Below are positions 1 through 64,000 of a stretch of 64,000 nucleotides of DNA, piece after piece. Position numbers and translations under genes: made by a program. Numbering within the stretch: the stretch's first letter is position 1; every line of letters begins with the position of its first letter. The notes under the pieces were generated by a model that saw nothing but the letters and a program-made list of their open reading frames with translations, did not search any database and was not told the origin of the DNA. This DNA comes from Helicobacter sp. MIT 99-5507 (GTDB lineage: Bacteria > Campylobacterota > Campylobacteria > Campylobacterales > Helicobacteraceae): positions 124,001-188,000 of the forward strand of contig NZ_NXLO01000001.1 in the NCBI RefSeq assembly GCF_003364295.1, in the 5' to 3' direction.

Positions 1-659
1 ACTATAAAAATATCATCTATTTTTAAATCTTGTGGTGGAATATCAATGATATTAGAATCTTGCTTTAAGTGGGCGATATTTGGTGCGATTTGCAATAGAT
101 TTTTTATTGATTTTTTTCCTTTTTGCACCGCTAAATCTTGCAGAAACTCTCCTGTTTTGAAAAATAACATTACAGCCACTGCCTCTTCATATGCTTGAAT
201 TGCAAATGCAGAGATTGTAGCAATAAACATTAATGTATTTTCATCAAAGAAATCTCTTTTTTTGATATTATTAAATGCACTTTTAAATATATCTTTTCCA
301 GAGATTAGATAAATAATTATTAAGATTCCAATCGATATATATTTTGTAATCTCATTATCTACAACATGCAATACAATAACAGCTATTAAAAATACTGCTA
401 TTAATCCACTTAAAAAACATAACTCTTTTTTTGTATCAAATTCATCTGTTGTTGGATTTTCTTTGCTTATATTTATATTTGATTCTATAGATTTGATAGT
501 TTTTATTGCTAGATTGATATTTGTTGTATCAATTTCTAATATATTATTGTTTGTGTCAATATGCACATAGCTTACACATTCTAGTTTTTGTAATGCACTT
601 TCTATTTTATTAGCACAAGAAGAACAGCTAATATTTGTAATATAAAATTTTTCTTTCAT
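1..659 (-). CDS. Heavy-metal-translocating P1B-type ATPase, N-terminal part (cut by window edge)
   Basis: The reading frame opens with ATG at 659 and runs off the left edge, giving about 219 residues. Residues 1-65 form an HMA-type metal-binding domain with the motif SCSSCANKIE, where the CxxC pair would bind a soft metal ion. A helical membrane region starts near residue 85 and continues to the edge; the visible part ends before the phosphorylation loop, so the transported metal (Cu, Zn or Cd) cannot be decided. Such pumps export metal from the cytoplasm across the inner membrane. It is transcribed away from ssrA. Family assignment is firm; substrate is open. Confidence 0.85.
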   Translation of the reverse strand, partial: MKEKFYITNISCSSCANKIESALQKLECVSYVHIDTNNNILEIDTTNINLAIKTIKSIESNINISKENPTTDEFDTKKELCFLSGLIAVFLIAVIVLHVVDNEITKYISIGILIIIYLISGKDIFKSAFNNIKKRDFFDENTLMFIATISAFAIQAYEEAVAVMLFFKTGEFLQDLAVQKGKKSIKNLLQIAPNIAHLKQDSNIIDIPPQDLKIDDIFI

Positions 660-705
660 AATATCTCTTTTGATATAAAATTAAGGTTTGATTATAACAA
701 AATCC

Positions 706-734
706 TTGACAATTTTATTTTTAAGGATTAGAAT
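706..734 (+). promoter_or_regulatory. Putative housekeeping promoter of ssrA
   Basis: TTGACA at 706-711 is followed by a 17-bp spacer and TAGAAT at 729-734. Transcription would begin near 741, about 45 bases before the mature tmRNA 5' end at 786, which fits a precursor trimmed by RNase P. A full -35 box is unusual in this phylum, where -35 sequences are weakly conserved, and would suit a very abundant RNA. Confidence 0.55.
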
Positions 735-785
735 GATAAGGTTTTTTAAAGTTTTCTTATTTATGCCTAATTTATTCCTAATTAT

Positions 786-1157
786 GGGGCTGATTTGGCG
801 TTCGACAGAAAGTAGAAGATAAAGATTGCATACCAGTTTGATTGATACTGTAAAATCATCACATAAATTTAAACGCAAATAATAAAAAACTAGCTCCAGC
901 TTACGCAAGAGCAGCGTAAGTTTAACAATCCTTTTTGGAGCGGAGTGATATAGATTCTAGCTATATATTTACTCTTCATTTTTGCTAGATAGCTATTGTA
1001 TTAGTTGCTTTGATAATACATAGTGAAGTCTTTCAAAGTGGCTTAATATCATCGAAGCTTGTGATATAAGCAAATATAAAGCTTCATTTTTTAAGTATGT
1101 CGAGGTTTTTATTGGTCTATTTTTTGGACTGGGGTTCAATTCCCCACAGCTCCACCA
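786..1157 (+). ncRNA. ssrA: tmRNA (ssrA), one-piece
   Basis: The 5' end GGGGCTG (786-792) pairs with CAGCTCC (1147-1153), followed by the discriminator A and an encoded CCA (1155-1157). The 3' T-arm segment GGACTGGGGTTCAATTCCCC is the standard tmRNA signature, and the 5' end carries the D-loop-like TTCGACAG. The RNA is about 372 nt with a tag-coding segment at 875-919. It rescues ribosomes stalled on broken mRNA together with SmpB and marks the product for proteolysis. It lies alone between the divergent metal ATPase and a MerR gene. Confidence 0.96.
875..919 (+). other. tmRNA proteolysis-tag reading frame
   Basis: Inside ssrA, the resume codon GCA at 875 starts a frame that reads ANNKKLAPAYARAA and ends with TAA at 917-919. 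The layout A-N-N-x-x-x-APAYA-x-AA resembles the known Helicobacter pylori tag. The terminal Ala-Ala is the usual protease-recognition end. Confidence 0.9.
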
Positions 1158-1275
1158 AAATCTTTTATATTATTTATTTTTACATTTTTAAGATATTTTA
1201 TTTAGTTGTTTTTATTATTTAGTGCTTTTTATATAGTGTATTTTTCGGATATTAATTGCTTGTTTTGAGGCAATT

Positions 1276-1689
1276 TTACACTTCATCAAATCCTTTACAT
1301 TTGTAGTTTTCAGGCTTTTTCCCAAGCCTTATAAATTCATCATAAAATTCTACCTTACCCTCAAGCATATTTTCTATAAGCATTAAACGTTTCATTTCCT
1401 CACGCACAATCTCAAGCTGTTTTTTAATCATTGCTTGACGTTTTGTTAGATTTGATTTATCTTCACCACTTGAGAGAAGTTTAATATATTCATGCACTTT
1501 CTTGATGCTCATACCACCTTTGCGTAGGCAATCTATCCAAATTACTTGCTCTAGTCCTTTTAAAGAGAAGTAAAGCACTCCATTTTTATCTCGCTCTAAG
1601 TTATCAAATAGTCCTTTGCTTGCCCAAAAACGCAATGTCCGTGAAGGAATATTAAGTCTGCGTTCAACATCGATGATTGTATAAGCTAT
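1276..1689 (-). CDS. MerR-family transcriptional regulator with apparent ATA start
   Basis: The frame encodes an N-terminal MerR winged helix (AYTIIDVERRLNIPSRTLRF, then the wing region with ERDKNGVLYF), a linker with GMSIKKVHEYI, and a long dimerisation helix near residues 75-115. No cysteines sit in a metal-binding arrangement, so it resembles the general stress or aldehyde type rather than a metal sensor. The expected first codon before AYTI is ATA (1687-1689), five bases after an ideal AAGGAG. The first orthodox start in frame is a TTG at 1635, which would remove half of the DNA-binding helix. It is either translated from a non-standard start or recently inactivated by a G-to-A change. 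Confidence 0.8.
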   Translation of the reverse strand: MAYTIIDVERRLNIPSRTLRFWASKGLFDNLERDKNGVLYFSLKGLEQVIWIDCLRKGGMSIKKVHEYIKLLSSGEDKSNLTKRQAMIKKQLEIVREEMKRLMLIENMLEGKVEFYDEFIRLGKKPENYKCKGFDEV

Positions 1690-1741
1690 AGATTCTCCTT
1701 ATTAAATTTTATTTTAGAATGTATTATCTACTTTTTTATAT

Positions 1742-1786
1742 ATTATATATCCTTACACCTAATGTTTGTCAAGGCTTTAGATGTAA
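1742..1786 (-). promoter_or_regulatory. MerR-type promoter with 19-bp spacer and dyad
   Basis: Read on the minus strand, TTGACA (1772-1767) and TATAAT (1747-1742) are separated by exactly 19 bp, the over-long spacer typical of MerR-activated promoters. An inverted repeat with arms TTACACCTAA (1753-1762) and TTAGATGTAA (1777-1786) matches at nine of ten positions and overlaps the spacer and -35 region. Transcription would start near 1735 and run into the MerR gene, suggesting autoregulation. Confidence 0.65.
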
Positions 1787-1999
1787 TATAGGATTATTTT
1801 TTTAAGTTGTTTTAATGTGATTACAAAAAAATATAAATAGAGATTCTATCCCTTGTATAATAAAGAGTTTTTTGGTGTAAAAAAAGATAGAAAAGTTTGC
1901 AAGCCCTAAAAATAGTCCTTGAAATAAGGCAGGATTTAGAATAAAGAATTTTAAATTAGATTCTCAAAGGTAAGAATTTTACCTTTAAGAATGATTAAT

Positions 2000-3184
2000 T
2001 TATTTGATTAGACTTTCAGTTATACTTGCGATTTCAAGCTCTTCATCGGTTGGCACTATGAGAATTTTTACTTTTGAGCTTTGTTTTGAGATGAGTTTAA
2101 GCTCCCCTCTTAAGCCTTTATTTATATTTTCATCAAGTTCAAAGCCAAGATGGGCAAGTTTAGCGCATACAAGCTTTCTTATATCATCAGCATTTTCACC
2201 AACTCCAGCTGTAAAGATCAAAGCATCAGTGCGAGGTAATATCGCAAAATATGAGCCTATGTATTTCACAAGGCGGTAGATATACATATCTTTTGCAAGT
2301 TTAGCTTTTTGATCACCTTGTTCAATAAGATTCTCAACATCTCTTAAGTCATTGTGCCCACAAATTCCCAAAAAACCACTTTTTTTATTCATTATAACAT
2401 CAAGTTCTTCTGTAGTGTAGTGTAAAATTCGCACCAAATGGGACATAATCGCAGGATCAAGATCTCCACATCTTGTGCCCATCATAAGCCCTTCTAAAGG
2501 CGTAAAGCCCATAGAAGTATCTATGCTTTTACCATTTTCTATAGCACAAAGACTTGCTCCATTGCCAAGATGTGCAGTGATAGCATTAAATTTATCATAT
2601 TCAATGCCTAAAAACTCAGCTGCCTTTTTACTCACATAAGAATGAGAAGTGCCATGAAAGCCATATTTTCTAACACCTTCATCTTCATAAAAATCATAAG
2701 GTAAAGCATACATAAAAGCATGTTCTGGCAAACTTGAATGAAAAGCCGTATCAAACACAGCTACATTTTTGACCTTTGGAGCAGCTTCCATCATAGCACG
2801 AATGCCTATGATATGAGCTGGATTATGAAGTGGGGCGATGACTGCAACACGGCGAATTTCTTTTAATACTTTATCATCGATAACACAAGGCTTGGTAAGG
2901 TTTTTGCCTCCATGGACTACTCTATGACCGCAACCATCAAGTTCATTTAAATTTTTTAAAAATCCAGTTTGCCTAAAAAATGATTCTATCATCTCTACAC
3001 CCCGCTGATGGTTTGGCACTGGATCATCAAGGCTTACTTTTTCTTGAGTTTTTAAACTTTGTAGGGTTGTTTTACCTTGATGTTCACCTATTTTTTCTAT
3101 TACTCCGTTAGCAATAGGGTATTTGTCTTCATAAAGTTTGAATTTTAAAGAGCTTGAACCTGAGTTTAAAACTAAAATTTTCAT
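2000..3184 (-). CDS. ackA: Acetate kinase AckA
   Basis: Interconverts acetyl phosphate and ADP with acetate and ATP in the cytoplasm, the last step of acetate overflow or the first of acetate uptake. The 394-residue length is standard. Visible landmarks are the N-terminal NSGSSSLKF phosphate-binding motif, GHRVVHGG, the FDTAFH segment, GFHGTSH and LGNGAS, all typical of the acetate kinase fold. The gene follows pta with only nine bases between them, so the two form an operon. The pair contains few of the AGAWTCT words that are frequent elsewhere. Confidence 0.97.
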   Translation of the reverse strand: MKILVLNSGSSSLKFKLYEDKYPIANGVIEKIGEHQGKTTLQSLKTQEKVSLDDPVPNHQRGVEMIESFFRQTGFLKNLNELDGCGHRVVHGGKNLTKPCVIDDKVLKEIRRVAVIAPLHNPAHIIGIRAMMEAAPKVKNVAVFDTAFHSSLPEHAFMYALPYDFYEDEGVRKYGFHGTSHSYVSKKAAEFLGIEYDKFNAITAHLGNGASLCAIENGKSIDTSMGFTPLEGLMMGTRCGDLDPAIMSHLVRILHYTTEELDVIMNKKSGFLGICGHNDLRDVENLIEQGDQKAKLAKDMYIYRLVKYIGSYFAILPRTDALIFTAGVGENADDIRKLVCAKLAHLGFELDENINKGLRGELKLISKQSSKVKILIVPTDEELEIASITESLIK

Positions 3185-3193
3185 TATTTGTCC

Positions 3194-4705
3194 TTATTTG
3201 TTATCTTTTGCTTGTATAGCACTTAATATCACGGTATTTACTACATCATCGACCAAACATCCTCTACTTAAGTCATTTACTGGCTTTTTAAGTCCTTGTA
3301 ATATAGGACCTATAGCTAGGGCATTTGCTGTTCTTTGCACGGCTTTATAGCCTATATTTGCAGCATTTAAATCAGGGAAAACAAAGACATTTGCTTTGCC
3401 TGCGACTTTAGAATTAGGCATTTTACTTTTTGCAGTTATCTCATCAATAGCTGCATCAAATTGTAAAGGACCATCAATAAACAAATCTGGATACCTTTCT
3501 TTAGCTATTTTTGTCGCTTCCTTGCTTGCTTCTACACTCTTTCCACTGCCACTATCTCCACTTGAGTAAGATAAGATTGCAACCTTTGGATTAAGCCCAA
3601 ATGCTTCGGCTGTATTGGCACTTGAATAGGCTATTTCAGCTATTTGTTCTGGAGTTGGATTTGGAGTTACTGCACAATCAGCAAAAACAAGCAAGCTATC
3701 TTCTAAACTCATAAAAAACATACCAGAAACGGTTTTTACACCTTCTTTTGTTTTAATAAGTTGCAAAGCAGGGCGTATGGTCTCAGCTGTAGTTGTGCTT
3801 GCTCCACTTACCATTGCATGAGCTTTATTAGTATAAACCAAAAGCGTGCCAAAATAAGTTCTATCTAAAACTAATTTTTTAGCTTCCTCTAGGCTCATGC
3901 CTTTAGCCTTTCTTGTTTCATGTAATTTATTAGCAAATTCTTCATGAAAAGGTGAATTTAGTGGATTTAAAATTTGCACATCTTTAAGTCTAAGTTCTAA
4001 CTTATCAGCTTTTTGGCGAATTTCTTTTTCATCACCAAGTAATATAATATCAACTACTTCAAGATTTTTAAGTATCTCACAAGCTTTTAAAATTCTCTCA
4101 TCATCACTTTCTGGTAAGACTATGATTTTTTTATCTTTTTTGGCCCTTTGTATGAGATCATATCTAAAGCGATTAGGTGTTAGGAATTGATAATTATCAA
4201 ATTCTTTAAAATCTTGCTTATTAAACCACTGATCAATAATGATAAAATTCTCATGATTTAGTCTTTTTTTAAGATAATCTTTACTCATCAAGGCATTATC
4301 TTTTTCAACTATGGCATAAATTGGAGCATTGAGTTCTTTGGCAAGTCTAGTATTGATTTCAAAAGAACCTAGAATCCCAAACCTTGAAAAACCAGCCACA
4401 AAGACAAAATCATATTCCATGGTAAGTTTTTCATAATCATTAATTATTTTATCTATAAAGATATTTTGATCTTCATTGTAAGATTTAAGTCCATTTTGGA
4501 AATTAAAACTATAAGCACTTGCTAGGTCTTGTTTTAAGTCAAAGTCTTGGATGAAGATTCTTAAGCTTTCTATGGTGTCTTCACTTACCACAGGACAAAA
4601 AAGAGCAAGTTTTTTATATTTTTGGCTTAAAAGTTCAAGTAACTCTGCAGTGATTTTGCGATTTAAATCTTTATGGCTTGAGCGGATAAGATAGAGGCTT
4701 TTCAT
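3194..4705 (-). CDS. pta: Phosphate acetyltransferase Pta
   Basis: Converts acetyl-CoA and phosphate to acetyl phosphate and CoA, supplying AckA. The 503-residue protein has an N-terminal P-loop-like region of about 190 residues and a C-terminal phosphotransacetylase domain with the motif SGASTTTAETIRPALQLIKT and VFPDLNAANIGYK near the end. An AGGAG-like site precedes the ATG at 4705. A very AT-rich, gene-free stretch lies upstream and probably contains the operon promoter. Confidence 0.96.
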   Translation of the reverse strand: MKSLYLIRSSHKDLNRKITAELLELLSQKYKKLALFCPVVSEDTIESLRIFIQDFDLKQDLASAYSFNFQNGLKSYNEDQNIFIDKIINDYEKLTMEYDFVFVAGFSRFGILGSFEINTRLAKELNAPIYAIVEKDNALMSKDYLKKRLNHENFIIIDQWFNKQDFKEFDNYQFLTPNRFRYDLIQRAKKDKKIIVLPESDDERILKACEILKNLEVVDIILLGDEKEIRQKADKLELRLKDVQILNPLNSPFHEEFANKLHETRKAKGMSLEEAKKLVLDRTYFGTLLVYTNKAHAMVSGASTTTAETIRPALQLIKTKEGVKTVSGMFFMSLEDSLLVFADCAVTPNPTPEQIAEIAYSSANTAEAFGLNPKVAILSYSSGDSGSGKSVEASKEATKIAKERYPDLFIDGPLQFDAAIDEITAKSKMPNSKVAGKANVFVFPDLNAANIGYKAVQRTANALAIGPILQGLKKPVNDLSRGCLVDDVVNTVILSAIQAKDNK

Positions 4706-5360
4706 GAATTCTCCTTTGTAGTTGTGGGCTCTTAGAACTTCTTTTCTTTAGATTTTGCAAACTATAGAAAGTAATAATTTAGTTTAAAAAAAATTAAAAA
4801 GTGGTTAAAAAAATAATTTCTTTAAATTTCACTCTTTAGTGTTGTGATTGCTTTACTATTGGTAAAATAATGATCCACTTATAATCAAAAATTAATCATT
4901 CATATAAGTAGAATCTGCACATATTTATAGCTATAAAATTAATACAATATATATATATGATATAGTTGATAAATTTTTAGAAGATAAAGTTTTTAAAATA
5001 AATAAAATCTAAATTGTATAATTTTTATTAGATTCTACTTTTAAGTAAGATTAATTGTTAGATAAACCTTTTATTTTGCTTTATTGTTTTTTAAATTAAA
5101 TAAAATGTTAATTATAGTCTTTCCATACTTTTCATACTTAATTAATAAATTTTAGATATTAATAAAAATTAATTAATTATAAAGATAAGCAAAAAATTCA
5201 TAAAAAATTAATTTATTTGTTATTTTATTGCTCAAATAATCTAAATTTTAACTTAAATTGTTTTATTTTTGATTTTTATTGGTTTTAAATTTTATAAGCC
5301 TTGTATTCACATGAGATGAAAAACAAGAGTAGTCTCAAATTTCAAACTAAGTAGAAAACG
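4706..5360. other. AT-rich intergenic region
   Basis: No credible gene is seen in this 655-base stretch between divergent pta and the broken thiolase gene. Base composition is extreme, with long A/T runs and a TA-dinucleotide stretch near 4950-4970. It probably holds the two divergent promoters; I could not fix either with confidence. No DnaA-box cluster was recognised. Confidence 0.5.
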
Positions 5361-6171
5361 ATGCAAGAAGTTGTAATCGTAAGTGCAAAAAGGATAGCTT
5401 TAGGCTCATTTATGGGAAGTTTAAAAAACACTAAAGCAGTAGATTTAGCTAGTGCAGTAGCAAAGGCTATATTCGCTGAAACTAAGCTTGATTTAAAGCT
5501 TGTAGATGAAGTAATTTTAGGACAAATACTTCAAGCAGGAGTAGGGCAAAATGCTGCTAGACAAGTGTTGATAAATAGCGGTATAGATAATAGTAAAAGT
5601 GCTTTTACTATTAATAAAGTTTGTGGTTCTGGGTTGAAAGCCATAGGACTTGCAAGACAGAGTATATCCTTAGGTGAGGCTGAAGTTATTTTAGCAGGTG
5701 GAGCTGAAAATATGTCCATGTCTCCTTATTTGTTAGAATGGATTAGAGAAGGTTATAAAATGGGTGATAAAAAAAATCATTGATTCTATGATAAAAGATG
5801 CTTTGACTTGTGCTTTTAATAACTATCATATGGGTATAACAGCTGAAAATTTAGTCAAAAAATATAGTCTTACTAGAGAAGAATAAGATAAATTTGCTCT
5901 AGATTCTCAACAAAAAGCTAAAAAAGTATTAGAAAATACAAAAATACATATAGATGATATAGATTTAATAGAAGCAAATGAAGCATTTGCAGCGCAGTCT
6001 TTACGTGCTTAAAAGAACTAAACCCAAAAGATACAAGTAATATCAATGTAAATGGTGGTGCCATAGCATTAGGACATCCTGTTGGTGCAAGTGGGGGCAA
6101 GGATAGTTGTAAGTTTGCTTCATGAGATGAAAAGAAGAGATGCAAGATATGGGTTAGCGACCTTATGTATA
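5361..6171 (+). pseudogene. Acetyl-CoA acetyltransferase (thiolase) pseudogene
   Basis: The first 137 codons are a good thiolase N-terminus, including the active-site segment KVCGSGLKAI and the AGGAENMSMSPY motif. A frameshift near 5780 follows, then stops at about 5884 and 6010. Later remnants read DDIDLIEANEAFAAQSL, then [15 protein letters not shown] and [21 protein letters not shown], the C-terminal thiolase signatures with the catalytic His. The middle of the enzyme (about 130 residues) is deleted. The remnant runs straight into CoA-transferase sequence at the shared GlyGlyGly region. It was the first gene of an acetoacetate-using operon now dead. Confidence 0.9.
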
Positions 6172-6432
6172 GGTGGTGGAGCAATAGATCTTGTAAATGG
6201 GACAAAAAAAGTAATAGTTGTTATGGAACATTGCGATAAAAATGGTAATTCAAAGCTTAAAAAAACTTGCTCTTTACCTTTGACAGGTGCAAAATGTGTT
6301 GATAGAGTAATAACTGAGCTTGGAGTATTTGACTTTGAAAATGGTAAGATGAAACTTGTTGAATTACAAGGATAAGCCACTTTAGATGAAGTTAAGGCTA
6401 AGACTGAAGCTAGCTTTGAAGTGTGCTTGTAA
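6172..6432 (+). pseudogene. 3-oxoacid CoA-transferase subunit B, C-terminal remnant
   Basis: The frame reads [40 protein letters not shown] and LVELQG, the end of the beta subunit of succinyl-CoA:acetoacetate CoA-transferase (ScoB). A TAA at about 6373 interrupts LQG-ATLDEVKAKTEASF, and the frame closes at 6432. The 5' part of scoB and all of scoA are missing; the deletion joined the thiolase GGG to the scoB GGA. An AAGGAG for the next gene overlaps the final stop. Confidence 0.88.
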
Positions 6433-6438
6433 GGAGAT

Positions 6439-7656
6439 ATGATGATAGGAAAGATCTCATCGTTTATGTCGCGGTTGGTGCAAAGATATTTGCCCGACCC
6501 ATTAGTTTTTGTTGTTCTTTTAACTATTATTGTTTTTGTTTGGGGACTATGTGTAGTTGAACCAAAAGAAGGACAAAATTCTATTATGGCTATAGTTGGC
6601 TTTTGGGGTGATGGATTCTGGAGTTTTCTAGCTTTTACAACTCAAATGGCTATGATAGTTGTTACAGGTTTTGCTCTAGCAAGCTCTGATTAAGTAAAAA
6701 GACTTTTAAAATTTCTTGCTTCTTTTGCAAAAACACCAAAACAAGGTGTGGCATTAGTATGTTTTTTGGAGGATTAGCAAGTGCAATAAATTGGGGCTTT
6801 GGGCTCGTTATTGGTGCGCTTTTTGCCAAACAAATTGCTAGAAATTTAAAGGCAGTTGATTATGGTTTGCTAATAGCTTGTGCATATATAGGCTTTATGA
6901 CTTAGGGTGGAGGATTGAGCGGATCTATGCCACTTGCAGCAAGTGATCCAAGTAATATCATAGTGCAAAAACACCTTGGTGCCAAAAGAACCTAAGGTAG
7001 TCGATCCTGTGCTTTTAGCTGAAGAACCAAGCTATCAAAAAGAACTTCCAAAAGATGCAACTCCTGCATTAAGACTTGAAGAGAGTAAAATTTTAGCTAT
7101 CATCACGGTTGCGCTTGCTACTGCTTATTTGGTGTATCATTTTTATAATAAAAGCTTCTTAAATGGCTTAAATAGTGTTAATCTTTTGTTTATAACTATT
7201 GGTTTGTTTTTACACAAAACACCTATGGCTTATATGAGAGCCATTAAACATGCTGCCGGAAGTACAGCTGGAATCTTAATATAATTTCCTTTTTATGCAG
7301 CAATTGCTGGAATAATGGATCATTCAGGTGTTGGTCAAATTATCACCGAGTTTTTTATTGGTATAGCAAACAAAGATAATTACGCTGTTTGGGCATTTTT
7401 TAGTTCTGCTGCAATTAACTTTGCCGTGCCAAGTGGTGGAGGGCATTGGATTATTTAAAGACCTTTTGTAATTGATGCTGCTAAAGAGCTTGGTGCTGAT
7501 TTTGGAAAAGCAACAATGGCAATAGCTTATGGTGAGCAATGGGCAAATATGATACAGCCATTTTGGGCTTTACCAGCTTTAGCTATCGCTGGGCTTTGAG
7601 TGCGAGATATAATGGGCTTTTGTATAACAGCTTTGATATTCTCTTTGCCTATTTAA
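6439..7656 (+). pseudogene. Short-chain fatty acid transporter (AtoE family) pseudogene
   Basis: The ATG at 6439 or 6442 lies behind AAGGAG and begins an AtoE-like membrane protein (LVQRYLPDPLVFVVLLTIIV). Later segments such as SAINWGFGLVIGALFAKQIA, GLFLHKTPMAYMRAIKHAA and SSAAINFAVPSGGGHWII are typical of this family of inner-membrane transporters. The frame is broken by stops near 6691, 6903, 7282, 7456 and 7597 and by frameshifts near 6760 (T-run) and 6985. The order thiolase, CoA transferase, AtoE matches the acetoacetate utilisation cluster of Helicobacter pylori. Confidence 0.9.
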
Positions 7657-7765
7657 GTAAAAACATAAAAATAGTATTATTTTTTGCATATATTATTATG
7701 TATAGATTCTGTATTATCTAAAAAATATTATAAACATTGCATAACAAAGGGCTTTGTAGAATCCT

Positions 7766-8029
7766 TTAAATGGTTATTTTAGCTTTGAGTGTATCAGAAT
7801 CCTTATATTGTTCTCCACAAATACTAAGGCTTTGTAAAACACTCTCCAAGCTCTTTCCTAGCGGTGTTAAAGAATATTCAACTTTTGGTGGAACTTCTGC
7901 ATAGACTTTATGTTTGATAAGTTTTGCTTTTTCTAACTCTCTTAGATTATCTGTTAAAACCTTTTGGGAGATATTTTGATTTTTACTAGCACTTATGGAA
8001 GATTTTAACTCATTAAATCTTTGTAGATC
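7766..8029 (-). pseudogene. HxlR-family regulator, N-terminally truncated
   Basis: Read on the minus strand the frame starts directly after a TAA with DLQRFNELKSS, continues through SQKVLTDNLRELEKAKLI and VPPKVEYSLTPLGKSLESVL, and ends at 7766. These are the recognition-helix and wing motifs of HxlR-type winged-helix regulators. The first 30 or so residues, including the conserved N-terminal Cys, are missing and no start codon is available. The target genes are unknown. Confidence 0.82.
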
Positions 8030-8061
8030 TTAACTTAAATACTATTTGGAATTAACATTAG

Positions 8062-8095
8062 TTTATTTAGGAATATACATAGATTCCTAAATAAA
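8062..8095 (-). terminator. Long hairpin downstream of the membrane protein gene
   Basis: A 13-bp perfect stem (8062-8074 with 8083-8095) encloses an 8-base loop. It lies 12 bases beyond the stop of the gene at 8107 on the minus strand. There is no strong U-run after the stem on that strand, so a terminator is likely but not certain. Confidence 0.5.
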
Positions 8096-8106
8096 AAGTT
8101 ACTACA

Positions 8107-8544
8107 TCACCAATAAAACGCAAGCTTAGCACAAAGCACGATTCCAAAGCCAAGTATTAAAGCAACTGGATGGATAATCTTACCAATAGGATTGCGCTTG
8201 CCTAAAAACTTACAAGATAGCGAGGTGATAACCATAGCAACAATTAATAATGCAAGCAAAACTTTAAACATTAAAAATTGCTGCTGACTAGTTTCAAAAT
8301 AACCAACACTAGAATTTACATAAATACTTAGCATTCCTCCACCAGTAATAACAAGCAATAACAAACATAGTGGCATAATCTTTATTCCACGACTTGAGAT
8401 TGCCCCAAACATTTTATCTGCCATTTCATCGCCCAATTTCTTACGAACAGCTGAAAACAACACCACATCGGTAAAAATAAAACCCAAAAATATAATCGCA
8501 CAAATCAAATGCACGATAAGAAAATACGGATATAACGCAGCCAT
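8107..8544 (-). CDS. Four-helix integral membrane protein (CopD-like)
   Basis: A 145-residue protein with four predicted transmembrane helices (about residues 5-30, 53-75, 88-108 and 122-144). It carries a His in helix 1 (IVHLICA) and one in the last helix (IIHPVA), a pattern seen in small CopD- or haem-binding-like membrane proteins. The exact function is unknown. AAGGA lies upstream of the ATG at 8544. It is single, with the MBL hydrolase gene divergent to it. Confidence 0.7.
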   Translation of the reverse strand: MAALYPYFLIVHLICAIIFLGFIFTDVVLFSAVRKKLGDEMADKMFGAISSRGIKIMPLCLLLLVITGGGMLSIYVNSSVGYFETSQQQFLMFKVLLALLIVAMVITSLSCKFLGKRNPIGKIIHPVALILGFGIVLCAKLAFYW

Positions 8545-8634
8545 AGCTTTCCTTTTAAATTATGTTGTAATGCGCGAATTTTAGTGCAAAAAAATTGATA
8601 AGAAATTGATATGTGATAAGTTTTTTAAAAATTA

Positions 8635-9780
8635 TTGCTTGCGTATTTAATCAAGATTTGTTATCATTTTTCAAGTTTAGATAAGGAGGCTTTATTTGAT
8701 CCTTTAGTGCAAAATAAGTTTTCATATCCAAAAGAATATACAAAAAAACATATAAAATCTTCAACAAATTTTAAAAATAATAAGGCACAAAACAAAGAGC
8801 CTATAAAGCGTATGACGAAGATTCAAAGACAAAATATAGAATCCAAAATACAAAATCAAATATTTCAAACAAAGCCAAAAAATCTTTTAAGAGAGCTTTT
8901 ATCACCTGATAAGGTGGTGATTCCAAGTGTAAAAAGTGATTTATTACAGATTCCAAAAGAAGATAGTTTTGTATGGTTTGGGCATTCTTCTTTGTTTTTT
9001 TGGTTAAATAGCAAGACTTTGTTAATTGACCCCGTGCTTAAATCCTGTGCTTCACCTATTCCATTTCTTATCAAGCCTTTTAGTGGGGCAGATATTTATA
9101 GTGCAAGTGATTTGCCAAAGATAGATTATTTATTTATCACACATAATCATTACGATCATCTAAGCAAATCTACAATTAAAGCTTTGGTAAATAAAATAGG
9201 ACATGTCATCACTCCACTTGGTGTAGGAAAATATCTCATCAAATTTGGTATAAAGCCTTGCCAAATATACGAACTTGATTGGGATGAGAGCTTAAAGCTA
9301 GATTCTACTTTGCGCACTCATTGCCTTACTACAAGGCATTTTTCTGGACGCGGTATTTTTGATAGAAATAAGAGTTTATGGGCGTCATTTATGTTAGAAA
9401 GTAAAGATAAAAAGATATTTTTAAGTGGTGATGGTGGATATGGTATGCATTTTAAAGCAATAGGCAAGAAATTCAAGTATATTGATTTTGCTTTTATTGA
9501 AAATGGGCAATATAATATTAAATGGGCTCAAGTACATTCTTTTCCAAAAGAAAGCTTGCAAGCTTTGAAAGATTTAAATGTAAAAAAAGCAATGCCAATC
9601 CACAACTCAAAATTTAAAATCTCTACACATAATTGGCGTGATCCATTAGATTCATTGCTTGCACTTTATAATAAAGATGAAAATATTAATTTTGCTCTAC
9701 TTACACCAAAAATCGGTGAAATTACACCATTATGGCGGGATATAAATACACCACGATGGTGGCAAGAAATAAAATCTTAA
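8635..9780 (+). CDS. Metallo-beta-lactamase-fold hydrolase, NAPE-PLD/UlaG-like
   Basis: The core (about residues 110-370) has the MBL fold: VWFGHSSLFFWLNSKTLLID, then the di-metal motif HNHYDHL, a later RHFSGRG segment, SGDGGYG supplying the bridging Asp, and a final His in MPIHNSKF. This layout matches the N-acyl-phosphatidylethanolamine phospholipase D-like family, which cleaves phosphodiesters; the true substrate is unknown. The N-terminal ~100 residues are Lys/Asn-rich and less conserved. The first start is TTG at 8635; an internal ATG (MTKIQRQN) is an alternative. Confidence 0.82.
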   Translation: MLAYLIKICYHFSSLDKEALFDPLVQNKFSYPKEYTKKHIKSSTNFKNNKAQNKEPIKRMTKIQRQNIESKIQNQIFQTKPKNLLRELLSPDKVVIPSVKSDLLQIPKEDSFVWFGHSSLFFWLNSKTLLIDPVLKSCASPIPFLIKPFSGADIYSASDLPKIDYLFITHNHYDHLSKSTIKALVNKIGHVITPLGVGKYLIKFGIKPCQIYELDWDESLKLDSTLRTHCLTTRHFSGRGIFDRNKSLWASFMLESKDKKIFLSGDGGYGMHFKAIGKKFKYIDFAFIENGQYNIKWAQVHSFPKESLQALKDLNVKKAMPIHNSKFKISTHNWRDPLDSLLALYNKDENINFALLTPKIGEITPLWRDINTPRWWQEIKS

Positions 9781-9869
9781 GCAAGAATCTATTTCTTAGT
9801 AGATTTATCTAGATTCTCTATAAGTTTTATAGAACTAAATAGCTATAAAATACTTTTAAACTTTTACGA

Positions 9870-10316
9870 GCCGTAGGCACAGCAATTACAACGAACTTTA
9901 TAGATTCATGTCATCATTGCTAGTGTAGCCGTAGGCATAGTGCAGCAAAGCAAAGTTTCTTTAATAATCCCATCTAGTATGTTATCAAATCCATCATTGC
10001 AAAGGAGTTAGCGCAGCGAAATGACTGCGACAATCCCGTAAAAATAAAAGCACAAATCTCAACCTTAGAAAAAATAAATACTGACACACAGAGTGCAGAC
10101 ACACCAACATAGATTGCCACGGGAGGCTAAAGCCTCCGCTCGCAATGACGATAAGAATCAACGTTGATGCCACGATGGCGACAAAAACGCTGTGGTAATT
10201 CATGTGATTTTGCTATTTAGTAACGTTCAAGTCACCCGCAACGTCGTTGCGAGCTATGTGAGCGCAGCGAACGCGAAGCAACCCATATATGCGCCGTAGG
10301 CAACCGCTTATAATTT
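9870..10316. repeat. Degenerate cluster of GCAATGAC-family repeats
   Basis: This stretch has no gene. It contains decayed copies of the dispersed repeat, for example CTCGCAATGACG near 10140 and GTTGCGAGC...GCGAAGCAACCC at 10233-10271, plus several GCCGTAGGCA words near 9870, 9930 and 10304. GC content is visibly higher than around it. Confidence 0.7.
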
Positions 10317-10321
10317 CCTGT

Positions 10322-11146
10322 TTATAAATTATTTTCTAATAAATTTTGTTCTTCCATTGCGCTGTATAAATCATTATAGCCATTAAGTTCGCTCTTGCCG
10401 ACTTCTTTCCATTGATTTAAGCCCTCCATGCTCATCATTTTTGTAATAATTGGGTCATTTTTACGCTCATTTTGGCTTAATAACATCTTAGAAAAGCATT
10501 CGCTAAGCTCCTTGCTAAAGCTAGGTAGCACGGAAAAATTGCAATGACAATAGCCCGGACTTGTCCAAAAGCTCGCAATTTCTGGGTAACTACCCTCCTG
10601 CAAAACGCGTATCCACGTGCTTGAGCCAATCGCGCCCGCGTCAAGCTTACCTTGCTTGATTGCATCAAGCACATCAAATTCGCTCCTGCCCGTGTCGCCG
10701 TGCTTGCCTAAGTCGCTATCGTATCGGACAATTTCTGTCGCAATGCTTGCTTTTTGCAGATAATATAGCGGAATAATCGCTGCTTGTGCGGAATCTCTGC
10801 TGCCTAAGCCAAATTTTTTGCCCCGCAAGTCGCTTAGATTCTGCAAATTGCTATTTTTGCGAGCGACAAATTTTGTCGTAAATTCAATATCTGTGTCGCG
10901 CATAATCAAAGCTTGCGCTTTTTTATGTGTCGCGTGCAATGTGCGAATCCACGCAACATTGGTGTTCCAAGCAATGTCAATATGTCCGCGCAAAAGCGAC
11001 TCAACTTGTCGTTCATAATTACTAAATAAAACATAATCAAGCTTGATTCCAAAATCTCCATCATTTGCATAATCTCGTATAATGTCCCAAATCGGAACAA
11101 CCTTTGGGTCATAGGCTACCGCGCCTAATAATAAAGTTTTTTTCAT
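10322..11146 (-). CDS. PhnD/SsuA-type periplasmic-binding-protein fold, predicted cytosolic
   Basis: The 274-residue protein belongs to the PhnD/SsuA/transferrin-like solute-binding fold: LLLGAVAYDPKVVPIWDIIR, SNYERQVESLLRGHIDIAWN, DLRGKKFGLGSRDS, then GKHGDTGRSEFDV and SPGYCHCNFSVLPS. It has no signal peptide or lipobox, and no ABC permease or ATPase gene is adjacent. That suggests an intracellular protein, perhaps an enzyme that reuses the binding fold as the menaquinone enzymes MqnA and MqnD do. AAGGA precedes the ATG at 11146. It is the last gene of a three-gene co-directional set with the flavoprotein and diiron genes. Function unknown. Confidence 0.78.
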   Translation of the reverse strand: MKKTLLLGAVAYDPKVVPIWDIIRDYANDGDFGIKLDYVLFSNYERQVESLLRGHIDIAWNTNVAWIRTLHATHKKAQALIMRDTDIEFTTKFVARKNSNLQNLSDLRGKKFGLGSRDSAQAAIIPLYYLQKASIATEIVRYDSDLGKHGDTGRSEFDVLDAIKQGKLDAGAIGSSTWIRVLQEGSYPEIASFWTSPGYCHCNFSVLPSFSKELSECFSKMLLSQNERKNDPIITKMMSMEGLNQWKEVGKSELNGYNDLYSAMEEQNLLENNL

Positions 11147-11199
11147 TATTTTCCTTTCTTTTAAGTTAGTTTTGTTTCAAAATGTGCCAATAGGCAATG

Positions 11200-11425
11200 G
11201 ATTCTATAATGTGGCAGCTTCACTGCGATTATATGGATTACTAAATAAACTTCGTTTTCTAAAGAATCTTTGCTTTGCTTCGCACTCCCTGCGGTCGTAT
11301 TGTTCGCAATGACGACAACACGGCGGGTTGCCAACGAGAGCAAACACGCTGGGCGAGATTCGCATAATAACAGAATCCCACGTGATGTCATTGCGAGCGG
11401 AGGCACAGCGAATATGCGCCGCTAT
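11200..11425. repeat. GCAATGAC-family repeat cluster between PhnD-like and flavoprotein genes
   Basis: Copies include GTTCGCAATGACGAC (about 11306-11320) and GTCATTGCGAGCGGAGGC (about 11388-11405) with ATATGCGCCG beside it. The insertion makes a 283-bp gap between two genes that are otherwise arranged like an operon. Confidence 0.75.
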
Positions 11426-11429
11426 AAGC

Positions 11430-12554
11430 CTACTTACGCAAAGCGTCTCCAAGCCATATTTTCACAACATCAAGGCTAGGAGCCATCACTTGTGCAGCAT
11501 AAGAATCGCGTAAATAACGCTCCAATGGAAGCAGTTTACTATATGCCTTACCACCGCCAAGTCGCATCGCAAGGGTGCAAATATCGGTTACAAGCTCGGT
11601 TGCGTTAATTCGGCATGCAAAGATTTTTGTCGCAAAATCTGGTTCATTGTTATCAAGCGCTCGTGCCGCTTCAAACACCAGTGCAAGCGCACTTTGAGCC
11701 TTTGTGTAAAGCGTGGCAAGATGGATTCGCACAAGCTCAATATCACTTAGGGCGTTGCCATTTGTATATTTTCGCTCTTTAGTATGCGCTAAAGCAACGC
11801 TGTATGCAGTATTTCCAAGCCCTGCATAAATCGCACCAAGCCCAGTTACAAAAAACATAGCAACAATTCCTGCTTGTTCTTCACCGCCACCTTCTTCACC
11901 AAGAAGCCATGAATTAGACACTTTTACACCATTGTATTGCACAGGTTTGGAATTATTCCCGCGCATTCCAAGCCCGTTCCACACATTATGTTCATGCACG
12001 AGATTTTCACTATTACGCTCCACAAGCCAATTGTTGCGCTTGCCTTTTAGTTTACATGAATTAGTATATGTAAGGTAAATATCTGCAAATTCTGCAGCTG
12101 TAACAAAGCTTTTACGCCCTTTTAATATCCGAGAATCCCCACTTTCTTCTTCTATCATGTCAGGTGTATCAAAATGTGTTCCCGAACCACTTTCGCTATA
12201 TGCAAGTGCAAATGTAAGCTCACCTTTTGCCACTTTTGGCAATACTTCAGCCTGCAAACTAGGGCTTGCAAATGTGCGAACAGCAGCAATAGCAGTATTA
12301 TGCATCATGTAGCATAAAGCCGTTGTTGCATCAAAGCCAGCTAAAATACTGCAAACCTTAGCATGGTGATAATCCCCGCCGCCTAGTCCGCCAAATTCAC
12401 GAGGCACAAGCAAGCCCATAAAACCTTCCTTACGCAACGCATCATAGGCTTCTTTAGGGAATCTTCCCTCTTCATCAACACTTTTTGTTATAGGTGTAAC
12501 AAATTTACTCCCAAACTCCTTTGTCTGGGTTTCCAAGTTTTCTAATGTTAACAT
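11430..12554 (-). CDS. Acyl-CoA-dehydrogenase-fold flavoprotein, probably monooxygenase type
   Basis: A 374-residue protein with the full acyl-CoA dehydrogenase fold: N-terminal helices ending in GLLVPREFGGLGGGDYHHAK, the FAD-binding segment TFALAYSESGSGTH and GRKSFVTAAEFADIYL, and a C-terminal helical bundle ending RDSYAAQVMAPSLDVVKIWL. At the place where true dehydrogenases carry the catalytic Glu of a YEG motif there is no Glu. This is the pattern of flavin-dependent monooxygenases of the DszC/hydroxylase side of the family, so fatty-acid oxidation is doubtful. AAGGAG precedes the ATG at 12554. The substrate is unknown; neighbours are a diiron protein and a PhnD-like protein. Confidence 0.82.
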   Translation of the reverse strand: MLTLENLETQTKEFGSKFVTPITKSVDEEGRFPKEAYDALRKEGFMGLLVPREFGGLGGGDYHHAKVCSILAGFDATTALCYMMHNTAIAAVRTFASPSLQAEVLPKVAKGELTFALAYSESGSGTHFDTPDMIEEESGDSRILKGRKSFVTAAEFADIYLTYTNSCKLKGKRNNWLVERNSENLVHEHNVWNGLGMRGNNSKPVQYNGVKVSNSWLLGEEGGGEEQAGIVAMFFVTGLGAIYAGLGNTAYSVALAHTKERKYTNGNALSDIELVRIHLATLYTKAQSALALVFEAARALDNNEPDFATKIFACRINATELVTDICTLAMRLGGGKAYSKLLPLERYLRDSYAAQVMAPSLDVVKIWLGDALRK

Positions 12555-12639
12555 ATTACTCCTTTTTGTAATAATCTCACGGATTTTTTAGAATTTAGGC
12601 ATAGCCTTATTTATAAATCCAATATTGCTTATGCTGCCA

Positions 12640-12870
12640 TTGCAAGGAAGAAGCCCATGGTAATCATATTTATTTGACTAGATTACTTCAGTAGCTTTAC
12701 TCCTTCACAATGACGCAAGCGGTGCGCTTCGCTTGAATAATATGGATTACTAAAGAAACTTCGGCTTCGCCTCGTTTTGCTTCGCCGCTTCGTTACACTC
12801 CGCTTTTGCTCGCAATGACAGCTTTTGTAGCCTGCATGCAACAAGCACGGTCGCAAAGCCACAATAGATT
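12640..12870. repeat. GCAATGAC-family repeat cluster between flavoprotein and diiron genes
   Basis: The 337-base gap contains a GCTCGCAATGACAGC copy near 12808-12822, TTCACAATGACGC near 12706, and repeated CTTCGCCTCG-like words. No gene is seen. It carries the same repeat family as the next intergenic gap of this cluster. Confidence 0.72.
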
Positions 12871-12891
12871 TATAAATAAGGCTATAATATA

Positions 12892-14058
12892 TTACATAAA
12901 ATTTGGTGTATGCGCTCGGCTCAAATCTCGTGCTAATTCCTCATCAATTCCACATTCAACAAGCCTTTTTGTTCGATTTTTTTCCATTTGCTTTTTTAGA
13001 TTCTCAACTTGTTCAAATCCATCTTTAAAATGTGCTATACTTTCTCCACCTCCAGCAAAAATAGCAAGCGATTCTATGAGTAATGTAGATTCCCCACTAG
13101 TTTCATCAAGATAAATCTGTCTACGAAAAACGGCATCTTTGAGTATATTAATCTTATTCGGATTTTGCGCAATCGCTGCTTTAACATTACTCATTCCATA
13201 CGCAACATGGCGGCTTTCATCTTTTCTTGCAAGGTTTAAAAGCTTTTTTGTCGGCTCATCTTTGGCACAATCTTCCAAAAACTTCAGCAAATCAATAAAA
13301 GTTCCTTCACCCATAATATGTAACAAAAAGCTTGAAGCAAGATAGTTATCCTCTTTAAATAGGCTAAATAGACTTTGTTGCGTTGTTTTTGTGGAATATA
13401 AAACGCCTAGCCCTGTGGCTTTTGCGCGTTTGGTGAAGGTTTCAATATGCCTAGCTTCATCGCCAATAATGCTAGAAAGCAATAATGGAATCTGCGTAAA
13501 AAATGGCGAAACTTGAGATAAAAATTTAGCAGGAATATATAATGCGCTAAATTCATTCTCTACTAAATAAGTCATAATTTGTGCTATTGCAAATTCTAGT
13601 TTAGTAGGATAGTTTGGAATCTCCTGCCAATCTATATCTTTAGTTGCATTCCATTGTGAATTTTTAGAATCTTCATAGATTCCAGCAAGATTTTTACTCC
13701 ACATTTCATCTTTATTATTTAGCTCAAAATGATAATTTGGGCTAGCAATTTCAGGGCGCACTCCTTGCGGTGCAAGCCCTATTTCATCGGGAGCTAGGGA
13801 TAAATCGTGGTTAAAATGCAAAAATCGTGCAGCAGAATCTTTGCGCAGTTGATAAGCATAGCAATTTTTAAGCTTAGTTTTAGAAATAAATTTTTCACCC
13901 TTGAAGTTACACCATGAAACAAGCTCTTGCTCCAAATTATCATAGGCACTTAGAATCTCGATAAAATCATTTGTGCTAGCAAGCAAAAAGGCATTTTCAA
14001 GACGCAAAAAGAAAGGCTTAGAAATCGGGACATCGTCCATAATAAGGGAATGCTGCAT
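12892..14058 (-). CDS. Ferritin-like diiron protein, AurF/oxygenase-like
   Basis: A 388-residue protein whose residues 150-330 form a ferritin-like four-helix bundle. Probable iron ligands are seen in YLVENEFSALY, SSIIGDEARHIETF, MGEGTFIDLL and RKDESRHVAYG, giving two ExxH pairs plus single Glu residues. The EARH/ESRH arrangement is that of diiron oxygenases such as AurF and the R2-like group rather than iron-storage ferritin. It is the promoter-proximal gene of the set with the flavoprotein and the PhnD-like protein, separated by repeats. The substrate is not known. Confidence 0.75.
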   Translation of the reverse strand: MQHSLIMDDVPISKPFFLRLENAFLLASTNDFIEILSAYDNLEQELVSWCNFKGEKFISKTKLKNCYAYQLRKDSAARFLHFNHDLSLAPDEIGLAPQGVRPEIASPNYHFELNNKDEMWSKNLAGIYEDSKNSQWNATKDIDWQEIPNYPTKLEFAIAQIMTYLVENEFSALYIPAKFLSQVSPFFTQIPLLLSSIIGDEARHIETFTKRAKATGLGVLYSTKTTQQSLFSLFKEDNYLASSFLLHIMGEGTFIDLLKFLEDCAKDEPTKKLLNLARKDESRHVAYGMSNVKAAIAQNPNKINILKDAVFRRQIYLDETSGESTLLIESLAIFAGGGESIAHFKDGFEQVENLKKQMEKNRTKRLVECGIDEELARDLSRAHTPNFM

Positions 14059-14177
14059 AGTTTCATCTTAGGTTTAAAATACACAGATGGGCAAGCTGTC
14101 TGTGGTTTGCACACGGCAAAATAGCAGACAATTATAAATACTAAAAGCTTAAAATTTTATAAAAATACTAAAAAGCC

Positions 14178-14555
14178 TTAGTTTTTCGAAAAAATAAAAT
14201 CTTTAAAAAGCTCTTGGAGTTTATAAGCGCTAAATGGTAGATATTCAGCTATGCTAAAGCCTACTATTTTTGAGCTTTTATCAAGTAAATTTAAAATTTG
14301 GGCAAGTTTTTCAAGATTCATTTTGCCACCACCGCTACCATCGCCCACTAAAGTGGGATTTGCAAAATAAGTATCGCTAAAATACTCTACATTTAACACA
14401 TCTATATCAAAATACACTAGCAAAGCATCAAATTTATCTATAATTTTTTTAACTCCTCATTACTTACAAACTCTTTATCTTGCACTTTATATGACACGCC
14501 TTTTTTATCTAAAAATTCTTTTTGATAACTATGAATCTCTTGCAAGCCTACTTTC
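14178..14555 (-). pseudogene. Arginase/agmatinase-family fragment
   Basis: The readable C-terminal part has VYFDIDVLNVEYFSDTYFAN and GDGSGGGKMNLEKL followed by SIAEYLPFSAYKLQELF, matching the end of arginase-superfamily hydrolases; DIDVL holds metal-ligand Asp residues. Upstream remnants (GLQEIHSYQKEFL) are in another frame because a seven-A run near 14441 needs eight A for continuity. All earlier domains are missing: the fragment abuts an hsdR remnant at about 14530-14556. Confidence 0.75.
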
Positions 14556-15296
14556 ATAATACAGCGGCACAGTAGCCCCGTCCTCCACAGCCTGCTTCAT
14601 ATCATAAATATCGATATAATCCCCAAAAACACTACGCGTATTGGCATCATCTTTTTCTATAGGAGTTCCGCTAAAGCCTATATAAGTGGCATTTGGCAGG
14701 GCATCACGCACATTTTGCGCGTAGCCATAGCTGATTTTTTCGCCCCTTAATCTCGCCTCAAAACCATACTGCGTGCGGTGAGCCTCATCAGCGATAACGA
14801 TAATATCCTCTCTATTGCTTAAAGTCTCAAAGCGTTCATTCTCATCTTTAAATTTTTGCATAGTTGAAAAGATAATCCCACCTTTTATGCCCTTTAGCAC
14901 ACTTTTAAGCTCTTGGGTAGAATCTATGTGTTTTTGGAGTGGTTCTTAAAAGCTCGCTTGAGTGGCTAAAGGTGGTAAAAAGCTGATTATCTAAGTCGTT
15001 TCTATCGGTTAAAATTACAAGGTTGGATTGCTTAGCCTATCTAAAGCCTTAGCTGTAAAAAACACCATAGAAAGGCTTTTTCCACTACCTTGTGTGTGCC
15101 AAACTACGCCTCCTTTTTGCTTGTTGCATTGTCATTGCGAGCTGATTTATCAGCGTGGCAATCCACACTCATCGCCTTTTGCACGCTTAAAATGGCTTTA
15201 TTTACAGCATAGTATTGATGATAAGCAGCGATTTTTTTAATGATTTTACTTTGCGCATAGCCGTTTTATCAAGGAATTTCACATTTTCATAAGTGA
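14529..15296 (-). pseudogene. Type I restriction endonuclease subunit HsdR, broken internal fragment
   Basis: Minus-strand remnants in order are KIIKKIAAYHQYYAVNKAI (about 15190-15245), the Walker A motif VVWHTQGSGKSLSMVFF (about 15065-15110), [14 protein letters not shown], and the helicase motifs IADEAHRTQYGFEA and YIGFSGTPIE (14620-14800), ending YYESRLARDS at 14529. Frameshifts and a repeat insertion break it, and both the nuclease N-terminus and the C-terminal domain are absent. It probably once partnered hsdM and hsdS, now 13-20 kb away. Confidence 0.88.
15131..15164. repeat. GCAATGAC-family repeat inserted in hsdR
   Basis: A single compact copy, GTCATTGCGAGCTG then ATTTAT then CAGCGTGGCAATCC, lies between the AYHQYYAVNKAI and WHTQGSGKS coding segments of the dead hsdR. 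It introduces an in-frame TGA. Confidence 0.8.
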
Positions 15297-15384
15297 TAAA
15301 AAATATGAAGCATATTTATTCTTTTTTAACAACACTCTTTTAGTAAAGCTTGGCTTTAAGTATAAAGACTTATTTTTTACTCAA

Positions 15385-15915
15385 ATGCAAAGAGTAGCTT
15401 CAGTGCATTTAATACAAAATACACCTTTAAAAGATGAAAACTTAAGCCAGATAGTATCAGCCTTTGCTCCTTATTTTCAACCCAACTCAGCTCATCTTGA
15501 TCCCTTGATAGAGCTTAAATTTGAAGAGCTATTTTTGCACCTTGCTCTAAGTAAAAATTCTTTATTTTTAAGCTTTTTAAAAACTATCTTTAATACAAGT
15601 CGTTTAAGGCTTGATCAGCTTTTTGCTTATTGTGAGAGTGAGTTTTTAAGTGTGGCTGATATGGCTGAGTTTGCAGGGCTTGATAATGCTAGCTTTTCGC
15701 GTGAGTTTAAGCAGTATTTTAAAATCTCGCCTAAAAAATGGCTTGATGAAAAACGCCTTTTAAAAGCAAAATTCTTACTTCAATATGCTGATAAAAATGT
15801 AAATGAAATTTGCACAGATTGTGGTTTTAGCTCACCAGCTTGGTTTATAGCTCGCTTTAAAGAGCAATTTAATCAAACTCAAAAGCAGTATCAAAAGGCT
15901 TTGCAAAAAGCCTAA
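15385..15915 (+). pseudogene. AraC-family regulator lacking its N-terminus
   Basis: The C-terminal half is a complete AraC double helix-turn-helix: VADMAEFAGLDNASFSREF, then FKISPKKWLDEKRLLKAKFL, then VNEICTDCGFSSPAWFIARF. The same frame is open upstream of the ATG to about 15245 (KKYEAYLFFFNNTLLVKLGF), but that sequence collides with the hsdR remnant, so the first ~70 residues of the sensing domain appear lost. DNA binding could survive; ligand sensing probably not. It points toward the SMP-30-like gene, its likely former target. Confidence 0.75.
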
Positions 15916-16061
15916 ATAGCTCAAAAACATAGAATCTTTCATATATAAAATATTTTCTAACAAGATCAAAAAACTTATATTTTTCTCCAAAAAACTTGCA
16001 CAAAAGATTTTTCACTTTTCATATACTTTGCCTTGTAATTTTAAATCATAAAGGAGAAAAA

Positions 16062-16811
16062 ATGAAAATAAAGTTTTTTATCAGTGCTGTTTTAGCGGCG
16101 AGTTTAACTCATGGGATATTTGCAAGCGAGCTTAAAAATGTGGATTTAGAAGGTTTTGCAAGTCCAGAAAGTGTATTTGTAGATGAGGATTTTATATATG
16201 TAAGCAACATAGGCACAAAAGCCGATCCTTTGGGAAAAGATGGTGATGGTTTTATCAGCAAACTTGATAAAAATGCTAAAGTTGTAGATAAGAGTTTTGC
16301 TTCAAAACTCAATGCCCCAAAAGGTATGGCAAGGCTTGATAATAGGCTTTTTGTAGTGGATATTGACACACTTTATGCCTTTGATGTAAGAAACAAAAAA
16401 GAGCTTTTAAAGATAAATATCAATGGGGCTGTCTTTTTAAATGATATTGCTGTTTTAGATGCAAATACCTTGCTAGTAAGCGATACAGGCACAGGGATAA
16501 TTCATAGAATCAATCTTGGAGATAATTCTGTGAATGAGTTTTACAGACTTGATCTAAGTCAGTTTGGCGGAGGAAATGGATTAGCAATTGATACAAAAAA
16601 TAATGCTCTTATTATAGCAAGCTATCACCCAGATGGAGTTAGCGGAGGTAAGGTTATAAGGCTAAATCTAGCAAATAAAAACATTGAAACCTTGATAGAT
16701 ACAAAAGGAGCATACGATGGCGTGGCTGTGCTTGAGAATGGAGATATCTTAGTAAGCTCATGGGGTGAGAATCTACAAGGTGTAATTTACCGAATGAGTT
16801 TGATTTTATAA
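16062..16811 (+). CDS. Secreted SMP-30/gluconolactonase-like beta-propeller protein, C-terminally truncated
   Basis: The start at 16062 is chosen because AAGGAG lies immediately upstream and the product opens with a clear signal peptide (MKIKFFISAVLAASLTHG, cleavage near FASEL). The mature part has repeated propeller blades such as SPESVFVDEDFIYVSN, APKGMARLDNRLFVVD and YDGVAVLENGDILVSSWG. After GVIYRM the last four codons come from fused alcohol-dehydrogenase DNA, so the final blade is missing. It is probably periplasmic; the substrate is unknown. AraC lies upstream in the same direction. Confidence 0.75.
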   Translation: MKIKFFISAVLAASLTHGIFASELKNVDLEGFASPESVFVDEDFIYVSNIGTKADPLGKDGDGFISKLDKNAKVVDKSFASKLNAPKGMARLDNRLFVVDIDTLYAFDVRNKKELLKININGAVFLNDIAVLDANTLLVSDTGTGIIHRINLGDNSVNEFYRLDLSQFGGGNGLAIDTKNNALIIASYHPDGVSGGKVIRLNLANKNIETLIDTKGAYDGVAVLENGDILVSSWGENLQGVIYRMSLIL

Positions 16812-17142
16812 TCTCAACTATACCTTATCATTATGATATAAATGCTTATCAGGCTATGTTAAAGCTACATGGAGAAATGGCGATAGTGGGACTACCTGCA
16901 AAAAAGATAATCCTAGCTTTAATGCAAATGGCTTTATTTGGAACTTTAGACGCAAAATTTATAGCTCACTTATTGGCGGGATCAAAGAAACGCAAGAAAT
17001 GCTTGATTATTCTGTGAAAAATAAAATTTATCCAAAAATTGAGCTTGTCACAGCTGATAAACTTGATGAATCTTATCAAAAAGTAGCGCGAGGAGAGGCT
17101 GATTTTAGGATAGTTATTGATATGAAGAAGAGTTTGAGTTAA
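16796..17142 (+). pseudogene. Zinc-type alcohol dehydrogenase, C-terminal remnant
   Basis: Read in the frame opening at 16796, EFDFIISTIPYHYDINAYQA and LKLHGEMAIVGLPA match the end of the cinnamyl-alcohol/YahK-type NADP-dependent dehydrogenases. A frameshift at the A-run 16900-16905 follows, then SLIGGIKETQEMLDYSVKN and KVARGEADFRIVIDMKKSL to the stop at 17142. The catalytic zinc domain is gone. It is fused to the end of the SMP-30-like gene. Confidence 0.85.
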
Positions 17143-17178
17143 AACATTTTAAATCTAATGAAGAATTATTTTTAAATT

Positions 17179-17200
17179 AAGAGCTTTTTATAAAGCTCTT
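17179..17200. terminator. Hairpin between convergent genes
   Basis: AAGAGCTTT (17179-17187) and AAAGCTCTT (17192-17200) form a 9-bp stem with a 4-base loop between the dehydrogenase remnant and the haemoglobin gene. Neither strand has a clear U-run after it, so function as a terminator is only likely. Confidence 0.4.
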
Positions 17201-17222
17201 AAAAAAGTAAAAATAAGTCTTG

Positions 17223-17618
17223 CTAGAATCTTTGTTCAGAATATAGCACATTTTGGAAATTTATTGCTATCATTTGTGCTCTTTGTAAAATAATATTTAC
17301 ATTTTCAGGAGTAAATATATCATTTAAGCTTTTTTCAAAAAGCTCTAGCCAGATATCAAAAAATTCACGTGGAAAAGGTGGTAGTTCAAGATGAGCTTTC
17401 ATAGGATGTCCTTTATAATCTCCCTCACCAAGTAGCATTCCTTGCCAAAAATTACCTATTTTAGCTTTGTGAGCATCCCAAGCTTCTTCACTTGTGCCAA
17501 CTTTTGAATTAAAAATTGGCCCTAAGTTCTCATCTTTTCTAATCTTTTCATAAAAGACATTCATCAGTTTATCTATGCTTTCTTTATCTATTTTGGTGCT
17601 TTTTTTGTTACAATTCAT
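17223..17618 (-). CDS. ctb: Group III truncated haemoglobin (Ctb-like)
   Basis: A 131-residue 2-on-2 globin. GPIFNSKVG, AHKAKIGNFWQGMLLGEGDY, the proximal-His region KGHPMKAHLELPPFPREFFDIWLELF and the length fit the group III truncated haemoglobins. In Campylobacter jejuni the homologue Ctb moderates oxygen and nitrosative stress. Here it is divergent from an NssR-like Crp/Fnr regulator 62 bases away, the same arrangement as in C. jejuni, so NO-responsive control is likely. Gene name by analogy. Confidence 0.9.
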   Translation of the reverse strand: MNCNKKSTKIDKESIDKLMNVFYEKIRKDENLGPIFNSKVGTSEEAWDAHKAKIGNFWQGMLLGEGDYKGHPMKAHLELPPFPREFFDIWLELFEKSLNDIFTPENVNIILQRAQMIAINFQNVLYSEQRF

Positions 17619-17680
17619 TTGTTATCCTTGTCGTTGAAAAAAATAATGCAAAACTATAGATAATTTCAATATTTAAAAAA

Positions 17681-18295
17681 ATGATATCGGTTAATATTAT
17701 GAAAGAATGTATAAAATACTTAGAAAAAATCGGCACAAAAAGGCTTTATGAAAAAGGTAGTATCATCTTTTTTGAAGGAGAAAATGCCCAAAAATTTTTC
17801 TTGCTTTTAAAGGGTGTAGTGCGTGTTTATAAAAGTATTTCTATAAATAAAGAGTTAAATTTGCATTATTTTAAAGCTTTTGATTTTATTGCTGAAATGC
17901 CAGCTTTTAAAAAAGCTTCTTATCCAGCAAATGCAGTTTGTGAGCAAGATTGCGAGCTTTTAGAGCTTGATTTTGATACTTTTGAGCAATCTTGTTTAAA
18001 AGATGGAAAAATTGCACTTATGATGATTAATTCTTTGTTTGCAAAGATTATGATACTTGAAAAAGAGCTTTTAAGAGGCTCTATGGAGCTTAGAAAACGT
18101 TTTATTTTTTTTATACTTGAAAATGAGTCAAATTTAGATCAACTTTCTCAACGACAAATTGCTATATTTTTAAATGCAAGGGCTGAATCTTTATCTAGGA
18201 TTATTAAAGAATTTAAAGTTAAGCAGCTCATCAGCACACAAAAAGGTAAAATTAAACTTGAAAATAAGCAAGCTTTACAAAATGAACTTTGGTGA
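17681..18295 (+). CDS. nssR: Crp/Fnr-family regulator, NssR-like
   Basis: A 204-residue protein with an N-terminal cyclic-nucleotide-binding-type barrel (GSIIFFEGENAQKFFLLLKG) and a C-terminal helix-turn-helix (LSQRQIAIFLNARAESLSRI). It lacks the cysteine set of oxygen-sensing FNR. Position next to the truncated haemoglobin gene indicates the nitrosative-stress regulator NssR. Two possible starts exist, ATG 17681 and ATG 17699; neither has a good ribosome-binding site. A perfect NssR box was not found in the 62-base divergent gap. Confidence 0.82.
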   Translation: MISVNIMKECIKYLEKIGTKRLYEKGSIIFFEGENAQKFFLLLKGVVRVYKSISINKELNLHYFKAFDFIAEMPAFKKASYPANAVCEQDCELLELDFDTFEQSCLKDGKIALMMINSLFAKIMILEKELLRGSMELRKRFIFFILENESNLDQLSQRQIAIFLNARAESLSRIIKEFKVKQLISTQKGKIKLENKQALQNELW

Positions 18296-18383
18296 TTTAG
18301 GTTTGGTAGAGATATTCTTTTAAAAATTAGAAGATTTAAAAAGTTTATTATTAAAAAAAATAAATTTAGTTTAAAAATGGATA

Positions 18384-18408
18384 AAAAGCAGAGCTAAACT
18401 CTGCTTTT
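18384..18408. terminator. Bidirectional rho-independent terminator
   Basis: AAAAGCAGAG (18384-18393), loop CTAAA, CTCTGCTTTT (18399-18408): a 10-bp stem with T-rich ends on both strands, between the converging nssR and YceI genes. Confidence 0.78.
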
Positions 18409-18411
18409 AAA

Positions 18412-18990
18412 TTATTTAATAGGTGCTTCAAAATAGAGCTCTACTTGAGTCCAAGTTACTCCCTCATGAAGTTCTTCACAACCCTCAATAAGCTTTTTAT
18501 AAGCATTGTCCAAAGAAAAATCAAGCAAATCTATAGTGCCAATAGCTGAAAGTTTGCCATCTTTAATATTGTATTGTAAAGGAACTCTTCTATCTACTCC
18601 ATTCATTGTAATATTTGCAAGTATAGTTCCCTTATCTTTACCTTCAATAACATTTTCAAATTTAACTTTGATAAGAGATTTTGCATCTTTATCTTTCTTA
18701 AAATATGCAAAGAAAAAATTAGTCAAATTTTCATTTTTGACATCATCGCCAAGGTTAATCTTTGCTGTATCAATTACAGCTGTTGCACCTTCTAAAACTC
18801 CTTTTATACTTGAGTTATCTTTACCAAATTGAAGTTTGATATCATCAAAACTTCCCTTAACTAATGCTTTATCAATAGTTTTAAAAGCTCCAAAGCTTAT
18901 CTTTGCTTTCTTAGCGTCTAAACTAGCTGCATTTAAAGCTAAGACACCAAAAAATAAAGCACATAGCGATACTAAAAAAGTTTTTTTCAT
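18412..18990 (-). CDS. YceI-family periplasmic lipid-binding protein
   Basis: The start at 18990 gives a signal peptide (MKKTFLVSLCALFFGVLALN, cleavage after AAS or nearby) and follows AAGGA; a longer reading frame upstream has no support. The 192-residue product has the YceI beta-barrel signature KAKISFGAFKTIDKALVKGS, with VDRRVPLQYNIKDGKL and IDLLDFSLDNA later. YceI proteins bind long isoprenoid or amide lipids in the periplasm. It ends four bases past the shared terminator hairpin. Confidence 0.88.
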   Translation of the reverse strand: MKKTFLVSLCALFFGVLALNAASLDAKKAKISFGAFKTIDKALVKGSFDDIKLQFGKDNSSIKGVLEGATAVIDTAKINLGDDVKNENLTNFFFAYFKKDKDAKSLIKVKFENVIEGKDKGTILANITMNGVDRRVPLQYNIKDGKLSAIGTIDLLDFSLDNAYKKLIEGCEELHEGVTWTQVELYFEAPIK

Positions 18991-19198
18991 ACCTATCCTT
19001 TTTGTTGAAATACAATCTTCGCTTGAAGATATGAATGATTCTATCTCAAAGAAAAAAAACAAGTCAATAATTTTTATTGATTAATAATTAAAAAAAATTA
19101 TGTGTAAGAAAGACAAATAAAGCAAGGATTTTTAAATACCATTTTACAAAATAAACTTAAGTGTAATGCAGTTTTTTGTAAAACTTATTTAATTTACT

Positions 19199-19826
19199 TT
19201 ACCTTAACTCTATCTTTGCGATATCTAGCTCACGCACAAAACCCACTATAACTCCACTAGTATTTCCTTCTAAGTCAAGCAAGATAATCTTTTTAAAGCC
19301 ATTGTGAGATTTTTCTTCGGCTAAAAATGCACCATAAAATTCAAGATTGGCAAATAAAAATGTCGTAATCACATCTGATTTAGTGCTTGGCTCTTCATAG
19401 ATTCTAACTTCACCAGTTGGATTTTTAAAAACAACATTTAGCGTATAAGTTTGCTCTTTGATAATATCTTTAAGCTCTATAGTGCGTCTTATTGTAGTAT
19501 CAAGAATACATTCTGTAAAATCCTCAATATTATCTTTTGTATTGCATTCAAGATTGCGTGATTTAAGCCATTCTAGTTGGCTTTGCTTGATATTTTCTTT
19601 AAGCCCTTTTTACTCAAAGGCATAACTCATCGCAAAATTATAAAGTGTATTCATATTAAATGGCTCAAGCGGGCTATAAGCTTGTTTTGAAACAATACCT
19701 AGCGTGCAAATAGTATTTTTTGCATCTAAGCTTTCACAATCATAAATACTTAAACTCTTTTGCTTATCACACTCTCCATAAGGATCAAGCGGATTACACA
19801 GCTCAAAATCCCCATAAACACCTTCT
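19199..19826 (-). pseudogene. LprI-like (DUF1311) protein with SH3-like tail, interrupted
   Basis: The minus strand encodes a Cys-rich segment (YGECDKQKSLSIYDCESL), then FNMNTLYNFAMSYAFE, a TAA at 19610-19612, then KENIKQSQLEWLKSRNLECN and CILDTTIRRTIEL. The last part is the lysozyme-inhibitor LprI-like pattern. A C-terminal SH3-like region with GEVRIYEEPSTKSDVITTF and GVIVGFVRELDI ends at 19199. There is no start codon: the 5' end stops at a junction near 19826 with unrelated DNA. The domain assignment is moderate. Confidence 0.6.
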
Positions 19827-20209
19827 TAAAACCTCAAAAGTCCCTAGAATCTACGCTTTTTTCTAAGGTAAAAAATTTTGAACTTTTAATGCCACTAAAG
19901 ACGCTTGATGGGGTAAATTTGCCACTTACTTTGGAATATATTATTCGCTTTATAAATCCCAAGCGTATTATCATTATCACAAATCATCAAAATTTCAACC
20001 CTGCACTTTCTAAATCTTTTGACAATAAAATTACTTTTTTAGATGAAGATAAATTAGTTGATGGTTTAAGTTTGCAAAGTATTCAAAATAAAATTAGCAC
20101 AAGAAATAAGGATTGCATCAAAAGAGCAGGATTTGATCTCTTTGGTTTTATCTTTTCCTTTAAGGAGAATAAAATATTTTTGCGTCATAACTACCTCTTA
20201 AATGGATAA
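19827..20209 (+). pseudogene. DUF6492-type glycosyltransferase-like fragment
   Basis: The frame contains FELLMPLKTLDGVNLPLTLE, INPKRIIIITNHQN and ITFLDEDKLVDGLSLQSIQN ending with CIKRAGFDLFG, resembling the N-terminal third of the DUF6492 family, which is linked to surface-glycan gene clusters. The expected continuation (AGWYFQQF-type) is replaced by unrelated sequence, and no proper start codon precedes it. It begins where the LprI-like remnant ends. Confidence 0.55.
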
Positions 20210-20226
20210 GGGTTGATTATAACAAA

Positions 20227-21618
20227 CTACACATTAAAAAAACAGAGTGTAAGTTTAACTTTATTGGCTTCTTGGTTGTCTTTGTTAAAAATTTCTGGCT
20301 TAAAAATTAGCTCTAAATTTTCTAATGTATCCTTACAATCTTTTATCTTTGGATAGATCAAAAAGCCTCTCTTGCATTGGTATTTGGCTAAATACGCAAA
20401 GATTTGATACATATCACTTTGAGAAATACCATAATTTTGTTTTTCTTGGCTTAAAATCTTCCATTTGGTATCAGCGATAAAAAGGGGCTGTTTTGCTTGG
20501 ATTTGCTGTTTTTGGTAGCCGACAATATCGGGGTTAAGTAAAAATCTTTTTTTATCACCCTCTACTACAAGATATTTGCTCTTTTCTTGGGTTTTAAGGT
20601 AAGAATCTTTTTTGTTTTCCTCAAAAATTTGTTCCATAAATGCTTCGTTTTCATAACTTAACTTCATACCGCATAGCCATTTTTTCATCTCACTTGCGAC
20701 AAAAGATTCAAAAAGTTTATTCATATCAAAGAGTAAGGCAAAGGCTTGAGAATTGCCTTGATAAGAGGTAAAAGTCTTGCACCTTAGAAATATTTCACAC
20801 CATTGTAGTAGAGGATAATAACCTTTTAAATACCTTGATTTGCGGCATTGGCTGAAGTCTTTTGCGATGTGTTGGCTAGGACTAATGTCCGCAAAGATAA
20901 ATCGTGCTTGGGTGAGCTTCGTGCTTGTTTTTGCACTTAGATTCTGTGTGCTTAAAAACACTAAGGTGCTTTTAATAATACGATTTGGGGCGATATTAGC
21001 ACTAAACTCATCACTGCTTGTAAAGAATTTCTCTTTGTGGGCGAAATTAAGCTTTAGATTTTCGTTAAAAAGCAGTTTGCCTTTTAAAAATTTGCGATTT
21101 TGCTCACGCACGATATAATCACTTTTTAACCCCTTTTTTACTAATTTTTCTAATTCCTCCAAAAACATTAAAATAAAAATTTCAAGTAAAGGCATTTTGG
21201 CTAACTTTAAGTGTGCAAAATGACTTTGTTTAAAAGGAGAATCTTTAAGAGATTGAAGCATTTTGAGTAAAAGTGTTTTGGCGGATTTTATAGAGTTTTG
21301 TTTATTATCTATATCCTTGGATACAAAACCCTCACTTTCTTTAGCTGTGCGAAAAGTTTTTGGCAAAATCTCTAGGTAAAAGCCGCTTTTAGTTTGGATA
21401 AGCCCGACATAATTTTGTGCCTTTAGCTTTTTACCTGCAAATTTTAGGTAAATATGATTACCCTCTGTGTGCGCAAATTCTACCAATTCCTCAAAGATTT
21501 TTCGGGCTTGATTTTCTAGTTTTTCATTTATTTGATTATCTTTTTGCCCTAAAACTTGTTGAATCTCCTCTACCCCAAAGCTTTGCCATTCAGCGATACA
21601 TAAGGTTTTATGATTCAT
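20227..21618 (-). CDS. mcrC: McrC, nuclease subunit of McrBC restriction system
   Basis: A 463-residue protein from ATG 21618, which overlaps the mcrB stop in an ATGA arrangement. An N-terminal beta-rich region (LIQTKSGFYLEILPKTF) precedes the C-terminal PD-(D/E)xK nuclease core, seen as LLNPDIVGYQKQQ then FIADTKWK. McrC pairs with the GTP/ATP motor McrB to cut modified or foreign DNA. The upstream in-frame 16 codons are less likely because of the overlap logic. Confidence 0.88.
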   Translation of the reverse strand: MNHKTLCIAEWQSFGVEEIQQVLGQKDNQINEKLENQARKIFEELVEFAHTEGNHIYLKFAGKKLKAQNYVGLIQTKSGFYLEILPKTFRTAKESEGFVSKDIDNKQNSIKSAKTLLLKMLQSLKDSPFKQSHFAHLKLAKMPLLEIFILMFLEELEKLVKKGLKSDYIVREQNRKFLKGKLLFNENLKLNFAHKEKFFTSSDEFSANIAPNRIIKSTLVFLSTQNLSAKTSTKLTQARFIFADISPSQHIAKDFSQCRKSRYLKGYYPLLQWCEIFLRCKTFTSYQGNSQAFALLFDMNKLFESFVASEMKKWLCGMKLSYENEAFMEQIFEENKKDSYLKTQEKSKYLVVEGDKKRFLLNPDIVGYQKQQIQAKQPLFIADTKWKILSQEKQNYGISQSDMYQIFAYLAKYQCKRGFLIYPKIKDCKDTLENLELIFKPEIFNKDNQEANKVKLTLCFFNV

Positions 21619-23891
21619 TGTTGATTGGTTTCGTATATCTTGATATAAGTTTGAGGATTGTTCCAAATCTCATTATCTAATGGCGCGATTCTATAGATTT
21701 TTTTCTCACTATCTACAAACTCATCACTTAAATTTATTCCCAAATCTTGCATACTCTTAGATTCTACCATTCCATTACCATTAAGCACCGCGTCAATCTT
21801 AGCATAATCCTCATAGAAATATTCTTGCAAAAGAGGGATTATTTTTTTGGCAAAAATTGTTTTTAAGTCATTCAAACTTAATTCATACCAAACATTTTCA
21901 TTATTTTTAAAAAATTTTGCTCCTTCAAAGAAAAATGCGTGTCCTATGGTATGCTCCCTATCAAGCAAAAATTCTATGCGATGATTAAGGGTTTCTAGAA
22001 TATTAGATAGGATTTCAGATTCTTCCACTTTATATTTTTCAATGTGGAAAGCACGTTCTAAATTGTTATTTTCATCTCTTTTGCCCTCTGTATCTCTCAC
22101 TAACCAAATACTTTTGAGCACTTCACAATCTGGCATCATCTCGCTAAATTCAAATCTCCTACGCAACGCAGTATCAAGTAAAGCAATGCTTCTATCTGCT
22201 GTATTCATTGTGCCGATAATGTAGAGATTGCTAGGCACACCAAATATCTCTTGGCTATAAGGTAGGGTTACCCTTAGCTCCTCATCATTTCCAATTCTTT
22301 TGCTTGGTTCAATAAGCGTGATAAGCTCCCCTAAAATCTTGCTAATATTCCCGCGATTAATCTCGTCAATAATGAGGATATAGGGCTTAAGTGGGACTTT
22401 TTCCACAGGCTTAGAATCCTGCTTTTTATACTCTGTATTCTCAAATTCTTGAAGCTTTTTATAGAGTTCAAAATAATAAATAGCATTGCCGTGCCATTGT
22501 GATTGTGATTCGTAAGCCGGTTTAATATCTTTATAACTTTTTATATCTCCACTTTTAAATTTTGGATAATCTCTTAAAATAATTTCTTTAGTCAAGCTTT
22601 GCATAGAATTTGATTCTACGCTTGTCCCAATACTTATGGATTTTATCTCCCCATTTTCCTTAAGATTAATGGAGTAAATTTTCATTTTTTTATAAAAATC
22701 AAGTTCTTTCCCCTCATCTAAAACCTGTTTTAGAGAGAAAGCATAAGTTTGGAATAATTCTTGAGTATTAACTTGTTTATTTTCAGATTCATTGCTAGAT
22801 TCTTCATGTTCTTGATAATTTATTAATGCCCTTTGGCAAATTTCTTTAAAGATTCCATTTCGCACTTCATAAGTCATATTTTGCGGATTATCAGTATTTG
22901 GCTTTATCCCTTCTACAAACTCCTCATAAGAGAAGCTTTGGTGAAAGGTGATAAAGGCGATTTGCCCGCTTTCTTTAAAGTATTCAAACAAAGCCTTAGC
23001 GTATTGACGGTTTGTTTCTTGGTTATTTTTTGATGTTTTAGTAATATCTAGGATTAGCCTTTCACATTCACTTTTGATTTTGTCATAATCTAAAGTATCC
23101 TTATCCTTACTAAACCCTAAAATCTCCAAAGCCTTATTGATGGTTTCATAAGTCTTACCTGTTCCTGGAGGTCCATAGAGGATTTGATTGAAAGGAATTG
23201 TATTTTGAACTTGAGTATTTGAATTATTTTGTATTTGATTCTCCTTTATTTCTTGTGAATTTTTACGATATTTTTGCCAAAGAGGTATAGATTTTTCTTG
23301 TATCATTGTTTCAAGGGTATAAGGAGTTTTGTCTCCCAAAAGTTTTTCATAAATTTGTGCTGTGCTTAGATTTTCCCCTAATTTTTCTCCCTTTGCGATT
23401 TTTTGTAAAACATTTTCGCTAAATATGCAAACCATTTTCATATTCTCAATTTCTTGGTAATGAAAGGCAATTTTCCATTTAAATGAATGCTCTAAAGTTA
23501 TATTTTCTATCTTATCAAGTTGATTATTTTTGCTGTATTGGATAACTTCAACTATTTTTGACTTGATAATTTTGAATGCTTCTTCTGGATTATTATTTTT
23601 GTCATAAAAATCTTTTAACCAAGCATATTGTTTATCTTGCGAATAGAGATGTTCAGCCTTTACTTTGTATTCTTTCCCATTACAATGACAAATACCAAAT
23701 TTCAAATTGCCTAAACCGCCAGCTACTCCCTTAATACTACCAAGATGTTTCAGTTTATGTTCTATCCAATAAGTAAAATCATCTCTATTTGCTCCACCTA
23801 GTCCTGTATATTCCTCTAAAGTCATATTTCTGACTTTTTCCAAACTCCAACGCTCTTGAAATTCCTTAAAAATTTTTTCATCATTTGTCAT
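21615..23891 (-). CDS. mcrB: McrB-type AAA+ motor of a type IV restriction system
   Basis: A 758-residue protein. Residues 1-230 form an N-terminal DNA-recognition-type region (SLEKVRNMTLEEYTGLGGAN). The AAA+ motor has Walker A QILYGPPGTGKTYETINKAL near 260, FITFHQSFSYEEFVEGIKP, Walker B PYILIIDEINRGNISKILGE, the NTADRSIALLDTALRRRFEF sensor region and a C-terminal helical part. MxxNTADRS is the family hallmark for McrB GTPase-like motors. Start chosen at MTNDEKIF (23891), with a GAGGGG site upstream. It is co-transcribed with mcrC. Confidence 0.9.
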   Translation of the reverse strand: MTNDEKIFKEFQERWSLEKVRNMTLEEYTGLGGANRDDFTYWIEHKLKHLGSIKGVAGGLGNLKFGICHCNGKEYKVKAEHLYSQDKQYAWLKDFYDKNNNPEEAFKIIKSKIVEVIQYSKNNQLDKIENITLEHSFKWKIAFHYQEIENMKMVCIFSENVLQKIAKGEKLGENLSTAQIYEKLLGDKTPYTLETMIQEKSIPLWQKYRKNSQEIKENQIQNNSNTQVQNTIPFNQILYGPPGTGKTYETINKALEILGFSKDKDTLDYDKIKSECERLILDITKTSKNNQETNRQYAKALFEYFKESGQIAFITFHQSFSYEEFVEGIKPNTDNPQNMTYEVRNGIFKEICQRALINYQEHEESSNESENKQVNTQELFQTYAFSLKQVLDEGKELDFYKKMKIYSINLKENGEIKSISIGTSVESNSMQSLTKEIILRDYPKFKSGDIKSYKDIKPAYESQSQWHGNAIYYFELYKKLQEFENTEYKKQDSKPVEKVPLKPYILIIDEINRGNISKILGELITLIEPSKRIGNDEELRVTLPYSQEIFGVPSNLYIIGTMNTADRSIALLDTALRRRFEFSEMMPDCEVLKSIWLVRDTEGKRDENNNLERAFHIEKYKVEESEILSNILETLNHRIEFLLDREHTIGHAFFFEGAKFFKNNENVWYELSLNDLKTIFAKKIIPLLQEYFYEDYAKIDAVLNGNGMVESKSMQDLGINLSDEFVDSEKKIYRIAPLDNEIWNNPQTYIKIYETNQQ

Positions 23892-24211
23892 AAAACAGCC
23901 CCTCTTTATCTTAAAATTTCTAGTGCATATTTTATCAAAAAACAAATTCTACTATAAGCCAGTAAAATACTTACAATCCTCAATTACAAGGCTTAAATAA
24001 AAGCACTTATAAGCAACTCTTGGCTAAGATTGCACTAGAAACTAACAAATACAAATTCTATAATCTTTAAAGGATTCTTTGCCAAATCTTGTAGAGGAAC
24101 TAAGCTTGGCATTGGTGGGGTAGGGGGAAGTAAATTTTGCCTGTATTGATTGGGTTAAGAAAATGTGAGTAAACAAAAGGTATTATTCTAGTTTATTGAG
24201 GCGGTAGAGCG
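23892..24211. other. Intergenic region between divergent defence genes
   Basis: A gap of 320 bases separates mcrB (minus) from the HipA-like gene (plus). No reading frame or repeat of note is visible. A G-rich patch (GGTGGGGTAGGGGG near 24114-24127) stands out. Promoters for both directions presumably lie here. Confidence 0.45.
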
Positions 24212-25015
24212 GTGGAAAGAAAACTAATCAACAGAATACAAAGAGTAATGGGCTATGGAATGACTTGTCCCCTGCATATTGTTGCAAATGATGGAAAAGA
24301 TTATATTTTAAAGACAAGAATCAAAACTTTTGATTCAAATGATAAACCTTTTACCTCATCAAAAGAGCTTTTTGCTGAAATTTTTTCTTATCTTTACCTA
24401 AATGCTTTAAATGCCTCTTATATTCCAAAGTTTTGCCTCCTTGAAGTCAATGACGAGACACTTAGCCTAGCACAGAAATTCGCAAATAGTCAAGACGAGA
24501 GAGAAAAACAAGCCTATGAAAACCTTAAGGTTTCAAAGGGCTTGAATCTAGGTGTAGAGTTTATACTTAATGCAAGTAAGCCTTTCACCCAAATAAACTT
24601 CACACAAGAATTTAAACGCTTAACTATTAATTATGACGCAAGATTGATGAATACAGATAGAAGTGCAGAAAATCCTAATATCTTGAAAGATTCTAACGAA
24701 AAGCATTGGTTGATTGATTTTGGTTTAGCATTAGATTCGCTCTATCTCTTTGAGGAGTTAGTATCAAAAACGGGATTGTTTGGTGCAAATGAAATTTATT
24801 TTGATAAATGTTGCTTTAGAGATTATCTTTTTAACGAAATAGAGAGAAAAAATATTAAACATTGGCGTTCAAAGATTGATAAAGTTAAACTAGACAATAT
24901 TATCCAAAATATTTGTAAAATCACGCATTTATTTGAGGCACAATCACAGGAGCAAGAATATTTAGCCCAAATCATTGCCAAAAGAGAGCAATCAAAAAGG
25001 ATTTTTAATGCGTAA
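24212..25015 (+). CDS. HipA-like kinase-fold protein
   Basis: A 267-residue protein starting with GTG at 24212. It shows a kinase-like core of the HipA_2 type: the catalytic-loop-like ARLMNTDRSAENPNIL (D/N/DR residues) and the metal-binding DFG in HWLIDFGLALDSL. The N-lobe has GMTCPLHIVANDGKDYILK. It lacks the second half of classical HipA and no HipB is beside it. Instead it overlaps by 8 bases a DUF3037 gene, a common pairing in genome islands. The target is unknown. Confidence 0.78.
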   Translation: MERKLINRIQRVMGYGMTCPLHIVANDGKDYILKTRIKTFDSNDKPFTSSKELFAEIFSYLYLNALNASYIPKFCLLEVNDETLSLAQKFANSQDEREKQAYENLKVSKGLNLGVEFILNASKPFTQINFTQEFKRLTINYDARLMNTDRSAENPNILKDSNEKHWLIDFGLALDSLYLFEELVSKTGLFGANEIYFDKCCFRDYLFNEIERKNIKHWRSKIDKVKLDNIIQNICKITHLFEAQSQEQEYLAQIIAKREQSKRIFNA

Positions 25016-25730
25016 AATCTACACTTATAGGGTGATAAAATACTTTCCACATATAAGAAGTGATGAGTTTTTTAATGTAGGTATTTGGCTATGGGACGAG
25101 CAAGGCAATAAAAAACAAATCTATATTGATAAAAGCCAAGAGCATATTAAGCACCTTTTTAAATTCCCCTCCATTGATAAAAAAGCCTTGCCTTTTTTCT
25201 TAGAAAACATAAGACAAGAAACAAAAGCACAATCTTGGTATGATAATCATTTACGCTTCAGCGAGATAGATTCCATAGTAAGCGAACAAGGCATAAATGA
25301 GGTAGCAAATATTTTATATGAGGATTATATCGGTTATAAGTTTCACATTAAAGATATGAAAGAACGATACAAAGAAGCGAATGAGAGGACAAAAATCATA
25401 TTTGAAAAGAAATTTCAAACAAAGCTTTTATTAGAATCTCACAATGATTATTCTTTTTCTCTTATCAATAAAAAGACACAAAAAAAGTATTATGGTAGGT
25501 TTGGTAGCGTAAATGATAAAAAAGATATTCAAGATATTATGTATTTTAGTTTAAAGGACAAAAATTATACAAAAATGAATATTAACCTTTTAGGTATCGT
25601 CTCTGCTGATGAAAAAGAAATTCAATCGTGTAAAGAGGATTTTTTGAATCCTAATCATATTGCTTATGTTTCATATCTTAATAATGAAGAGAGTGAAAAA
25701 TATTTTGAGAGTATTTCACAAACTGCATAA
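25008..25730 (+). CDS. DUF3037 family protein
   Basis: A 240-residue protein starting at MRKIYTYRVIKYFPHIRSDE. The phrase FFNVGIWLWDEQGN is typical of the DUF3037 family, whose members usually sit directly behind a HipA-like kinase as here. The remainder is charged and alpha-helical, without recognised catalytic motifs. The overlap with the kinase stop implies coupled translation, so the two probably act as one unit, perhaps toxin-like or regulatory. The function is undescribed as far as I know. Confidence 0.75.
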   Translation: MRKIYTYRVIKYFPHIRSDEFFNVGIWLWDEQGNKKQIYIDKSQEHIKHLFKFPSIDKKALPFFLENIRQETKAQSWYDNHLRFSEIDSIVSEQGINEVANILYEDYIGYKFHIKDMKERYKEANERTKIIFEKKFQTKLLLESHNDYSFSLINKKTQKKYYGRFGSVNDKKDIQDIMYFSLKDKNYTKMNINLLGIVSADEKEIQSCKEDFLNPNHIAYVSYLNNEESEKYFESISQTA

Positions 25731-25870
25731 TAAAAGTAAAATGAAGCACAAAGGCAAACTCCTTATACACAAGTGGTGGTTTTGGTAGAGAGGTTGCAAG
25801 AGTTAGCGGAGGATAAGAAAGGTTAAGCTTGAGCTTAGTAAGGTAAAAAATAAAAATCAAAGGAGTAATT

Positions 25871-27700
25871 ATGCAAAATTCTTATGCAGATATTAAAGGG
25901 TTAGCAGAAAGAACATATAAAAATAAAAAAAATGGTGTCTCATTAATTTTAAGAGAGGCTATTTCAAATGCGATTCACGCTTGTATTATTGAAAAAACAA
26001 GAAGAAAAAATATCCAATATATACCTAAGATAGAAATAAAAATTGATTCAAAAAATAATACCATAATCATTAAAGACAATGGCATAGGCTTTTCACTTGA
26101 GGACAAACAAATATTTTTTAATATTGCAAAACAAAATAAATTAAAAACAGAAAACAATCTTCCCAGCAAAGGTTTAGGGAGGCTTGTATATCTATATTTT
26201 AGTGAAAAAGCATTTTTTGATACTATTAATGACAATAAAAATTTTTCATTTAACTATCCATCAGAACTTAATTTATTTGATGAACTTGAAAAAACACCAC
26301 AGGAATCAAATGAGGAAAATGGAACAAGTTTAACATTAATAATAAAAGAAAATCTTTTAAAAACATTTATAGATAAATACAAAAAGGATATGACAAAGCT
26401 ACAAGAATGGATTTTAGATAATTTTGCATTTTTATTTTGCGACTTAGATAATTTAAATTTTTCTATCGCCATAGATGAAAAGGTAGAAACTATACCTCTA
26501 AATAAAGTAAAAAAAGAAAATTATAAAATTATCATTCAACGAAAGGAATATAATGTATTTTTATTAAGCGTAAAAGGCAATGAAAAATTAAATATAAAAT
26601 TAGTAGCACACAAACTATTGGTAGATAAGAGTCTTGAATATGATAGGGAAATAAAAAATCTAAAACAAACAATATACATATCCTCTCCTTTATTAGACGA
26701 CAGAATTACACACGATGGTTTGAGCGTTGAAATTGAGGATATTAAGAATGAAATCAAAAAGGAAATAACTAAAATATTAGATGAAAAATTTAAAGATTAT
26801 TTTGAAAATCAACAAAACCAATCCATACAAAATTTAAGTATTACAAAGCAAGAACTTCCATTTTTGGCTGACTTTATGCAAAAACCTAGTTCAATTAATG
26901 GACATAAAATTATTACAAAAGAAGATTTTATTAAGGAAGCCATAGAAAAAAAAGCAATTTAGAGAAAGATTTTTGGCTTAAAGAAGATAGTCAATTAGAT
27001 GATAGACTACAAAAATCGGCATTATATCTCTATGTAAAGCATAGAGAGAGAATTTTAAAACTTTTAGAAAAGATGATGGGGGATTCTAACTTTAGCGAAG
27101 ATGATTTTCATCAACTCTTAACAGATAAAAAATGTGAAAATTTAGTGATAGCAAATCATAATCTGTGGCTTTTAGATGATAAGTTTTCATATTTTACTGA
27201 AGGATATAACGCAAAAAGGGGTAAAAGTGAAGTAGATGTAGCGTTTTATATTAATCCCTTTATAGACAATGAAAGCCAACCAAGCCATATTGTGTTAATA
27301 GAGCTTAAAAAAACCCAAAAAAGCCCATAATGTAGGAGATATGATAAATCAAATTAAAAAATATGCAGAGTCTATATATGGCAAAGGACAAACTAAAGGT
27401 GGCATTGATATTGATATGTCAGAATGTAAATTTTTTGGTTATATCATTGCAAACAATAAAGATATAGAAAATGAGTATAAAGATTATGGCAGCCCTGATT
27501 TTAAAAAAATTCCATATACCACAAGCAGTTTTGAGGGTAATATAAACTTTTATCCAGAAAATCAACAAAATCCTATCTCTATGTATTTAACTTTGCTTGC
27601 CTCTCAAGATTTATTGAATATTGCAAAATTGAGAAATAAAATTTTATTTGAAATGTTACAAACATCCAATCCACAAAATGGAGAAAATAATGATGAATAA
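25871..27700 (+). pseudogene. GHKL-ATPase plus PD-(D/E)xK nuclease protein, split by two homopolymer frameshifts
   Basis: Joined across two one-base shifts, the locus encodes about 610 residues. Residues 1-200 are an HSP90/MutL-like ATPase: N-box REAISNAIHA, G1 IIKDNGIGF, G2 PSKGLGRLVYLYF. A middle domain and a helical linker follow. The C-terminal part (VIANHNLWLLDDKFSYF, then KSEVDVAFYINPF and HIVLIELKK) is a PD-(D/E)xK nuclease. The frame breaks at an A8 run (26946-26953), where nine A would restore it, and at an A7 run (27307-27313), where six would restore it. AAGGAG precedes ATG 25871. The last bases overlap hsdS. It could be decayed, phase-variable or a sequencing artefact. Confidence 0.78.
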
Positions 27701-29180
27701 TCTCCCGCAAGGTTGGGAAGTTAAAACGCTTGGGGAAGTGTGTGAGATTTACACAGGTAATAGCATAAATCAAGCAAAAAAAGAAAAAGAATTTACAAAT
27801 TTAAAGGAAGGGCTAAATTATATCGCAACAAAAGATATAGGTTTTGACAATGTAATCAATTACAATAATGGGGTAAAAATTCCTTTTGAAAAAGTAAAAG
27901 ATTTTAAAACAGCAAAAGTTAATTCTTCTTTATTGTGTATAGAGGGTGGAAGTGCAGGACGCAAGATAGGTTTTACAAATCAAAAAGTCTGTTTTGTAAA
28001 TAAACTTTGTTGTTTTGAAACTTTGCAAGATGAACCTAGATTTATTTATTATTATTTGCAAAGTGATTATTTTATGCAAAAATTTAGGCTTAATATGTCG
28101 GGTTTAATAGGTGGAGTAAGCAAAGACCGCATTAAGCAAATTCAAATCCCCCTTCCGCCGCTTGAGGTGCAAAAAGCCATAGTGGAAAAGCTAGAAAATG
28201 CCTTTGCACACATTGATGAGGCAGTGCGTCATCTTAAGGCGGTTCAAACCAACATTCCGCGTCTTAAATCCTCCTTGCTCCACTCCGCCTTTAGCGGCAA
28301 ACTCACAGAATCTCAAATCACTACACCTATTTCCATGCTTTCTTTTTCACAAAGAAAATCTAATCCCTCCCCGCTCCCTTTAACAAAAGAAATGCTCCCT
28401 TTCTTTTGCACAAAGGGAGAGCCTGCACACTCTCCACTTCTAGCAAAAAATCGGGCATGAGGCACTACTGCTCCTGCTTTTTCCGATTTTTCACACCACG
28501 AAGTGGGTGCAGAGTCTCACTATGATTGCCATTCTAAGGCTTTAGCCAAAGAATCTAAAGACAATAATACCCACACTCTCCCTAAAAATTGGGAAGTCAA
28601 AACACTTGGGGAGATAGGCAAGGTTGTTTCAGGTGGCACTCCCTCCACAAGCAACAAAGATAATTTTGATGGAGAAATTGCTTGGATTACACCCGCAGAC
28701 TTATCAGGTTATAAAGAAAAATATATCTCAAAAGGGAAAAGAAACCTTAGCGAACAAGGTTTAAAAAACTCATCGGCTAGACTTTTGCCCCCAAATTCTA
28801 TTCTTTTTTCATCAAGAGCACCGATTGGGTATGTTGCAATTGCTTCAAATACTTTATGCACGAATCAAGGGTTTAAGAATTTAATTCCTCATAGCAATGT
28901 GAGCAGTGAATATATTTATTATTTTTTATTGTATTCTAAAAGATTGGCAGAAAGTGTTGCAAGTGGGACAACCTTTAAAGAAATTTCTGCTACAAATTTT
29001 TCAAAACTTCATATCCCCCTCCCACCCCTTGAAACCCAAAAGCAAATCGTGCAGATTTTAGAATCCAAATTTGCGCATTTGGAGAAGTTGGCGCAGTTTG
29101 TGAATGCAAGCCTAGAAAATCTCCAAAAACTCAAATCCTCGCTTTTAAACCAAGCCTTTAAGGGTGAGTTGGTATGCTAG
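27690..29180 (+). pseudogene. hsdS: Type I specificity subunit HsdS, interrupted by one in-frame TGA
   Basis: The first half (27690-28460) begins LPQGWEVKTLGEVCEIYTG, has one target-recognition domain and ends in the conserved PLPPLEVQKAIVEKLENAF helix. A TGA at 28458-28460 interrupts the frame, which then continues without shift into a second recognition domain starting LPKNWEVKTLGEIGKVVSG and ending PLPPLETQKQIVQILESKF. The ~65-residue linker between the halves is abnormal, built from palindromic DNA. HsdS sets the DNA target of the HsdM methylase encoded 4 kb downstream. The second half might be translated alone as a half-subunit. Confidence 0.88.
28395..28491. repeat. Two inverted repeats in the hsdS linker
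   Basis: CTCCCTTT (28395-28402) pairs with AAAGGGAG (28412-28419), and AAAAATCGG (28446-28454) pairs with CCGATTTTT (28483-28491). The nonsense TGA lies in the loop of the second. They look like small palindromic insertions within coding sequence. Confidence 0.6.
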
Positions 29181-29185
29181 GCATT

Positions 29186-29335
29186 ATGGATTGCTTCGCC
29201 TACGCTCGCAATGACAAAAAGGCAGAATCTGGATTGCTTCACTTCGTTCGCAATGACAAGAGAAAAAGCTCTCGCAATGACATTTTCTATTCCGTCATTG
29301 CGAACGAGTGAAACGAGCGAAGCAATCTATAAACA
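29186..29335. repeat. GCAATGAC-family repeat array upstream of GIY-YIG gene
   Basis: Contains four copies of the unit (GGATTGCTTC...CGCAATGAC and reverse), including the 77-bp block 29205-29281 that recurs at 29804-29880, and an inverted copy GTCATTGCGAACGAGTG...GCGAAGCAATC at 29294-29325 just before the nuclease gene. Confidence 0.85.
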
Positions 29336-29349
29336 ACAAAAGGAAGTAA

Positions 29350-29637
29350 ATGAAGCAAGCCTATATCTACATACTTTTTAATAAACCAAATGGCACGCTT
29401 TATGTAGGTGTTACAAGCAATTTAGTTAAAAGGATATATGAGCATAAAAATAAGGTTGCAGATGGATTTACTAAAAAATATGGTGTGGATAAGTTGGGAT
29501 ATTATGAAATTTTTGATGATATAGAAAATGCGATTTTGCGAGAAAAACAGCTTAAAGGTGGAAGTAGAGCAAAGAAATTGGAGCTTATTACAAATTCAAA
29601 TCCTAAGTGGAGGGATTTATATGAGGATTTGGTATGA
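29350..29637 (+). CDS. Stand-alone GIY-YIG endonuclease-like protein (UPF0213 type)
   Basis: A 95-residue single-domain protein: YIYILFNKPNGTLYVGVTSN carries the GIY-YIG-like Tyr pair, followed by the catalytic Arg in LVKRIYEHK and the metal-binding Glu in AILREKQLKGGSRAKKLELI. It ends NPKWRDLYEDLV as in UPF0213 relatives. It is an isolated gene with repeat arrays of the GCAATGAC family on both sides and an AAGGAAG site before its ATG. It may be the enzyme that mobilises or nicks these repeats; that is inference. Confidence 0.88.
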   Translation: MKQAYIYILFNKPNGTLYVGVTSNLVKRIYEHKNKVADGFTKKYGVDKLGYYEIFDDIENAILREKQLKGGSRAKKLELITNSNPKWRDLYEDLV

Positions 29638-29668
29638 TTATTAAAGGTTATTATGTGTGGATTGTTGT

Positions 29669-29895
29669 TATGGATTGCTTCGTCAGCCTTTGGCTTCCTC
29701 GCAATGACGGCGGGATTTGTCATTGCGAGCGACCAGCGGGAGCGTGGCAATCTATTATTTTATGGATTGCTTCACTTCGTTCGCAATGACAAGAGAAAAA
29801 GCTCTCGCAATGACAAAAAGGCAGAATCTGGATTGCTTCACTTCGTTCGCAATGACAAGAGAAAAAGCTCTAGCAATGACGAGTATAAGGTATAG
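29669..29895. repeat. GCAATGAC-family repeat array downstream of GIY-YIG gene
   Basis: Includes copies in both orientations and a tandem pair of a ~67-bp unit (from about 29763 and 29830). The block 29804-29880 matches 29205-29281 at 76 of 77 positions by my reading. No gene is present; apparent reading frames here are repeat translations. Confidence 0.85.
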
Positions 29896-30060
29896 ATTGC
29901 TTTTCTTATTATAAAAATCCTTTGTTCATACTTGCAGAAAATATTATATAAATCTTTTTATCTAGCTAATTTTGCTATCTATTAGAGTATAAAATATTTC
30001 TAAAGTTTAGCATTGTATTTTGCCTATCCTTTAGAAAAATTCAAGTTAAACTCGCTATGA

Positions 30061-30066
30061 TATAAT
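30061..30066 (+). promoter_or_regulatory. Probable -10 box for sdaC-sdaA
   Basis: TATAAT at 30061-30066 within GCTATGATATAATAG lies 22 bases before the sdaC start and behind a T-rich upstream region, as is usual for sigma-80 promoters in this phylum. AAGGAG (30078-30083) follows. Confidence 0.6.
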
Positions 30067-30088
30067 AGACTTTAGATAAGGAGTGTGT

Positions 30089-31315
30089 ATGCCTAAATGG
30101 ACAAGCTTTGATACCCGCTGGATGGTGTCATTGTTCGGGACAGCCGTTGGAGCGGGGATTTTATTCCTGCCGATTAAGGCTGGGACAGGCGGAATCTTAC
30201 CCGTTATTATTATGACCGTTTTGATTTTTCCGATGGTGTGGCTATCTCATCGCGCACTTAGCCGATTTGTGTTGGAAGCAAAAAACAGCGAACACGATAT
30301 TACGCAGGTTGCGGAGGAATATTGGGGGCGCAATGTTAGCCTTGCAATTACGATTCTATATTTCTTTGCGATTTATCCAATTTGCTTGGCTTATGGCGTT
30401 GGAATCACAAATACTGTTGATAGTTTTCTTGTAAATCAATTTGATATTCATTGTGAACGAGCGACTTTGGCTTTTATCCTTGTTTCTGCATTAATGGCGG
30501 TGATGTTTTTAAAAGAAGAATGGATTACATGGGCTTGCAATATTTTAGTTTATCCATTATGTCTTGTTTTATTTGTATTTTCGATTTATCTTATTCCATA
30601 TTGGAATCTAGAATCATTAGGAAATATCCCGCAGGCTGATGAATTTTTAATTATCGTATGGCTAACTTTGCCCGTGCTTGTATTTGCGTTTAACCACTCT
30701 CCTGCTATTTCGACTTTTAGCATAAGCGTTCGGCGAGAATATGAACAAGATGCGTCTAAAAAGAGCAATCAGATTCTATTCTGGACGGCGGTTATGTTAC
30801 TTGTTTTTGTAATGTTTTTTGTATTTTCATGTATTTTATCACTAGCTCCGCAGGATTTTGAGGAAGCAAGGTCGCAAAATATCCCGATTCTTTCATATTT
30901 TGCTAACAAAGTTGATAATCCAATTATATCTTATGGTGCGCCACTTGTTGCATTTTTAGCAATTGGCTCATCATTCTTTGGGCATTATTTTGGGGCTTAT
31001 GAGGGCTTAAATGGAATTATCCGCAAAGGTGTAAAAACAGCTGGAATGACTCCTAATATTTCATATATCAAAATATTTAGCACAATTTTTATGTATGTTA
31101 CAATTATTATTGTTGCGTATTTAAACCCAAGCGTACTAGATTTTATAGAATCACTAGGTGGACCTATTATTGCTATGATTTTATTTGTTATGCCTATTTT
31201 TGCTATTTGGACGGTTGCAAAACTTAAAAAATATCGCAACAGCAGCCTTGATGGATTTGTTTTAATTACTGGGATTCTAACAATTATTAGCGTTGTTTAT
31301 AAGATGGTGGGGTAG
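30089..31315 (+). CDS. sdaC: Serine/proton symporter SdaC (HAAAP family)
   Basis: A 408-residue inner-membrane transporter with about eleven helices. FGTAVGAGILFLPIKAGTGG at the N-terminus is the substrate-binding helix-1 motif of the hydroxy/aromatic amino acid permease family. FNHSPAISTFSISVRREY in the middle is characteristic of serine permeases. ATG 30089 is preferred over the upstream GTG because AAGGAG lies five bases before it. It is paired with sdaA 36 bases downstream; together they import and deaminate serine, a major carbon source for these bacteria. Confidence 0.93.
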   Translation: MPKWTSFDTRWMVSLFGTAVGAGILFLPIKAGTGGILPVIIMTVLIFPMVWLSHRALSRFVLEAKNSEHDITQVAEEYWGRNVSLAITILYFFAIYPICLAYGVGITNTVDSFLVNQFDIHCERATLAFILVSALMAVMFLKEEWITWACNILVYPLCLVLFVFSIYLIPYWNLESLGNIPQADEFLIIVWLTLPVLVFAFNHSPAISTFSISVRREYEQDASKKSNQILFWTAVMLLVFVMFFVFSCILSLAPQDFEEARSQNIPILSYFANKVDNPIISYGAPLVAFLAIGSSFFGHYFGAYEGLNGIIRKGVKTAGMTPNISYIKIFSTIFMYVTIIIVAYLNPSVLDFIESLGGPIIAMILFVMPIFAIWTVAKLKKYRNSSLDGFVLITGILTIISVVYKMVG

Positions 31316-31351
31316 CATATTTAGTCACAGATTCTAAGCATAAGGATAAAC

Positions 31352-32707
31352 ATGAGTAATCTTAGCATTTTTAAAATTGGAATTGGACCTAGCTCTTCAC
31401 ATACATTAGGACCAATACTAGCGGCTAATTTGTTCTGTGATATGATAGAATCTAAGCTAGATTCTATCAATCGCATAGCTGTTAGATTATTTGGCTCACT
31501 TAGCCTAACAGGCAAGGGGCATTTAAGCGATAATGCCGCAATTTGGGGGCTAAATGGACTAAAAGCAAAAGATGCAACTCATGAAATCCAAGCGCAGATT
31601 CTAAATAATGCACTTAACAATAAACATATATTATTATGCGGAAAAAAGGATATTGCATTTAACTATGAAAGTGATTTAATCTTTGATTCTAGCTTCCTGC
31701 CGCTGCATCCAAATGCTATTTCTTTTGAGGCTTATAATACACAAAATAATATCATTGCAAGCGAGACATATTATTCAATCGGCGGCGGTTTTGTTAAAAC
31801 ACAATCTCAAATGCAAGCAATAGATTCTATATCTGATACAAAGCAAAAAATTAATATCAACAACGCAAAAGATTTAATGGAGATTACGAAAAAAACAAAA
31901 CAGAATCTAGCAAAAATCGCCCTTAATTATGAGCTACAATTTAACAATCTTGATTATATCCGCAATTATTGCCTTGAAATTTGGCAAGTTATGCAGGATT
32001 CTTATATGCAAGGCTGTCACCCAAAAGAAGAGAATCTGCCCGGACCGCTGCATTTGCACCGCCGCGCTAAGGGTATGTTTGAGCGTATGCACCCGACGAC
32101 CGACCCATTTGGAATCATCGATTATATCAGCCTTTATGCCATCGCCATTGCCGAGCAGAACGCGGGCGGCGGGCGTGTGGTTACCGCTCCAACAAATGGC
32201 GCATGTGCTGTAATCCCTGCTGTTATGCTGTATCTTAAGAATCACACGGTGGGCTTTAATGACGATGCAATCATAGATTTCTTGCTCTGTGCGATGTTAA
32301 TCGGCTCGCTTTATAAGAAAAACGCGAGCATTAGCGGCGCAGAGGCGGGCTGTCAAGCAGAGATTGGCTCGGCTAGCTCTATGGCGGCGGGTGCTATGGC
32401 TTGTGTGTTAGGTGGCAATGTCGCGCAATGTTGCAACGCCGCTGAAATCGCTATGGAGCATCATTTGGGGCTAACATGCGACCCTGCCTTTGGGCTTGTG
32501 CAGATTCCGTGCATTGAACGCAACGCATTTGGTGCGATTAAGGCAATTAGCGCGGCACGCCTTGCGCTAAACCGCAAAAGCACGCCAAGCGTGAGCCTTG
32601 ATGCCGTGATTGAGACGATGTTTCAAACAGGCAAGGATATGAATGAGAAATACAAAGAAACCGCACTAGGCGGGCTTGCAAAGACGTTAAGCAATAGTGT
32701 GTGCTAA
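31352..32707 (+). CDS. sdaA: L-serine ammonia-lyase SdaA (iron-sulfur)
   Basis: A 451-residue single-chain L-serine dehydratase that converts serine to pyruvate and ammonia. N-terminal SIFKIGIGPSSSHTLGP is the family signature. The C-terminal domain has the cysteines expected for the [4Fe-4S] cluster (AGCQAEIGSASSMAAGAM, GLTCDPAFGLVQIPCIERN). AGGAT precedes the ATG. The 3' half from about 32040 is visibly richer in G and C than the 5' half, which suggests a mosaic gene. Confidence 0.95.
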   Translation: MSNLSIFKIGIGPSSSHTLGPILAANLFCDMIESKLDSINRIAVRLFGSLSLTGKGHLSDNAAIWGLNGLKAKDATHEIQAQILNNALNNKHILLCGKKDIAFNYESDLIFDSSFLPLHPNAISFEAYNTQNNIIASETYYSIGGGFVKTQSQMQAIDSISDTKQKININNAKDLMEITKKTKQNLAKIALNYELQFNNLDYIRNYCLEIWQVMQDSYMQGCHPKEENLPGPLHLHRRAKGMFERMHPTTDPFGIIDYISLYAIAIAEQNAGGGRVVTAPTNGACAVIPAVMLYLKNHTVGFNDDAIIDFLLCAMLIGSLYKKNASISGAEAGCQAEIGSASSMAAGAMACVLGGNVAQCCNAAEIAMEHHLGLTCDPAFGLVQIPCIERNAFGAIKAISAARLALNRKSTPSVSLDAVIETMFQTGKDMNEKYKETALGGLAKTLSNSVC

Positions 32708-32739
32708 ATTGGATTGTTGGTTTATGAACCAAAGCAATG

Positions 32740-33060
32740 TGTATGTCGTCATTGCGACGTATTCGTGGATTTTGCATGGGCGAACTGCCGCAGCATGTCT
32801 ATCGTCATTGCGAGCCGTGCTTGTGCGGCGTGCAATCCAATAAAAAACAAATCGCGCAGCGCAACCTTGTGAGTCATTGCGAGGAAGTCGCAGGCTGACG
32901 TGGCAAAATGAGCATAGCGAAGTTTCTTTAGTAATCTCATGAATATGCGCTGCAGGCATACCTTTTGTCATATTGAGCATAGCGAAATATCTTTTATATG
33001 GTGGCAACTTCGCTGCGATTATTTTTTATGGATAAATTCGCTTCGTCTATAATGACAAAA
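32740..33060. repeat. GCAATGAC-family repeat cluster between sdaA and hsdM
   Basis: Copies include GTCATTGCGACG (about 32748), GTCATTGCGAGCCGTGC...GCAATCC (about 32804-32837) and GTCATTGCGAGGAAGTCGC (about 32873-32891), then more degraded pieces to 33060. No gene is seen in the 393 bases between sdaA and hsdM. Confidence 0.8.
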
Positions 33061-33100
33061 GCTATCTCAAAGCGATAAATAAATCTAAAAAAGGATAAAA

Positions 33101-34513
33101 ATGCAAGAAAATGCAATCGTTACAAAAGTGTGGAATTTTGCGACTATTTTGCGTGATGATGGGGTTACTTATACAGATTATGTGGCACAGATTAGCTATT
33201 TGCTCTTTTTAAAAATGGAAGATGAAAAAGAAGAGGTGGGCGAGACTTCGCAGATTCCAAGCAAGTTTCGCTGGAAAGAGCTCAATGCCCTTGATGGTGA
33301 GGAGCTTTTGGAAGCTTATAACAACGCGCTTAACACCCTTTCAAAGCAAGGTGGCGTAATGGGACTAATCTATAATGGCGCACAAAATAAAATAAAAGAA
33401 CCAAATAAACTTAAAAAGCTTTTTACGCTCATTGATAGTGAAACTTGGATGGGGCTAAATGTCGATGTAAAAGGTGCGATTTATGAGGGCTTGCTAGCAA
33501 AAAATGCGACTGAAACAAAGGCTGGAGCGGGGCAGTATTTTACGCCTAGGGTGCTGATTGATAGTATAGTAAGGCTTATGCGACCACAAATTGGCATGCA
33601 AATTTGCGACCCTGCGTGCGGGACGGGTGGCTTTTTGCTTAGTGCATTTGAGTATATGAAAAAGCAAAAACCAAATAAAGATGAGCTAGAAAAGCTAAAG
33701 ACGCAAAGCCTTGCAGGTAAAGATGTAACGCAACTTGTGGCGAGTTTATGTGCGATGAATATGTATTTGCATGGGATTTATAAACCTGATATACAAATCG
33801 GAGATTCTCTTGCTAAAAGGGGCGAGAAGCGTTTTGATATGGTGCTAACTAATCCGCCCTTTGGTAAAAAGTCCGCTACAAAAGTGCTTAGCAGCGATGG
33901 CAAGGTGAAAAATCAAAAAGAAGAATATAGTCGAGATGATTTTTTTGCAAGCACTTCAAATAAGCAAATAAATTTTTTACAACATATAATGAGTATTTTA
34001 AATATCGGCGGAAAGGCGGCTGTAGTGCTTCCTGATAATGTGCTTTTTGAGGGCGGGGCTGGTGAAAAGGTGAGAAAAAAGCTCTTAAATGATTTTAGCT
34101 TGCATACGATTTTACGCCTACCAACTGGGATTTTTTACGCACAAGGTGTAAAGGCGAATGTGGTGTTTTTTGATAAAGTAAAGCCAAAAGATAAGGACGC
34201 AAAAGTATGGGTGTATGACTTACGCACAAATATGAATTTAAGCCTAGTTACAAATACTTTAAGTAGCGAGCATTTAAAGGAATTTGAGGAATGTTTTTGT
34301 GCTATAGATTTTAAAAAACGCAAAGAAAGAGAAAGATTTAAAAGCTTTAGTATAAGTGAGATTTTAGAGCGAGATAAGAGTAATTTAGATATTTTTTGGC
34401 TAAAAGATGAGAATTTACAAGACTTAGAAGCACTTGAAAGCCCACAAGTCTTATGCGAACAAGTAAAACATAACCTAGAGCTTGCATTAAGCGAAGTTGA
34501 GGGGATTTTGTAA
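33101..34513 (+). CDS. hsdM: Type I restriction-modification methyltransferase HsdM
   Basis: A 470-residue N6-adenine methyltransferase. The N-terminal HsdM_N domain (NAIVTKVWNFATILRDDGVT) is followed by AGQYFTPRVLIDSIVRLM, the SAM-binding motif I CDPACGTGGFLLSAFEYM and motif IV VLTNPPFGKKSA. It is intact and follows a GGAT site before ATG 33101. Its partners are damaged: hsdS is nonsense-interrupted 4 kb upstream and hsdR is a fragment near 15 kb. The system can probably no longer cut, though it may still methylate if HsdS is made. Confidence 0.95.
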   Translation: MQENAIVTKVWNFATILRDDGVTYTDYVAQISYLLFLKMEDEKEEVGETSQIPSKFRWKELNALDGEELLEAYNNALNTLSKQGGVMGLIYNGAQNKIKEPNKLKKLFTLIDSETWMGLNVDVKGAIYEGLLAKNATETKAGAGQYFTPRVLIDSIVRLMRPQIGMQICDPACGTGGFLLSAFEYMKKQKPNKDELEKLKTQSLAGKDVTQLVASLCAMNMYLHGIYKPDIQIGDSLAKRGEKRFDMVLTNPPFGKKSATKVLSSDGKVKNQKEEYSRDDFFASTSNKQINFLQHIMSILNIGGKAAVVLPDNVLFEGGAGEKVRKKLLNDFSLHTILRLPTGIFYAQGVKANVVFFDKVKPKDKDAKVWVYDLRTNMNLSLVTNTLSSEHLKEFEECFCAIDFKKRKERERFKSFSISEILERDKSNLDIFWLKDENLQDLEALESPQVLCEQVKHNLELALSEVEGIL

Positions 34514-34540
34514 AAGTGTTTTGGTGAAAATAGAGGCAAA

Positions 34541-35281
34541 ATGCAAAAGTTTGATTTAGATTCTAAACAAAAATTGCTAGAATTTTTAAAAGCACAGGCA
34601 AGCAAAAAGTATAAAGATTTTCATACAAAGCTTACGCCAAACAATCGTGAGATTTTGGGTGTGAATGTGCCTTGTTTGTGCTCCATTGCAAAGGAGTTAA
34701 AAAAGCAAGGGCAAGATAAGGCATTTTTGGAATTTTATTTAAAAAACAATAATGAGATTCTATATGCAGAAATCGAAATGCTGCTTAGCATTGTTTTAAG
34801 CGCACATGAGATAAACAATAAACAAGAATTTTGCGAGTTTATAAAACTAACTAGGCTTTTAATCAAGAATCTAAGAAGCTGGGTGAGTTGTGATATATTT
34901 ACACCAAAGGTTGGGCAAGAATTTTGCGAGGAATATTTTAATTTTTTTTGCTAGAACTAAGCGCAAACAAAGGGGAATTTATATCGCGTCTTGGTATTGT
35001 TGGAATGCTTGCATTTATTCCACAAAAATCTAGCAAGATTTTAGAACATTTGCAAAATATAGATTCTGAATTTTATTATATCAATATGACAATTGCATGG
35101 GTTTTTTAGCATTATTTTTATCAAAGAAAATACGCTAACAGATTCTATAATTTATAAAGCACTTAAAAGCAATAGCCTAAAGCCCTTTATCCATAATAAA
35201 ACAATTAGCAAAATTTGTGATTCTTTACGCGTAGATAAGGACACAAAAGACGCACTCAAAACCTTGCGGGCAGGAAAATAA
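34541..35281 (+). pseudogene. DNA alkylation repair protein (AlkD-like), frameshifted twice
   Basis: The first 137 codons have HEAT-repeat sequence typical of AlkD-like glycosylases (GVNVPCLCSIAKELKKQG, ...LRSWVSCDIFTPKVG). Continuity is lost at a T8 run (34942-34949, nine needed), then LELSANKGEFISRLGIVGML continues. A second break lies at a T6 run (35102-35107, five needed), after which SIIFIKENTLTDSIIYKALK runs to 35281. Corrected length is about 247 residues, normal for the family. It begins 27 bases after hsdM. Confidence 0.82.
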
Positions 35282-35282
35282 A

Positions 35283-35298
35283 AGGGCTTAAAAGCCCT
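35283..35298 (-). terminator. Terminator hairpin after the FkbM gene
   Basis: AGGGCTT (35283-35289) pairs with AAGCCCT (35292-35298). Read on the minus strand the stem is followed by TTTTATTTT, giving a plausible intrinsic terminator for the gene ending at 35307. Confidence 0.6.
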
Positions 35299-35306
35299 AA
35301 AAATTC

Positions 35307-36091
35307 TTAAAGTCTAAGGTTGTCTTTCGTCGCAACATAATTTGTCGTAACAAATTGTTCGTAAAATTCCCTGTATTCTGGTATTTTGTAGAGCTTGCTA
35401 TTTGGTAAGATTCTATAAATTGACATATTTTTATCCTTGAAAAAATACCAAAAATCCTGAAAATAGGTTTTTGTATCAATATTGCACCCACCAAATTCAA
35501 ATGTCACAATATCAATGGCATTTTTTGCAAATAATTCTAGCGCGCCATTTAAAACATCTAGTTCGTGTCCTTCGACATCAAGCTTCAATAAATGAATATG
35601 CTCTATATTGTGCATTTTGCAATAAGTATCAAGTGTGTTTATATGCACCTTTTGGCTTTGTTCAAAACTAATATTAAAATGATCTAATCGCCTAAGCGAA
35701 GCCAAGCTCGACCCTTGCTTGTCATAATAAAGTGTGGCATCTTGTTCTTGTGCGCCCAGCGCAAAATTATTAAGAATTATGTTTTCATCAGTGTTTTTAA
35801 ATCGCTGTAAAAGGAGTTCAAAAGTAGGAATAGAAGGCTCAAAACAATGCAGACTTGCTATCACCCCCCCCCATTTAAGGCTTTAAGACATAAGGTTGCG
35901 TAATCACCCTTGTTTGCACCTACATCAAAAATGCAATACGGGGATTTGAGATTTTTGCTCAATACTTTAAATACACATGCCTCTCCGCTAGAATCTACAC
36001 TTGCACCTGAACCAATGCCCGCACACAAAAGTATTTTTCTTGCAATTTGTTCAAATTTATGTGTTCTAGAGCTAAATAATTTTGATAGCAT
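35307..36091 (-). CDS. Phase-variable FkbM-family methyltransferase (OFF in this sequence)
   Basis: The gene starts at 36091 (MLSKLFSSRTHKFEQ). Its first 76 codons include the SAM-binding motif CIFDVGANKGDYATLCLKAL and stop right after a G9 run. The second part reads SLHCFEPSIPTFELLLQRF, then LKLDVEGHELDVLNGALELF and VTFEFGGCNIDTKTYFQDFW to 35307, all typical of FkbM O-methyltransferases that modify surface sugars. Ten (or seven) G would join both parts into about 261 residues. It stands alone between the AlkD remnant and a broken small gene. Confidence 0.88.
35864..35872. repeat. Poly-C/poly-G slippage tract (9 bp)
   Basis: Nine consecutive C on the plus strand inside the FkbM coding region, the only such long C or G run noticed in the window. 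With nine, translation hits TGA directly after the tract; with ten the frame is restored. Confidence 0.93.
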
Positions 36092-36233
36092 AAAAACTCC
36101 TCAATTTGGTAATTTGAGGTGTTATCATAACGCAAAAAGCAACAAAATCTAGTGTCAAAATAGCCTCAAAGGGTGAAAATTTGCTATAGTATAGCTTTTA
36201 TGTATTTTTATTATAAAAACTTGGAGGTGTGAA

Positions 36234-36638
36234 ATGGCGCAAAATGAAGCGATAAATAATGGCACAGTGAGCGATGAAGCGGGGCTAAAAGAGGCTATTG
36301 CAAGTAATCAAAGCTCGATAGAAATCGAAGGGAATCTCGCGTAAAAAGTCGTGCGGATAAAAGCCACAGGTGCGGTGGCGTGTGTGGTGGCAGTGGGTGC
36401 TGTGATAGCTATCATCGCACTTGTAGCAAGGACTTATTTTATGACACCTACTACCTCGGATGCGCTTATGGCGATTCCTGGAGATTCTAGCATGCAGGCA
36501 GATTTTGGTATGTTAATAGTGTTTGGGATTTTGACACTTGTGGCAATTAGTGCGATACTTATCGCGTTATTTAATAGATTACGAAAATATAGAGTGGAAA
36601 AGCTTTCAGATTCTCGCGTGAGGCTTGAGCGGAAGTAG
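36234..36638 (+). pseudogene. Small two-helix membrane protein with a nonsense codon
   Basis: GGAGG (36223-36227) precedes ATG 36234, and 36 codons (MAQNEAINNGTVSDEAGLKE...) lead to TAA at 36342-36344. The same frame continues with VVRIKATGAVACVVAVGAVI (first helix), then SMQADFGMLIVFGILTLVAI (second helix) and a basic tail to 36638. Without the stop it would be 134 residues. I do not recognise the family. Start, frame conservation and helices suggest a real gene recently lost. Confidence 0.6.
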
Positions 36639-36995
36639 CTTTCAAATTCTTGGAGCTAGATATAATTTTTTAGCAAAAAAGAGGGATTATTATAAATATC
36701 GCAATGCTTTGCATAGGTAAATATGATATTTTGGACATGTCATTTGCTCCCTACAAGATTGAAATATCCCACTTTAAAAAAGATTCTCATCAAAGATAAA
36801 AACTACTATAGCAGTTACAACTTTTTGCAGAGAGTCGCGAATGATAGGAATGAAAGTAAAAAGTGTCTATATTTAAAATCATTTTTTAGAAAAATAAAAC
36901 TATTTTTTAAAAAATATAAATTTCTTCAAAAAAACCTTGACATACACCAAGTGTAATGCTTTTTAATTCGATTTTAAATAAATAAAGGAGCAAAA
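36639..36995 (+). other. Low-GC gap with no supported gene
   Basis: A 77-codon frame (36723-36956) of Lys/Phe-rich composition is open but has no ribosome-binding site or recognisable motif, so I do not call it. AAGGAG at about 36984-36989 belongs to the next gene. Confidence 0.4.
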
Positions 36996-37520
36996 ATGCC
37001 ACAAAATATTTTTGATACAAAAGAGTTAAATGAGTTATCACAAAGTGATCCTGAATTTATCGCTAATATGCGCTATTTTATGGAATCTGAAGTAATGCAA
37101 GAAAGCACACAAATTGATGCTTCCACAAGAGCAAAAATAAGCTTAGCTGCAGTGATAAGCACACAAGGAGCAAATCTTTTTAATATACTCTTAGATTCTA
37201 TGCTTGTAGCATAATCTGATACAAAAGATACAAAAACTTTACAAAATACGCCATATATTACAGCAATAGAAACAAAAGAGTTGATCTATCAAGCTACATA
37301 TATAGGGCTATCTAAAAGTTTAGAATTCCTTAATATATGTAATAAGATTTTTAAAGACAAAGGTATTAAACTGCCACTAAAATCACAACAAAAAATCACA
37401 ACAAAAAATCACAAGAGCACAAAGACAAGAAAAGGGCTTAGAAACTCAGCGCATACTTTTTGGAGATGTTATAGACAAAGGTAACAAATCTGCACCAAAA
37501 GATGTGCAACATATCCGCAG
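36996..37520 (+). pseudogene. Carboxymuconolactone-decarboxylase-family protein, broken
   Basis: After AAGGAG the frame reads FDTKELNELSQSDPEFIANM and TRAKISLAAVISTQGANLF, then stops at 37212. Downstream pieces ETKELIYQATYIGLSKSLEF, KGIKLPL and GDVIDKGNKSAPKDVQHI belong to the second copy of this duplicated all-helical domain, in shifted frames. The end is replaced by transporter sequence from about 37520. These proteins are AhpD-like redox enzymes, often beside a cupin as here. Confidence 0.75.
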
Positions 37521-37968
37521 TCTTTTTATGTATGGTTTGACTTGTGTGGTAGGGAATTTTTTAGCGGGCAAACTTTGCTTAAAAATCCTGCAAAACTCTT
37601 GCTAGCACTCCCTTGTGTAATGCTTGTTTTTTATATATTGCTTTTTATTTTTGGTGCCATGGGTTATGTTACTATACTAATTTTATGTATTCTTGGTGGT
37701 GTTTGCAGGGATTTTAAACTCTGCTAGTCATTTTATGCTTTTAGAGCCAGCCAAAGGTGCAAAAGCATTTGCTAATGGATTATTTATTAGCACGGCAAAT
37801 ATAGGCACTACTTTTGGCACAATAGCTTGCGGGCTTTTTGTATCTTTAGAGGGTTCTCGTTTTGCAACTCTTGGGTCAGTTATTTTTATTATCATATGTT
37901 TTGTAATGGTATTTTTGCGTAATAGAGAACTTTATAGTAGTAAGAAGAATAGAACTAAAATATTTTAA
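37521..37968 (+). pseudogene. Major-facilitator-superfamily transporter, C-terminal remnant
   Basis: Fragments MYGLTCVVGNFLAGKL, LALPCVMLVFYILLFIFGAM and, in another frame, ASHFMLLEPAKGAKAFANGL and LGSVIFIIICFVMVFL correspond to the last five or so helices of an arabinose-efflux-type MFS permease. It is frameshifted near 37590 and 37700 and fused to the carboxymuconolactone-decarboxylase remnant. Confidence 0.78.
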
Positions 37969-38046
37969 ACTAAAAATATTCTACATGCTATAATGATTTT
38001 TTTATAATTTTTTCATAAGGATTAAAAAATATTTAAAATATTAGTA

Positions 38047-38508
38047 TTGATTATATCTTTAGGGAGTATGGTAATGGCGAGTGAAACACAATTCATTGAT
38101 AGGGCAGGGATCTTAGGAAGCTTTAAAGGGGATTCTAAAATATTTAGTGGTGAAGTCAAGGTAAATATGATGTTTAAGGATAATTCATGGCGTAACTTTG
38201 GCGGAGGCTTAGTTGAGTTTAGTAAAAATGCTAGAAGTGCGTGGCATACACATCCAGCAGGACAGACTTTGATAGTAACAGATGGTGAAATTTTAACAAG
38301 CACAGAATCTGGTGAAAGCTTTATTGCTAAAAAAGGTGATGTGATTTCTTGCCCACCAAATATCAAGCATTTTCATGGTGCGACAAGTAAATCTAGCGGT
38401 GCTCACATCGCACTTACAGGCACAAAAGATTCTAAAAATGTAACTTGGCTTGAACTTGTAAGTGATGAGGAATATAAAAATGCACTACAAAAGGCAAGTG
38501 ATAAATAA
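38047..38508 (+). CDS. Periplasmic cupin-domain protein
   Basis: The cupin core has the metal-binding pattern WHTHPAGQTLIVTDGEIL and CPPNIKHFHGATSK. The region before ETQFIDRAG looks like the end of a signal peptide (LVLIISLGSMVMAS), but no ATG begins it. The nearest start is TTG at 38047, and an ATT after AAGG near 38022 is out of frame by one base. The N-terminus may therefore be damaged. Homologues usually sit beside carboxymuconolactone decarboxylase genes, as here. The substrate is unknown. Confidence 0.7.
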   Translation: MIISLGSMVMASETQFIDRAGILGSFKGDSKIFSGEVKVNMMFKDNSWRNFGGGLVEFSKNARSAWHTHPAGQTLIVTDGEILTSTESGESFIAKKGDVISCPPNIKHFHGATSKSSGAHIALTGTKDSKNVTWLELVSDEEYKNALQKASDK

Positions 38509-38548
38509 TAAGTAAAAAATTTAAAAATATAGGCAAATTAATTTATAA

Positions 38549-39169
38549 TTAATTTGCTACACAATCTTTAAAAATATATTTATGTTCATCTGGTAGAATC
38601 TCATAGATTTTATTTGCTAGCTCTCTAATCTCCCACAATGCACTTTTACTACTTCGTAATTCTAAGAAATTTTGCAGACTTCTTGCATTTATACTCCAGG
38701 TAAGTTCAGTCTTATAACTCTCTGGCAAGCAATATTTTGCGATATCTAAACTTGTATTTTCAAGCAATATTAATCTTAGATTTTCTAGTGCTTTTATGCT
38801 TGCACTATCTACATTTTTATCATTTGTTAATACCAAATATTTACTAGCTTTTTGCTCATTTTCTTCTACTGGTAAAAAACTAGATTCTGCTTTTAGTTCT
38901 TTTAGTGTGTATCTTGTAGATTTTACACTATAAGAAGCAATCCTATGTCTAGCTAATTCTTGCAACAAAGCCCTACTAATACCTTGAATGTAAAATGTAT
39001 AATATATATGTTCTAGCGTGGATTTATGTTTATTTTTATTACCAACTCTATCTATTAAGGCTCTGTCTATACTACCACCATTATCACCTTTATCAAAGCT
39101 TTGCCAACAAGTTCTAATTGCATGAGAACATACGCTTAGTGGTGTATGATTTAGAAGTGTAATTTTCAT
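38549..39169 (-). CDS. thyX: FAD-dependent thymidylate synthase ThyX
   Basis: A 206-residue flavin enzyme that makes dTMP from dUMP with methylene-tetrahydrofolate. The ThyX hallmark is present as RHRIASYSVKSTR, with EHIYYTFYIQGISRALLQEL before it and SINARSLQNFLELRSSKSAL near the end. The Ser in the motif is conserved. The gene follows ftsW by 14 bases and is probably co-transcribed with it. Confidence 0.95.
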   Translation of the reverse strand: MKITLLNHTPLSVCSHAIRTCWQSFDKGDNGGSIDRALIDRVGNKNKHKSTLEHIYYTFYIQGISRALLQELARHRIASYSVKSTRYTLKELKAESSFLPVEENEQKASKYLVLTNDKNVDSASIKALENLRLILLENTSLDIAKYCLPESYKTELTWSINARSLQNFLELRSSKSALWEIRELANKIYEILPDEHKYIFKDCVAN

Positions 39170-39183
39170 AAAGTTCCCTTTTT

Positions 39184-40416
39184 TTATTTTATAGTCTTAC
39201 TAATGGATAGCACCATACCTATAGCAATACAAGTAGCAATTATTGCACTACCACCATAACTTAAAAATGGCACAGCAATACCTTTTATAGGTATGATTCC
39301 AGTGATTCCAAAAGCATTTATCAAAAATGAAAAGCCAAGCATAATTGTTACGCCTATACAAAATAATGAATATACATTATCTTTTGTTCTATTTGCAATT
39401 TTTAAGATTCTATATAAAATCACTGCAAAAAATAGCAAACAAATAAAAAGCCCAACTATTCCGCCTTCTTCTACCAATCCAGCCAAAACTACATCGGTAT
39501 GGACTTCACTTAAAAATCCAAGTTTTATGATACCATCGCCAATACCACTTCCAAAGATTCCGCCATTATTCATTGCAGAAATTGAATAAAATACCTGATA
39601 TGGTTCTGGTGTATTTTCTATCCTCATGCTTTGTGCTAGATTTTCAGGAAATATTGATAGGACTAAATCTTGGATACTTCCCCACCAAGTTTTTACTCTT
39701 ATTATTCTATGTTCACTTGTAATGATGGCTACTATAGCAAGTGCTAGTGAAGTTAGAAATAATATTCCTACAAGCTTAAAGCTCCCACCAGCAAAAAGTA
39801 GCATAATACCAAGTATAATTGCCATTAATACTACTTGCCCTAAGTCATTTTGCATAACAGCAATAAAAAACACAATAAATCCAAATACAAAAATATATGG
39901 CAATAAAACTAATAGCTCGGAAAATACACTATCTCTTTCCACTCCTACAAATTTTCTAGAAAAACTCCAAGCCAAAAATACTATAAATCCAATTTTGAAA
40001 AATTCAGATGGTGCAAGTGAAAATCCGGGCAATCTAATCCATCTTTTTGCACCACCAGCACTGCTTGCAAAGCTATCTGGTAAAAACTGCATAATAATTA
40101 TCAAAAATACAGAAAAAAATAGTATAAAAAATCCAAATTTATAAATAAGCTTTGAAGGTTCTACTTGTGAAAATAGCCACATAAGCAAAATTCCAATCAC
40201 AACTGCAAATAATTGTCTAACAAAAAAGTGAAACTCTCCATATCCATAAAAGTCTATTGCATAGGTGCTTAGCGAATATGATAGAATCGTGCTAAAAGAT
40301 AGCAAGCAAACAGAATAATAAAATAGTATCTTATCAGCCAATTTTTTAGAATCCTCAATCAAAGAAAAAGTATTTAGAATCTTAGAATTTTGGATTCTAT
40401 CAAAATTTTGCATCAT
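39184..40416 (-). CDS. ftsW: SEDS-family peptidoglycan polymerase FtsW
   Basis: A 410-residue integral membrane protein with about ten helices. It matches the division-specific SEDS glycosyltransferase: GGAKRWIRLPGFSLAPSEFF, a large periplasmic loop with YSISAMNNGGIFGSGIGDG, and the C-terminal IPIKGIAVPFLSYGGSAIIA. FtsW polymerises septal peptidoglycan together with FtsI. Two tandem ATG codons (40416, 40413) may start it. RodA is the alternative, but the GIIPIKG...FLSYGGS ending fits FtsW better. Confidence 0.9.
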   Translation of the reverse strand: MMQNFDRIQNSKILNTFSLIEDSKKLADKILFYYSVCLLSFSTILSYSLSTYAIDFYGYGEFHFFVRQLFAVVIGILLMWLFSQVEPSKLIYKFGFFILFFSVFLIIIMQFLPDSFASSAGGAKRWIRLPGFSLAPSEFFKIGFIVFLAWSFSRKFVGVERDSVFSELLVLLPYIFVFGFIVFFIAVMQNDLGQVVLMAIILGIMLLFAGGSFKLVGILFLTSLALAIVAIITSEHRIIRVKTWWGSIQDLVLSIFPENLAQSMRIENTPEPYQVFYSISAMNNGGIFGSGIGDGIIKLGFLSEVHTDVVLAGLVEEGGIVGLFICLLFFAVILYRILKIANRTKDNVYSLFCIGVTIMLGFSFLINAFGITGIIPIKGIAVPFLSYGGSAIIATCIAIGMVLSISKTIK

Positions 40417-40518
40417 ATTTACTAGATTCTAATTTGTTTGATAATAAAGTTTTAAAGTCTTTTATCTAAAAAAATAAAGATAATAAATTAAAATCATATT
40501 CTATATAGAATCTATCTA

Positions 40519-42279
40519 TTAATATTTCTTTTTTAATATTTCTTTTATTATATCGCTACTAGCATTATTGATATTTTCAAATGAGCCAAAGTGGTTTAAT
40601 AGCTTTTTTATTTGTGCTTTTGAAAATGTAGAATCTAGCATATTTTTTGCCTTTTTTTGACGATGAAATGTGATAGCATATCTATGGACTTCATCTCTTA
40701 GCCTTTGTAAAAATAGTAATCTATCATCATTTTTATTTAACTTTATTGTAAGTTCATTTGTGCGGAGTATATCATTTGCCCCACCTTTAGAACGATATGC
40801 TTTAGAATCTACTTTTTCTTTTGCTATGGCTACTATATCTACATTTGCCCCACTAGAATCTAATACACTTTTAGCTATATTTATTTGCCCTTTTCCACCA
40901 TCTATTAGCCATAAATCAGGAGGTGGAGTGGTAGAAAAATCTTTTGCTCTCCTACTTAATAACTCTTGCATTTGAGAGTATTCATCAATCCCTGTTAAAT
41001 TATATCTTCTATAACTATCTTTTATAAATTCAAGTTCCCTCCCAGCTTGCCATACTATCATACCACCTACGATAGAATCTCCACTATGATGACTTGTATC
41101 AAATACTTCTATCCTATATGGTATATTTTGCAATCTTAGTAAAGTTTGGATAGATTCTAATAGCTTATCATCGCTATTGCTTTCTATGATATTTTTTGCA
41201 TTATTTAGTGCTAAATCTATTAGATTTTGTTGCTCTTTGTTTTTTGGTTTTGTAATATTGATTTTTTTATCACTTTGGATAAAAGATAATATCTCATCTT
41301 TATCTTCTAAATCTATTGGCAGTAGTATAGAATCTAGATTTAATGCTATATTGTTTTTGTAATGATTAATTAGGGCTTGTGAATATAAATAAGATAAATT
41401 AATATCATTGTCATTGTGATTAATGAAATAATAATCACTTGAAGTGATTTTACCATCTCGCATAAATAGCTTAATAAGCACGCTTTTTTTATTATTGTTA
41501 CTATATATCGCAAATATATCAAAGTTGTATAATTTTGCTAAGTCAATAGTGCTAAAATTAGAAAATTGGCTTATCTTTTTTATCCTAAATTTTAATATAT
41601 TTGCTTCTTCAAATCGTAAATTAGAAGCCAAAGAGAGCATTTTTGTATTTAGCATTTTTATTAGCTTATTTGGATTTTTTAGTAAATCTATTGCTTTTTT
41701 GATGATTTTTTTATATTCATCTTGTGAGATTTTGCCTTCACATGGTGCATAGCATCTATTTATTTGATAAAATAGACAAGCCTTTTTTTCTTTTAGGCAA
41801 CTTTTTTTTTGCACAAGTGGCAGAATCTCATAAATACTATCTGTAATATCTTTTATACCACTTGCATAAGGTCCAAAATATAAATGATCTTTATTTTTTA
41901 CTACTTTTCTTACAACTTCTAGTCTTGGAAAGGATGAGCTATTGTCAATCAAAATATATGGATAAGTCTTATCATCACGAAGTAAGATATTATACTTTGG
42001 TTTTAGCTGCTTTATAAGGGAATTTTCTAAGATCAGTGCGTCTTGTTCATTATTTACTATAATAGTTTTTATATATTTTATTTTTTGCACCATATTGTAG
42101 ATTCTAGGGCTTAGCTTTGAGCTTGGTTTGACTTTGTTGTCACTAAGGTTAAAATAGCTGCTTACGCGTTTTTTTAGGTTTTTTGCTTTTCCTATGTATA
42201 GGATTCTATCAAACTCATCAAAATATTCATAAATTCCGCTATCTTTTGGGAGATTTTTTATGCTAGTTAGAAGATTCAT
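40519..42279 (-). CDS. uvrC: Excinuclease ABC subunit C
   Basis: A 586-residue nucleotide-excision-repair nuclease. In order: the GIY-YIG domain (DSGIYEYFDEFDRILYIGKA), the Cys-containing CLFYQINRCYAPCEG, a UVR motif near residue 205, the RNase H-like 5'-incision domain (IEVFDTSHHSGDSIVGGMIV, WLIDGGKGQINIAKSVLDSS) and a short C-terminal helix-hairpin-helix. It overlaps the upstream DciA-like gene by 17 bases, suggesting co-transcription. Confidence 0.96.
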   Translation of the reverse strand: MNLLTSIKNLPKDSGIYEYFDEFDRILYIGKAKNLKKRVSSYFNLSDNKVKPSSKLSPRIYNMVQKIKYIKTIIVNNEQDALILENSLIKQLKPKYNILLRDDKTYPYILIDNSSSFPRLEVVRKVVKNKDHLYFGPYASGIKDITDSIYEILPLVQKKSCLKEKKACLFYQINRCYAPCEGKISQDEYKKIIKKAIDLLKNPNKLIKMLNTKMLSLASNLRFEEANILKFRIKKISQFSNFSTIDLAKLYNFDIFAIYSNNNKKSVLIKLFMRDGKITSSDYYFINHNDNDINLSYLYSQALINHYKNNIALNLDSILLPIDLEDKDEILSFIQSDKKINITKPKNKEQQNLIDLALNNAKNIIESNSDDKLLESIQTLLRLQNIPYRIEVFDTSHHSGDSIVGGMIVWQAGRELEFIKDSYRRYNLTGIDEYSQMQELLSRRAKDFSTTPPPDLWLIDGGKGQINIAKSVLDSSGANVDIVAIAKEKVDSKAYRSKGGANDILRTNELTIKLNKNDDRLLFLQRLRDEVHRYAITFHRQKKAKNMLDSTFSKAQIKKLLNHFGSFENINNASSDIIKEILKKKY

Positions 42280-42745
42280 TATTTTTTTTGATTATATTTT
42301 TTATAGATAAAAAATATTTTGCATAAGGGCTATTTTCATCGATGATAAAATCACCATTTGCTCTTTCTTTATAATATTCTATGGTTTTATATCCTATATC
42401 AATATTTCCTATATCAAATCTATTTAGTATATTTTTTGGGAGATATGCTTTTGTATCTTTGATATTTTTTATAATTTCAAAATCATCAGAATCTTTTTTT
42501 ATAATTTTTAGTTGTTCTATTGTACTTAGAATTATATTTTTTTTATAATTGTTAAATTCACTTACACTTGTTGGGTGATTGAATGCAAAAAGCAAAACTT
42601 CGCCTTTTATACTTGAATACATAAATGATTTTCGTAAGTTATAAGGTAGTGTTGCAACTATTTTATTTATAATTTCAATTGTGTTTATTTTTTTAAAATT
42701 ATTTTGATTACGAATATTGGAGATGATAGATTGAAAATTATTCAT
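42263..42745 (-). CDS. Conserved hypothetical protein, possibly DciA/DUF721-like
   Basis: The start at 42745 (MNNFQSIISNI) is chosen because upstream codons overlap a lipoprotein gene on the other strand. About 160 residues. The segment LRKSFMYSSIKGEVLLFAFN followed by HPTSVSEFNNYKKNIILSTI resembles the KH-like DUF721 fold of the helicase-loading protein DciA, but the match is by pattern only. The rest is helical and Lys/Asn/Ile-rich. Sits just before uvrC. Confidence 0.6.
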   Translation of the reverse strand: MNNFQSIISNIRNQNNFKKINTIEIINKIVATLPYNLRKSFMYSSIKGEVLLFAFNHPTSVSEFNNYKKNIILSTIEQLKIIKKDSDDFEIIKNIKDTKAYLPKNILNRFDIGNIDIGYKTIEYYKERANGDFIIDENSPYAKYFLSIKNIIKKNNESSN

Positions 42746-42832
42746 TTGGTGATTATAGCATATTTGTTTTGTTTTGTTGGTTGTGGATATAAAGCAGATC
42801 CAATAAATACTCATAATGTAGAATCTAAATAA
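42731..42832 (+). CDS. Small LptM-like lipoprotein (33 residues)
   Basis: TTG at 42731, eight bases after GGAG, opens MKIIHLVIIAYLFCFVGC, a textbook lipoprotein signal peptide with the lipobox Cys at residue 18. GYKADPINTHNVESK follows and the stop ends one base before the nadB ATG. Tiny lipoproteins with Cys-Gly-x-Lys-x-x-Pro after the lipobox are the LptM (YifL) type, which assist assembly of the LPS translocon LptD-LptE. Length, spacing and motif make a real gene likely. It overlaps the opposite-strand gene start by 15 bases. Confidence 0.72.
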   Translation: MKIIHLVIIAYLFCFVGCGYKADPINTHNVESK

Positions 42833-42833
42833 A

Positions 42834-44273
42834 ATGAAATATGATGTTATTATAATTGGGGCTGGAGTAGCGGGGCTTTATTGTGCTAGATTTTTACCAA
42901 AGAATCTAAAAGTATTAATATTATGCAAAGAACAGCCATGGGAATGTAATACATTTTATGCACAGGGTGGTATTACTATTGCAAAAGATAATAATGATAT
43001 AGCATTGCATGTAAAAGACACAATAGAGGCTGGCAGTAATCTAAATGATATAAATGCTGTAAAAATACTAAGTGAAGGCAGTCTTGATGTATTACAAGAT
43101 TTATTAAAACAAGATTTTCCTATCGATAGGAAAGATAATGAGATTTTATTTGCAAAAGAAGGTGGGCATAGTGTATCAAGGATCATCCATAGCAATGGTG
43201 ATGGAACAGGTAGGATGCTACATACGCATTTAATAAAAAATTTAGAGCATACATTATGGAAAAATGCAATTGTAATTGATTTATTGATAGAAGATAGCAG
43301 GGCGTATGGAGTTTGCTTAAAAACACAAAAAGGATTGCTAAATATCTATGCAAATCATATTGTCATTGCAAGTGGCGGAGTAGGGGGGCTTTTTAAATAT
43401 CATACAAATGCTTATACAATAAGTAGTGATTTGCATGGGATAATCTTGGAGCACAATTTAGAATTAAAAGATATAGAAATGCTTCAATTTCACCCAACAA
43501 CTTATATAAATTCACCACATGCAAGAAAACAGCTAATAAGCGAAGCAGTGCGAGGTGATGGTGGAATTATCGTAGATAAAAATAATAGGCGATTTTTATT
43601 TGATTATGATAGTAGGGGAGAGTTGGCACCTAGAGATATTGTATCAAGAGCTATTTTTGATTATTGCTCTAAAAATAAAGAACAAGCATTTCTTGATTTA
43701 TCTAGCTTTACAAAAGAGCAATTTGCATGTAGATTCCCAAATATTTATAGAGAGTTAGCATCATATGGGCTTAAGATTCCACAAGATAAGATTCCAATAT
43801 CTCCAGCATTTCATTATTCTATGGGTGGTATTGCAACTTCGCTAGATACAAAAGTGCTAGGAATGGAGAATCTTTATGCTATCGGTGAATGTGCTAATAA
43901 TGGTGTTCATGGAGCAAATAGACTTGCTTCAAATTCTCTTTTAGAAGGGCTTGTATTTAGTAAGATTACAGCTTCACAAATACTAAATTCTACGATAAAT
44001 AATAAAGAGAGAAATTTTCCATTAAATAATGAAATATTACAAAAAGATGGTGATGAGAGACTAAAAAATGTGCTAAGAGATATTATGTGGAATAAAGTAG
44101 GTATTGTACGTACGCAAAGCGGGCTAGATTCTGCACTTGGTGGTGTGGAAGTAATGCTTCTTGGTGAAATAGGAAGACTTCTTAGGCTAAGGCTCTTGGT
44201 AGCAAGACAAATCATCATTTCTGCATTAAAAAGAAAAGAAAGCTTAGGGGCGCATTATAGGATTGATAGTTAG
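42834..44273 (+). CDS. nadB: L-aspartate oxidase NadB
   Basis: A 479-residue FAD enzyme that oxidises aspartate to iminoaspartate, the first step of NAD synthesis before NadA. The dinucleotide motif is VIIIGAGVAGLYCARFL. Family markers are NTFYAQGGITIA, QFHPTTYINSPHARKQLISE, AVRGDGGIIV, HYSMGGIATSLD and NNGVHGANRLASNSLLEGLV. A succinate dehydrogenase flavoprotein is excluded by length and the Asp-oxidase-type N-terminus. It follows the small lipoprotein directly. Confidence 0.95.
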   Translation: MKYDVIIIGAGVAGLYCARFLPKNLKVLILCKEQPWECNTFYAQGGITIAKDNNDIALHVKDTIEAGSNLNDINAVKILSEGSLDVLQDLLKQDFPIDRKDNEILFAKEGGHSVSRIIHSNGDGTGRMLHTHLIKNLEHTLWKNAIVIDLLIEDSRAYGVCLKTQKGLLNIYANHIVIASGGVGGLFKYHTNAYTISSDLHGIILEHNLELKDIEMLQFHPTTYINSPHARKQLISEAVRGDGGIIVDKNNRRFLFDYDSRGELAPRDIVSRAIFDYCSKNKEQAFLDLSSFTKEQFACRFPNIYRELASYGLKIPQDKIPISPAFHYSMGGIATSLDTKVLGMENLYAIGECANNGVHGANRLASNSLLEGLVFSKITASQILNSTINNKERNFPLNNEILQKDGDERLKNVLRDIMWNKVGIVRTQSGLDSALGGVEVMLLGEIGRLLRLRLLVARQIIISALKRKESLGAHYRIDS

Positions 44274-44275
44274 GT

Positions 44276-45871
44276 TTATAGAAAGCTCTCATAAACCTTA
44301 GAATCTAAAGTAATGAGTTTGTTTATCTCATCTAATCCATATTCTTCTAGCAATGTTTTACCATATAAGGGATTTCTACCAAGTCCAAAAGATTCTACTT
44401 TAAAGCCAATAGAATCTAATATCAATGGTGTTATATCAAAATGGCTTAATTTGCGATTTATCAATAAATCTTTTGATGGAGTTGTGCTAAATTTTGCATT
44501 GATGAAGGCATTATAAATATTTCTATTTTTATAGTTATAAGAAAAAGCACTTAAATGATCACCAAGTATAATAATAGTCGTATCATTGTAAAAATCTTGC
44601 TTTTTTACCCATGATATAAAATCATTTATGATTTTATCGCTACATTTTATTGCATCTGTTAGGTTATTATCTAAATTTCCACAATATTGCTTATCTGTAA
44701 ATCCACCTGGATAATGTGTATCAACTGTTGGTATATATAAAACAAATGGTTTATTTGATTTATAATCTTTTAGATATTGTTTTGCAAATTTGAATATTAA
44801 AGAATCTTTTATTCCCCAATATCCATATTTTATTTCCCCATATTTTTTAAAATATCCTTCATCTAAAATATCAATATTATGCGAAGCAAAGAAATATTTT
44901 GAACCAGCAAAACTGCTCTCATAACCAATAAAAGCCATTTGATTGTAATTATTTTGTTTTAATATATCGCTAATACATGTAAGATGTGGGAGGAATTCTG
45001 TCCTATTTATATATCTATCTCCAAAAATAACACTAGAATCTATTGGCAAACTAAGAGGCACTCCACATAAATATGAAATAGTCCCTGCAATAGTCCAACT
45101 AGTATTATTTACTTGATAGATTCCGCCAAAATTTTTATTATTGCTAAAATAAATATTTTTTAGTGCTATATTGTATAAGTTTGGAATAAGATTTTTCTCT
45201 CCTTTTGCCCTTTCCCATTCATCTGCATAAGTAGATTCCATAGATTCTGCTAGTATTAATATTAGGTTTCTAGGTTTGTTTGATTGTAAATCTGATGGAA
45301 TCTTATAATGTTGCTCATATAACAAACTATATTCTTTAGTAAAAAATCCAATAGTATTAAAATGTTTATTAACACAATATAGTGCAAGTATGCAAAATAT
45401 ATAAGCATAATATTTTTTGATTTCTTTTATGTGCGAGGATATTTTGTATATCATATATATAATCATTCCAAGCACTAATATAAAAATTGTAAGTTTTATT
45501 AGATATGAAAATATAAAATCATCACTAAATAAAAATGATTTATAATAGATAACTTCTATTGTTTTAAACATAGCTATAATATTATCAAAGCCAAATATGA
45601 TTATTGTAATACTAAGGATAATGCATAGGATAATTGTTGGAGTAAAAAAGTAGATAGAACAAATTAATACAAAAATGCTAGGAAGCAAACAATATAGTAT
45701 AAATCTCTTATAAAATATAGGATTTATACCATCAAGTGGCATCGTAAGATGAAAGATGATAGCATTTAGTGTTGCGTTATTATGATAAGTCTCAACAACC
45801 CAAAAAGTAATAAATATTAAAAATATTGAAATAAAAATACTAAAATAGCTAAAAAACTTATTGTATTTCAT
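44276..45871 (-). CDS. Membrane sulfatase-fold phosphotransferase (LTA-synthase/EptA-like)
   Basis: About 531 residues from the ATG at 45871. Five N-terminal membrane helices (to about residue 165) precede a periplasmic alkaline-phosphatase-fold domain. NLILILAESMESTYADEWER carries the catalytic nucleophile region; FVLYIPTVDTHYPGGF and TTIIILGDHLSAF provide metal ligands. Such enzymes move phosphoethanolamine or phosphoglycerol onto lipid A or other surface lipids. The acceptor cannot be told. It overlaps the mtnN stop by 14 bases. Confidence 0.85.
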   Translation of the reverse strand: MKYNKFFSYFSIFISIFLIFITFWVVETYHNNATLNAIIFHLTMPLDGINPIFYKRFILYCLLPSIFVLICSIYFFTPTIILCIILSITIIIFGFDNIIAMFKTIEVIYYKSFLFSDDFIFSYLIKLTIFILVLGMIIYMIYKISSHIKEIKKYYAYIFCILALYCVNKHFNTIGFFTKEYSLLYEQHYKIPSDLQSNKPRNLILILAESMESTYADEWERAKGEKNLIPNLYNIALKNIYFSNNKNFGGIYQVNNTSWTIAGTISYLCGVPLSLPIDSSVIFGDRYINRTEFLPHLTCISDILKQNNYNQMAFIGYESSFAGSKYFFASHNIDILDEGYFKKYGEIKYGYWGIKDSLIFKFAKQYLKDYKSNKPFVLYIPTVDTHYPGGFTDKQYCGNLDNNLTDAIKCSDKIINDFISWVKKQDFYNDTTIIILGDHLSAFSYNYKNRNIYNAFINAKFSTTPSKDLLINRKLSHFDITPLILDSIGFKVESFGLGRNPLYGKTLLEEYGLDEINKLITLDSKVYESFL

Positions 45872-46550
45872 CAAGTATTGAAATGATAAATGCCGCACTT
45901 CTTTTAGCAGAATCTACTAAAAATTCATCAAAACTAATATCTGCATTATCATCAGCACTATCACTAATTGCCCTAATAATACAAAATGGTATATTTAATA
46001 AACTAGATACTACAGCAATGCTAGCACCTTCCATCTCAACAGCACAAGCATTAAATTTATCAATAATCCATTGCTTTTTTGTAGCACTTGAAATAAAACT
46101 ATCACCCGATGCAATAATTCCATATTTTAATTTTATATTTTGTTTAATTGCAGCTTTTTTTGCTATTTCATTTAGGTTGCTATCTGTATCAATATATAGC
46201 TTGCTTTCTGGTATAAAACCAAGTGGATGCCCAAATGCAGATATATCAACATCATATTGACAAAGTGAGCTAGCAAGGACAATATCACCAACTTTCAAAT
46301 CACTACTTAAACCACCTGCTACGCCAGTAAAGATTATATAATCAGCATGAAAATGCAATGCAATAGTAGAGCAGGTTAGTGCAGCGTGTATTTTGCCTAT
46401 TTTGCTATATGCAATTACGATATTGTAATTTTTATATGTAGTTGTATAAAATGAATTACCACCAATTTTAATTTCTTCATATTTTTTAAAAAAATCTAAT
46501 AGCGGGGTAATTTCCTCTCTCATTGCACCAATAATACCTATTGTTTTCAT
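45858..46550 (-). CDS. mtnN: 5'-methylthioadenosine/S-adenosylhomocysteine nucleosidase
   Basis: A 230-residue hydrolase (Pfs/MTAN) that cleaves methylthioadenosine, SAH and, in the futalosine pathway of this phylum, 6-amino-6-deoxyfutalosine for menaquinone. IGIIGAMREEITPLLDFF begins the fold, IIFTGVAGGLSSDLKVGDIV follows, and the catalytic region is AVEMEGASIAVV with AISDSADDNADISFDEF. An AAGG site lies upstream. It is between fabD and the sulfatase gene in one co-directional run. Confidence 0.95.
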   Translation of the reverse strand: MKTIGIIGAMREEITPLLDFFKKYEEIKIGGNSFYTTTYKNYNIVIAYSKIGKIHAALTCSTIALHFHADYIIFTGVAGGLSSDLKVGDIVLASSLCQYDVDISAFGHPLGFIPESKLYIDTDSNLNEIAKKAAIKQNIKLKYGIIASGDSFISSATKKQWIIDKFNACAVEMEGASIAVVSSLLNIPFCIIRAISDSADDNADISFDEFLVDSAKRSAAFIISILDEIQ

Positions 46551-46560
46551 TAAATTTTCC

Positions 46561-47478
46561 TTATTTATTTATCTCATTTATTGTAGATTCTAAACTAGCA
46601 TTATTTGATATGCAATAAGTTGGCTTAGAACTTAGCCGCTTATTTAATCCTTTTAATACATTTCCATGCCCAAATTCAATAAAGCAGTCAATTCTATTTT
46701 CATTTTTTATTATTGATTGTTTATAAAATACAGGCTTTGTAAGCTGCATTGTAAGCAAATCAAGAGCTTTATTTTTTGTATTATAAGATTCTATCGTTGC
46801 ATTTGAGATTATTTCAAATTTAAAGCAATCTAGCAAATAGCTATTTAATACTTCTCTAAATTCATCTATTATGCTATCAAGCAAAGGGCAATGACTTGCA
46901 ATAGACATAGGAAGCATAACAAATCTTTTTGCACCTAATTTTTTAATATCTTCTTCTATGTTATTTAAGGCACTCTTAGAACCTGCTAATACTATTTGCC
47001 CACTACCATTATAATTTGCACACCAAATATCATTTTTATTTTTACAAAAATCTTCTACTATTTCATCTTCTAAGCCAATTATTACTGCCATGCCAGCATC
47101 AAGATTGTTGCAGGCTTGTTGCATGAGCTGACCTCTTGCATAGACAAGTTTTATAGCATTTTCAAATGATAGGCTGCCTGAAATTACATTAGCTGTTATT
47201 TCACCTAAAGAATGCCCAAGTGCAAATTCTGGAGTGATATCACTTTGCTTACTAAAAAGCATATATGATATATAGCTTACTAATAAGATTGCTGGCTGTG
47301 TGAATTGAGTTTTGTTTATATTTTCATTTTCATTAAAGAGTAAATCTTTCATATCTACTTTTAATACACTGCTAGCAGTATCAAATAATTCTTTTGCTAC
47401 ATCATAGCTATCATAAAATTCTTTACCCATACCAATTGATTGGCTACCTTGACCAGGAAATAAAAAAGCAACTTTCAT
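46561..47478 (-). CDS. fabD: Malonyl-CoA:ACP transacylase FabD
   Basis: The start at 47478 (MKVAFLFPGQGSQSIGMG) is chosen because 50 in-frame codons upstream lie within slyD and look like shadow sequence. 305 residues. GHSLGE contains the nucleophilic Ser, QLMQQACN the conserved oxyanion region, and SHCPLL the active-site His. It supplies malonyl-ACP for fatty-acid synthesis. Ten bases separate it from slyD. Confidence 0.95.
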   Translation of the reverse strand: MKVAFLFPGQGSQSIGMGKEFYDSYDVAKELFDTASSVLKVDMKDLLFNENENINKTQFTQPAILLVSYISYMLFSKQSDITPEFALGHSLGEITANVISGSLSFENAIKLVYARGQLMQQACNNLDAGMAVIIGLEDEIVEDFCKNKNDIWCANYNGSGQIVLAGSKSALNNIEEDIKKLGAKRFVMLPMSIASHCPLLDSIIDEFREVLNSYLLDCFKFEIISNATIESYNTKNKALDLLTMQLTKPVFYKQSIIKNENRIDCFIEFGHGNVLKGLNKRLSSKPTYCISNNASLESTINEINK

Positions 47479-47488
47479 ATATTTGCCT

Positions 47489-48031
47489 TTAATGTTTGCA
47501 TCCACATTTACCATTGCTTTGATGATGTTCTCCACCACAGCAACTATCCCCGCCACCACAACATGAATGTGAATATTTAATAACTTCATCTTCTGATGGT
47601 TCATTGCTAGATAATATTTCAACATCAAATATTAATGTTTTACCTGCTAAAGGGTGATTATAATCAATCATTACACTTGTCTCGCCGATTTCATCTACTA
47701 TTACTTGGACACTTTGCCCATCATCACTTTGTCCAAAAAGTGTCATCCCTTTTTTTAAATCTATACCTTGAAATTGTTCTTTTGGCACTTCTTGTAAAAA
47801 ATCTGGATTTTTTATACCATATGCATCCTGTGGTGCAATCTCAACTTGAAATTTATTACCTATATCTTTTCCTATCAATGCTTTTTCTAAACCAGGGATT
47901 ATTTGATTTTGTCCTAATAAAAATGTTAGAGGTTTATTTTCAATATCACTAGAATCTAGCACTTCACCATTTTCTTTATTTGTAACTTTATAATTAATAG
48001 ATACTAAATGACCATTTTCAACTTTACTCAT
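47489..48031 (-). CDS. slyD: SlyD-type FKBP peptidyl-prolyl isomerase with metal-binding tail
   Basis: A 180-residue cytoplasmic chaperone-isomerase. NKENGEVLDSSDIENKPLTF and LGQNQIIPGLEKALIGKDIG are the FKBP core, with the IF insert domain in the middle. The last ~26 residues are rich in Cys and His (HSCCGG, DSCCGGEHHQ, CGCKH), the nickel-binding tail that supports hydrogenase and urease maturation in relatives. GGAG precedes the ATG. Confidence 0.93.
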   Translation of the reverse strand: MSKVENGHLVSINYKVTNKENGEVLDSSDIENKPLTFLLGQNQIIPGLEKALIGKDIGNKFQVEIAPQDAYGIKNPDFLQEVPKEQFQGIDLKKGMTLFGQSDDGQSVQVIVDEIGETSVMIDYNHPLAGKTLIFDVEILSSNEPSEDEVIKYSHSCCGGGDSCCGGEHHQSNGKCGCKH

Positions 48032-48045
48032 ATTGCTCCTTTATA

Positions 48046-48966
48046 TTAATTTGATATATATTTTTTTGCTTCTTTTGCCTCTATACTATCTGGAAAAAGA
48101 TTTATTACAGCATTGTAAAATTTATTTGCATTATTTTTGTCATTTAACACTCTAAAAGAATTAGCACTATTTAATAACAATCTAGGCATATATTTAGCTT
48201 TATCATCTATAGTAGCACTTTCTTTATAATAATAAATAGCATCTTTATATCTATTTTGTTCATATGCAATATTGCCAAGCATATAATTAGATTCTGCACT
48301 CTTATAATCAATCTCTATAAACCATTTATATCTTGCAATAGCTTCATTGAATTTTTTTGCATAAGTAAGACTTCTAGCCTCTTTAAAAATATCACTTCTT
48401 CTTGTGATATCTTTATTAAACAAAGATTCTTCTTTGTTATCTGTAATATCTCTAGAATCTTTTGCTGCAATAGTGCTATTATTATCTAGTATATCTTTAA
48501 TGACACTTGAATTTTCTTGTTGAGAATTTTCTTTTTGTGCTTGCTCATTTTTTTGATTGATTTCATTTGTTATTAATTCTTGGATTTGTTTTAGATGCAC
48601 ATCTATGCTGTCTTTTAAAGCTTGTATATTATTTTTATTATTTTCAATTTCTTCTTTTAATTTATTAAAATTTTCTTCTGTTACTTTGGATTCTTGTGGT
48701 ATTTGATTTGATATAGAATTTAGTTTATCATTTACATCTTTTATATTTATACCATACCCTTCATATATACTTTTTAAGCCCTCAAGTGAAGTTTCTAATT
48801 GCTTAACTCTATTTTCTAAAGTAAAGATTCTATCTAGTTGCTGATTATTTGTATTTTTTAACTCTTCAACTTCTTTTTTTGTAACACTACTTTGCATTTC
48901 AAATACTGATGGTTCATTTGCAAAAACAAGATCAGCTAATAATATAAAAATAAATATAAATTTCAC
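48046..48966 (-). CDS. cpoB: Cell-division coordinator CpoB/YbgF-like TPR protein
   Basis: A 306-residue periplasmic protein with signal peptide MKFIFIFILLADLVFA. Residues 25-150 are a coiled coil (heptad-like LENRVKQLETSLEGLKSI), then a polar linker. TPR repeats at 215-306 include YKSAESNYMLGNIAYEQNRY and LLNSANSFRVLNDKNNANKF. Location directly after pal in the tol cluster identifies CpoB, which links peptidoglycan synthesis to outer-membrane constriction. Confidence 0.88.
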   Translation of the reverse strand: MKFIFIFILLADLVFANEPSVFEMQSSVTKKEVEELKNTNNQQLDRIFTLENRVKQLETSLEGLKSIYEGYGINIKDVNDKLNSISNQIPQESKVTEENFNKLKEEIENNKNNIQALKDSIDVHLKQIQELITNEINQKNEQAQKENSQQENSSVIKDILDNNSTIAAKDSRDITDNKEESLFNKDITRRSDIFKEARSLTYAKKFNEAIARYKWFIEIDYKSAESNYMLGNIAYEQNRYKDAIYYYKESATIDDKAKYMPRLLLNSANSFRVLNDKNNANKFYNAVINLFPDSIEAKEAKKYISN

Positions 48967-49003
48967 GGGTAAAAAACATCTTTCTTTGTGGGATTTGTGG
49001 AAT

Positions 49004-49055
49004 ACTGCAAAATGCAGTTATTAGACTAAATAGAAGAATTATAATTCTTCTATTT
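49004..49055 (-). other. Two hairpins between pal and cpoB
   Basis: ACTGCA (49004-49009) pairs with TGCAGT (49013-49018), and AAATAGAAGAAT (49028-49039) pairs with ATTCTTCTATTT (49044-49055). On the minus strand they follow pal and precede cpoB, so they may attenuate transcription or protect the upstream mRNA. Neither has a long U-run. Confidence 0.45.
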
Positions 49056-49064
49056 AATATAGAA

Positions 49065-49613
49065 TCAATCTATAGAAACAAAATCAACTCTTCTATTTTC
49101 TTGCCAGCATTCTTTAGTTTTATCTAAGCATACAGGCTTACTTTCACCATAGCTTACTAATTTTATACTTTCAGCTGCTACACCATTGCTAATAAGTGCA
49201 TCTCTTGCAGCTGAAGCTCTTTTTAAAGCAAGTGCAAAATTATATTCATCATTTCCCCATTCATCAGTATTACCTTCTACTCTTACTTCTCTATATCTAT
49301 TATTGTTAATATCTTGAGCATTTGATTTTACTATAGATATATTTTCACCATCTATGCTAAACTTGTCAAATTTGAAATAAATAGATTTTAAATTGTTATT
49401 TCCACGATTTGTATTTGCAGAATCTATATTTGTATCTGTTGTATCACCAGACATTGTGCTATTACCATTTAATGTGTCATTATTTGTATTGTTTGCATCG
49501 CTTGTTGTTTCACTACTAGTAGCATTTTGATCAGGTTGTACGTCTGATTTATCTGAACATCCAGCAATGATAAAAGCTAAAACTAATGAGCCTATAATAA
49601 ATACTCTTTTCAC
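49065..49613 (-). CDS. pal: Peptidoglycan-associated lipoprotein Pal
   Basis: A 182-residue outer-membrane lipoprotein. The signal peptide ends in a lipobox (VLAFIIAGC), then an Asn/Thr/Asp-rich tether to residue ~75, then the OmpA-like peptidoglycan-binding domain: SIYFKFDKFSIDGENI, VRVEGNTDEWGNDEYNFALA and NRRVDFVSID. Anchors the outer membrane to the cell wall and binds TolB. It follows tolB by 76 bases. Confidence 0.94.
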   Translation of the reverse strand: MKRVFIIGSLVLAFIIAGCSDKSDVQPDQNATSSETTSDANNTNNDTLNGNSTMSGDTTDTNIDSANTNRGNNNLKSIYFKFDKFSIDGENISIVKSNAQDINNNRYREVRVEGNTDEWGNDEYNFALALKRASAARDALISNGVAAESIKLVSYGESKPVCLDKTKECWQENRRVDFVSID

Positions 49614-49689
49614 CTTATTCTCCTATGTTATATTTTTAAGATTAAATGTTAAATTCTAGCTAAATATATAAGTGCTGTCAATATATAAA

Positions 49690-50946
49690 CTACCAATCTA
49701 TAGCTTGTATTTTTTCATTTGGTAGCGGAAATAGATAGCTTTTATTGTAATCCAATCTTATGATTCCAAGCGAGCTTTCTTCATTTGTATTTTTTATAAA
49801 CATTATACTTCCTCCATCTCTTGAGAATCTTGGCATTTGATTGATTCCGCTTGCTGTTAATCTTCTTATGTAATCACTTTTTGTTGATATTAAATATAGA
49901 TTAAATATATTACTACCAAATTCATTTTCACTCTCTCTGCTTGAATAAACAACATATTCATTATATGCACTTGCAGAGCTATTATTTCTACCATGATATA
50001 CCATTTGATTTATCAATTTTGTAGATAAATCTAGTGAAAATATATTTGGATAGCCAGATCTATCAGAAATAAACATAATGCTTTTTTCATTATTGATAAA
50101 ATTTGCTCCTACATCAATACCGCTATAATTTGTAAGACGTTGTATATTATTACTTTTTACATCATACATATATACATCTGGTTGATTATTTGGGGACATG
50201 CTTAATAAAACTTTACTTCCATCTTGACTTACATCTGATGCGATCAATATACCATCACTTGATAGCAATTTTTCCATTTTTCCTGTATATATGTTGTATC
50301 TTATTAGAGTTGGAGAATCTAAATATTTTGTAAAATAAATACTATCTTGCTCTTTGTTTGCCCATTTAGGAAAAATATTTAATCCATCGCGAATTATTGT
50401 ATTTTGAAATGTTAGAGTATAGTCTGCAATAACTATATGGCTTTCTTTTGATTGTGTGTATTTTGCAAAAACAACAAATCTATTCATCCAATCAATAGAA
50501 GGTGCTTTTATATAGTCATTAATGTCTATTGCCATTTTATGTGATAAAAAAGGATATCTAGAATCTTGATTAACCGTGTATTGTTTTGATAATACTACTT
50601 GTTTTATATTTATATCATATACAATTAGTGTAGCCATAATTTCATTATTATTCATAGAACCTTTTACATGTGCAACAAGATTGATATTATTTTGTGCTTG
50701 TTTTTCATAATTGATATCTTTATCTCCATTGTTATTTTCTAATACATTAAAATGTCCGCTAACTTTTAAGTCCGCAACAAGCATTTTATAAATCTTACTA
50801 CCAATTAATACATCATTTTTATCTGTATTTAGATTCTCAACCATTATAATTGGTAACTTAGTAGTGTCTTTGATAATCTCAATAGTCGCATCTGCAGCAA
50901 AAATATTGACTACAAAAATAAAATAAATAAAAATTTTTCTTATCAT
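49690..50946 (-). CDS. tolB: Tol-Pal system protein TolB
   Basis: A 418-residue periplasmic protein with a signal peptide ending near FAADA. The N-terminal domain (to ~150) is followed by a beta-propeller with repeated blades, e.g. FPKWANKEQDSIYFTKYL, DVSQDGSKVLLSMSP, IMFISDRSGYPNIFSLDL and MPRFSRDGGSIMFI. It links Pal to TolA. It abuts tolA by one base (stop and start share 50946), indicating translational coupling. Confidence 0.94.
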   Translation of the reverse strand: MIRKIFIYFIFVVNIFAADATIEIIKDTTKLPIIMVENLNTDKNDVLIGSKIYKMLVADLKVSGHFNVLENNNGDKDINYEKQAQNNINLVAHVKGSMNNNEIMATLIVYDINIKQVVLSKQYTVNQDSRYPFLSHKMAIDINDYIKAPSIDWMNRFVVFAKYTQSKESHIVIADYTLTFQNTIIRDGLNIFPKWANKEQDSIYFTKYLDSPTLIRYNIYTGKMEKLLSSDGILIASDVSQDGSKVLLSMSPNNQPDVYMYDVKSNNIQRLTNYSGIDVGANFINNEKSIMFISDRSGYPNIFSLDLSTKLINQMVYHGRNNSSASAYNEYVVYSSRESENEFGSNIFNLYLISTKSDYIRRLTASGINQMPRFSRDGGSIMFIKNTNEESSLGIIRLDYNKSYLFPLPNEKIQAIDW

Positions 50947-51776
50947 TAATTCTCCTTTTTATTTCTAAAAATTACTTCTAATTTATCAAAATTAATGCCA
51001 TCTAAAGTTGGAAATTTTACATCTTTTAATTGTTCTAAAGATTCTAATAATTCTTTATCAAAAGTAGCATTATTGGATGATTTTTTGATAGTATAACTAA
51101 AATCTCCATTTTTACTAATTTTGATAATTACAATAGATGACAACACTTTATCAAAACCACTTTTTATATTCCAATTTGAATATAAAAGCTCTGCAAGTTT
51201 ATTGCAATAGTCTTTATAAGTATCGCAAAATTGACTTGCATTAGTATCTTCTATAGATATATTTTGATTTAAGTTTTGTATGCTTTGAGAAAGACTTTGT
51301 GTAGATTGTAGAATCTTATTTAGCTGTTCGTTTCTATCTGCATTTTCTTCACTTTTTTTATTTAGTGCAATTTTATCTCTATTATCAGTTATGTTATCTT
51401 GTGTTTTTTTATTTGGATTTGTAGTATCAATTTTTTCAAATAAATCCCCAGCACCAAGACCTGCAATAGGTGATTTTGAGCCACTTTCTTTGTCATTTGA
51501 TTTATTGTTGTTGGAATCTTTTGATAAATTTTTTTCTTCTATATTTTTTGAATTTTTTTCTAAAATCTCATTTACTAAATCAATCTCTATACTACTAATC
51601 TTGCTTGAATTGTTTATTGATAAATCTAGTTTCTTATTTATTTGAAATAAAAATATAAGAAAAACTATCATTAAGATATATACAAATATAGCAAATATGC
51701 CACTTAATATAAAATATATATTATCTATAAAACTATTTAAAATATTTGCTTTGAAACCTGTATGTTTTCTATCCAT
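50946..51776 (-). CDS. tolA: TolA/TonB-like energy-transducing protein
   Basis: A 276-residue protein with a single N-terminal membrane anchor (about residues 15-45), a long polar, Ser/Asn/Lys-rich and partly coiled middle, and a C-terminal TonB/TolA-type domain (SNWNIKSGFDKVLSSIVIIK, ELLESLEQLKDVKFPTLDG) with two Cys before it. It overlaps tolR by 8 bases. Its place between tolR and tolB argues for TolA rather than TonB. Confidence 0.85.
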   Translation of the reverse strand: MDRKHTGFKANILNSFIDNIYFILSGIFAIFVYILMIVFLIFLFQINKKLDLSINNSSKISSIEIDLVNEILEKNSKNIEEKNLSKDSNNNKSNDKESGSKSPIAGLGAGDLFEKIDTTNPNKKTQDNITDNRDKIALNKKSEENADRNEQLNKILQSTQSLSQSIQNLNQNISIEDTNASQFCDTYKDYCNKLAELLYSNWNIKSGFDKVLSSIVIIKISKNGDFSYTIKKSSNNATFDKELLESLEQLKDVKFPTLDGINFDKLEVIFRNKKEN

Positions 51777-52170
51777 TTGTTATCAAAGATGCCTTTAGGA
51801 ATCCTGCTTCTTTTATCGTTTTTAATACAAAAATAACATCCCCATATACGATACCTTCATCAGCTCTTATTCTTACTTCTGTATCTTTGTCGTATTTATT
51901 TGCAAACAAATTAAAATTATCTGTAAAGTTTGTGTATGAATAGATGGAATCTTTAATATAAATATTTTTTTTCTTATCAATTCTAATTTCAATTATAGAC
52001 TCATCTAGCACTTTTTGTGTTTTTGAACCTTTTGCTAGTGTGATGTCTTCTTTGTAATTTATTGTCGGAACTGTAACCATTAATATAGCAAGAAGCACAA
52101 GCATGATATCAACTAATGGAGTTATATTTAAATCTGGATTATCATCCCAATTAAAACTACTATTTTCCAA
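51769..52170 (-). CDS. tolR: TolR/ExbD-type proton-channel subunit
   Basis: A 133-residue inner-membrane protein with one N-terminal helix: LNITPLVDIMLVLLAILMVT contains the proton-path Asp. The periplasmic domain ends in VRIRADEGIVYGDVIFVLKT, as in the ExbD/TolR family. Assigned TolR from its place before tolA-tolB-pal. It starts 10 bases after tolQ. Confidence 0.92.
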   Translation of the reverse strand: MENSSFNWDDNPDLNITPLVDIMLVLLAILMVTVPTINYKEDITLAKGSKTQKVLDESIIEIRIDKKKNIYIKDSIYSYTNFTDNFNLFANKYDKDTEVRIRADEGIVYGDVIFVLKTIKEAGFLKASLITNG

Positions 52171-52179
52171 AAATATACC

Positions 52180-52788
52180 TTATTTTAATGTAATCTTAGA
52201 ATCTATACTCTGAGAATCTACATTTTTAGAATCTGTATTTTTAGTGCTTACAATAATATTAATTTGCATATCCAAATAAGTGGTAAATTCATAAGCTTTT
52301 CTTCTTAAGAGTATATAAAATGAATACGCTGGGATAGCAGTTAAAATACCAAATGCTGTTGCAACAAGTGCCTTTGAAATGATTGGTGCAATAACATCAA
52401 ATGATATTTTTCCATCTCCACCTAGATGGTAAAAAGCCTGCAATATTTCAATAACAGTGCCAAATAATCCTATAAATGGTGCTGTTGATGAAATAACACT
52501 TAGCATTGATAATCCAGCAGTAGCTTTTTTAACTGCTTCTAATTTATAAACATTAAGCACTTCGACATTTATATATTTTTTAGAATCTAAAATCGAAAAA
52601 AAAATAGATTTTCTAATTGGTAAATGATTGCTATAAAGTAACTCTAAAGTATTTTTTTCTAGGGCTATAATATTACTTAATTTAAAGAATCTCCATAAAA
52701 AAATCCAAATATTTGCTATAAAATATATAGACAACCATATCAATACAAACCAAGTGATAGCACCTATATCAGAAACAAAACTACTCAA
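52180..52788 (-). CDS. tolQ: TolQ/ExbB-type proton-channel subunit
   Basis: A 202-residue protein with three membrane helices. The conserved core is KATAGLSMLSVISSTAPFIG followed by LFGTVIEILQAFYHLG and KALVATAFGILTAIPAYSFY, the ExbB/TolQ signature. It powers TolA together with TolR using the proton gradient. It lies eight bases after atpC, so the tol genes may be read from the ATP synthase operon. Confidence 0.93.
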   Translation of the reverse strand: MSSFVSDIGAITWFVLIWLSIYFIANIWIFLWRFFKLSNIIALEKNTLELLYSNHLPIRKSIFFSILDSKKYINVEVLNVYKLEAVKKATAGLSMLSVISSTAPFIGLFGTVIEILQAFYHLGGDGKISFDVIAPIISKALVATAFGILTAIPAYSFYILLRRKAYEFTTYLDMQINIIVSTKNTDSKNVDSQSIDSKITLK

Positions 52789-52796
52789 TTTATATC

Positions 52797-53192
52797 CTAT
52801 AACATATTTTTTGCATCAGTTTCTATTTTATACACTATATGTGCAAGCGATACTTTATCTGATGTAGCATCCTCTAGTAAAGCTTTAGCATTTTCTATTG
52901 CTTTAGATACTTCACTATCATTATCCCCAGTAATTGCAATAGCTCCATTTGCCAAAATATCAACACTACTTGCATTTACTTTTACATATCCCCAATTTAT
53001 AGCAATTAGTTCATTTTTATCATCTTTGTGTATTTCAATAATACCAGCTCTAAGTAAAGACAAACAATCGCAGTGACCAGGAAGAACACCAAAATCACCT
53101 TCAATACCAGGTAAATCTACACCTTTTACATAACCATCAAAAATCTCACCATAAGGGGTAACAATGGATAGTTTTATATTATTTGTTTCCAT
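52797..53192 (-). CDS. atpC: ATP synthase epsilon subunit
   Basis: A 131-residue F1 subunit: KLSIVTPYGEIFDGYVKGVD, PGIEGDFGVLPGHCDCLSLL and a C-terminal helical part. It is the central-stalk regulator. Starts 11 bases after atpD. Confidence 0.95.
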   Translation of the reverse strand: METNNIKLSIVTPYGEIFDGYVKGVDLPGIEGDFGVLPGHCDCLSLLRAGIIEIHKDDKNELIAINWGYVKVNASSVDILANGAIAITGDNDSEVSKAIENAKALLEDATSDKVSLAHIVYKIETDAKNML

Positions 53193-53203
53193 TATAACTA
53201 CCT

Positions 53204-55521
<2,318 letters not shown>

Positions 55522-55533
55522 AATTAAGCCTTA

Positions 55534-57042
55534 CTATATTGAAAAAACACTTAAGAATTCTTCTAATGCTTGTTTTAATAATGCTTCTAAACTAGAATCT
55601 ATAGCTTTTTTTGTACTTAATGTTTCAAATATATTTGGATATTTTGCCTCTATAAATGGATATAAATCTCCTTCAAATTTAGTAATTTTATTTACTGGAA
55701 TGCTATCTAAATATCCTTTTGTACCTGCAAATATAATAACAATTTGTTTTTCTACAGATAAAGGAGAGTAGGGAGGTTGTTTTAATACTTCAACCATTCT
55801 TTGACCTCTATCTAGTTGCTTTCTGCTACCTTCATCTAAATCTGATGCAAATTGTGAAAATGCTTGTAACTCCCTAAATTGTGCTAGATCGAGCCTTAAT
55901 GTTCCAGATACTTGTTTCATAGCTTTTATTTGAGCTGCACCACCAACTCTAGATACTGATAAACCAACATTAATAGCAGGTTTTATGCCAGAGTAGAATA
56001 AATCTGTTTCTAGGAATATTTGACCATCTGTAATTGAAATAACATTTGTTGGAATATATGCAGCAACATCTCCAGCTTGTGTTTCGATAATTGGCAATGC
56101 AGTAAGTGAGCCAGCGCCTAAATCATCGCTTAGCTTAGCTGCTCTCTCTAATAATCTTGAATGTAGATAAAATACATCACCAGGGAATGCTTCTCGTCCT
56201 GGAGGTCTTCGTAAAATTAAAGACATCTCTCTATAAGAGACAGCATGCTTGCTTAAATCATCATATACTATTAGTGCATGTCTTGAATTATCTCTAAAAT
56301 ATTCACCCATAGTCACACCAACATAAGGAGCTAAAAACTGCATAGTAGCAGAATCTGATGCTGAAGCATTTACTATTATTGTGTATTCCATAGCATTATG
56401 CTCTTCTAATCTTCTAACAACTTGTGCTACTGTAGATTCTTTTTGTCCTATTGCAACATATATACAAATTACATCTTGTCCTTTTTGATTGATTATTGTA
56501 TCGACAGCTACTGTTGTTTTACCAGTTTGTCTATCACCAATAATCAACTCTCTTTGTCCTCTACCAATTGGAACTAAAGCATCGATTGCTTTAATACCAG
56601 TTTGCAATGGCTCATGAACTGATTTTCTAGACATAATACCTGGAGCTTTAACTTCAATAAATCTATATTCTTTAGATTCAATAGCACCTTTTCCATCGAT
56701 TGGCTCACCTAGTGCATTTACAACTCTACCAACTATTGCATCACCAACAGGCACACTCATAAGGCTACCTAATCTTTTTACAGAAACACCTTCTTTTATA
56801 TCTTTGCCGCCACCAAGTATAACAACACCAACGCTGCTATCTTCAAGATTTAAAGCAAGCCCTTTATCACCAGTTTCAAATTCGACCATTTCATAATACA
56901 TTACATTTTTTAGCCCATAAACTCTTGCAACACCATCTGCATAGCCAATAACGGTTCCAACTTCATTGATATCAATTTTTAACTCAAAATCATCAATTCT
57001 TTGTTTGATAATTGAACTTATTTCATCTACCTGAACTTTCAT
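55534..57042 (-). CDS. atpA: ATP synthase alpha subunit
   Basis: A 502-residue non-catalytic F1 subunit. P-loop [20 protein letters not shown], alpha-type [20 protein letters not shown], and the signature [20 protein letters not shown]. Short 21-base gap from atpH. Confidence 0.98.
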
Positions 57043-57063
57043 TCTTTTTACTCCTTACTTAAA

Positions 57064-57594
57064 TTAAAATGCTTTTAAAATGTGTTTTTTTAGATTACTT
57101 GAAAATCTATATTTTAAAAATGAAGTTTCCACGCTAATGCCATCTACAAATAGCTTGATACCTTCTATTTCCATATATTTTGTTGTTACATATAGTGAAA
57201 CTCCAAGTTTTTCGCTTAGCTCTTTTTTGATATGTTCTTGTTCCTTAGAATCTATATCAAATGATGATTGTATGACAAGTTCATATTCATTATTGCTAGA
57301 ATTGATGGATTTTTTTAATTCATCATATATAAATGGAATTTCATTTAGTCTATTTTTTTGATTTAAAAGTTTAATAAAATTGATGATTTTTTCATCTTTT
57401 GTTTCTATCATAGAGAGAATAAAAGATTCTTTTTTATTTTTTTTAATTGTTGGAGAATTGATAATATAATTGAATTTTTCACTCATAAAACAATCATTTA
57501 GAGTTTTAAAAATTTCTAATGCACTTTTAGCTTTTTTTAGACCAATTGAATCGATTAATGCTTTTGTATATTTTTTTGATACTATCGATGTCAT
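57064..57594 (-). CDS. atpH: ATP synthase delta subunit
   Basis: A 176-residue stator subunit joining F1 to the b stalks: SKKYTKALIDSIGLKKAKSA at the N-terminus and the C-terminal LYVTTKYMEIEGIKLFVDGI plus SFLKYRFSSNLKKHIL. It shares one base with atpF. Sequence is divergent, as usual for delta; position makes the call secure. Confidence 0.92.
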   Translation of the reverse strand: MTSIVSKKYTKALIDSIGLKKAKSALEIFKTLNDCFMSEKFNYIINSPTIKKNKKESFILSMIETKDEKIINFIKLLNQKNRLNEIPFIYDELKKSINSSNNEYELVIQSSFDIDSKEQEHIKKELSEKLGVSLYVTTKYMEIEGIKLFVDGISVETSFLKYRFSSNLKKHILKAF

Positions 57595-58100
57595 TATGCA
57601 ATCCTTTTTAATAATATATCAATATAATCTTTTTTATTCAGTGTTATATTATTATTTGATAATAGCTCATTGATAATATCATCTATCACAGCATTTTTCA
57701 TTCTTTTTTGTTCAAAATTAATTCTCTCTTTATGATTTTTATTCATAGTTTCTATATCATTTTTACATTGTTCATTTATATGATTTACTATAATTTCAGC
57801 TTCTTTTTTTGCATTTTCTATTATTTCTTTTGCATTTTGTTTAGATTTTTCTAATGCTTTTAGTGCTTCTTCTTTTTTCATTTGAGATTGACTAAGTCTA
57901 TCTTGAACAGCATCTAATTGATTAGCGATATTATTTTGTCTATTTTGTAGAGCCATCTTTATTTTATTTGCAGCAAAATACCACAAAATAACTACAAATA
58001 TAACAAAATTTATAGTCCTCTCAATAATATCACTTTCTGCGATATTTACTTCTGATGCCATCAAGGATATAGGTAATAAAAATAAATACAATAATTTCAT
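57594..58100 (-). CDS. atpF: ATP synthase b subunit
   Basis: A 168-residue stalk protein. An N-terminal hydrophobic stretch resembling a signal peptide (MKLLYLFLLPISLMAS) precedes the membrane anchor (TINFVIFVVILWYFAANKIK) and a long charged helix (ALEKSKQNAKEIIENAKKEA). This two-segment N-terminus is typical of the b subunit in this phylum. Confidence 0.93.
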   Translation of the reverse strand: MKLLYLFLLPISLMASEVNIAESDIIERTINFVIFVVILWYFAANKIKMALQNRQNNIANQLDAVQDRLSQSQMKKEEALKALEKSKQNAKEIIENAKKEAEIIVNHINEQCKNDIETMNKNHKERINFEQKRMKNAVIDDIINELLSNNNITLNKKDYIDILLKRIA

Positions 58101-58113
58101 ACTAACCCTTTTA

Positions 58114-58548
58114 TTATTTAGATTGCATTTGTTTTAATTTTGCACTTAAACTATTTTTGAATTCTGCCATTTGAAGTGTGAGTGCTTCTCTTAGCTCATT
58201 TTTTTCTTCTTTTAGTGAATCTATGAAAGATGCAAGTTCTTTTTCATTTTTTGATTTTATCTCATCAATATTTTTTTCATATTTATCTTTTGCCTGTAAT
58301 TGTGCTTGCTCTTTAATCGCAGCAGCCTCTTTTTTTGCATTTTCCAAAATGGCATTGATTTGACTTTTTATCTCTACAATCTCACTATCATTGCTACTAC
58401 TACTTTCTAAATCATCTTTAATCATTTTATCTCTTGCATCCATAAACTCTAATATAGGTTTATAAAGCCATCGATTAAGTAAAAATATACATAATATAAA
58501 TAAACAAAATACAAGTAGCATGAGCTCTATATTTAATCCAATATTCAT
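58114..58548 (-). CDS. atpF': ATP synthase b' subunit
   Basis: A second b-type stalk protein of 144 residues. The start at 58548 (MNIGLNIELMLLVFCLFILC) follows AGGAG at good spacing, whereas the longer frame does not. One membrane helix, then RWLYKPILEFMDARDKMIKD and an extended Lys/Glu coiled coil. Paired different b subunits are normal in Helicobacter and Campylobacter. First gene of the atp run. Confidence 0.92.
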   Translation of the reverse strand: MNIGLNIELMLLVFCLFILCIFLLNRWLYKPILEFMDARDKMIKDDLESSSSNDSEIVEIKSQINAILENAKKEAAAIKEQAQLQAKDKYEKNIDEIKSKNEKELASFIDSLKEEKNELREALTLQMAEFKNSLSAKLKQMQSK

Positions 58549-58628
58549 AAACTCTCCTAATTCAACTTTAAATACTTTAAGCAAAACCTAACAAAATATA
58601 ATATTAACAAAATTACATATGATTTGTA

Positions 58629-59483
58629 TCATAAATCTTTAAAATTACTTAATATTTGTAACAATCTATCTACTTTCTCCTTATTTGTAAATTTTATTGT
58701 TATCGCATTATTTGATATTTTTACATCTAATTGATTGTTTTGAAAAAAACTAGCAATCTTATTTAATTCATTAGTAAAATTTATATTTTCTTTATTAGTC
58801 TTTTTTCTCTTGATATTTTTTACTAGATTCTCTGTTTCTCTTACTGAAAGCTTTTGTCCTACAATAGAATTAATAGCTAGATTAAAATCATCTCCATTTA
58901 GATTGACTAAAACTTTTGCATGTCCTTGTGAAATTTTACCATCAATAAGTAATTTTTGAACTTCTTTTGGAAGTCTAAGCAAAGATAGTGTATTTGTGAT
59001 TTGAGTGCGACTTTTTTGTAATCTTTGTGCTAATTCATCTTGTGTGATATTATAATCTTTAATTAAAGCATCATAAGATATAGCTAAATCTATAGGATTT
59101 AAATCTTCTCTTTGTATATTTTCTATCAATGCTAATTCTCTAAGTTTTTCTAATTTTATATCAACAACAATAGCTTTCATAGTGTTTAATTTTGCTAACT
59201 TAGATGCTCTTAATCTTCTTTCACCCGCAATTAGAAAATATTCATTGTTATCTTCATATACTAATATTGGCTGAAGTATGCCATGTTCTTTTATAGAATT
59301 TGATAATTCTAATAATGTAGATTCATTAAATTTTTTGCGAGGCTGCAGAGGATTTGGCTTTATTAAATCAATATCAAGCTCAACAACTAAATCAGAATTA
59401 TCATTTAGATTATTATCATAAGCTTGTTCTACTTCACCCAATACAGCACTCAAACCTCTGCCTAAAGCTTTTTTCTTTACCAT
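58629..59483 (-). CDS. parB: Chromosome-partitioning protein ParB
   Basis: A 284-residue CTP-dependent DNA clamp. KKALGRGLSAVLGEVEQAY begins it; the N-terminal ParB domain has NPLQPRKKFNESTLLELSNS and AGERRLRASKLAKLNTMKAI, then IENIQREDLNPIDLAISYDA and the helix-turn-helix LAQRLQKSRTQITNTLSLLR. It shares one base with the end of parA. I saw no clear parS site within this neighbourhood. Confidence 0.96.
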   Translation of the reverse strand: MVKKKALGRGLSAVLGEVEQAYDNNLNDNSDLVVELDIDLIKPNPLQPRKKFNESTLLELSNSIKEHGILQPILVYEDNNEYFLIAGERRLRASKLAKLNTMKAIVVDIKLEKLRELALIENIQREDLNPIDLAISYDALIKDYNITQDELAQRLQKSRTQITNTLSLLRLPKEVQKLLIDGKISQGHAKVLVNLNGDDFNLAINSIVGQKLSVRETENLVKNIKRKKTNKENINFTNELNKIASFFQNNQLDVKISNNAITIKFTNKEKVDRLLQILSNFKDL

Positions 59484-60277
59484 TATAATCCCTGTTGCAA
59501 TATTGCTTCTGCTAGATTTTGATATGCAATGCTTCCATTTGATCTAATATCATATAATAATATTGGCTTACCAAAGCTTGGAGATTCAGCTAATTTTATA
59601 TTTCTTGGTATGATAAGATTTTGTTTATTGTCATCTTTAAACATATATTTATCAAAATGCTGTGTCAAATCATATATAACTTGCTTTGCTAAATTATTTT
59701 GCGATGCATACATAGTAGGCAAAAAGCCTTTTATATTTAAATTTGGATTGATTTGCTCTTTTAGAAACTTTATAGTGCTTAATAATTGCGCTAATCCCTC
59801 TAATGCAAAAAATTCACATTGTATTGGTATCAATACAGAATCTGATGCAGTAAGAGCATTTATAGTTAATGGACCAAGGGCTGGAGGAGAATCTAAAATA
59901 ATAAAATCATAATCATCTCTAATCTCACTAACTCTCTTTTTTAAAATTTCCTCTCTACCTTGAATCTTTTTATTATAGTATTCTTTTTCAAATCCAACTA
60001 ATCCAATATTGGATGGAGCTAAAAATAAACTATCAATACTAGTTTTTCTAATGATTTGTGATATTTTTTTTGAGCCTGTTAATACATGATATAAATAAAA
60101 TTCGACTTCATCTCTATGCACGCCAAGGCTTGTAGTAGCATTTGATTGTGGATCAACATCAATTAATAATACTTTTTTACCTTTAAAGGCTAAAGATGCA
60201 GATAAATTTACTGCTGTTGTAGTTTTTCCAACACCGCCTTTTTGATTGGCAATAGTAATAATCTCACATTTATTCAT
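59483..60277 (-). CDS. parA: Chromosome-partitioning ATPase ParA (Soj)
   Basis: A 264-residue deviant-Walker ATPase: ITIANQKGGVGKTTTAVNLS near the N-terminus, VLLIDVDPQSNATTSLG, and DYDFIILDSPPALGPLTINA. The ATG at 60277 (MNKCEIITIAN) is chosen over a TTG five codons upstream, which extends beyond the family N-terminus. Acts with ParB in origin segregation. Confidence 0.95.
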   Translation of the reverse strand: MNKCEIITIANQKGGVGKTTTAVNLSASLAFKGKKVLLIDVDPQSNATTSLGVHRDEVEFYLYHVLTGSKKISQIIRKTSIDSLFLAPSNIGLVGFEKEYYNKKIQGREEILKKRVSEIRDDYDFIILDSPPALGPLTINALTASDSVLIPIQCEFFALEGLAQLLSTIKFLKEQINPNLNIKGFLPTMYASQNNLAKQVIYDLTQHFDKYMFKDDNKQNLIIPRNIKLAESPSFGKPILLYDIRSNGSIAYQNLAEAILQQGL

Positions 60278-60369
60278 AAATTTATACCCCAATTTGAATA
60301 AAATAGTTGGCTAAAATCCAAAATAAGAAACCCAAAAAATAGATTGATATTTTAACTTTTTTAATATAA

Positions 60370-60375
60370 ATTATA
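60370..60375 (-). promoter_or_regulatory. Possible -10 box upstream of parA
   Basis: On the minus strand GATATAATTTATATT contains TATAAT at 60375-60370, about 93 bases before the parA start and just beyond the birA stop. It is the best -10 match in this gap; a T-rich -16 region is not obvious. Confidence 0.35.
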
Positions 60376-60396
60376 TCTTACCTGGATAAAAAATAT

Positions 60397-61029
60397 TTAT
60401 CTACAAGAGTAGAGTATTGTTCCATCTACCTCGATAGCTCCATCATTTAAAAGCTTTGCATCTCTAAAAGATATTATTTTATTTTTATGATGAAAACTAA
60501 AATTATGATTTTTATAAAACTCTAATTGGTATTTATTGAATACCAAATCCCAAGTATATGCTTTTATATTATCAAAATAAGATTCTAAAAATTTATTTAT
60601 ATCATTAATTACATTATTTTCAATGCAAGTAAAAATATTAGATTCTAGATTTAGTCCAATTCCACATATAACAAAACCATCTGTGAGATTGCATAAAATC
60701 CCACCAATCTTGTTTTCATCTATATATAAATCATTTGGATATTTTAGCCATGCTTTTGAACCATTTATAGCTAGAATCTCTTTAAAAATAAAACCAAAAA
60801 AAATCGACATAGATTCTAATCGTAAATCCCTAGGAAGATTGCTAAGCTTTTTTGCAAAAGAAAAATACAATCCTTTATCAACACCATTCCAAGAATTTTC
60901 TCTTGAGCCAATGCCTTGATTTTGATTGATTGCAATGATACATATTTCATCATTTATATTATGATTTTTTATTTCATTAATTAAATATTTTTGTGTAGAT
61001 GGCAATGTATCAAATATTTTAATTTCCAT
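60397..61029 (-). CDS. birA: Biotin--protein ligase BirA (short form)
   Basis: A 210-residue ligase attaching biotin to acetyl-CoA carboxylase. QNQGIGSRENSWNGVDKGLY is the biotin-binding loop region and AWLKYPNDLYIDENKIGGIL the conserved KxPND segment. It lacks the N-terminal DNA-binding domain, so it is not a repressor. It overlaps fmt by 11 bases. Confidence 0.92.
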   Translation of the reverse strand: MEIKIFDTLPSTQKYLINEIKNHNINDEICIIAINQNQGIGSRENSWNGVDKGLYFSFAKKLSNLPRDLRLESMSIFFGFIFKEILAINGSKAWLKYPNDLYIDENKIGGILCNLTDGFVICGIGLNLESNIFTCIENNVINDINKFLESYFDNIKAYTWDLVFNKYQLEFYKNHNFSFHHKNKIISFRDAKLLNDGAIEVDGTILYSCR

Positions 61030-61927
61030 TTAAGACATCCCCAGCCTTTAGTCGCTTACCAAGCAAATAGACGCTTGCATTTACTTTATTTTTTCCTGTA
61101 TCTTGTAATTCTTTTACAATCAAACTACCTTTTAGACAACCAATAATAATAGAATCTTTATTGATTTTGAGTATCTCACCTTTTTTATTAGTAGAATCTA
61201 ATTCATTAATATCAATAGAAAATAATTTTGTGCCGTTTTTTAAAAATATATTAGGCCAAGATTTATATGCTAAATATTTTAGATAAATTTCAAATGCATT
61301 TATAAAATCAATTTCTCCATCAGTTTTTTTGATTTTTTTACAATAACTAGAATCTACATGAAACTGGGGTAGGGGAGTGATATAATCTATCTCTTTTAGA
61401 ATTTTTATGATAAATGCAGAGCTTATAATTGATAAAAGACTAGTAGCTTCATCTATATCCAATCTTGGATTTTCTATATATCTAATTCCAAGTATATCGC
61501 CATCATCGAGCTTATGACTCATTTTCATAATGCTTATACCAAAAAATCTATCATTTCTTAATATCATATCTTGAATAGGGCTTGCCCCTCGACTTTTTGG
61601 TAATATTGAGGCATGAATATTAATGCAATTAAAATTATCAATAATATCTTTTGGTATTAGATTCCCATAAGCAACAACAAGAATAATATCTGGATTTAAA
61701 TCATATACAAATTTTGTATCATTTAGATTTATGTGCTGAAATATCGGTATATCGCTTTTGATAGATTCTAAAAATTCCTTTGTTTGTGGAGCTTTTAGCT
61801 CTTTTTTGCGTCCAAATGGTTTATCAATTTGTGTTACAAGTCCAATAATATTAAAATATTTATCATTTAGTAGATTCTCTAAAATATTTTTTGCAAAAAG
61901 TGGAGTGCCAAAAAAAAGAATATTCAA
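61019..61927 (-). CDS. fmt: Methionyl-tRNA formyltransferase
   Basis: A 302-residue enzyme that formylates initiator Met-tRNA. MNILFFGTPLFAKNILENLL begins the Rossmann fold. The catalytic region is CINIHASILPKSRGASPIQD with ISIMKMSHKLDDGDILGIRY, and the C-terminal tRNA-binding barrel follows. Overlaps proB by 4 bases. Confidence 0.96.
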   Translation of the reverse strand: MNILFFGTPLFAKNILENLLNDKYFNIIGLVTQIDKPFGRKKELKAPQTKEFLESIKSDIPIFQHINLNDTKFVYDLNPDIILVVAYGNLIPKDIIDNFNCINIHASILPKSRGASPIQDMILRNDRFFGISIMKMSHKLDDGDILGIRYIENPRLDIDEATSLLSIISSAFIIKILKEIDYITPLPQFHVDSSYCKKIKKTDGEIDFINAFEIYLKYLAYKSWPNIFLKNGTKLFSIDINELDSTNKKGEILKINKDSIIIGCLKGSLIVKELQDTGKNKVNASVYLLGKRLKAGDVLNGN

Positions 61928-62703
61928 ATTTCAATTCCTTTATTTTTAGAAAATAATGTTCCTAGATAGTGATTATCATATAGTAAAAAATCTAGCGTTG
62001 GTTGCAAATCAAATCCGCTACATAAAAACATTTCTTTATTTTTATCCAATAAAAAATTTGCAGCCATTAGTTTTGTTACAATTCCACCTGTGGCAAATTT
62101 GCTACCTGCAACTTTATCACTTAAGATTCTATCTTGATTAATTTTATTGATATATTTTATCAGCTTTGCATCTTTGTTTTTTAGCGGATCTTTATCATAA
62201 TATCCATATACATCACTCAATATCACAAGTATATTAGAATCAAAATAATGCGTTACATAGGCACTTAGCTGGTCATTATCACCAAAAGTTAAATCATTTT
62301 GTGCGATAACATCGTTTTCATTTAGTATAGGTAGGATTCCATTTTCTAATAAAGTATCTATTGTCTCTTTTGTGCATTCTATCTTTTCTTTAGAATCAAA
62401 TATAGTGCTTATGAATAATAATTGTGATGTTATGATATTGTATTTACTAAAAATTGAATTATATGCGTTCATAAGTAGTGGTTGCCCGATACTTGATAAT
62501 GCTCGTTTGTTTGATAATTTGCTTTTATCAAGGTTGATTCTTGTATATCCGCTTGCAACTGCACCTGATGATACTAAAATAATATCAAATTTGCTTTTTA
62601 GCTCTAATACAAAGTTACATATCTTTTCTATTCTTTTTATTTCTAAAATATCACCATTTGATAAGATAGAAGTTCCAATCTTAATAACTAATTTTTGTTT
62701 CAT
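61924..62703 (-). CDS. proB: Glutamate 5-kinase ProB (no PUA domain)
   Basis: A 259-residue amino-acid kinase catalysing the first step of proline synthesis. KLVIKIGTSILSNGDI, ILVSSGAVASGYTRINLDKS and ILNENDVIAQNDLTFGDNDQ are family motifs; GSKFATGGIVTKLMAANFLL binds nucleotide. The C-terminal PUA domain of longer ProB proteins is absent, as usual in Campylobacterota. First gene of the proB-fmt-birA run. Confidence 0.95.
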   Translation of the reverse strand: MKQKLVIKIGTSILSNGDILEIKRIEKICNFVLELKSKFDIILVSSGAVASGYTRINLDKSKLSNKRALSSIGQPLLMNAYNSIFSKYNIITSQLLFISTIFDSKEKIECTKETIDTLLENGILPILNENDVIAQNDLTFGDNDQLSAYVTHYFDSNILVILSDVYGYYDKDPLKNKDAKLIKYINKINQDRILSDKVAGSKFATGGIVTKLMAANFLLDKNKEMFLCSGFDLQPTLDFLLYDNHYLGTLFSKNKGIEI

Positions 62704-62938
62704 AAATAAAATTAATCCTAAATAGTTTAAAAATGAAATTTGGATTCTATCAAAACTAATATATTGTAACCTTAAAGTAATTTTAAGCTTATTTGTATAT
62801 TTAAGATTTATTTAAGATATCTATAAGTTTTATTTCTTTTAGTATTGAAAACTGCAATTTTCAAACTTTTTTATAATTAAAAAGAAAGTGCAAATAAAAC
62901 TTAAAGATTTAAGTTCAAAATATAATAAAATCTAGATT

Positions 62939-63649
62939 CTATTCAGCTTTTAAAATAGAATTTAGTTTATTTTCATTTATAACAACTAAATGCTTATTGA
63001 TATCTAGTCCTATTATATTTTCATCTTTTAATTTTTGAATATTTCTTGATAATGTTTCTTGGCTAATATTTAACATTTGAGAAATAAATTTTTTATTTAA
63101 ATCATTGAATATATTTGGTCTTTTACTAAGTATTGAAGCAAGTTTTGCTTTTGCATCATATATCATATTTATATTTATTATATTTTCTTGATCTTCTATT
63201 AGTTTATTTGCTCGATCTAACATATTTAGACTTAGATTTATATCTTCTTTTATCATTTCTTTAAAGCTTTCAGAATTTATGCTTAAAATCCTACAATTTT
63301 TTAAACAAAAAATATTATTGTATGAATATTTACTAATTAATGCTTGATAATTAATAAGCGGTGGATTCCCTTGATTGATGCAACTATTTGCATATATATT
63401 TATGATAACTTCATTATCAAATTTATTAATTTTATAGATTTTTACGCAACCATGTAATAAAAAATGAATGCTATCCATTGGATCATCTTCATAGTATAAA
63501 ATAGTATCTCTTGGATATTCTTTTACATGTGTTATACTAATGATTTTATCAAATGTTTCTTGAGATATATTTCTAAAATCTTCCATACTATCGATAGATT
63601 TTTTTAAATCTAGCAAACAAGATAACGGACAACTTTTTGACTTAAGCAT
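62939..63649 (-). CDS. Crp/Fnr-family transcriptional regulator
   Basis: A 236-residue regulator. A Cys-containing N-terminus (KSKSCPLSCLLDLKKS, Cys 7 and 11) precedes the cyclic-nucleotide-type barrel (YPRDTILYYEDDPMDSIHFL then LHGCVKIYKI) and a C-terminal winged helix (FISQMLNISQETLSRNIQKL). Further Cys residues in FCLKNCRIL raise the possibility of an iron-sulfur cluster as in FNR, but the spacing is not canonical. Downstream of gmd by 12 bases. Confidence 0.88.
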   Translation of the reverse strand: MLKSKSCPLSCLLDLKKSIDSMEDFRNISQETFDKIISITHVKEYPRDTILYYEDDPMDSIHFLLHGCVKIYKINKFDNEVIINIYANSCINQGNPPLINYQALISKYSYNNIFCLKNCRILSINSESFKEMIKEDINLSLNMLDRANKLIEDQENIININMIYDAKAKLASILSKRPNIFNDLNKKFISQMLNISQETLSRNIQKLKDENIIGLDINKHLVVINENKLNSILKAE

Positions 63650-63661
63650 AAAATTACCCTC

Positions 63662-64000
63662 TTATTCAAAATAATGCATTATTTTATATCCACCATCATC
63701 TAAATATTTATCTTTTTGCATTAATTTCAAATCAGAATCTATCATATCATCAATCAATTTATAAAGATCATATTTTGGTTGCCATTTTAGTTTTTCTTTT
63801 GCTTTTGTAGGATCTCCAATGAGTAAATCTACTTCAGTTGGACGAAAATACCTAGGATCAACACACACTACTTCACTACCCTCTTTTACTTTATATTTAC
63901 CACTGCATCTTTTTATATATCCTTTTTCATCTACTCCACTACCACTCCACTCTATTTCTATATCAAGTTTATTGAAGGCTAATTCTACAAATTTTCTAAC
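63662..64000 (-). CDS. gmd: GDP-mannose 4,6-dehydratase, C-terminal part (cut by window edge)
   Basis: The visible 112 codons end at 63662 and run off the right edge. VDPRYFRPTEVDLLIGDPTK and AKEKLKWQPKYDLYKLIDDM are hallmark C-terminal sequences of Gmd, which makes the GDP-4-keto-6-deoxymannose precursor of fucose and other surface sugars. The catalytic part lies outside the window. Confidence 0.93.
   Translation of the reverse strand, partial: VRKFVELAFNKLDIEIEWSGSGVDEKGYIKRCSGKYKVKEGSEVVCVDPRYFRPTEVDLLIGDPTKAKEKLKWQPKYDLYKLIDDMIDSDLKLMQKDKYLDDGGYKIMHYFE

Follow-up and report, generated by a model that had tools for sequence, protein, structure and literature searches.

A conserved three-gene module with a predicted TusA-diiron fusion protein in Helicobacter and its possible role in sulfur or selenium mobilization

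SfnB, MsuC, and DszC put the acyl-CoA dehydrogenase (ACAD) fold to oxygenation and not to acyl-CoA dehydrogenation. Diiron or Mn-Fe oxygenases such as R2lox, AurF, and VlmB have a ferritin-like fold with Glu/His ligands, and the ABC substrate-binding proteins PhnD and PtxB have the PBP fold of the phosphonate-binding family. ACAD and PhnD-type genes stand together in the mycobacterial Rv1678-Rv1681 type operon, which encodes a DoxX-like protein, FadE16/Rv1679, the substrate-binding protein (SBP)-like Rv1680, and the radical SAM protein Rv1681 (NF049984, NF049985, and NF049973). No literature treating Rv1679 together with Rv1680 or tying fadE16 to substrate binding was found, and the titles and abstracts of publications on Rv1681/MoeX deal with biomarkers, exosomes, or vaccines and give no function. 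MesD is an O2-dependent core methionine synthase with a partner protein, MesX (PMC7857596). The selenium accessory proteins YedF, YedE, and FdhTU are characterized by a TusA/SirA-like domain and linkage to selD. YedF consists of SirA and DsrE parts and keeps the CPxP motif; the selenium candidate genes of the same study are YedE, YedF, LysR_Se, and DUF3343, and the trio described here is not among them (PMC5322559).

The window analyzed is a stretch of 64,000 nucleotides from Helicobacter sp. MIT 99-5507 (contig NZ_NXLO01000001.1). The ORF check of the interval 10322-14058 revealed exactly three open reading frames, all on the minus strand and transcribed in the order ferritin-like diiron protein, ACAD-fold flavoprotein, and PhnD-fold protein. 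The features are as follows.

12892..14058, minus strand: first gene of the trio, predicted TusA-like domain plus R2-like diiron oxygenase/oxidase, 388 aa (AF2 model, profile and fold searches)
13830..14058, minus strand: TusA-like N-terminal domain of the diiron protein, without the CPxP cysteine (AF2 model, profile matches)
12555..12891, no strand: ACAD-diiron intergenic spacer with one copy of a dispersed repeat (repeat search)
11430..12554, minus strand: ACAD-fold flavoprotein, 374 aa, Rv1679/FadE16-like, Glu of the YEGT motif replaced (VMAPS) (Pfam, NCBIfam, alignments)
11147..11429, no strand: PhnD-ACAD intergenic spacer with dispersed GTCATTGCGAGC-type repeats (repeat search)
10322..11146, minus strand: cytosolic PhnD-fold binding protein, 274 aa, Rv1680-like (Pfam, NCBIfam, conserved motifs, structure model)

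The gaps between the three genes are 337 and 283 bp in the window, with copies of the dispersed intergenic repeat in both, and often about 2 to 15 bp elsewhere.

Pfam analysis of the diiron protein gave only weak AurF and DUF455 matches. Fold comparison assigned residues ~124-388 to the R2-like ligand-binding oxidase/VlmB fold (E 9e-6), and a complete, conserved diiron ligand set of four carboxylates and two histidines (E169, E201, H204, E251, E281, and H284) was located in a four-helix bundle. The protein shares its fold type and ligands with R2lox, AurF, and VlmB, but fold alignments show only 12-18% identity to them, and it differs by an invariant C-terminal H-T-x-N-F-M motif and an added N-terminal domain. 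In the AF2 model, residues 1-75 adopt a beta-alpha-beta-alpha-beta-beta arrangement. The profile of this domain matched the E. coli TusA chains 1dcj and 3lvj in the PDB (E 9e-5), the hhalign value was 96.5%, and two homologues of the diiron protein (L076 and L182) exceeded the cut-off of PF01206 (TusA). Three sequences in the reference alignment of TusA (A8) were entered by hand; neither the Pfam nor the PDB results depend on this alignment. The sulfur-carrying cysteine of the CPxP motif is absent, with no cysteine at this position in any row of the alignment of the diiron protein. As judged from profiles and the structural model, the protein is a predicted fusion of a TusA-like, sulfur-carrier-type domain with an R2-like oxidase, an architecture newly recognized here. 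Selenocysteine within the trio was considered and rejected, as an in-frame stop in one locus (L071) is TAA and not TGA.

The ACAD protein contains the N-terminal, middle, and C-terminal domains of the three-domain ACAD fold, with PF02771, PF02770, and PF00441 all above their cut-offs (best E 7e-19). In alignments, the catalytic Glu of the YEGT motif corresponds to Ala (VMAPS). The best-matching NCBIfam model was NF049984 ("Rv1679 family acyl-CoA dehydrogenase") with 234 bits, below its cut-off of 600, and the protein is far nearer to Rv1679 than to the sulfur monooxygenases SfnB (87 bits), DszC (47 bits), and MsuC (E 9e-14), with which it has the ACAD fold in common. A nitrososynthase and DnmZ were also among its matches. 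With the fold present and the dehydrogenase base gone, the flavoprotein is probably a monooxygenase or oxidase.

The PhnD-fold protein was assigned to PF12974 (E 1.6e-29) and matched PhnD1 in a Foldseek search (E 8e-22). It reached 307 bits against NF049985 ("Rv1680 family SBP-like"; cut-off 400), and on these profile scores the ACAD and PhnD proteins of the window are homologous to Rv1679 and Rv1680 but lie outside the curated NCBIfam families. Among ABC-type SBP models, the nearest was TIGR04553, "putative selenate SBP" (79 bits, compared to 52 bits for the PhnD model). The conserved motifs are RDTD, GSxDSxQA, GKHGD, and [YF]xHCxF. Strand 1 of the model (pLDDT 94.6) begins at residue 3, so that there is no signal peptide and the protein is predicted to be cytosolic. 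Uptake and oxidation of phosphonate or phosphite, in which this protein would serve a transporter as its binding component, would fit the Pfam family and the closest solved structures (PhnD1/PtxB). Unlike these proteins, it has no secretion signal, and alignments to 7s6g and 5lq5 revealed that the oxyanion-binding motif GSxSSTSG is replaced by GSxDSAQAA. No ABC partner (permease or ATPase) was recognized in the neighborhoods examined and no C-P lyase was seen near the trio. Phosphonate uptake is therefore very improbable, and the phosphonate scavenging suggested by the sequence-only reading is not supported.

The weak AurF matches and the VlmB fold of the diiron protein, the nitrososynthase and DnmZ matches of the ACAD protein, and the presence of Thi5 among the fold matches of the PhnD protein could also reflect a pathway that makes a small secondary metabolite or cofactor-like compound. 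The diiron and ACAD proteins would catalyze N-oxygenation (azoxy or nitroso chemistry), and the PBP-fold protein would act as an MqnA/Thi5-like enzyme. However, the trio is a stand-alone cassette at which no synthetase, carrier, or transporter genes were recognized, and this explanation, which leaves the TusA domain unaccounted for, is considered unlikely. Replacement of the thiamine precursor pathway (HMP/Thi5-like), the thiamine sense of an earlier proposal of cofactor synthesis, was rejected, since all 33 Helicobacteraceae genomes that have the trio PhnD gene also have thiC.

Comparison of related loci revealed that the trio recurs as adjacent, co-directional genes in 25 of the 27 Helicobacteraceae loci fetched, among which more than six gene contexts are represented; the two exceptions are a contig carrying part of the trio and a Wolinella-like locus with the ACAD-PhnD pair. 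Adjacency was also found in Arcobacter-type genera, Sulfuricurvum, and Brachyspira, and the order ACAD-PhnD-diiron occurs in two further spirochaetes and about 10 Planctomycetota loci. The three gene trees are concordant (r 0.92-0.95). This recurrence across contexts and taxa argues against a chance association, and the trio is a genuine, conserved, and co-inherited unit spanning at least three bacterial phyla. Restriction of the genes to this strain, or a secreted PhnD with a transporter partner, would have spoken against the undescribed system proposed from the sequence; neither was found, and the clustering in Campylobacterota, spirochaetes, and Planctomycetota supports that proposal.

The third partner of the ACAD-PhnD pair differs between lineages. 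The Rv1678-Rv1681 type operon contains the homologous pair in the same order as in the window, but in Actinobacteria a radical SAM protein adjoins the pair instead of the diiron protein; the operon also has the extra DoxX-like membrane protein and no tie to selD. A weak TusA-like signal was detected at the N-terminus of the Rv1681 radical SAM partner. Searches of plasmids yielded distantly related pairs from Actinobacteria and a single, unrelated protein of the ferritin-like type. In the Wolinella-like genome (G120) and five Planctomycetota loci, a MetE-core methyltransferase (with OsmC) takes the place of the diiron gene, and at one related PhnD locus TusA is fused to the MetE core, with DsrE adjacent. 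These type III loci resemble MesD/MesX, a MetE-core protein with an O2-dependent partner. The pair might accordingly make or present a methyl donor for O2-dependent methyl or alkyl transfer, as MesX does for MesD, and the TusA-diiron protein would stand in for the MetE-core protein as acceptor or oxidase. However, the module of the window has no MetE core, type I loci lack a methyltransferase, and MesX belongs to another family (DUF1852). Methionine synthesis needs no replacement, because a MetE-type protein is already encoded in 29 of the 33 Helicobacteraceae genomes that carry the PhnD gene; alternative methionine synthesis is therefore disfavored as the main role, and methyl or alkyl transfer seems improbable.

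Analysis of the neighborhoods in Sulfuricurvum revealed selD immediately upstream of the trio and co-directional with it, selB and selA downstream, and tRNA-Sec in two of the loci. By inspection, the second selD, where present, lies beside an MnmH-like gene and a TusA/YedF-like one; the selD of the trio therefore belongs to the Sec cluster. Adjacency of selD was confined to this single genus and may represent a single event. In Miltoncostaea, the ACAD-PhnD pair lies ~7 kb from selD/selA. Among Campylobacterota, selD was present in 45/45 genomes with the diiron gene and in 238/352 without it. The p value of the co-occurrence with selD was 3e-7, and 0.004 at the genus level, but it is weak as proof of a selenium role because the thiC control, present in 33/33 trio genomes, was nearly as strong (p 8e-6). 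No selD match was obtained in a spirochaete genome with a divergent trio (G618) and two fragmented genomes (G423 and G425), roughly half of the Actinobacteria genomes that carry the related pair lack selD, and many selD-positive genomes have no trio. Within selD-positive Helicobacteraceae, the trio is enriched where the selenium gene yedE is present (18 of 27 yedE-positive genomes; Fisher p 8e-4, uncorrected for phylogeny). This positive association led to rejection of the trio as a yedE/fdhT substitute.

Organosulfur scavenging without selenium specificity is possible but rather doubtful. As monooxygenases of the SfnB/MsuC/DszC type do, the trio would oxidize a thioether or sulfonate-like metabolite inside the cell, and the sulfite or sulfide released would go into cysteine synthesis. 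The sulfur monooxygenases of the ACAD fold, the sulfur/thiol proteins TusA, DsrE, and OsmC as neighbors, and the actinobacterial pairs in genomes without selD are consistent with it. It leaves the Sulfuricurvum Sec cluster and the yedE association unexplained, and no sulfur assimilation genes or transporters, ssu/sfn-type genes, or flavin reductase were recognized near the trio.

Sulfur or selenium chemistry is the probable function of the trio, since a TusA domain occurs in the diiron protein and TusA at related loci; the idea of sulfur scavenging, proposed earlier with no mention of selenium, gains support from this domain. The Sec cluster, the co-occurrence with selD and yedE, and TIGR04553 as the nearest ABC-type SBP model support the selenium version. 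Like the YedF/YedE/FdhTU proteins, the trio combines a TusA/SirA-like domain with selD linkage, the latter adjacent in Sulfuricurvum; unlike in YedF, the domain is part of an R2-like diiron enzyme and lacks the CPxP cysteine. The loss of this cysteine weakens the reading, as does the failure to recognize a flavin reductase gene nearby. Taken as a whole, a cytosolic, O2-dependent module that mobilizes sulfur or selenium and supplies selenium to SelD is proposed tentatively. The PhnD-fold protein would bind a small organosulfur or organoselenium metabolite in the cytosol and present it to the base-less ACAD-fold flavoprotein, which would oxygenate or oxidize it via reduced flavin and O2. The TusA-like domain may dock a sulfur/selenium relay partner or the substrate, and the R2-like diiron site may perform a second O2-dependent step freeing or transferring sulfur or selenium. 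In Campylobacterota, the linkage suggests that the product could feed SelD and selenocysteine synthesis beside other selenium routes.

The sequence-only reading is supported as to the three folds, the cytosolic location of the solute-binding protein, and the conserved cluster, but it did not recognize the TusA domain, the linkage to selD and Sec genes, or the radical SAM and MetE-core partners. A broader picture is conceivable, although held with more doubt than assurance: a constant pair of ACAD and cytosolic PhnD proteins, with a third, often TusA-bearing partner swapped by lineage (TusA-diiron oxidase, radical SAM protein, or zinc methyltransferase), may form an undescribed, widespread sulfur/selenium pathway and an O2-dependent selenium source for selenoproteins in Helicobacter, Brachyspira, and Arcobacter relatives.

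To our knowledge, the acquisition of selenium for SelD is poorly understood in most bacteria. Should the selenium assignment prove wrong, a knockout could still test the function of the trio directly, given its TusA-diiron architecture and the exchange of the third partner. If it holds, this three-gene module, shared among gut helicobacters, Brachyspira, arcobacters, and planctomycetes, would represent a new route of entry for sulfur or selenium in low-oxygen niches and would provide a first functional frame for Rv1679-Rv1681 of Mycobacterium tuberculosis.

Analysis of the region at 10322-14058 revealed three minus-strand open reading frames, corresponding to the co-directional trio described by the sequence-only reading:

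12892-14058, minus strand: ferritin-like diiron protein, 388 amino acids, first in order from 14058
11430-12554, minus strand: ACAD-fold protein, 374 amino acids, between the diiron and PhnD genes
10322-11146, minus strand: PhnD-fold protein, 274 amino acids, last, ending at 10322

The window's genome (1.53 Mb) belongs to the same family, Helicobacteraceae, as the Helicobacter genomes found in the analysis. The PhnD gene was detected in 33 of the 121 genomes of this family. Among 27 related loci fetched, 25 contained the diiron, ACAD and PhnD genes side by side and in the same orientation, and the surroundings of these 25 were of more than six kinds; the remaining two were a contig with part of the set and the Wolinella-like genome G120, which carries the ACAD-PhnD pair only. 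The trio is a real gene unit. Compact loci have intergenic gaps of approximately 2 to 15 bp, and the genes in the window are wider apart, with dispersed repeat copies in the gaps. The core of this intergenic repeat, GTCATTGCGAGC, gave 17 matches with at most one mismatch (0.13 expected), located at 9900-15150, 29200-29860 and 32800-32890. Directly upstream of the trio (14178-14900), inspection revealed short ORFs resembling fragments of type I restriction HsdR and of another gene. Elsewhere in the window, genes for a thiolase and for an AtoE-like transporter of short-chain fatty acids seem, by inspection, to be split into several short ORFs (5361-7284), and a bacterial-like (truncated) globin is encoded at 17223-17618 (PF01152, 25.1 bits).

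A search for co-occurrence of the three families beyond this strain revealed clustering in Campylobacterota, spirochaetes and Planctomycetota. When named genomes were scanned, the same trio turned up in Aliarcobacter, Arcobacter, Poseidonibacter, Sulfuricurvum and Brachyspira. Two other spirochaete genomes and about 10 of 19 Planctomycetota loci contain a divergent trio, with the gene order ACAD-PhnD-diiron. The three protein trees (43 loci) agree with one another, with patristic correlations of 0.92 to 0.95. In the diiron and ACAD trees, the cassettes of Brachyspira and Helicobacter are sister groups; in the PhnD tree, the former is nested within the latter. Such placements would be expected from transfer of the cassette as a whole.

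The nearest NCBIfam families of the ACAD and PhnD proteins are Rv1679/FadE16 and Rv1680, mycobacterial families of unknown function, with scores under the cut-offs. In the ACAD protein, each of the three domains is present, and the YEGT glutamate of dehydrogenases aligns with the alanine of VMAPS. Because of this loss of the base, ordinary acyl-CoA dehydrogenation is unlikely, judging from the alignment. The PhnD-fold model (pLDDT 94.6) matched the structures of PhnD1, PtxB, ArrX and AioX. Since strand 1 starts at residue 3, the model leaves no room for a signal peptide, in agreement with the earlier description of a PhnD-like protein lacking a secretion signal and with a cytosolic PhnD fold. 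A permease or ATPase partner accompanying a secreted PhnD was looked for, and no ABC partner was recognised beside the trio in the neighbourhoods examined. The phosphonate-holding loop GSESSTSG of PhnD1 is GSxDSAQAA in the PhnD-fold protein, which has the new invariant residues RDTD, GKHGD and HC of [YF]xHCxF.

The assignment of the first protein as ferritin-like and diiron holds: its Glu/His ligand pattern is complete, and R2lox and VlmB are similar to its C-terminal part. Residues 1 to 75 were modelled as a beta-alpha-beta-alpha-beta-beta domain, which is the topology of TusA. Profile searches with the diiron protein matched E. coli TusA structures (E 9e-5), and the Pfam TusA cut-off was passed by the homologues at loci L076 and L182, most others giving a weak match. 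Comparison of the N-terminal domain with a small TusA set by hhalign gave 96.5%; because three of the five rows of this set were entered by hand, the weight rests on the Pfam and PDB results. The domain does not have the sulfur-carrying cysteine and therefore more probably serves in docking or recognition than in carrying sulfur.

Sulfur-relay-type folds are a recurring theme at these and related loci. In Actinobacteria, the homologous ACAD-PhnD pair has a DoxX-like membrane protein on one side and, on the other, a radical SAM protein of the Rv1681 family; the N-terminus of the latter (loci L079-L125) is weakly TusA-like (PF01206 match in 8 of 10 fragments, E 0.002-0.3; hhalign only 37%). The pair occurs with a MetE-core protein and OsmC, and no diiron protein, in G120 (L014) and at five Planctomycetota loci (L177-L181). 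Another Planctomycetota locus, L187 of genome G836 (5804-7673 and 7963-9939), encodes TusA fused to a MetE-core methyltransferase (TusA 32.6 bits, over the cut-off) near a PhnD homologue whose N-terminus is lipoprotein-like; a DsrE-like gene adjoins the fusion, and no ACAD gene was recognised at this locus. On a Miltoncostaea plasmid (L043), the pair lies approximately 7 kb from selD/selA and adjoins glycosyltransferases of the TIGR04282/TIGR04283 arsenosugar type.

At four named Sulfuricurvum loci, selD is positioned directly upstream of the trio and selB and selA downstream; tRNA-Sec was found at two of them. A second selD, in the two such genomes examined (G364 and G434), lies by inspection beside MnmH-like and YedF/TusA-like genes. 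Among Campylobacterota genomes, selD was present in 45/45 with the diiron gene versus 238/352 without it, and at genus level in 12/12 (p 0.004). Within the family, the control gene thiC (33/33, p 8e-6) behaved almost like selD (p 3e-7), so that this co-occurrence is weak evidence. Among selD-positive family members, the trio was enriched with yedE (18/27, p 8e-4, uncorrected for phylogeny). In the window's own genome, a selenium-type YedE gene (G000:C1:118643-119918) lies approximately 5 kb before the window and 15 kb from the trio, adjoined by a small gene that is DUF3343-like by inspection. No selD was matched in the fragmented draft G423 or the small Aliarcobacter MAG G425. Of the Brachyspira genomes checked that carry the diiron gene, most have selD; one of the two divergent-trio spirochaetes has it and the other does not; and among the checked actinobacterial genomes with the pair, about half are without it. 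On this distribution, a selenium role would be probable, if at all, in the Campylobacterota/Brachyspira version alone.

A survey from 2015 that compared selenium genes (PMC5322559) does not list the trio families, the searched passages of the Helicobacter selenoproteome paper (PMC4607533) do not mention them, and other literature searches revealed no description. The trio therefore appears to be undescribed, as the sequence-only reading had suspected. It might catalyze O2-dependent oxidation of a small sulfur or selenium compound, which would be handed over via the TusA domain and delivered to SelD. As a full model of selenium supply, this route is tentative and rather doubtful; that the trio performs sulfur or selenium chemistry is somewhat probable.
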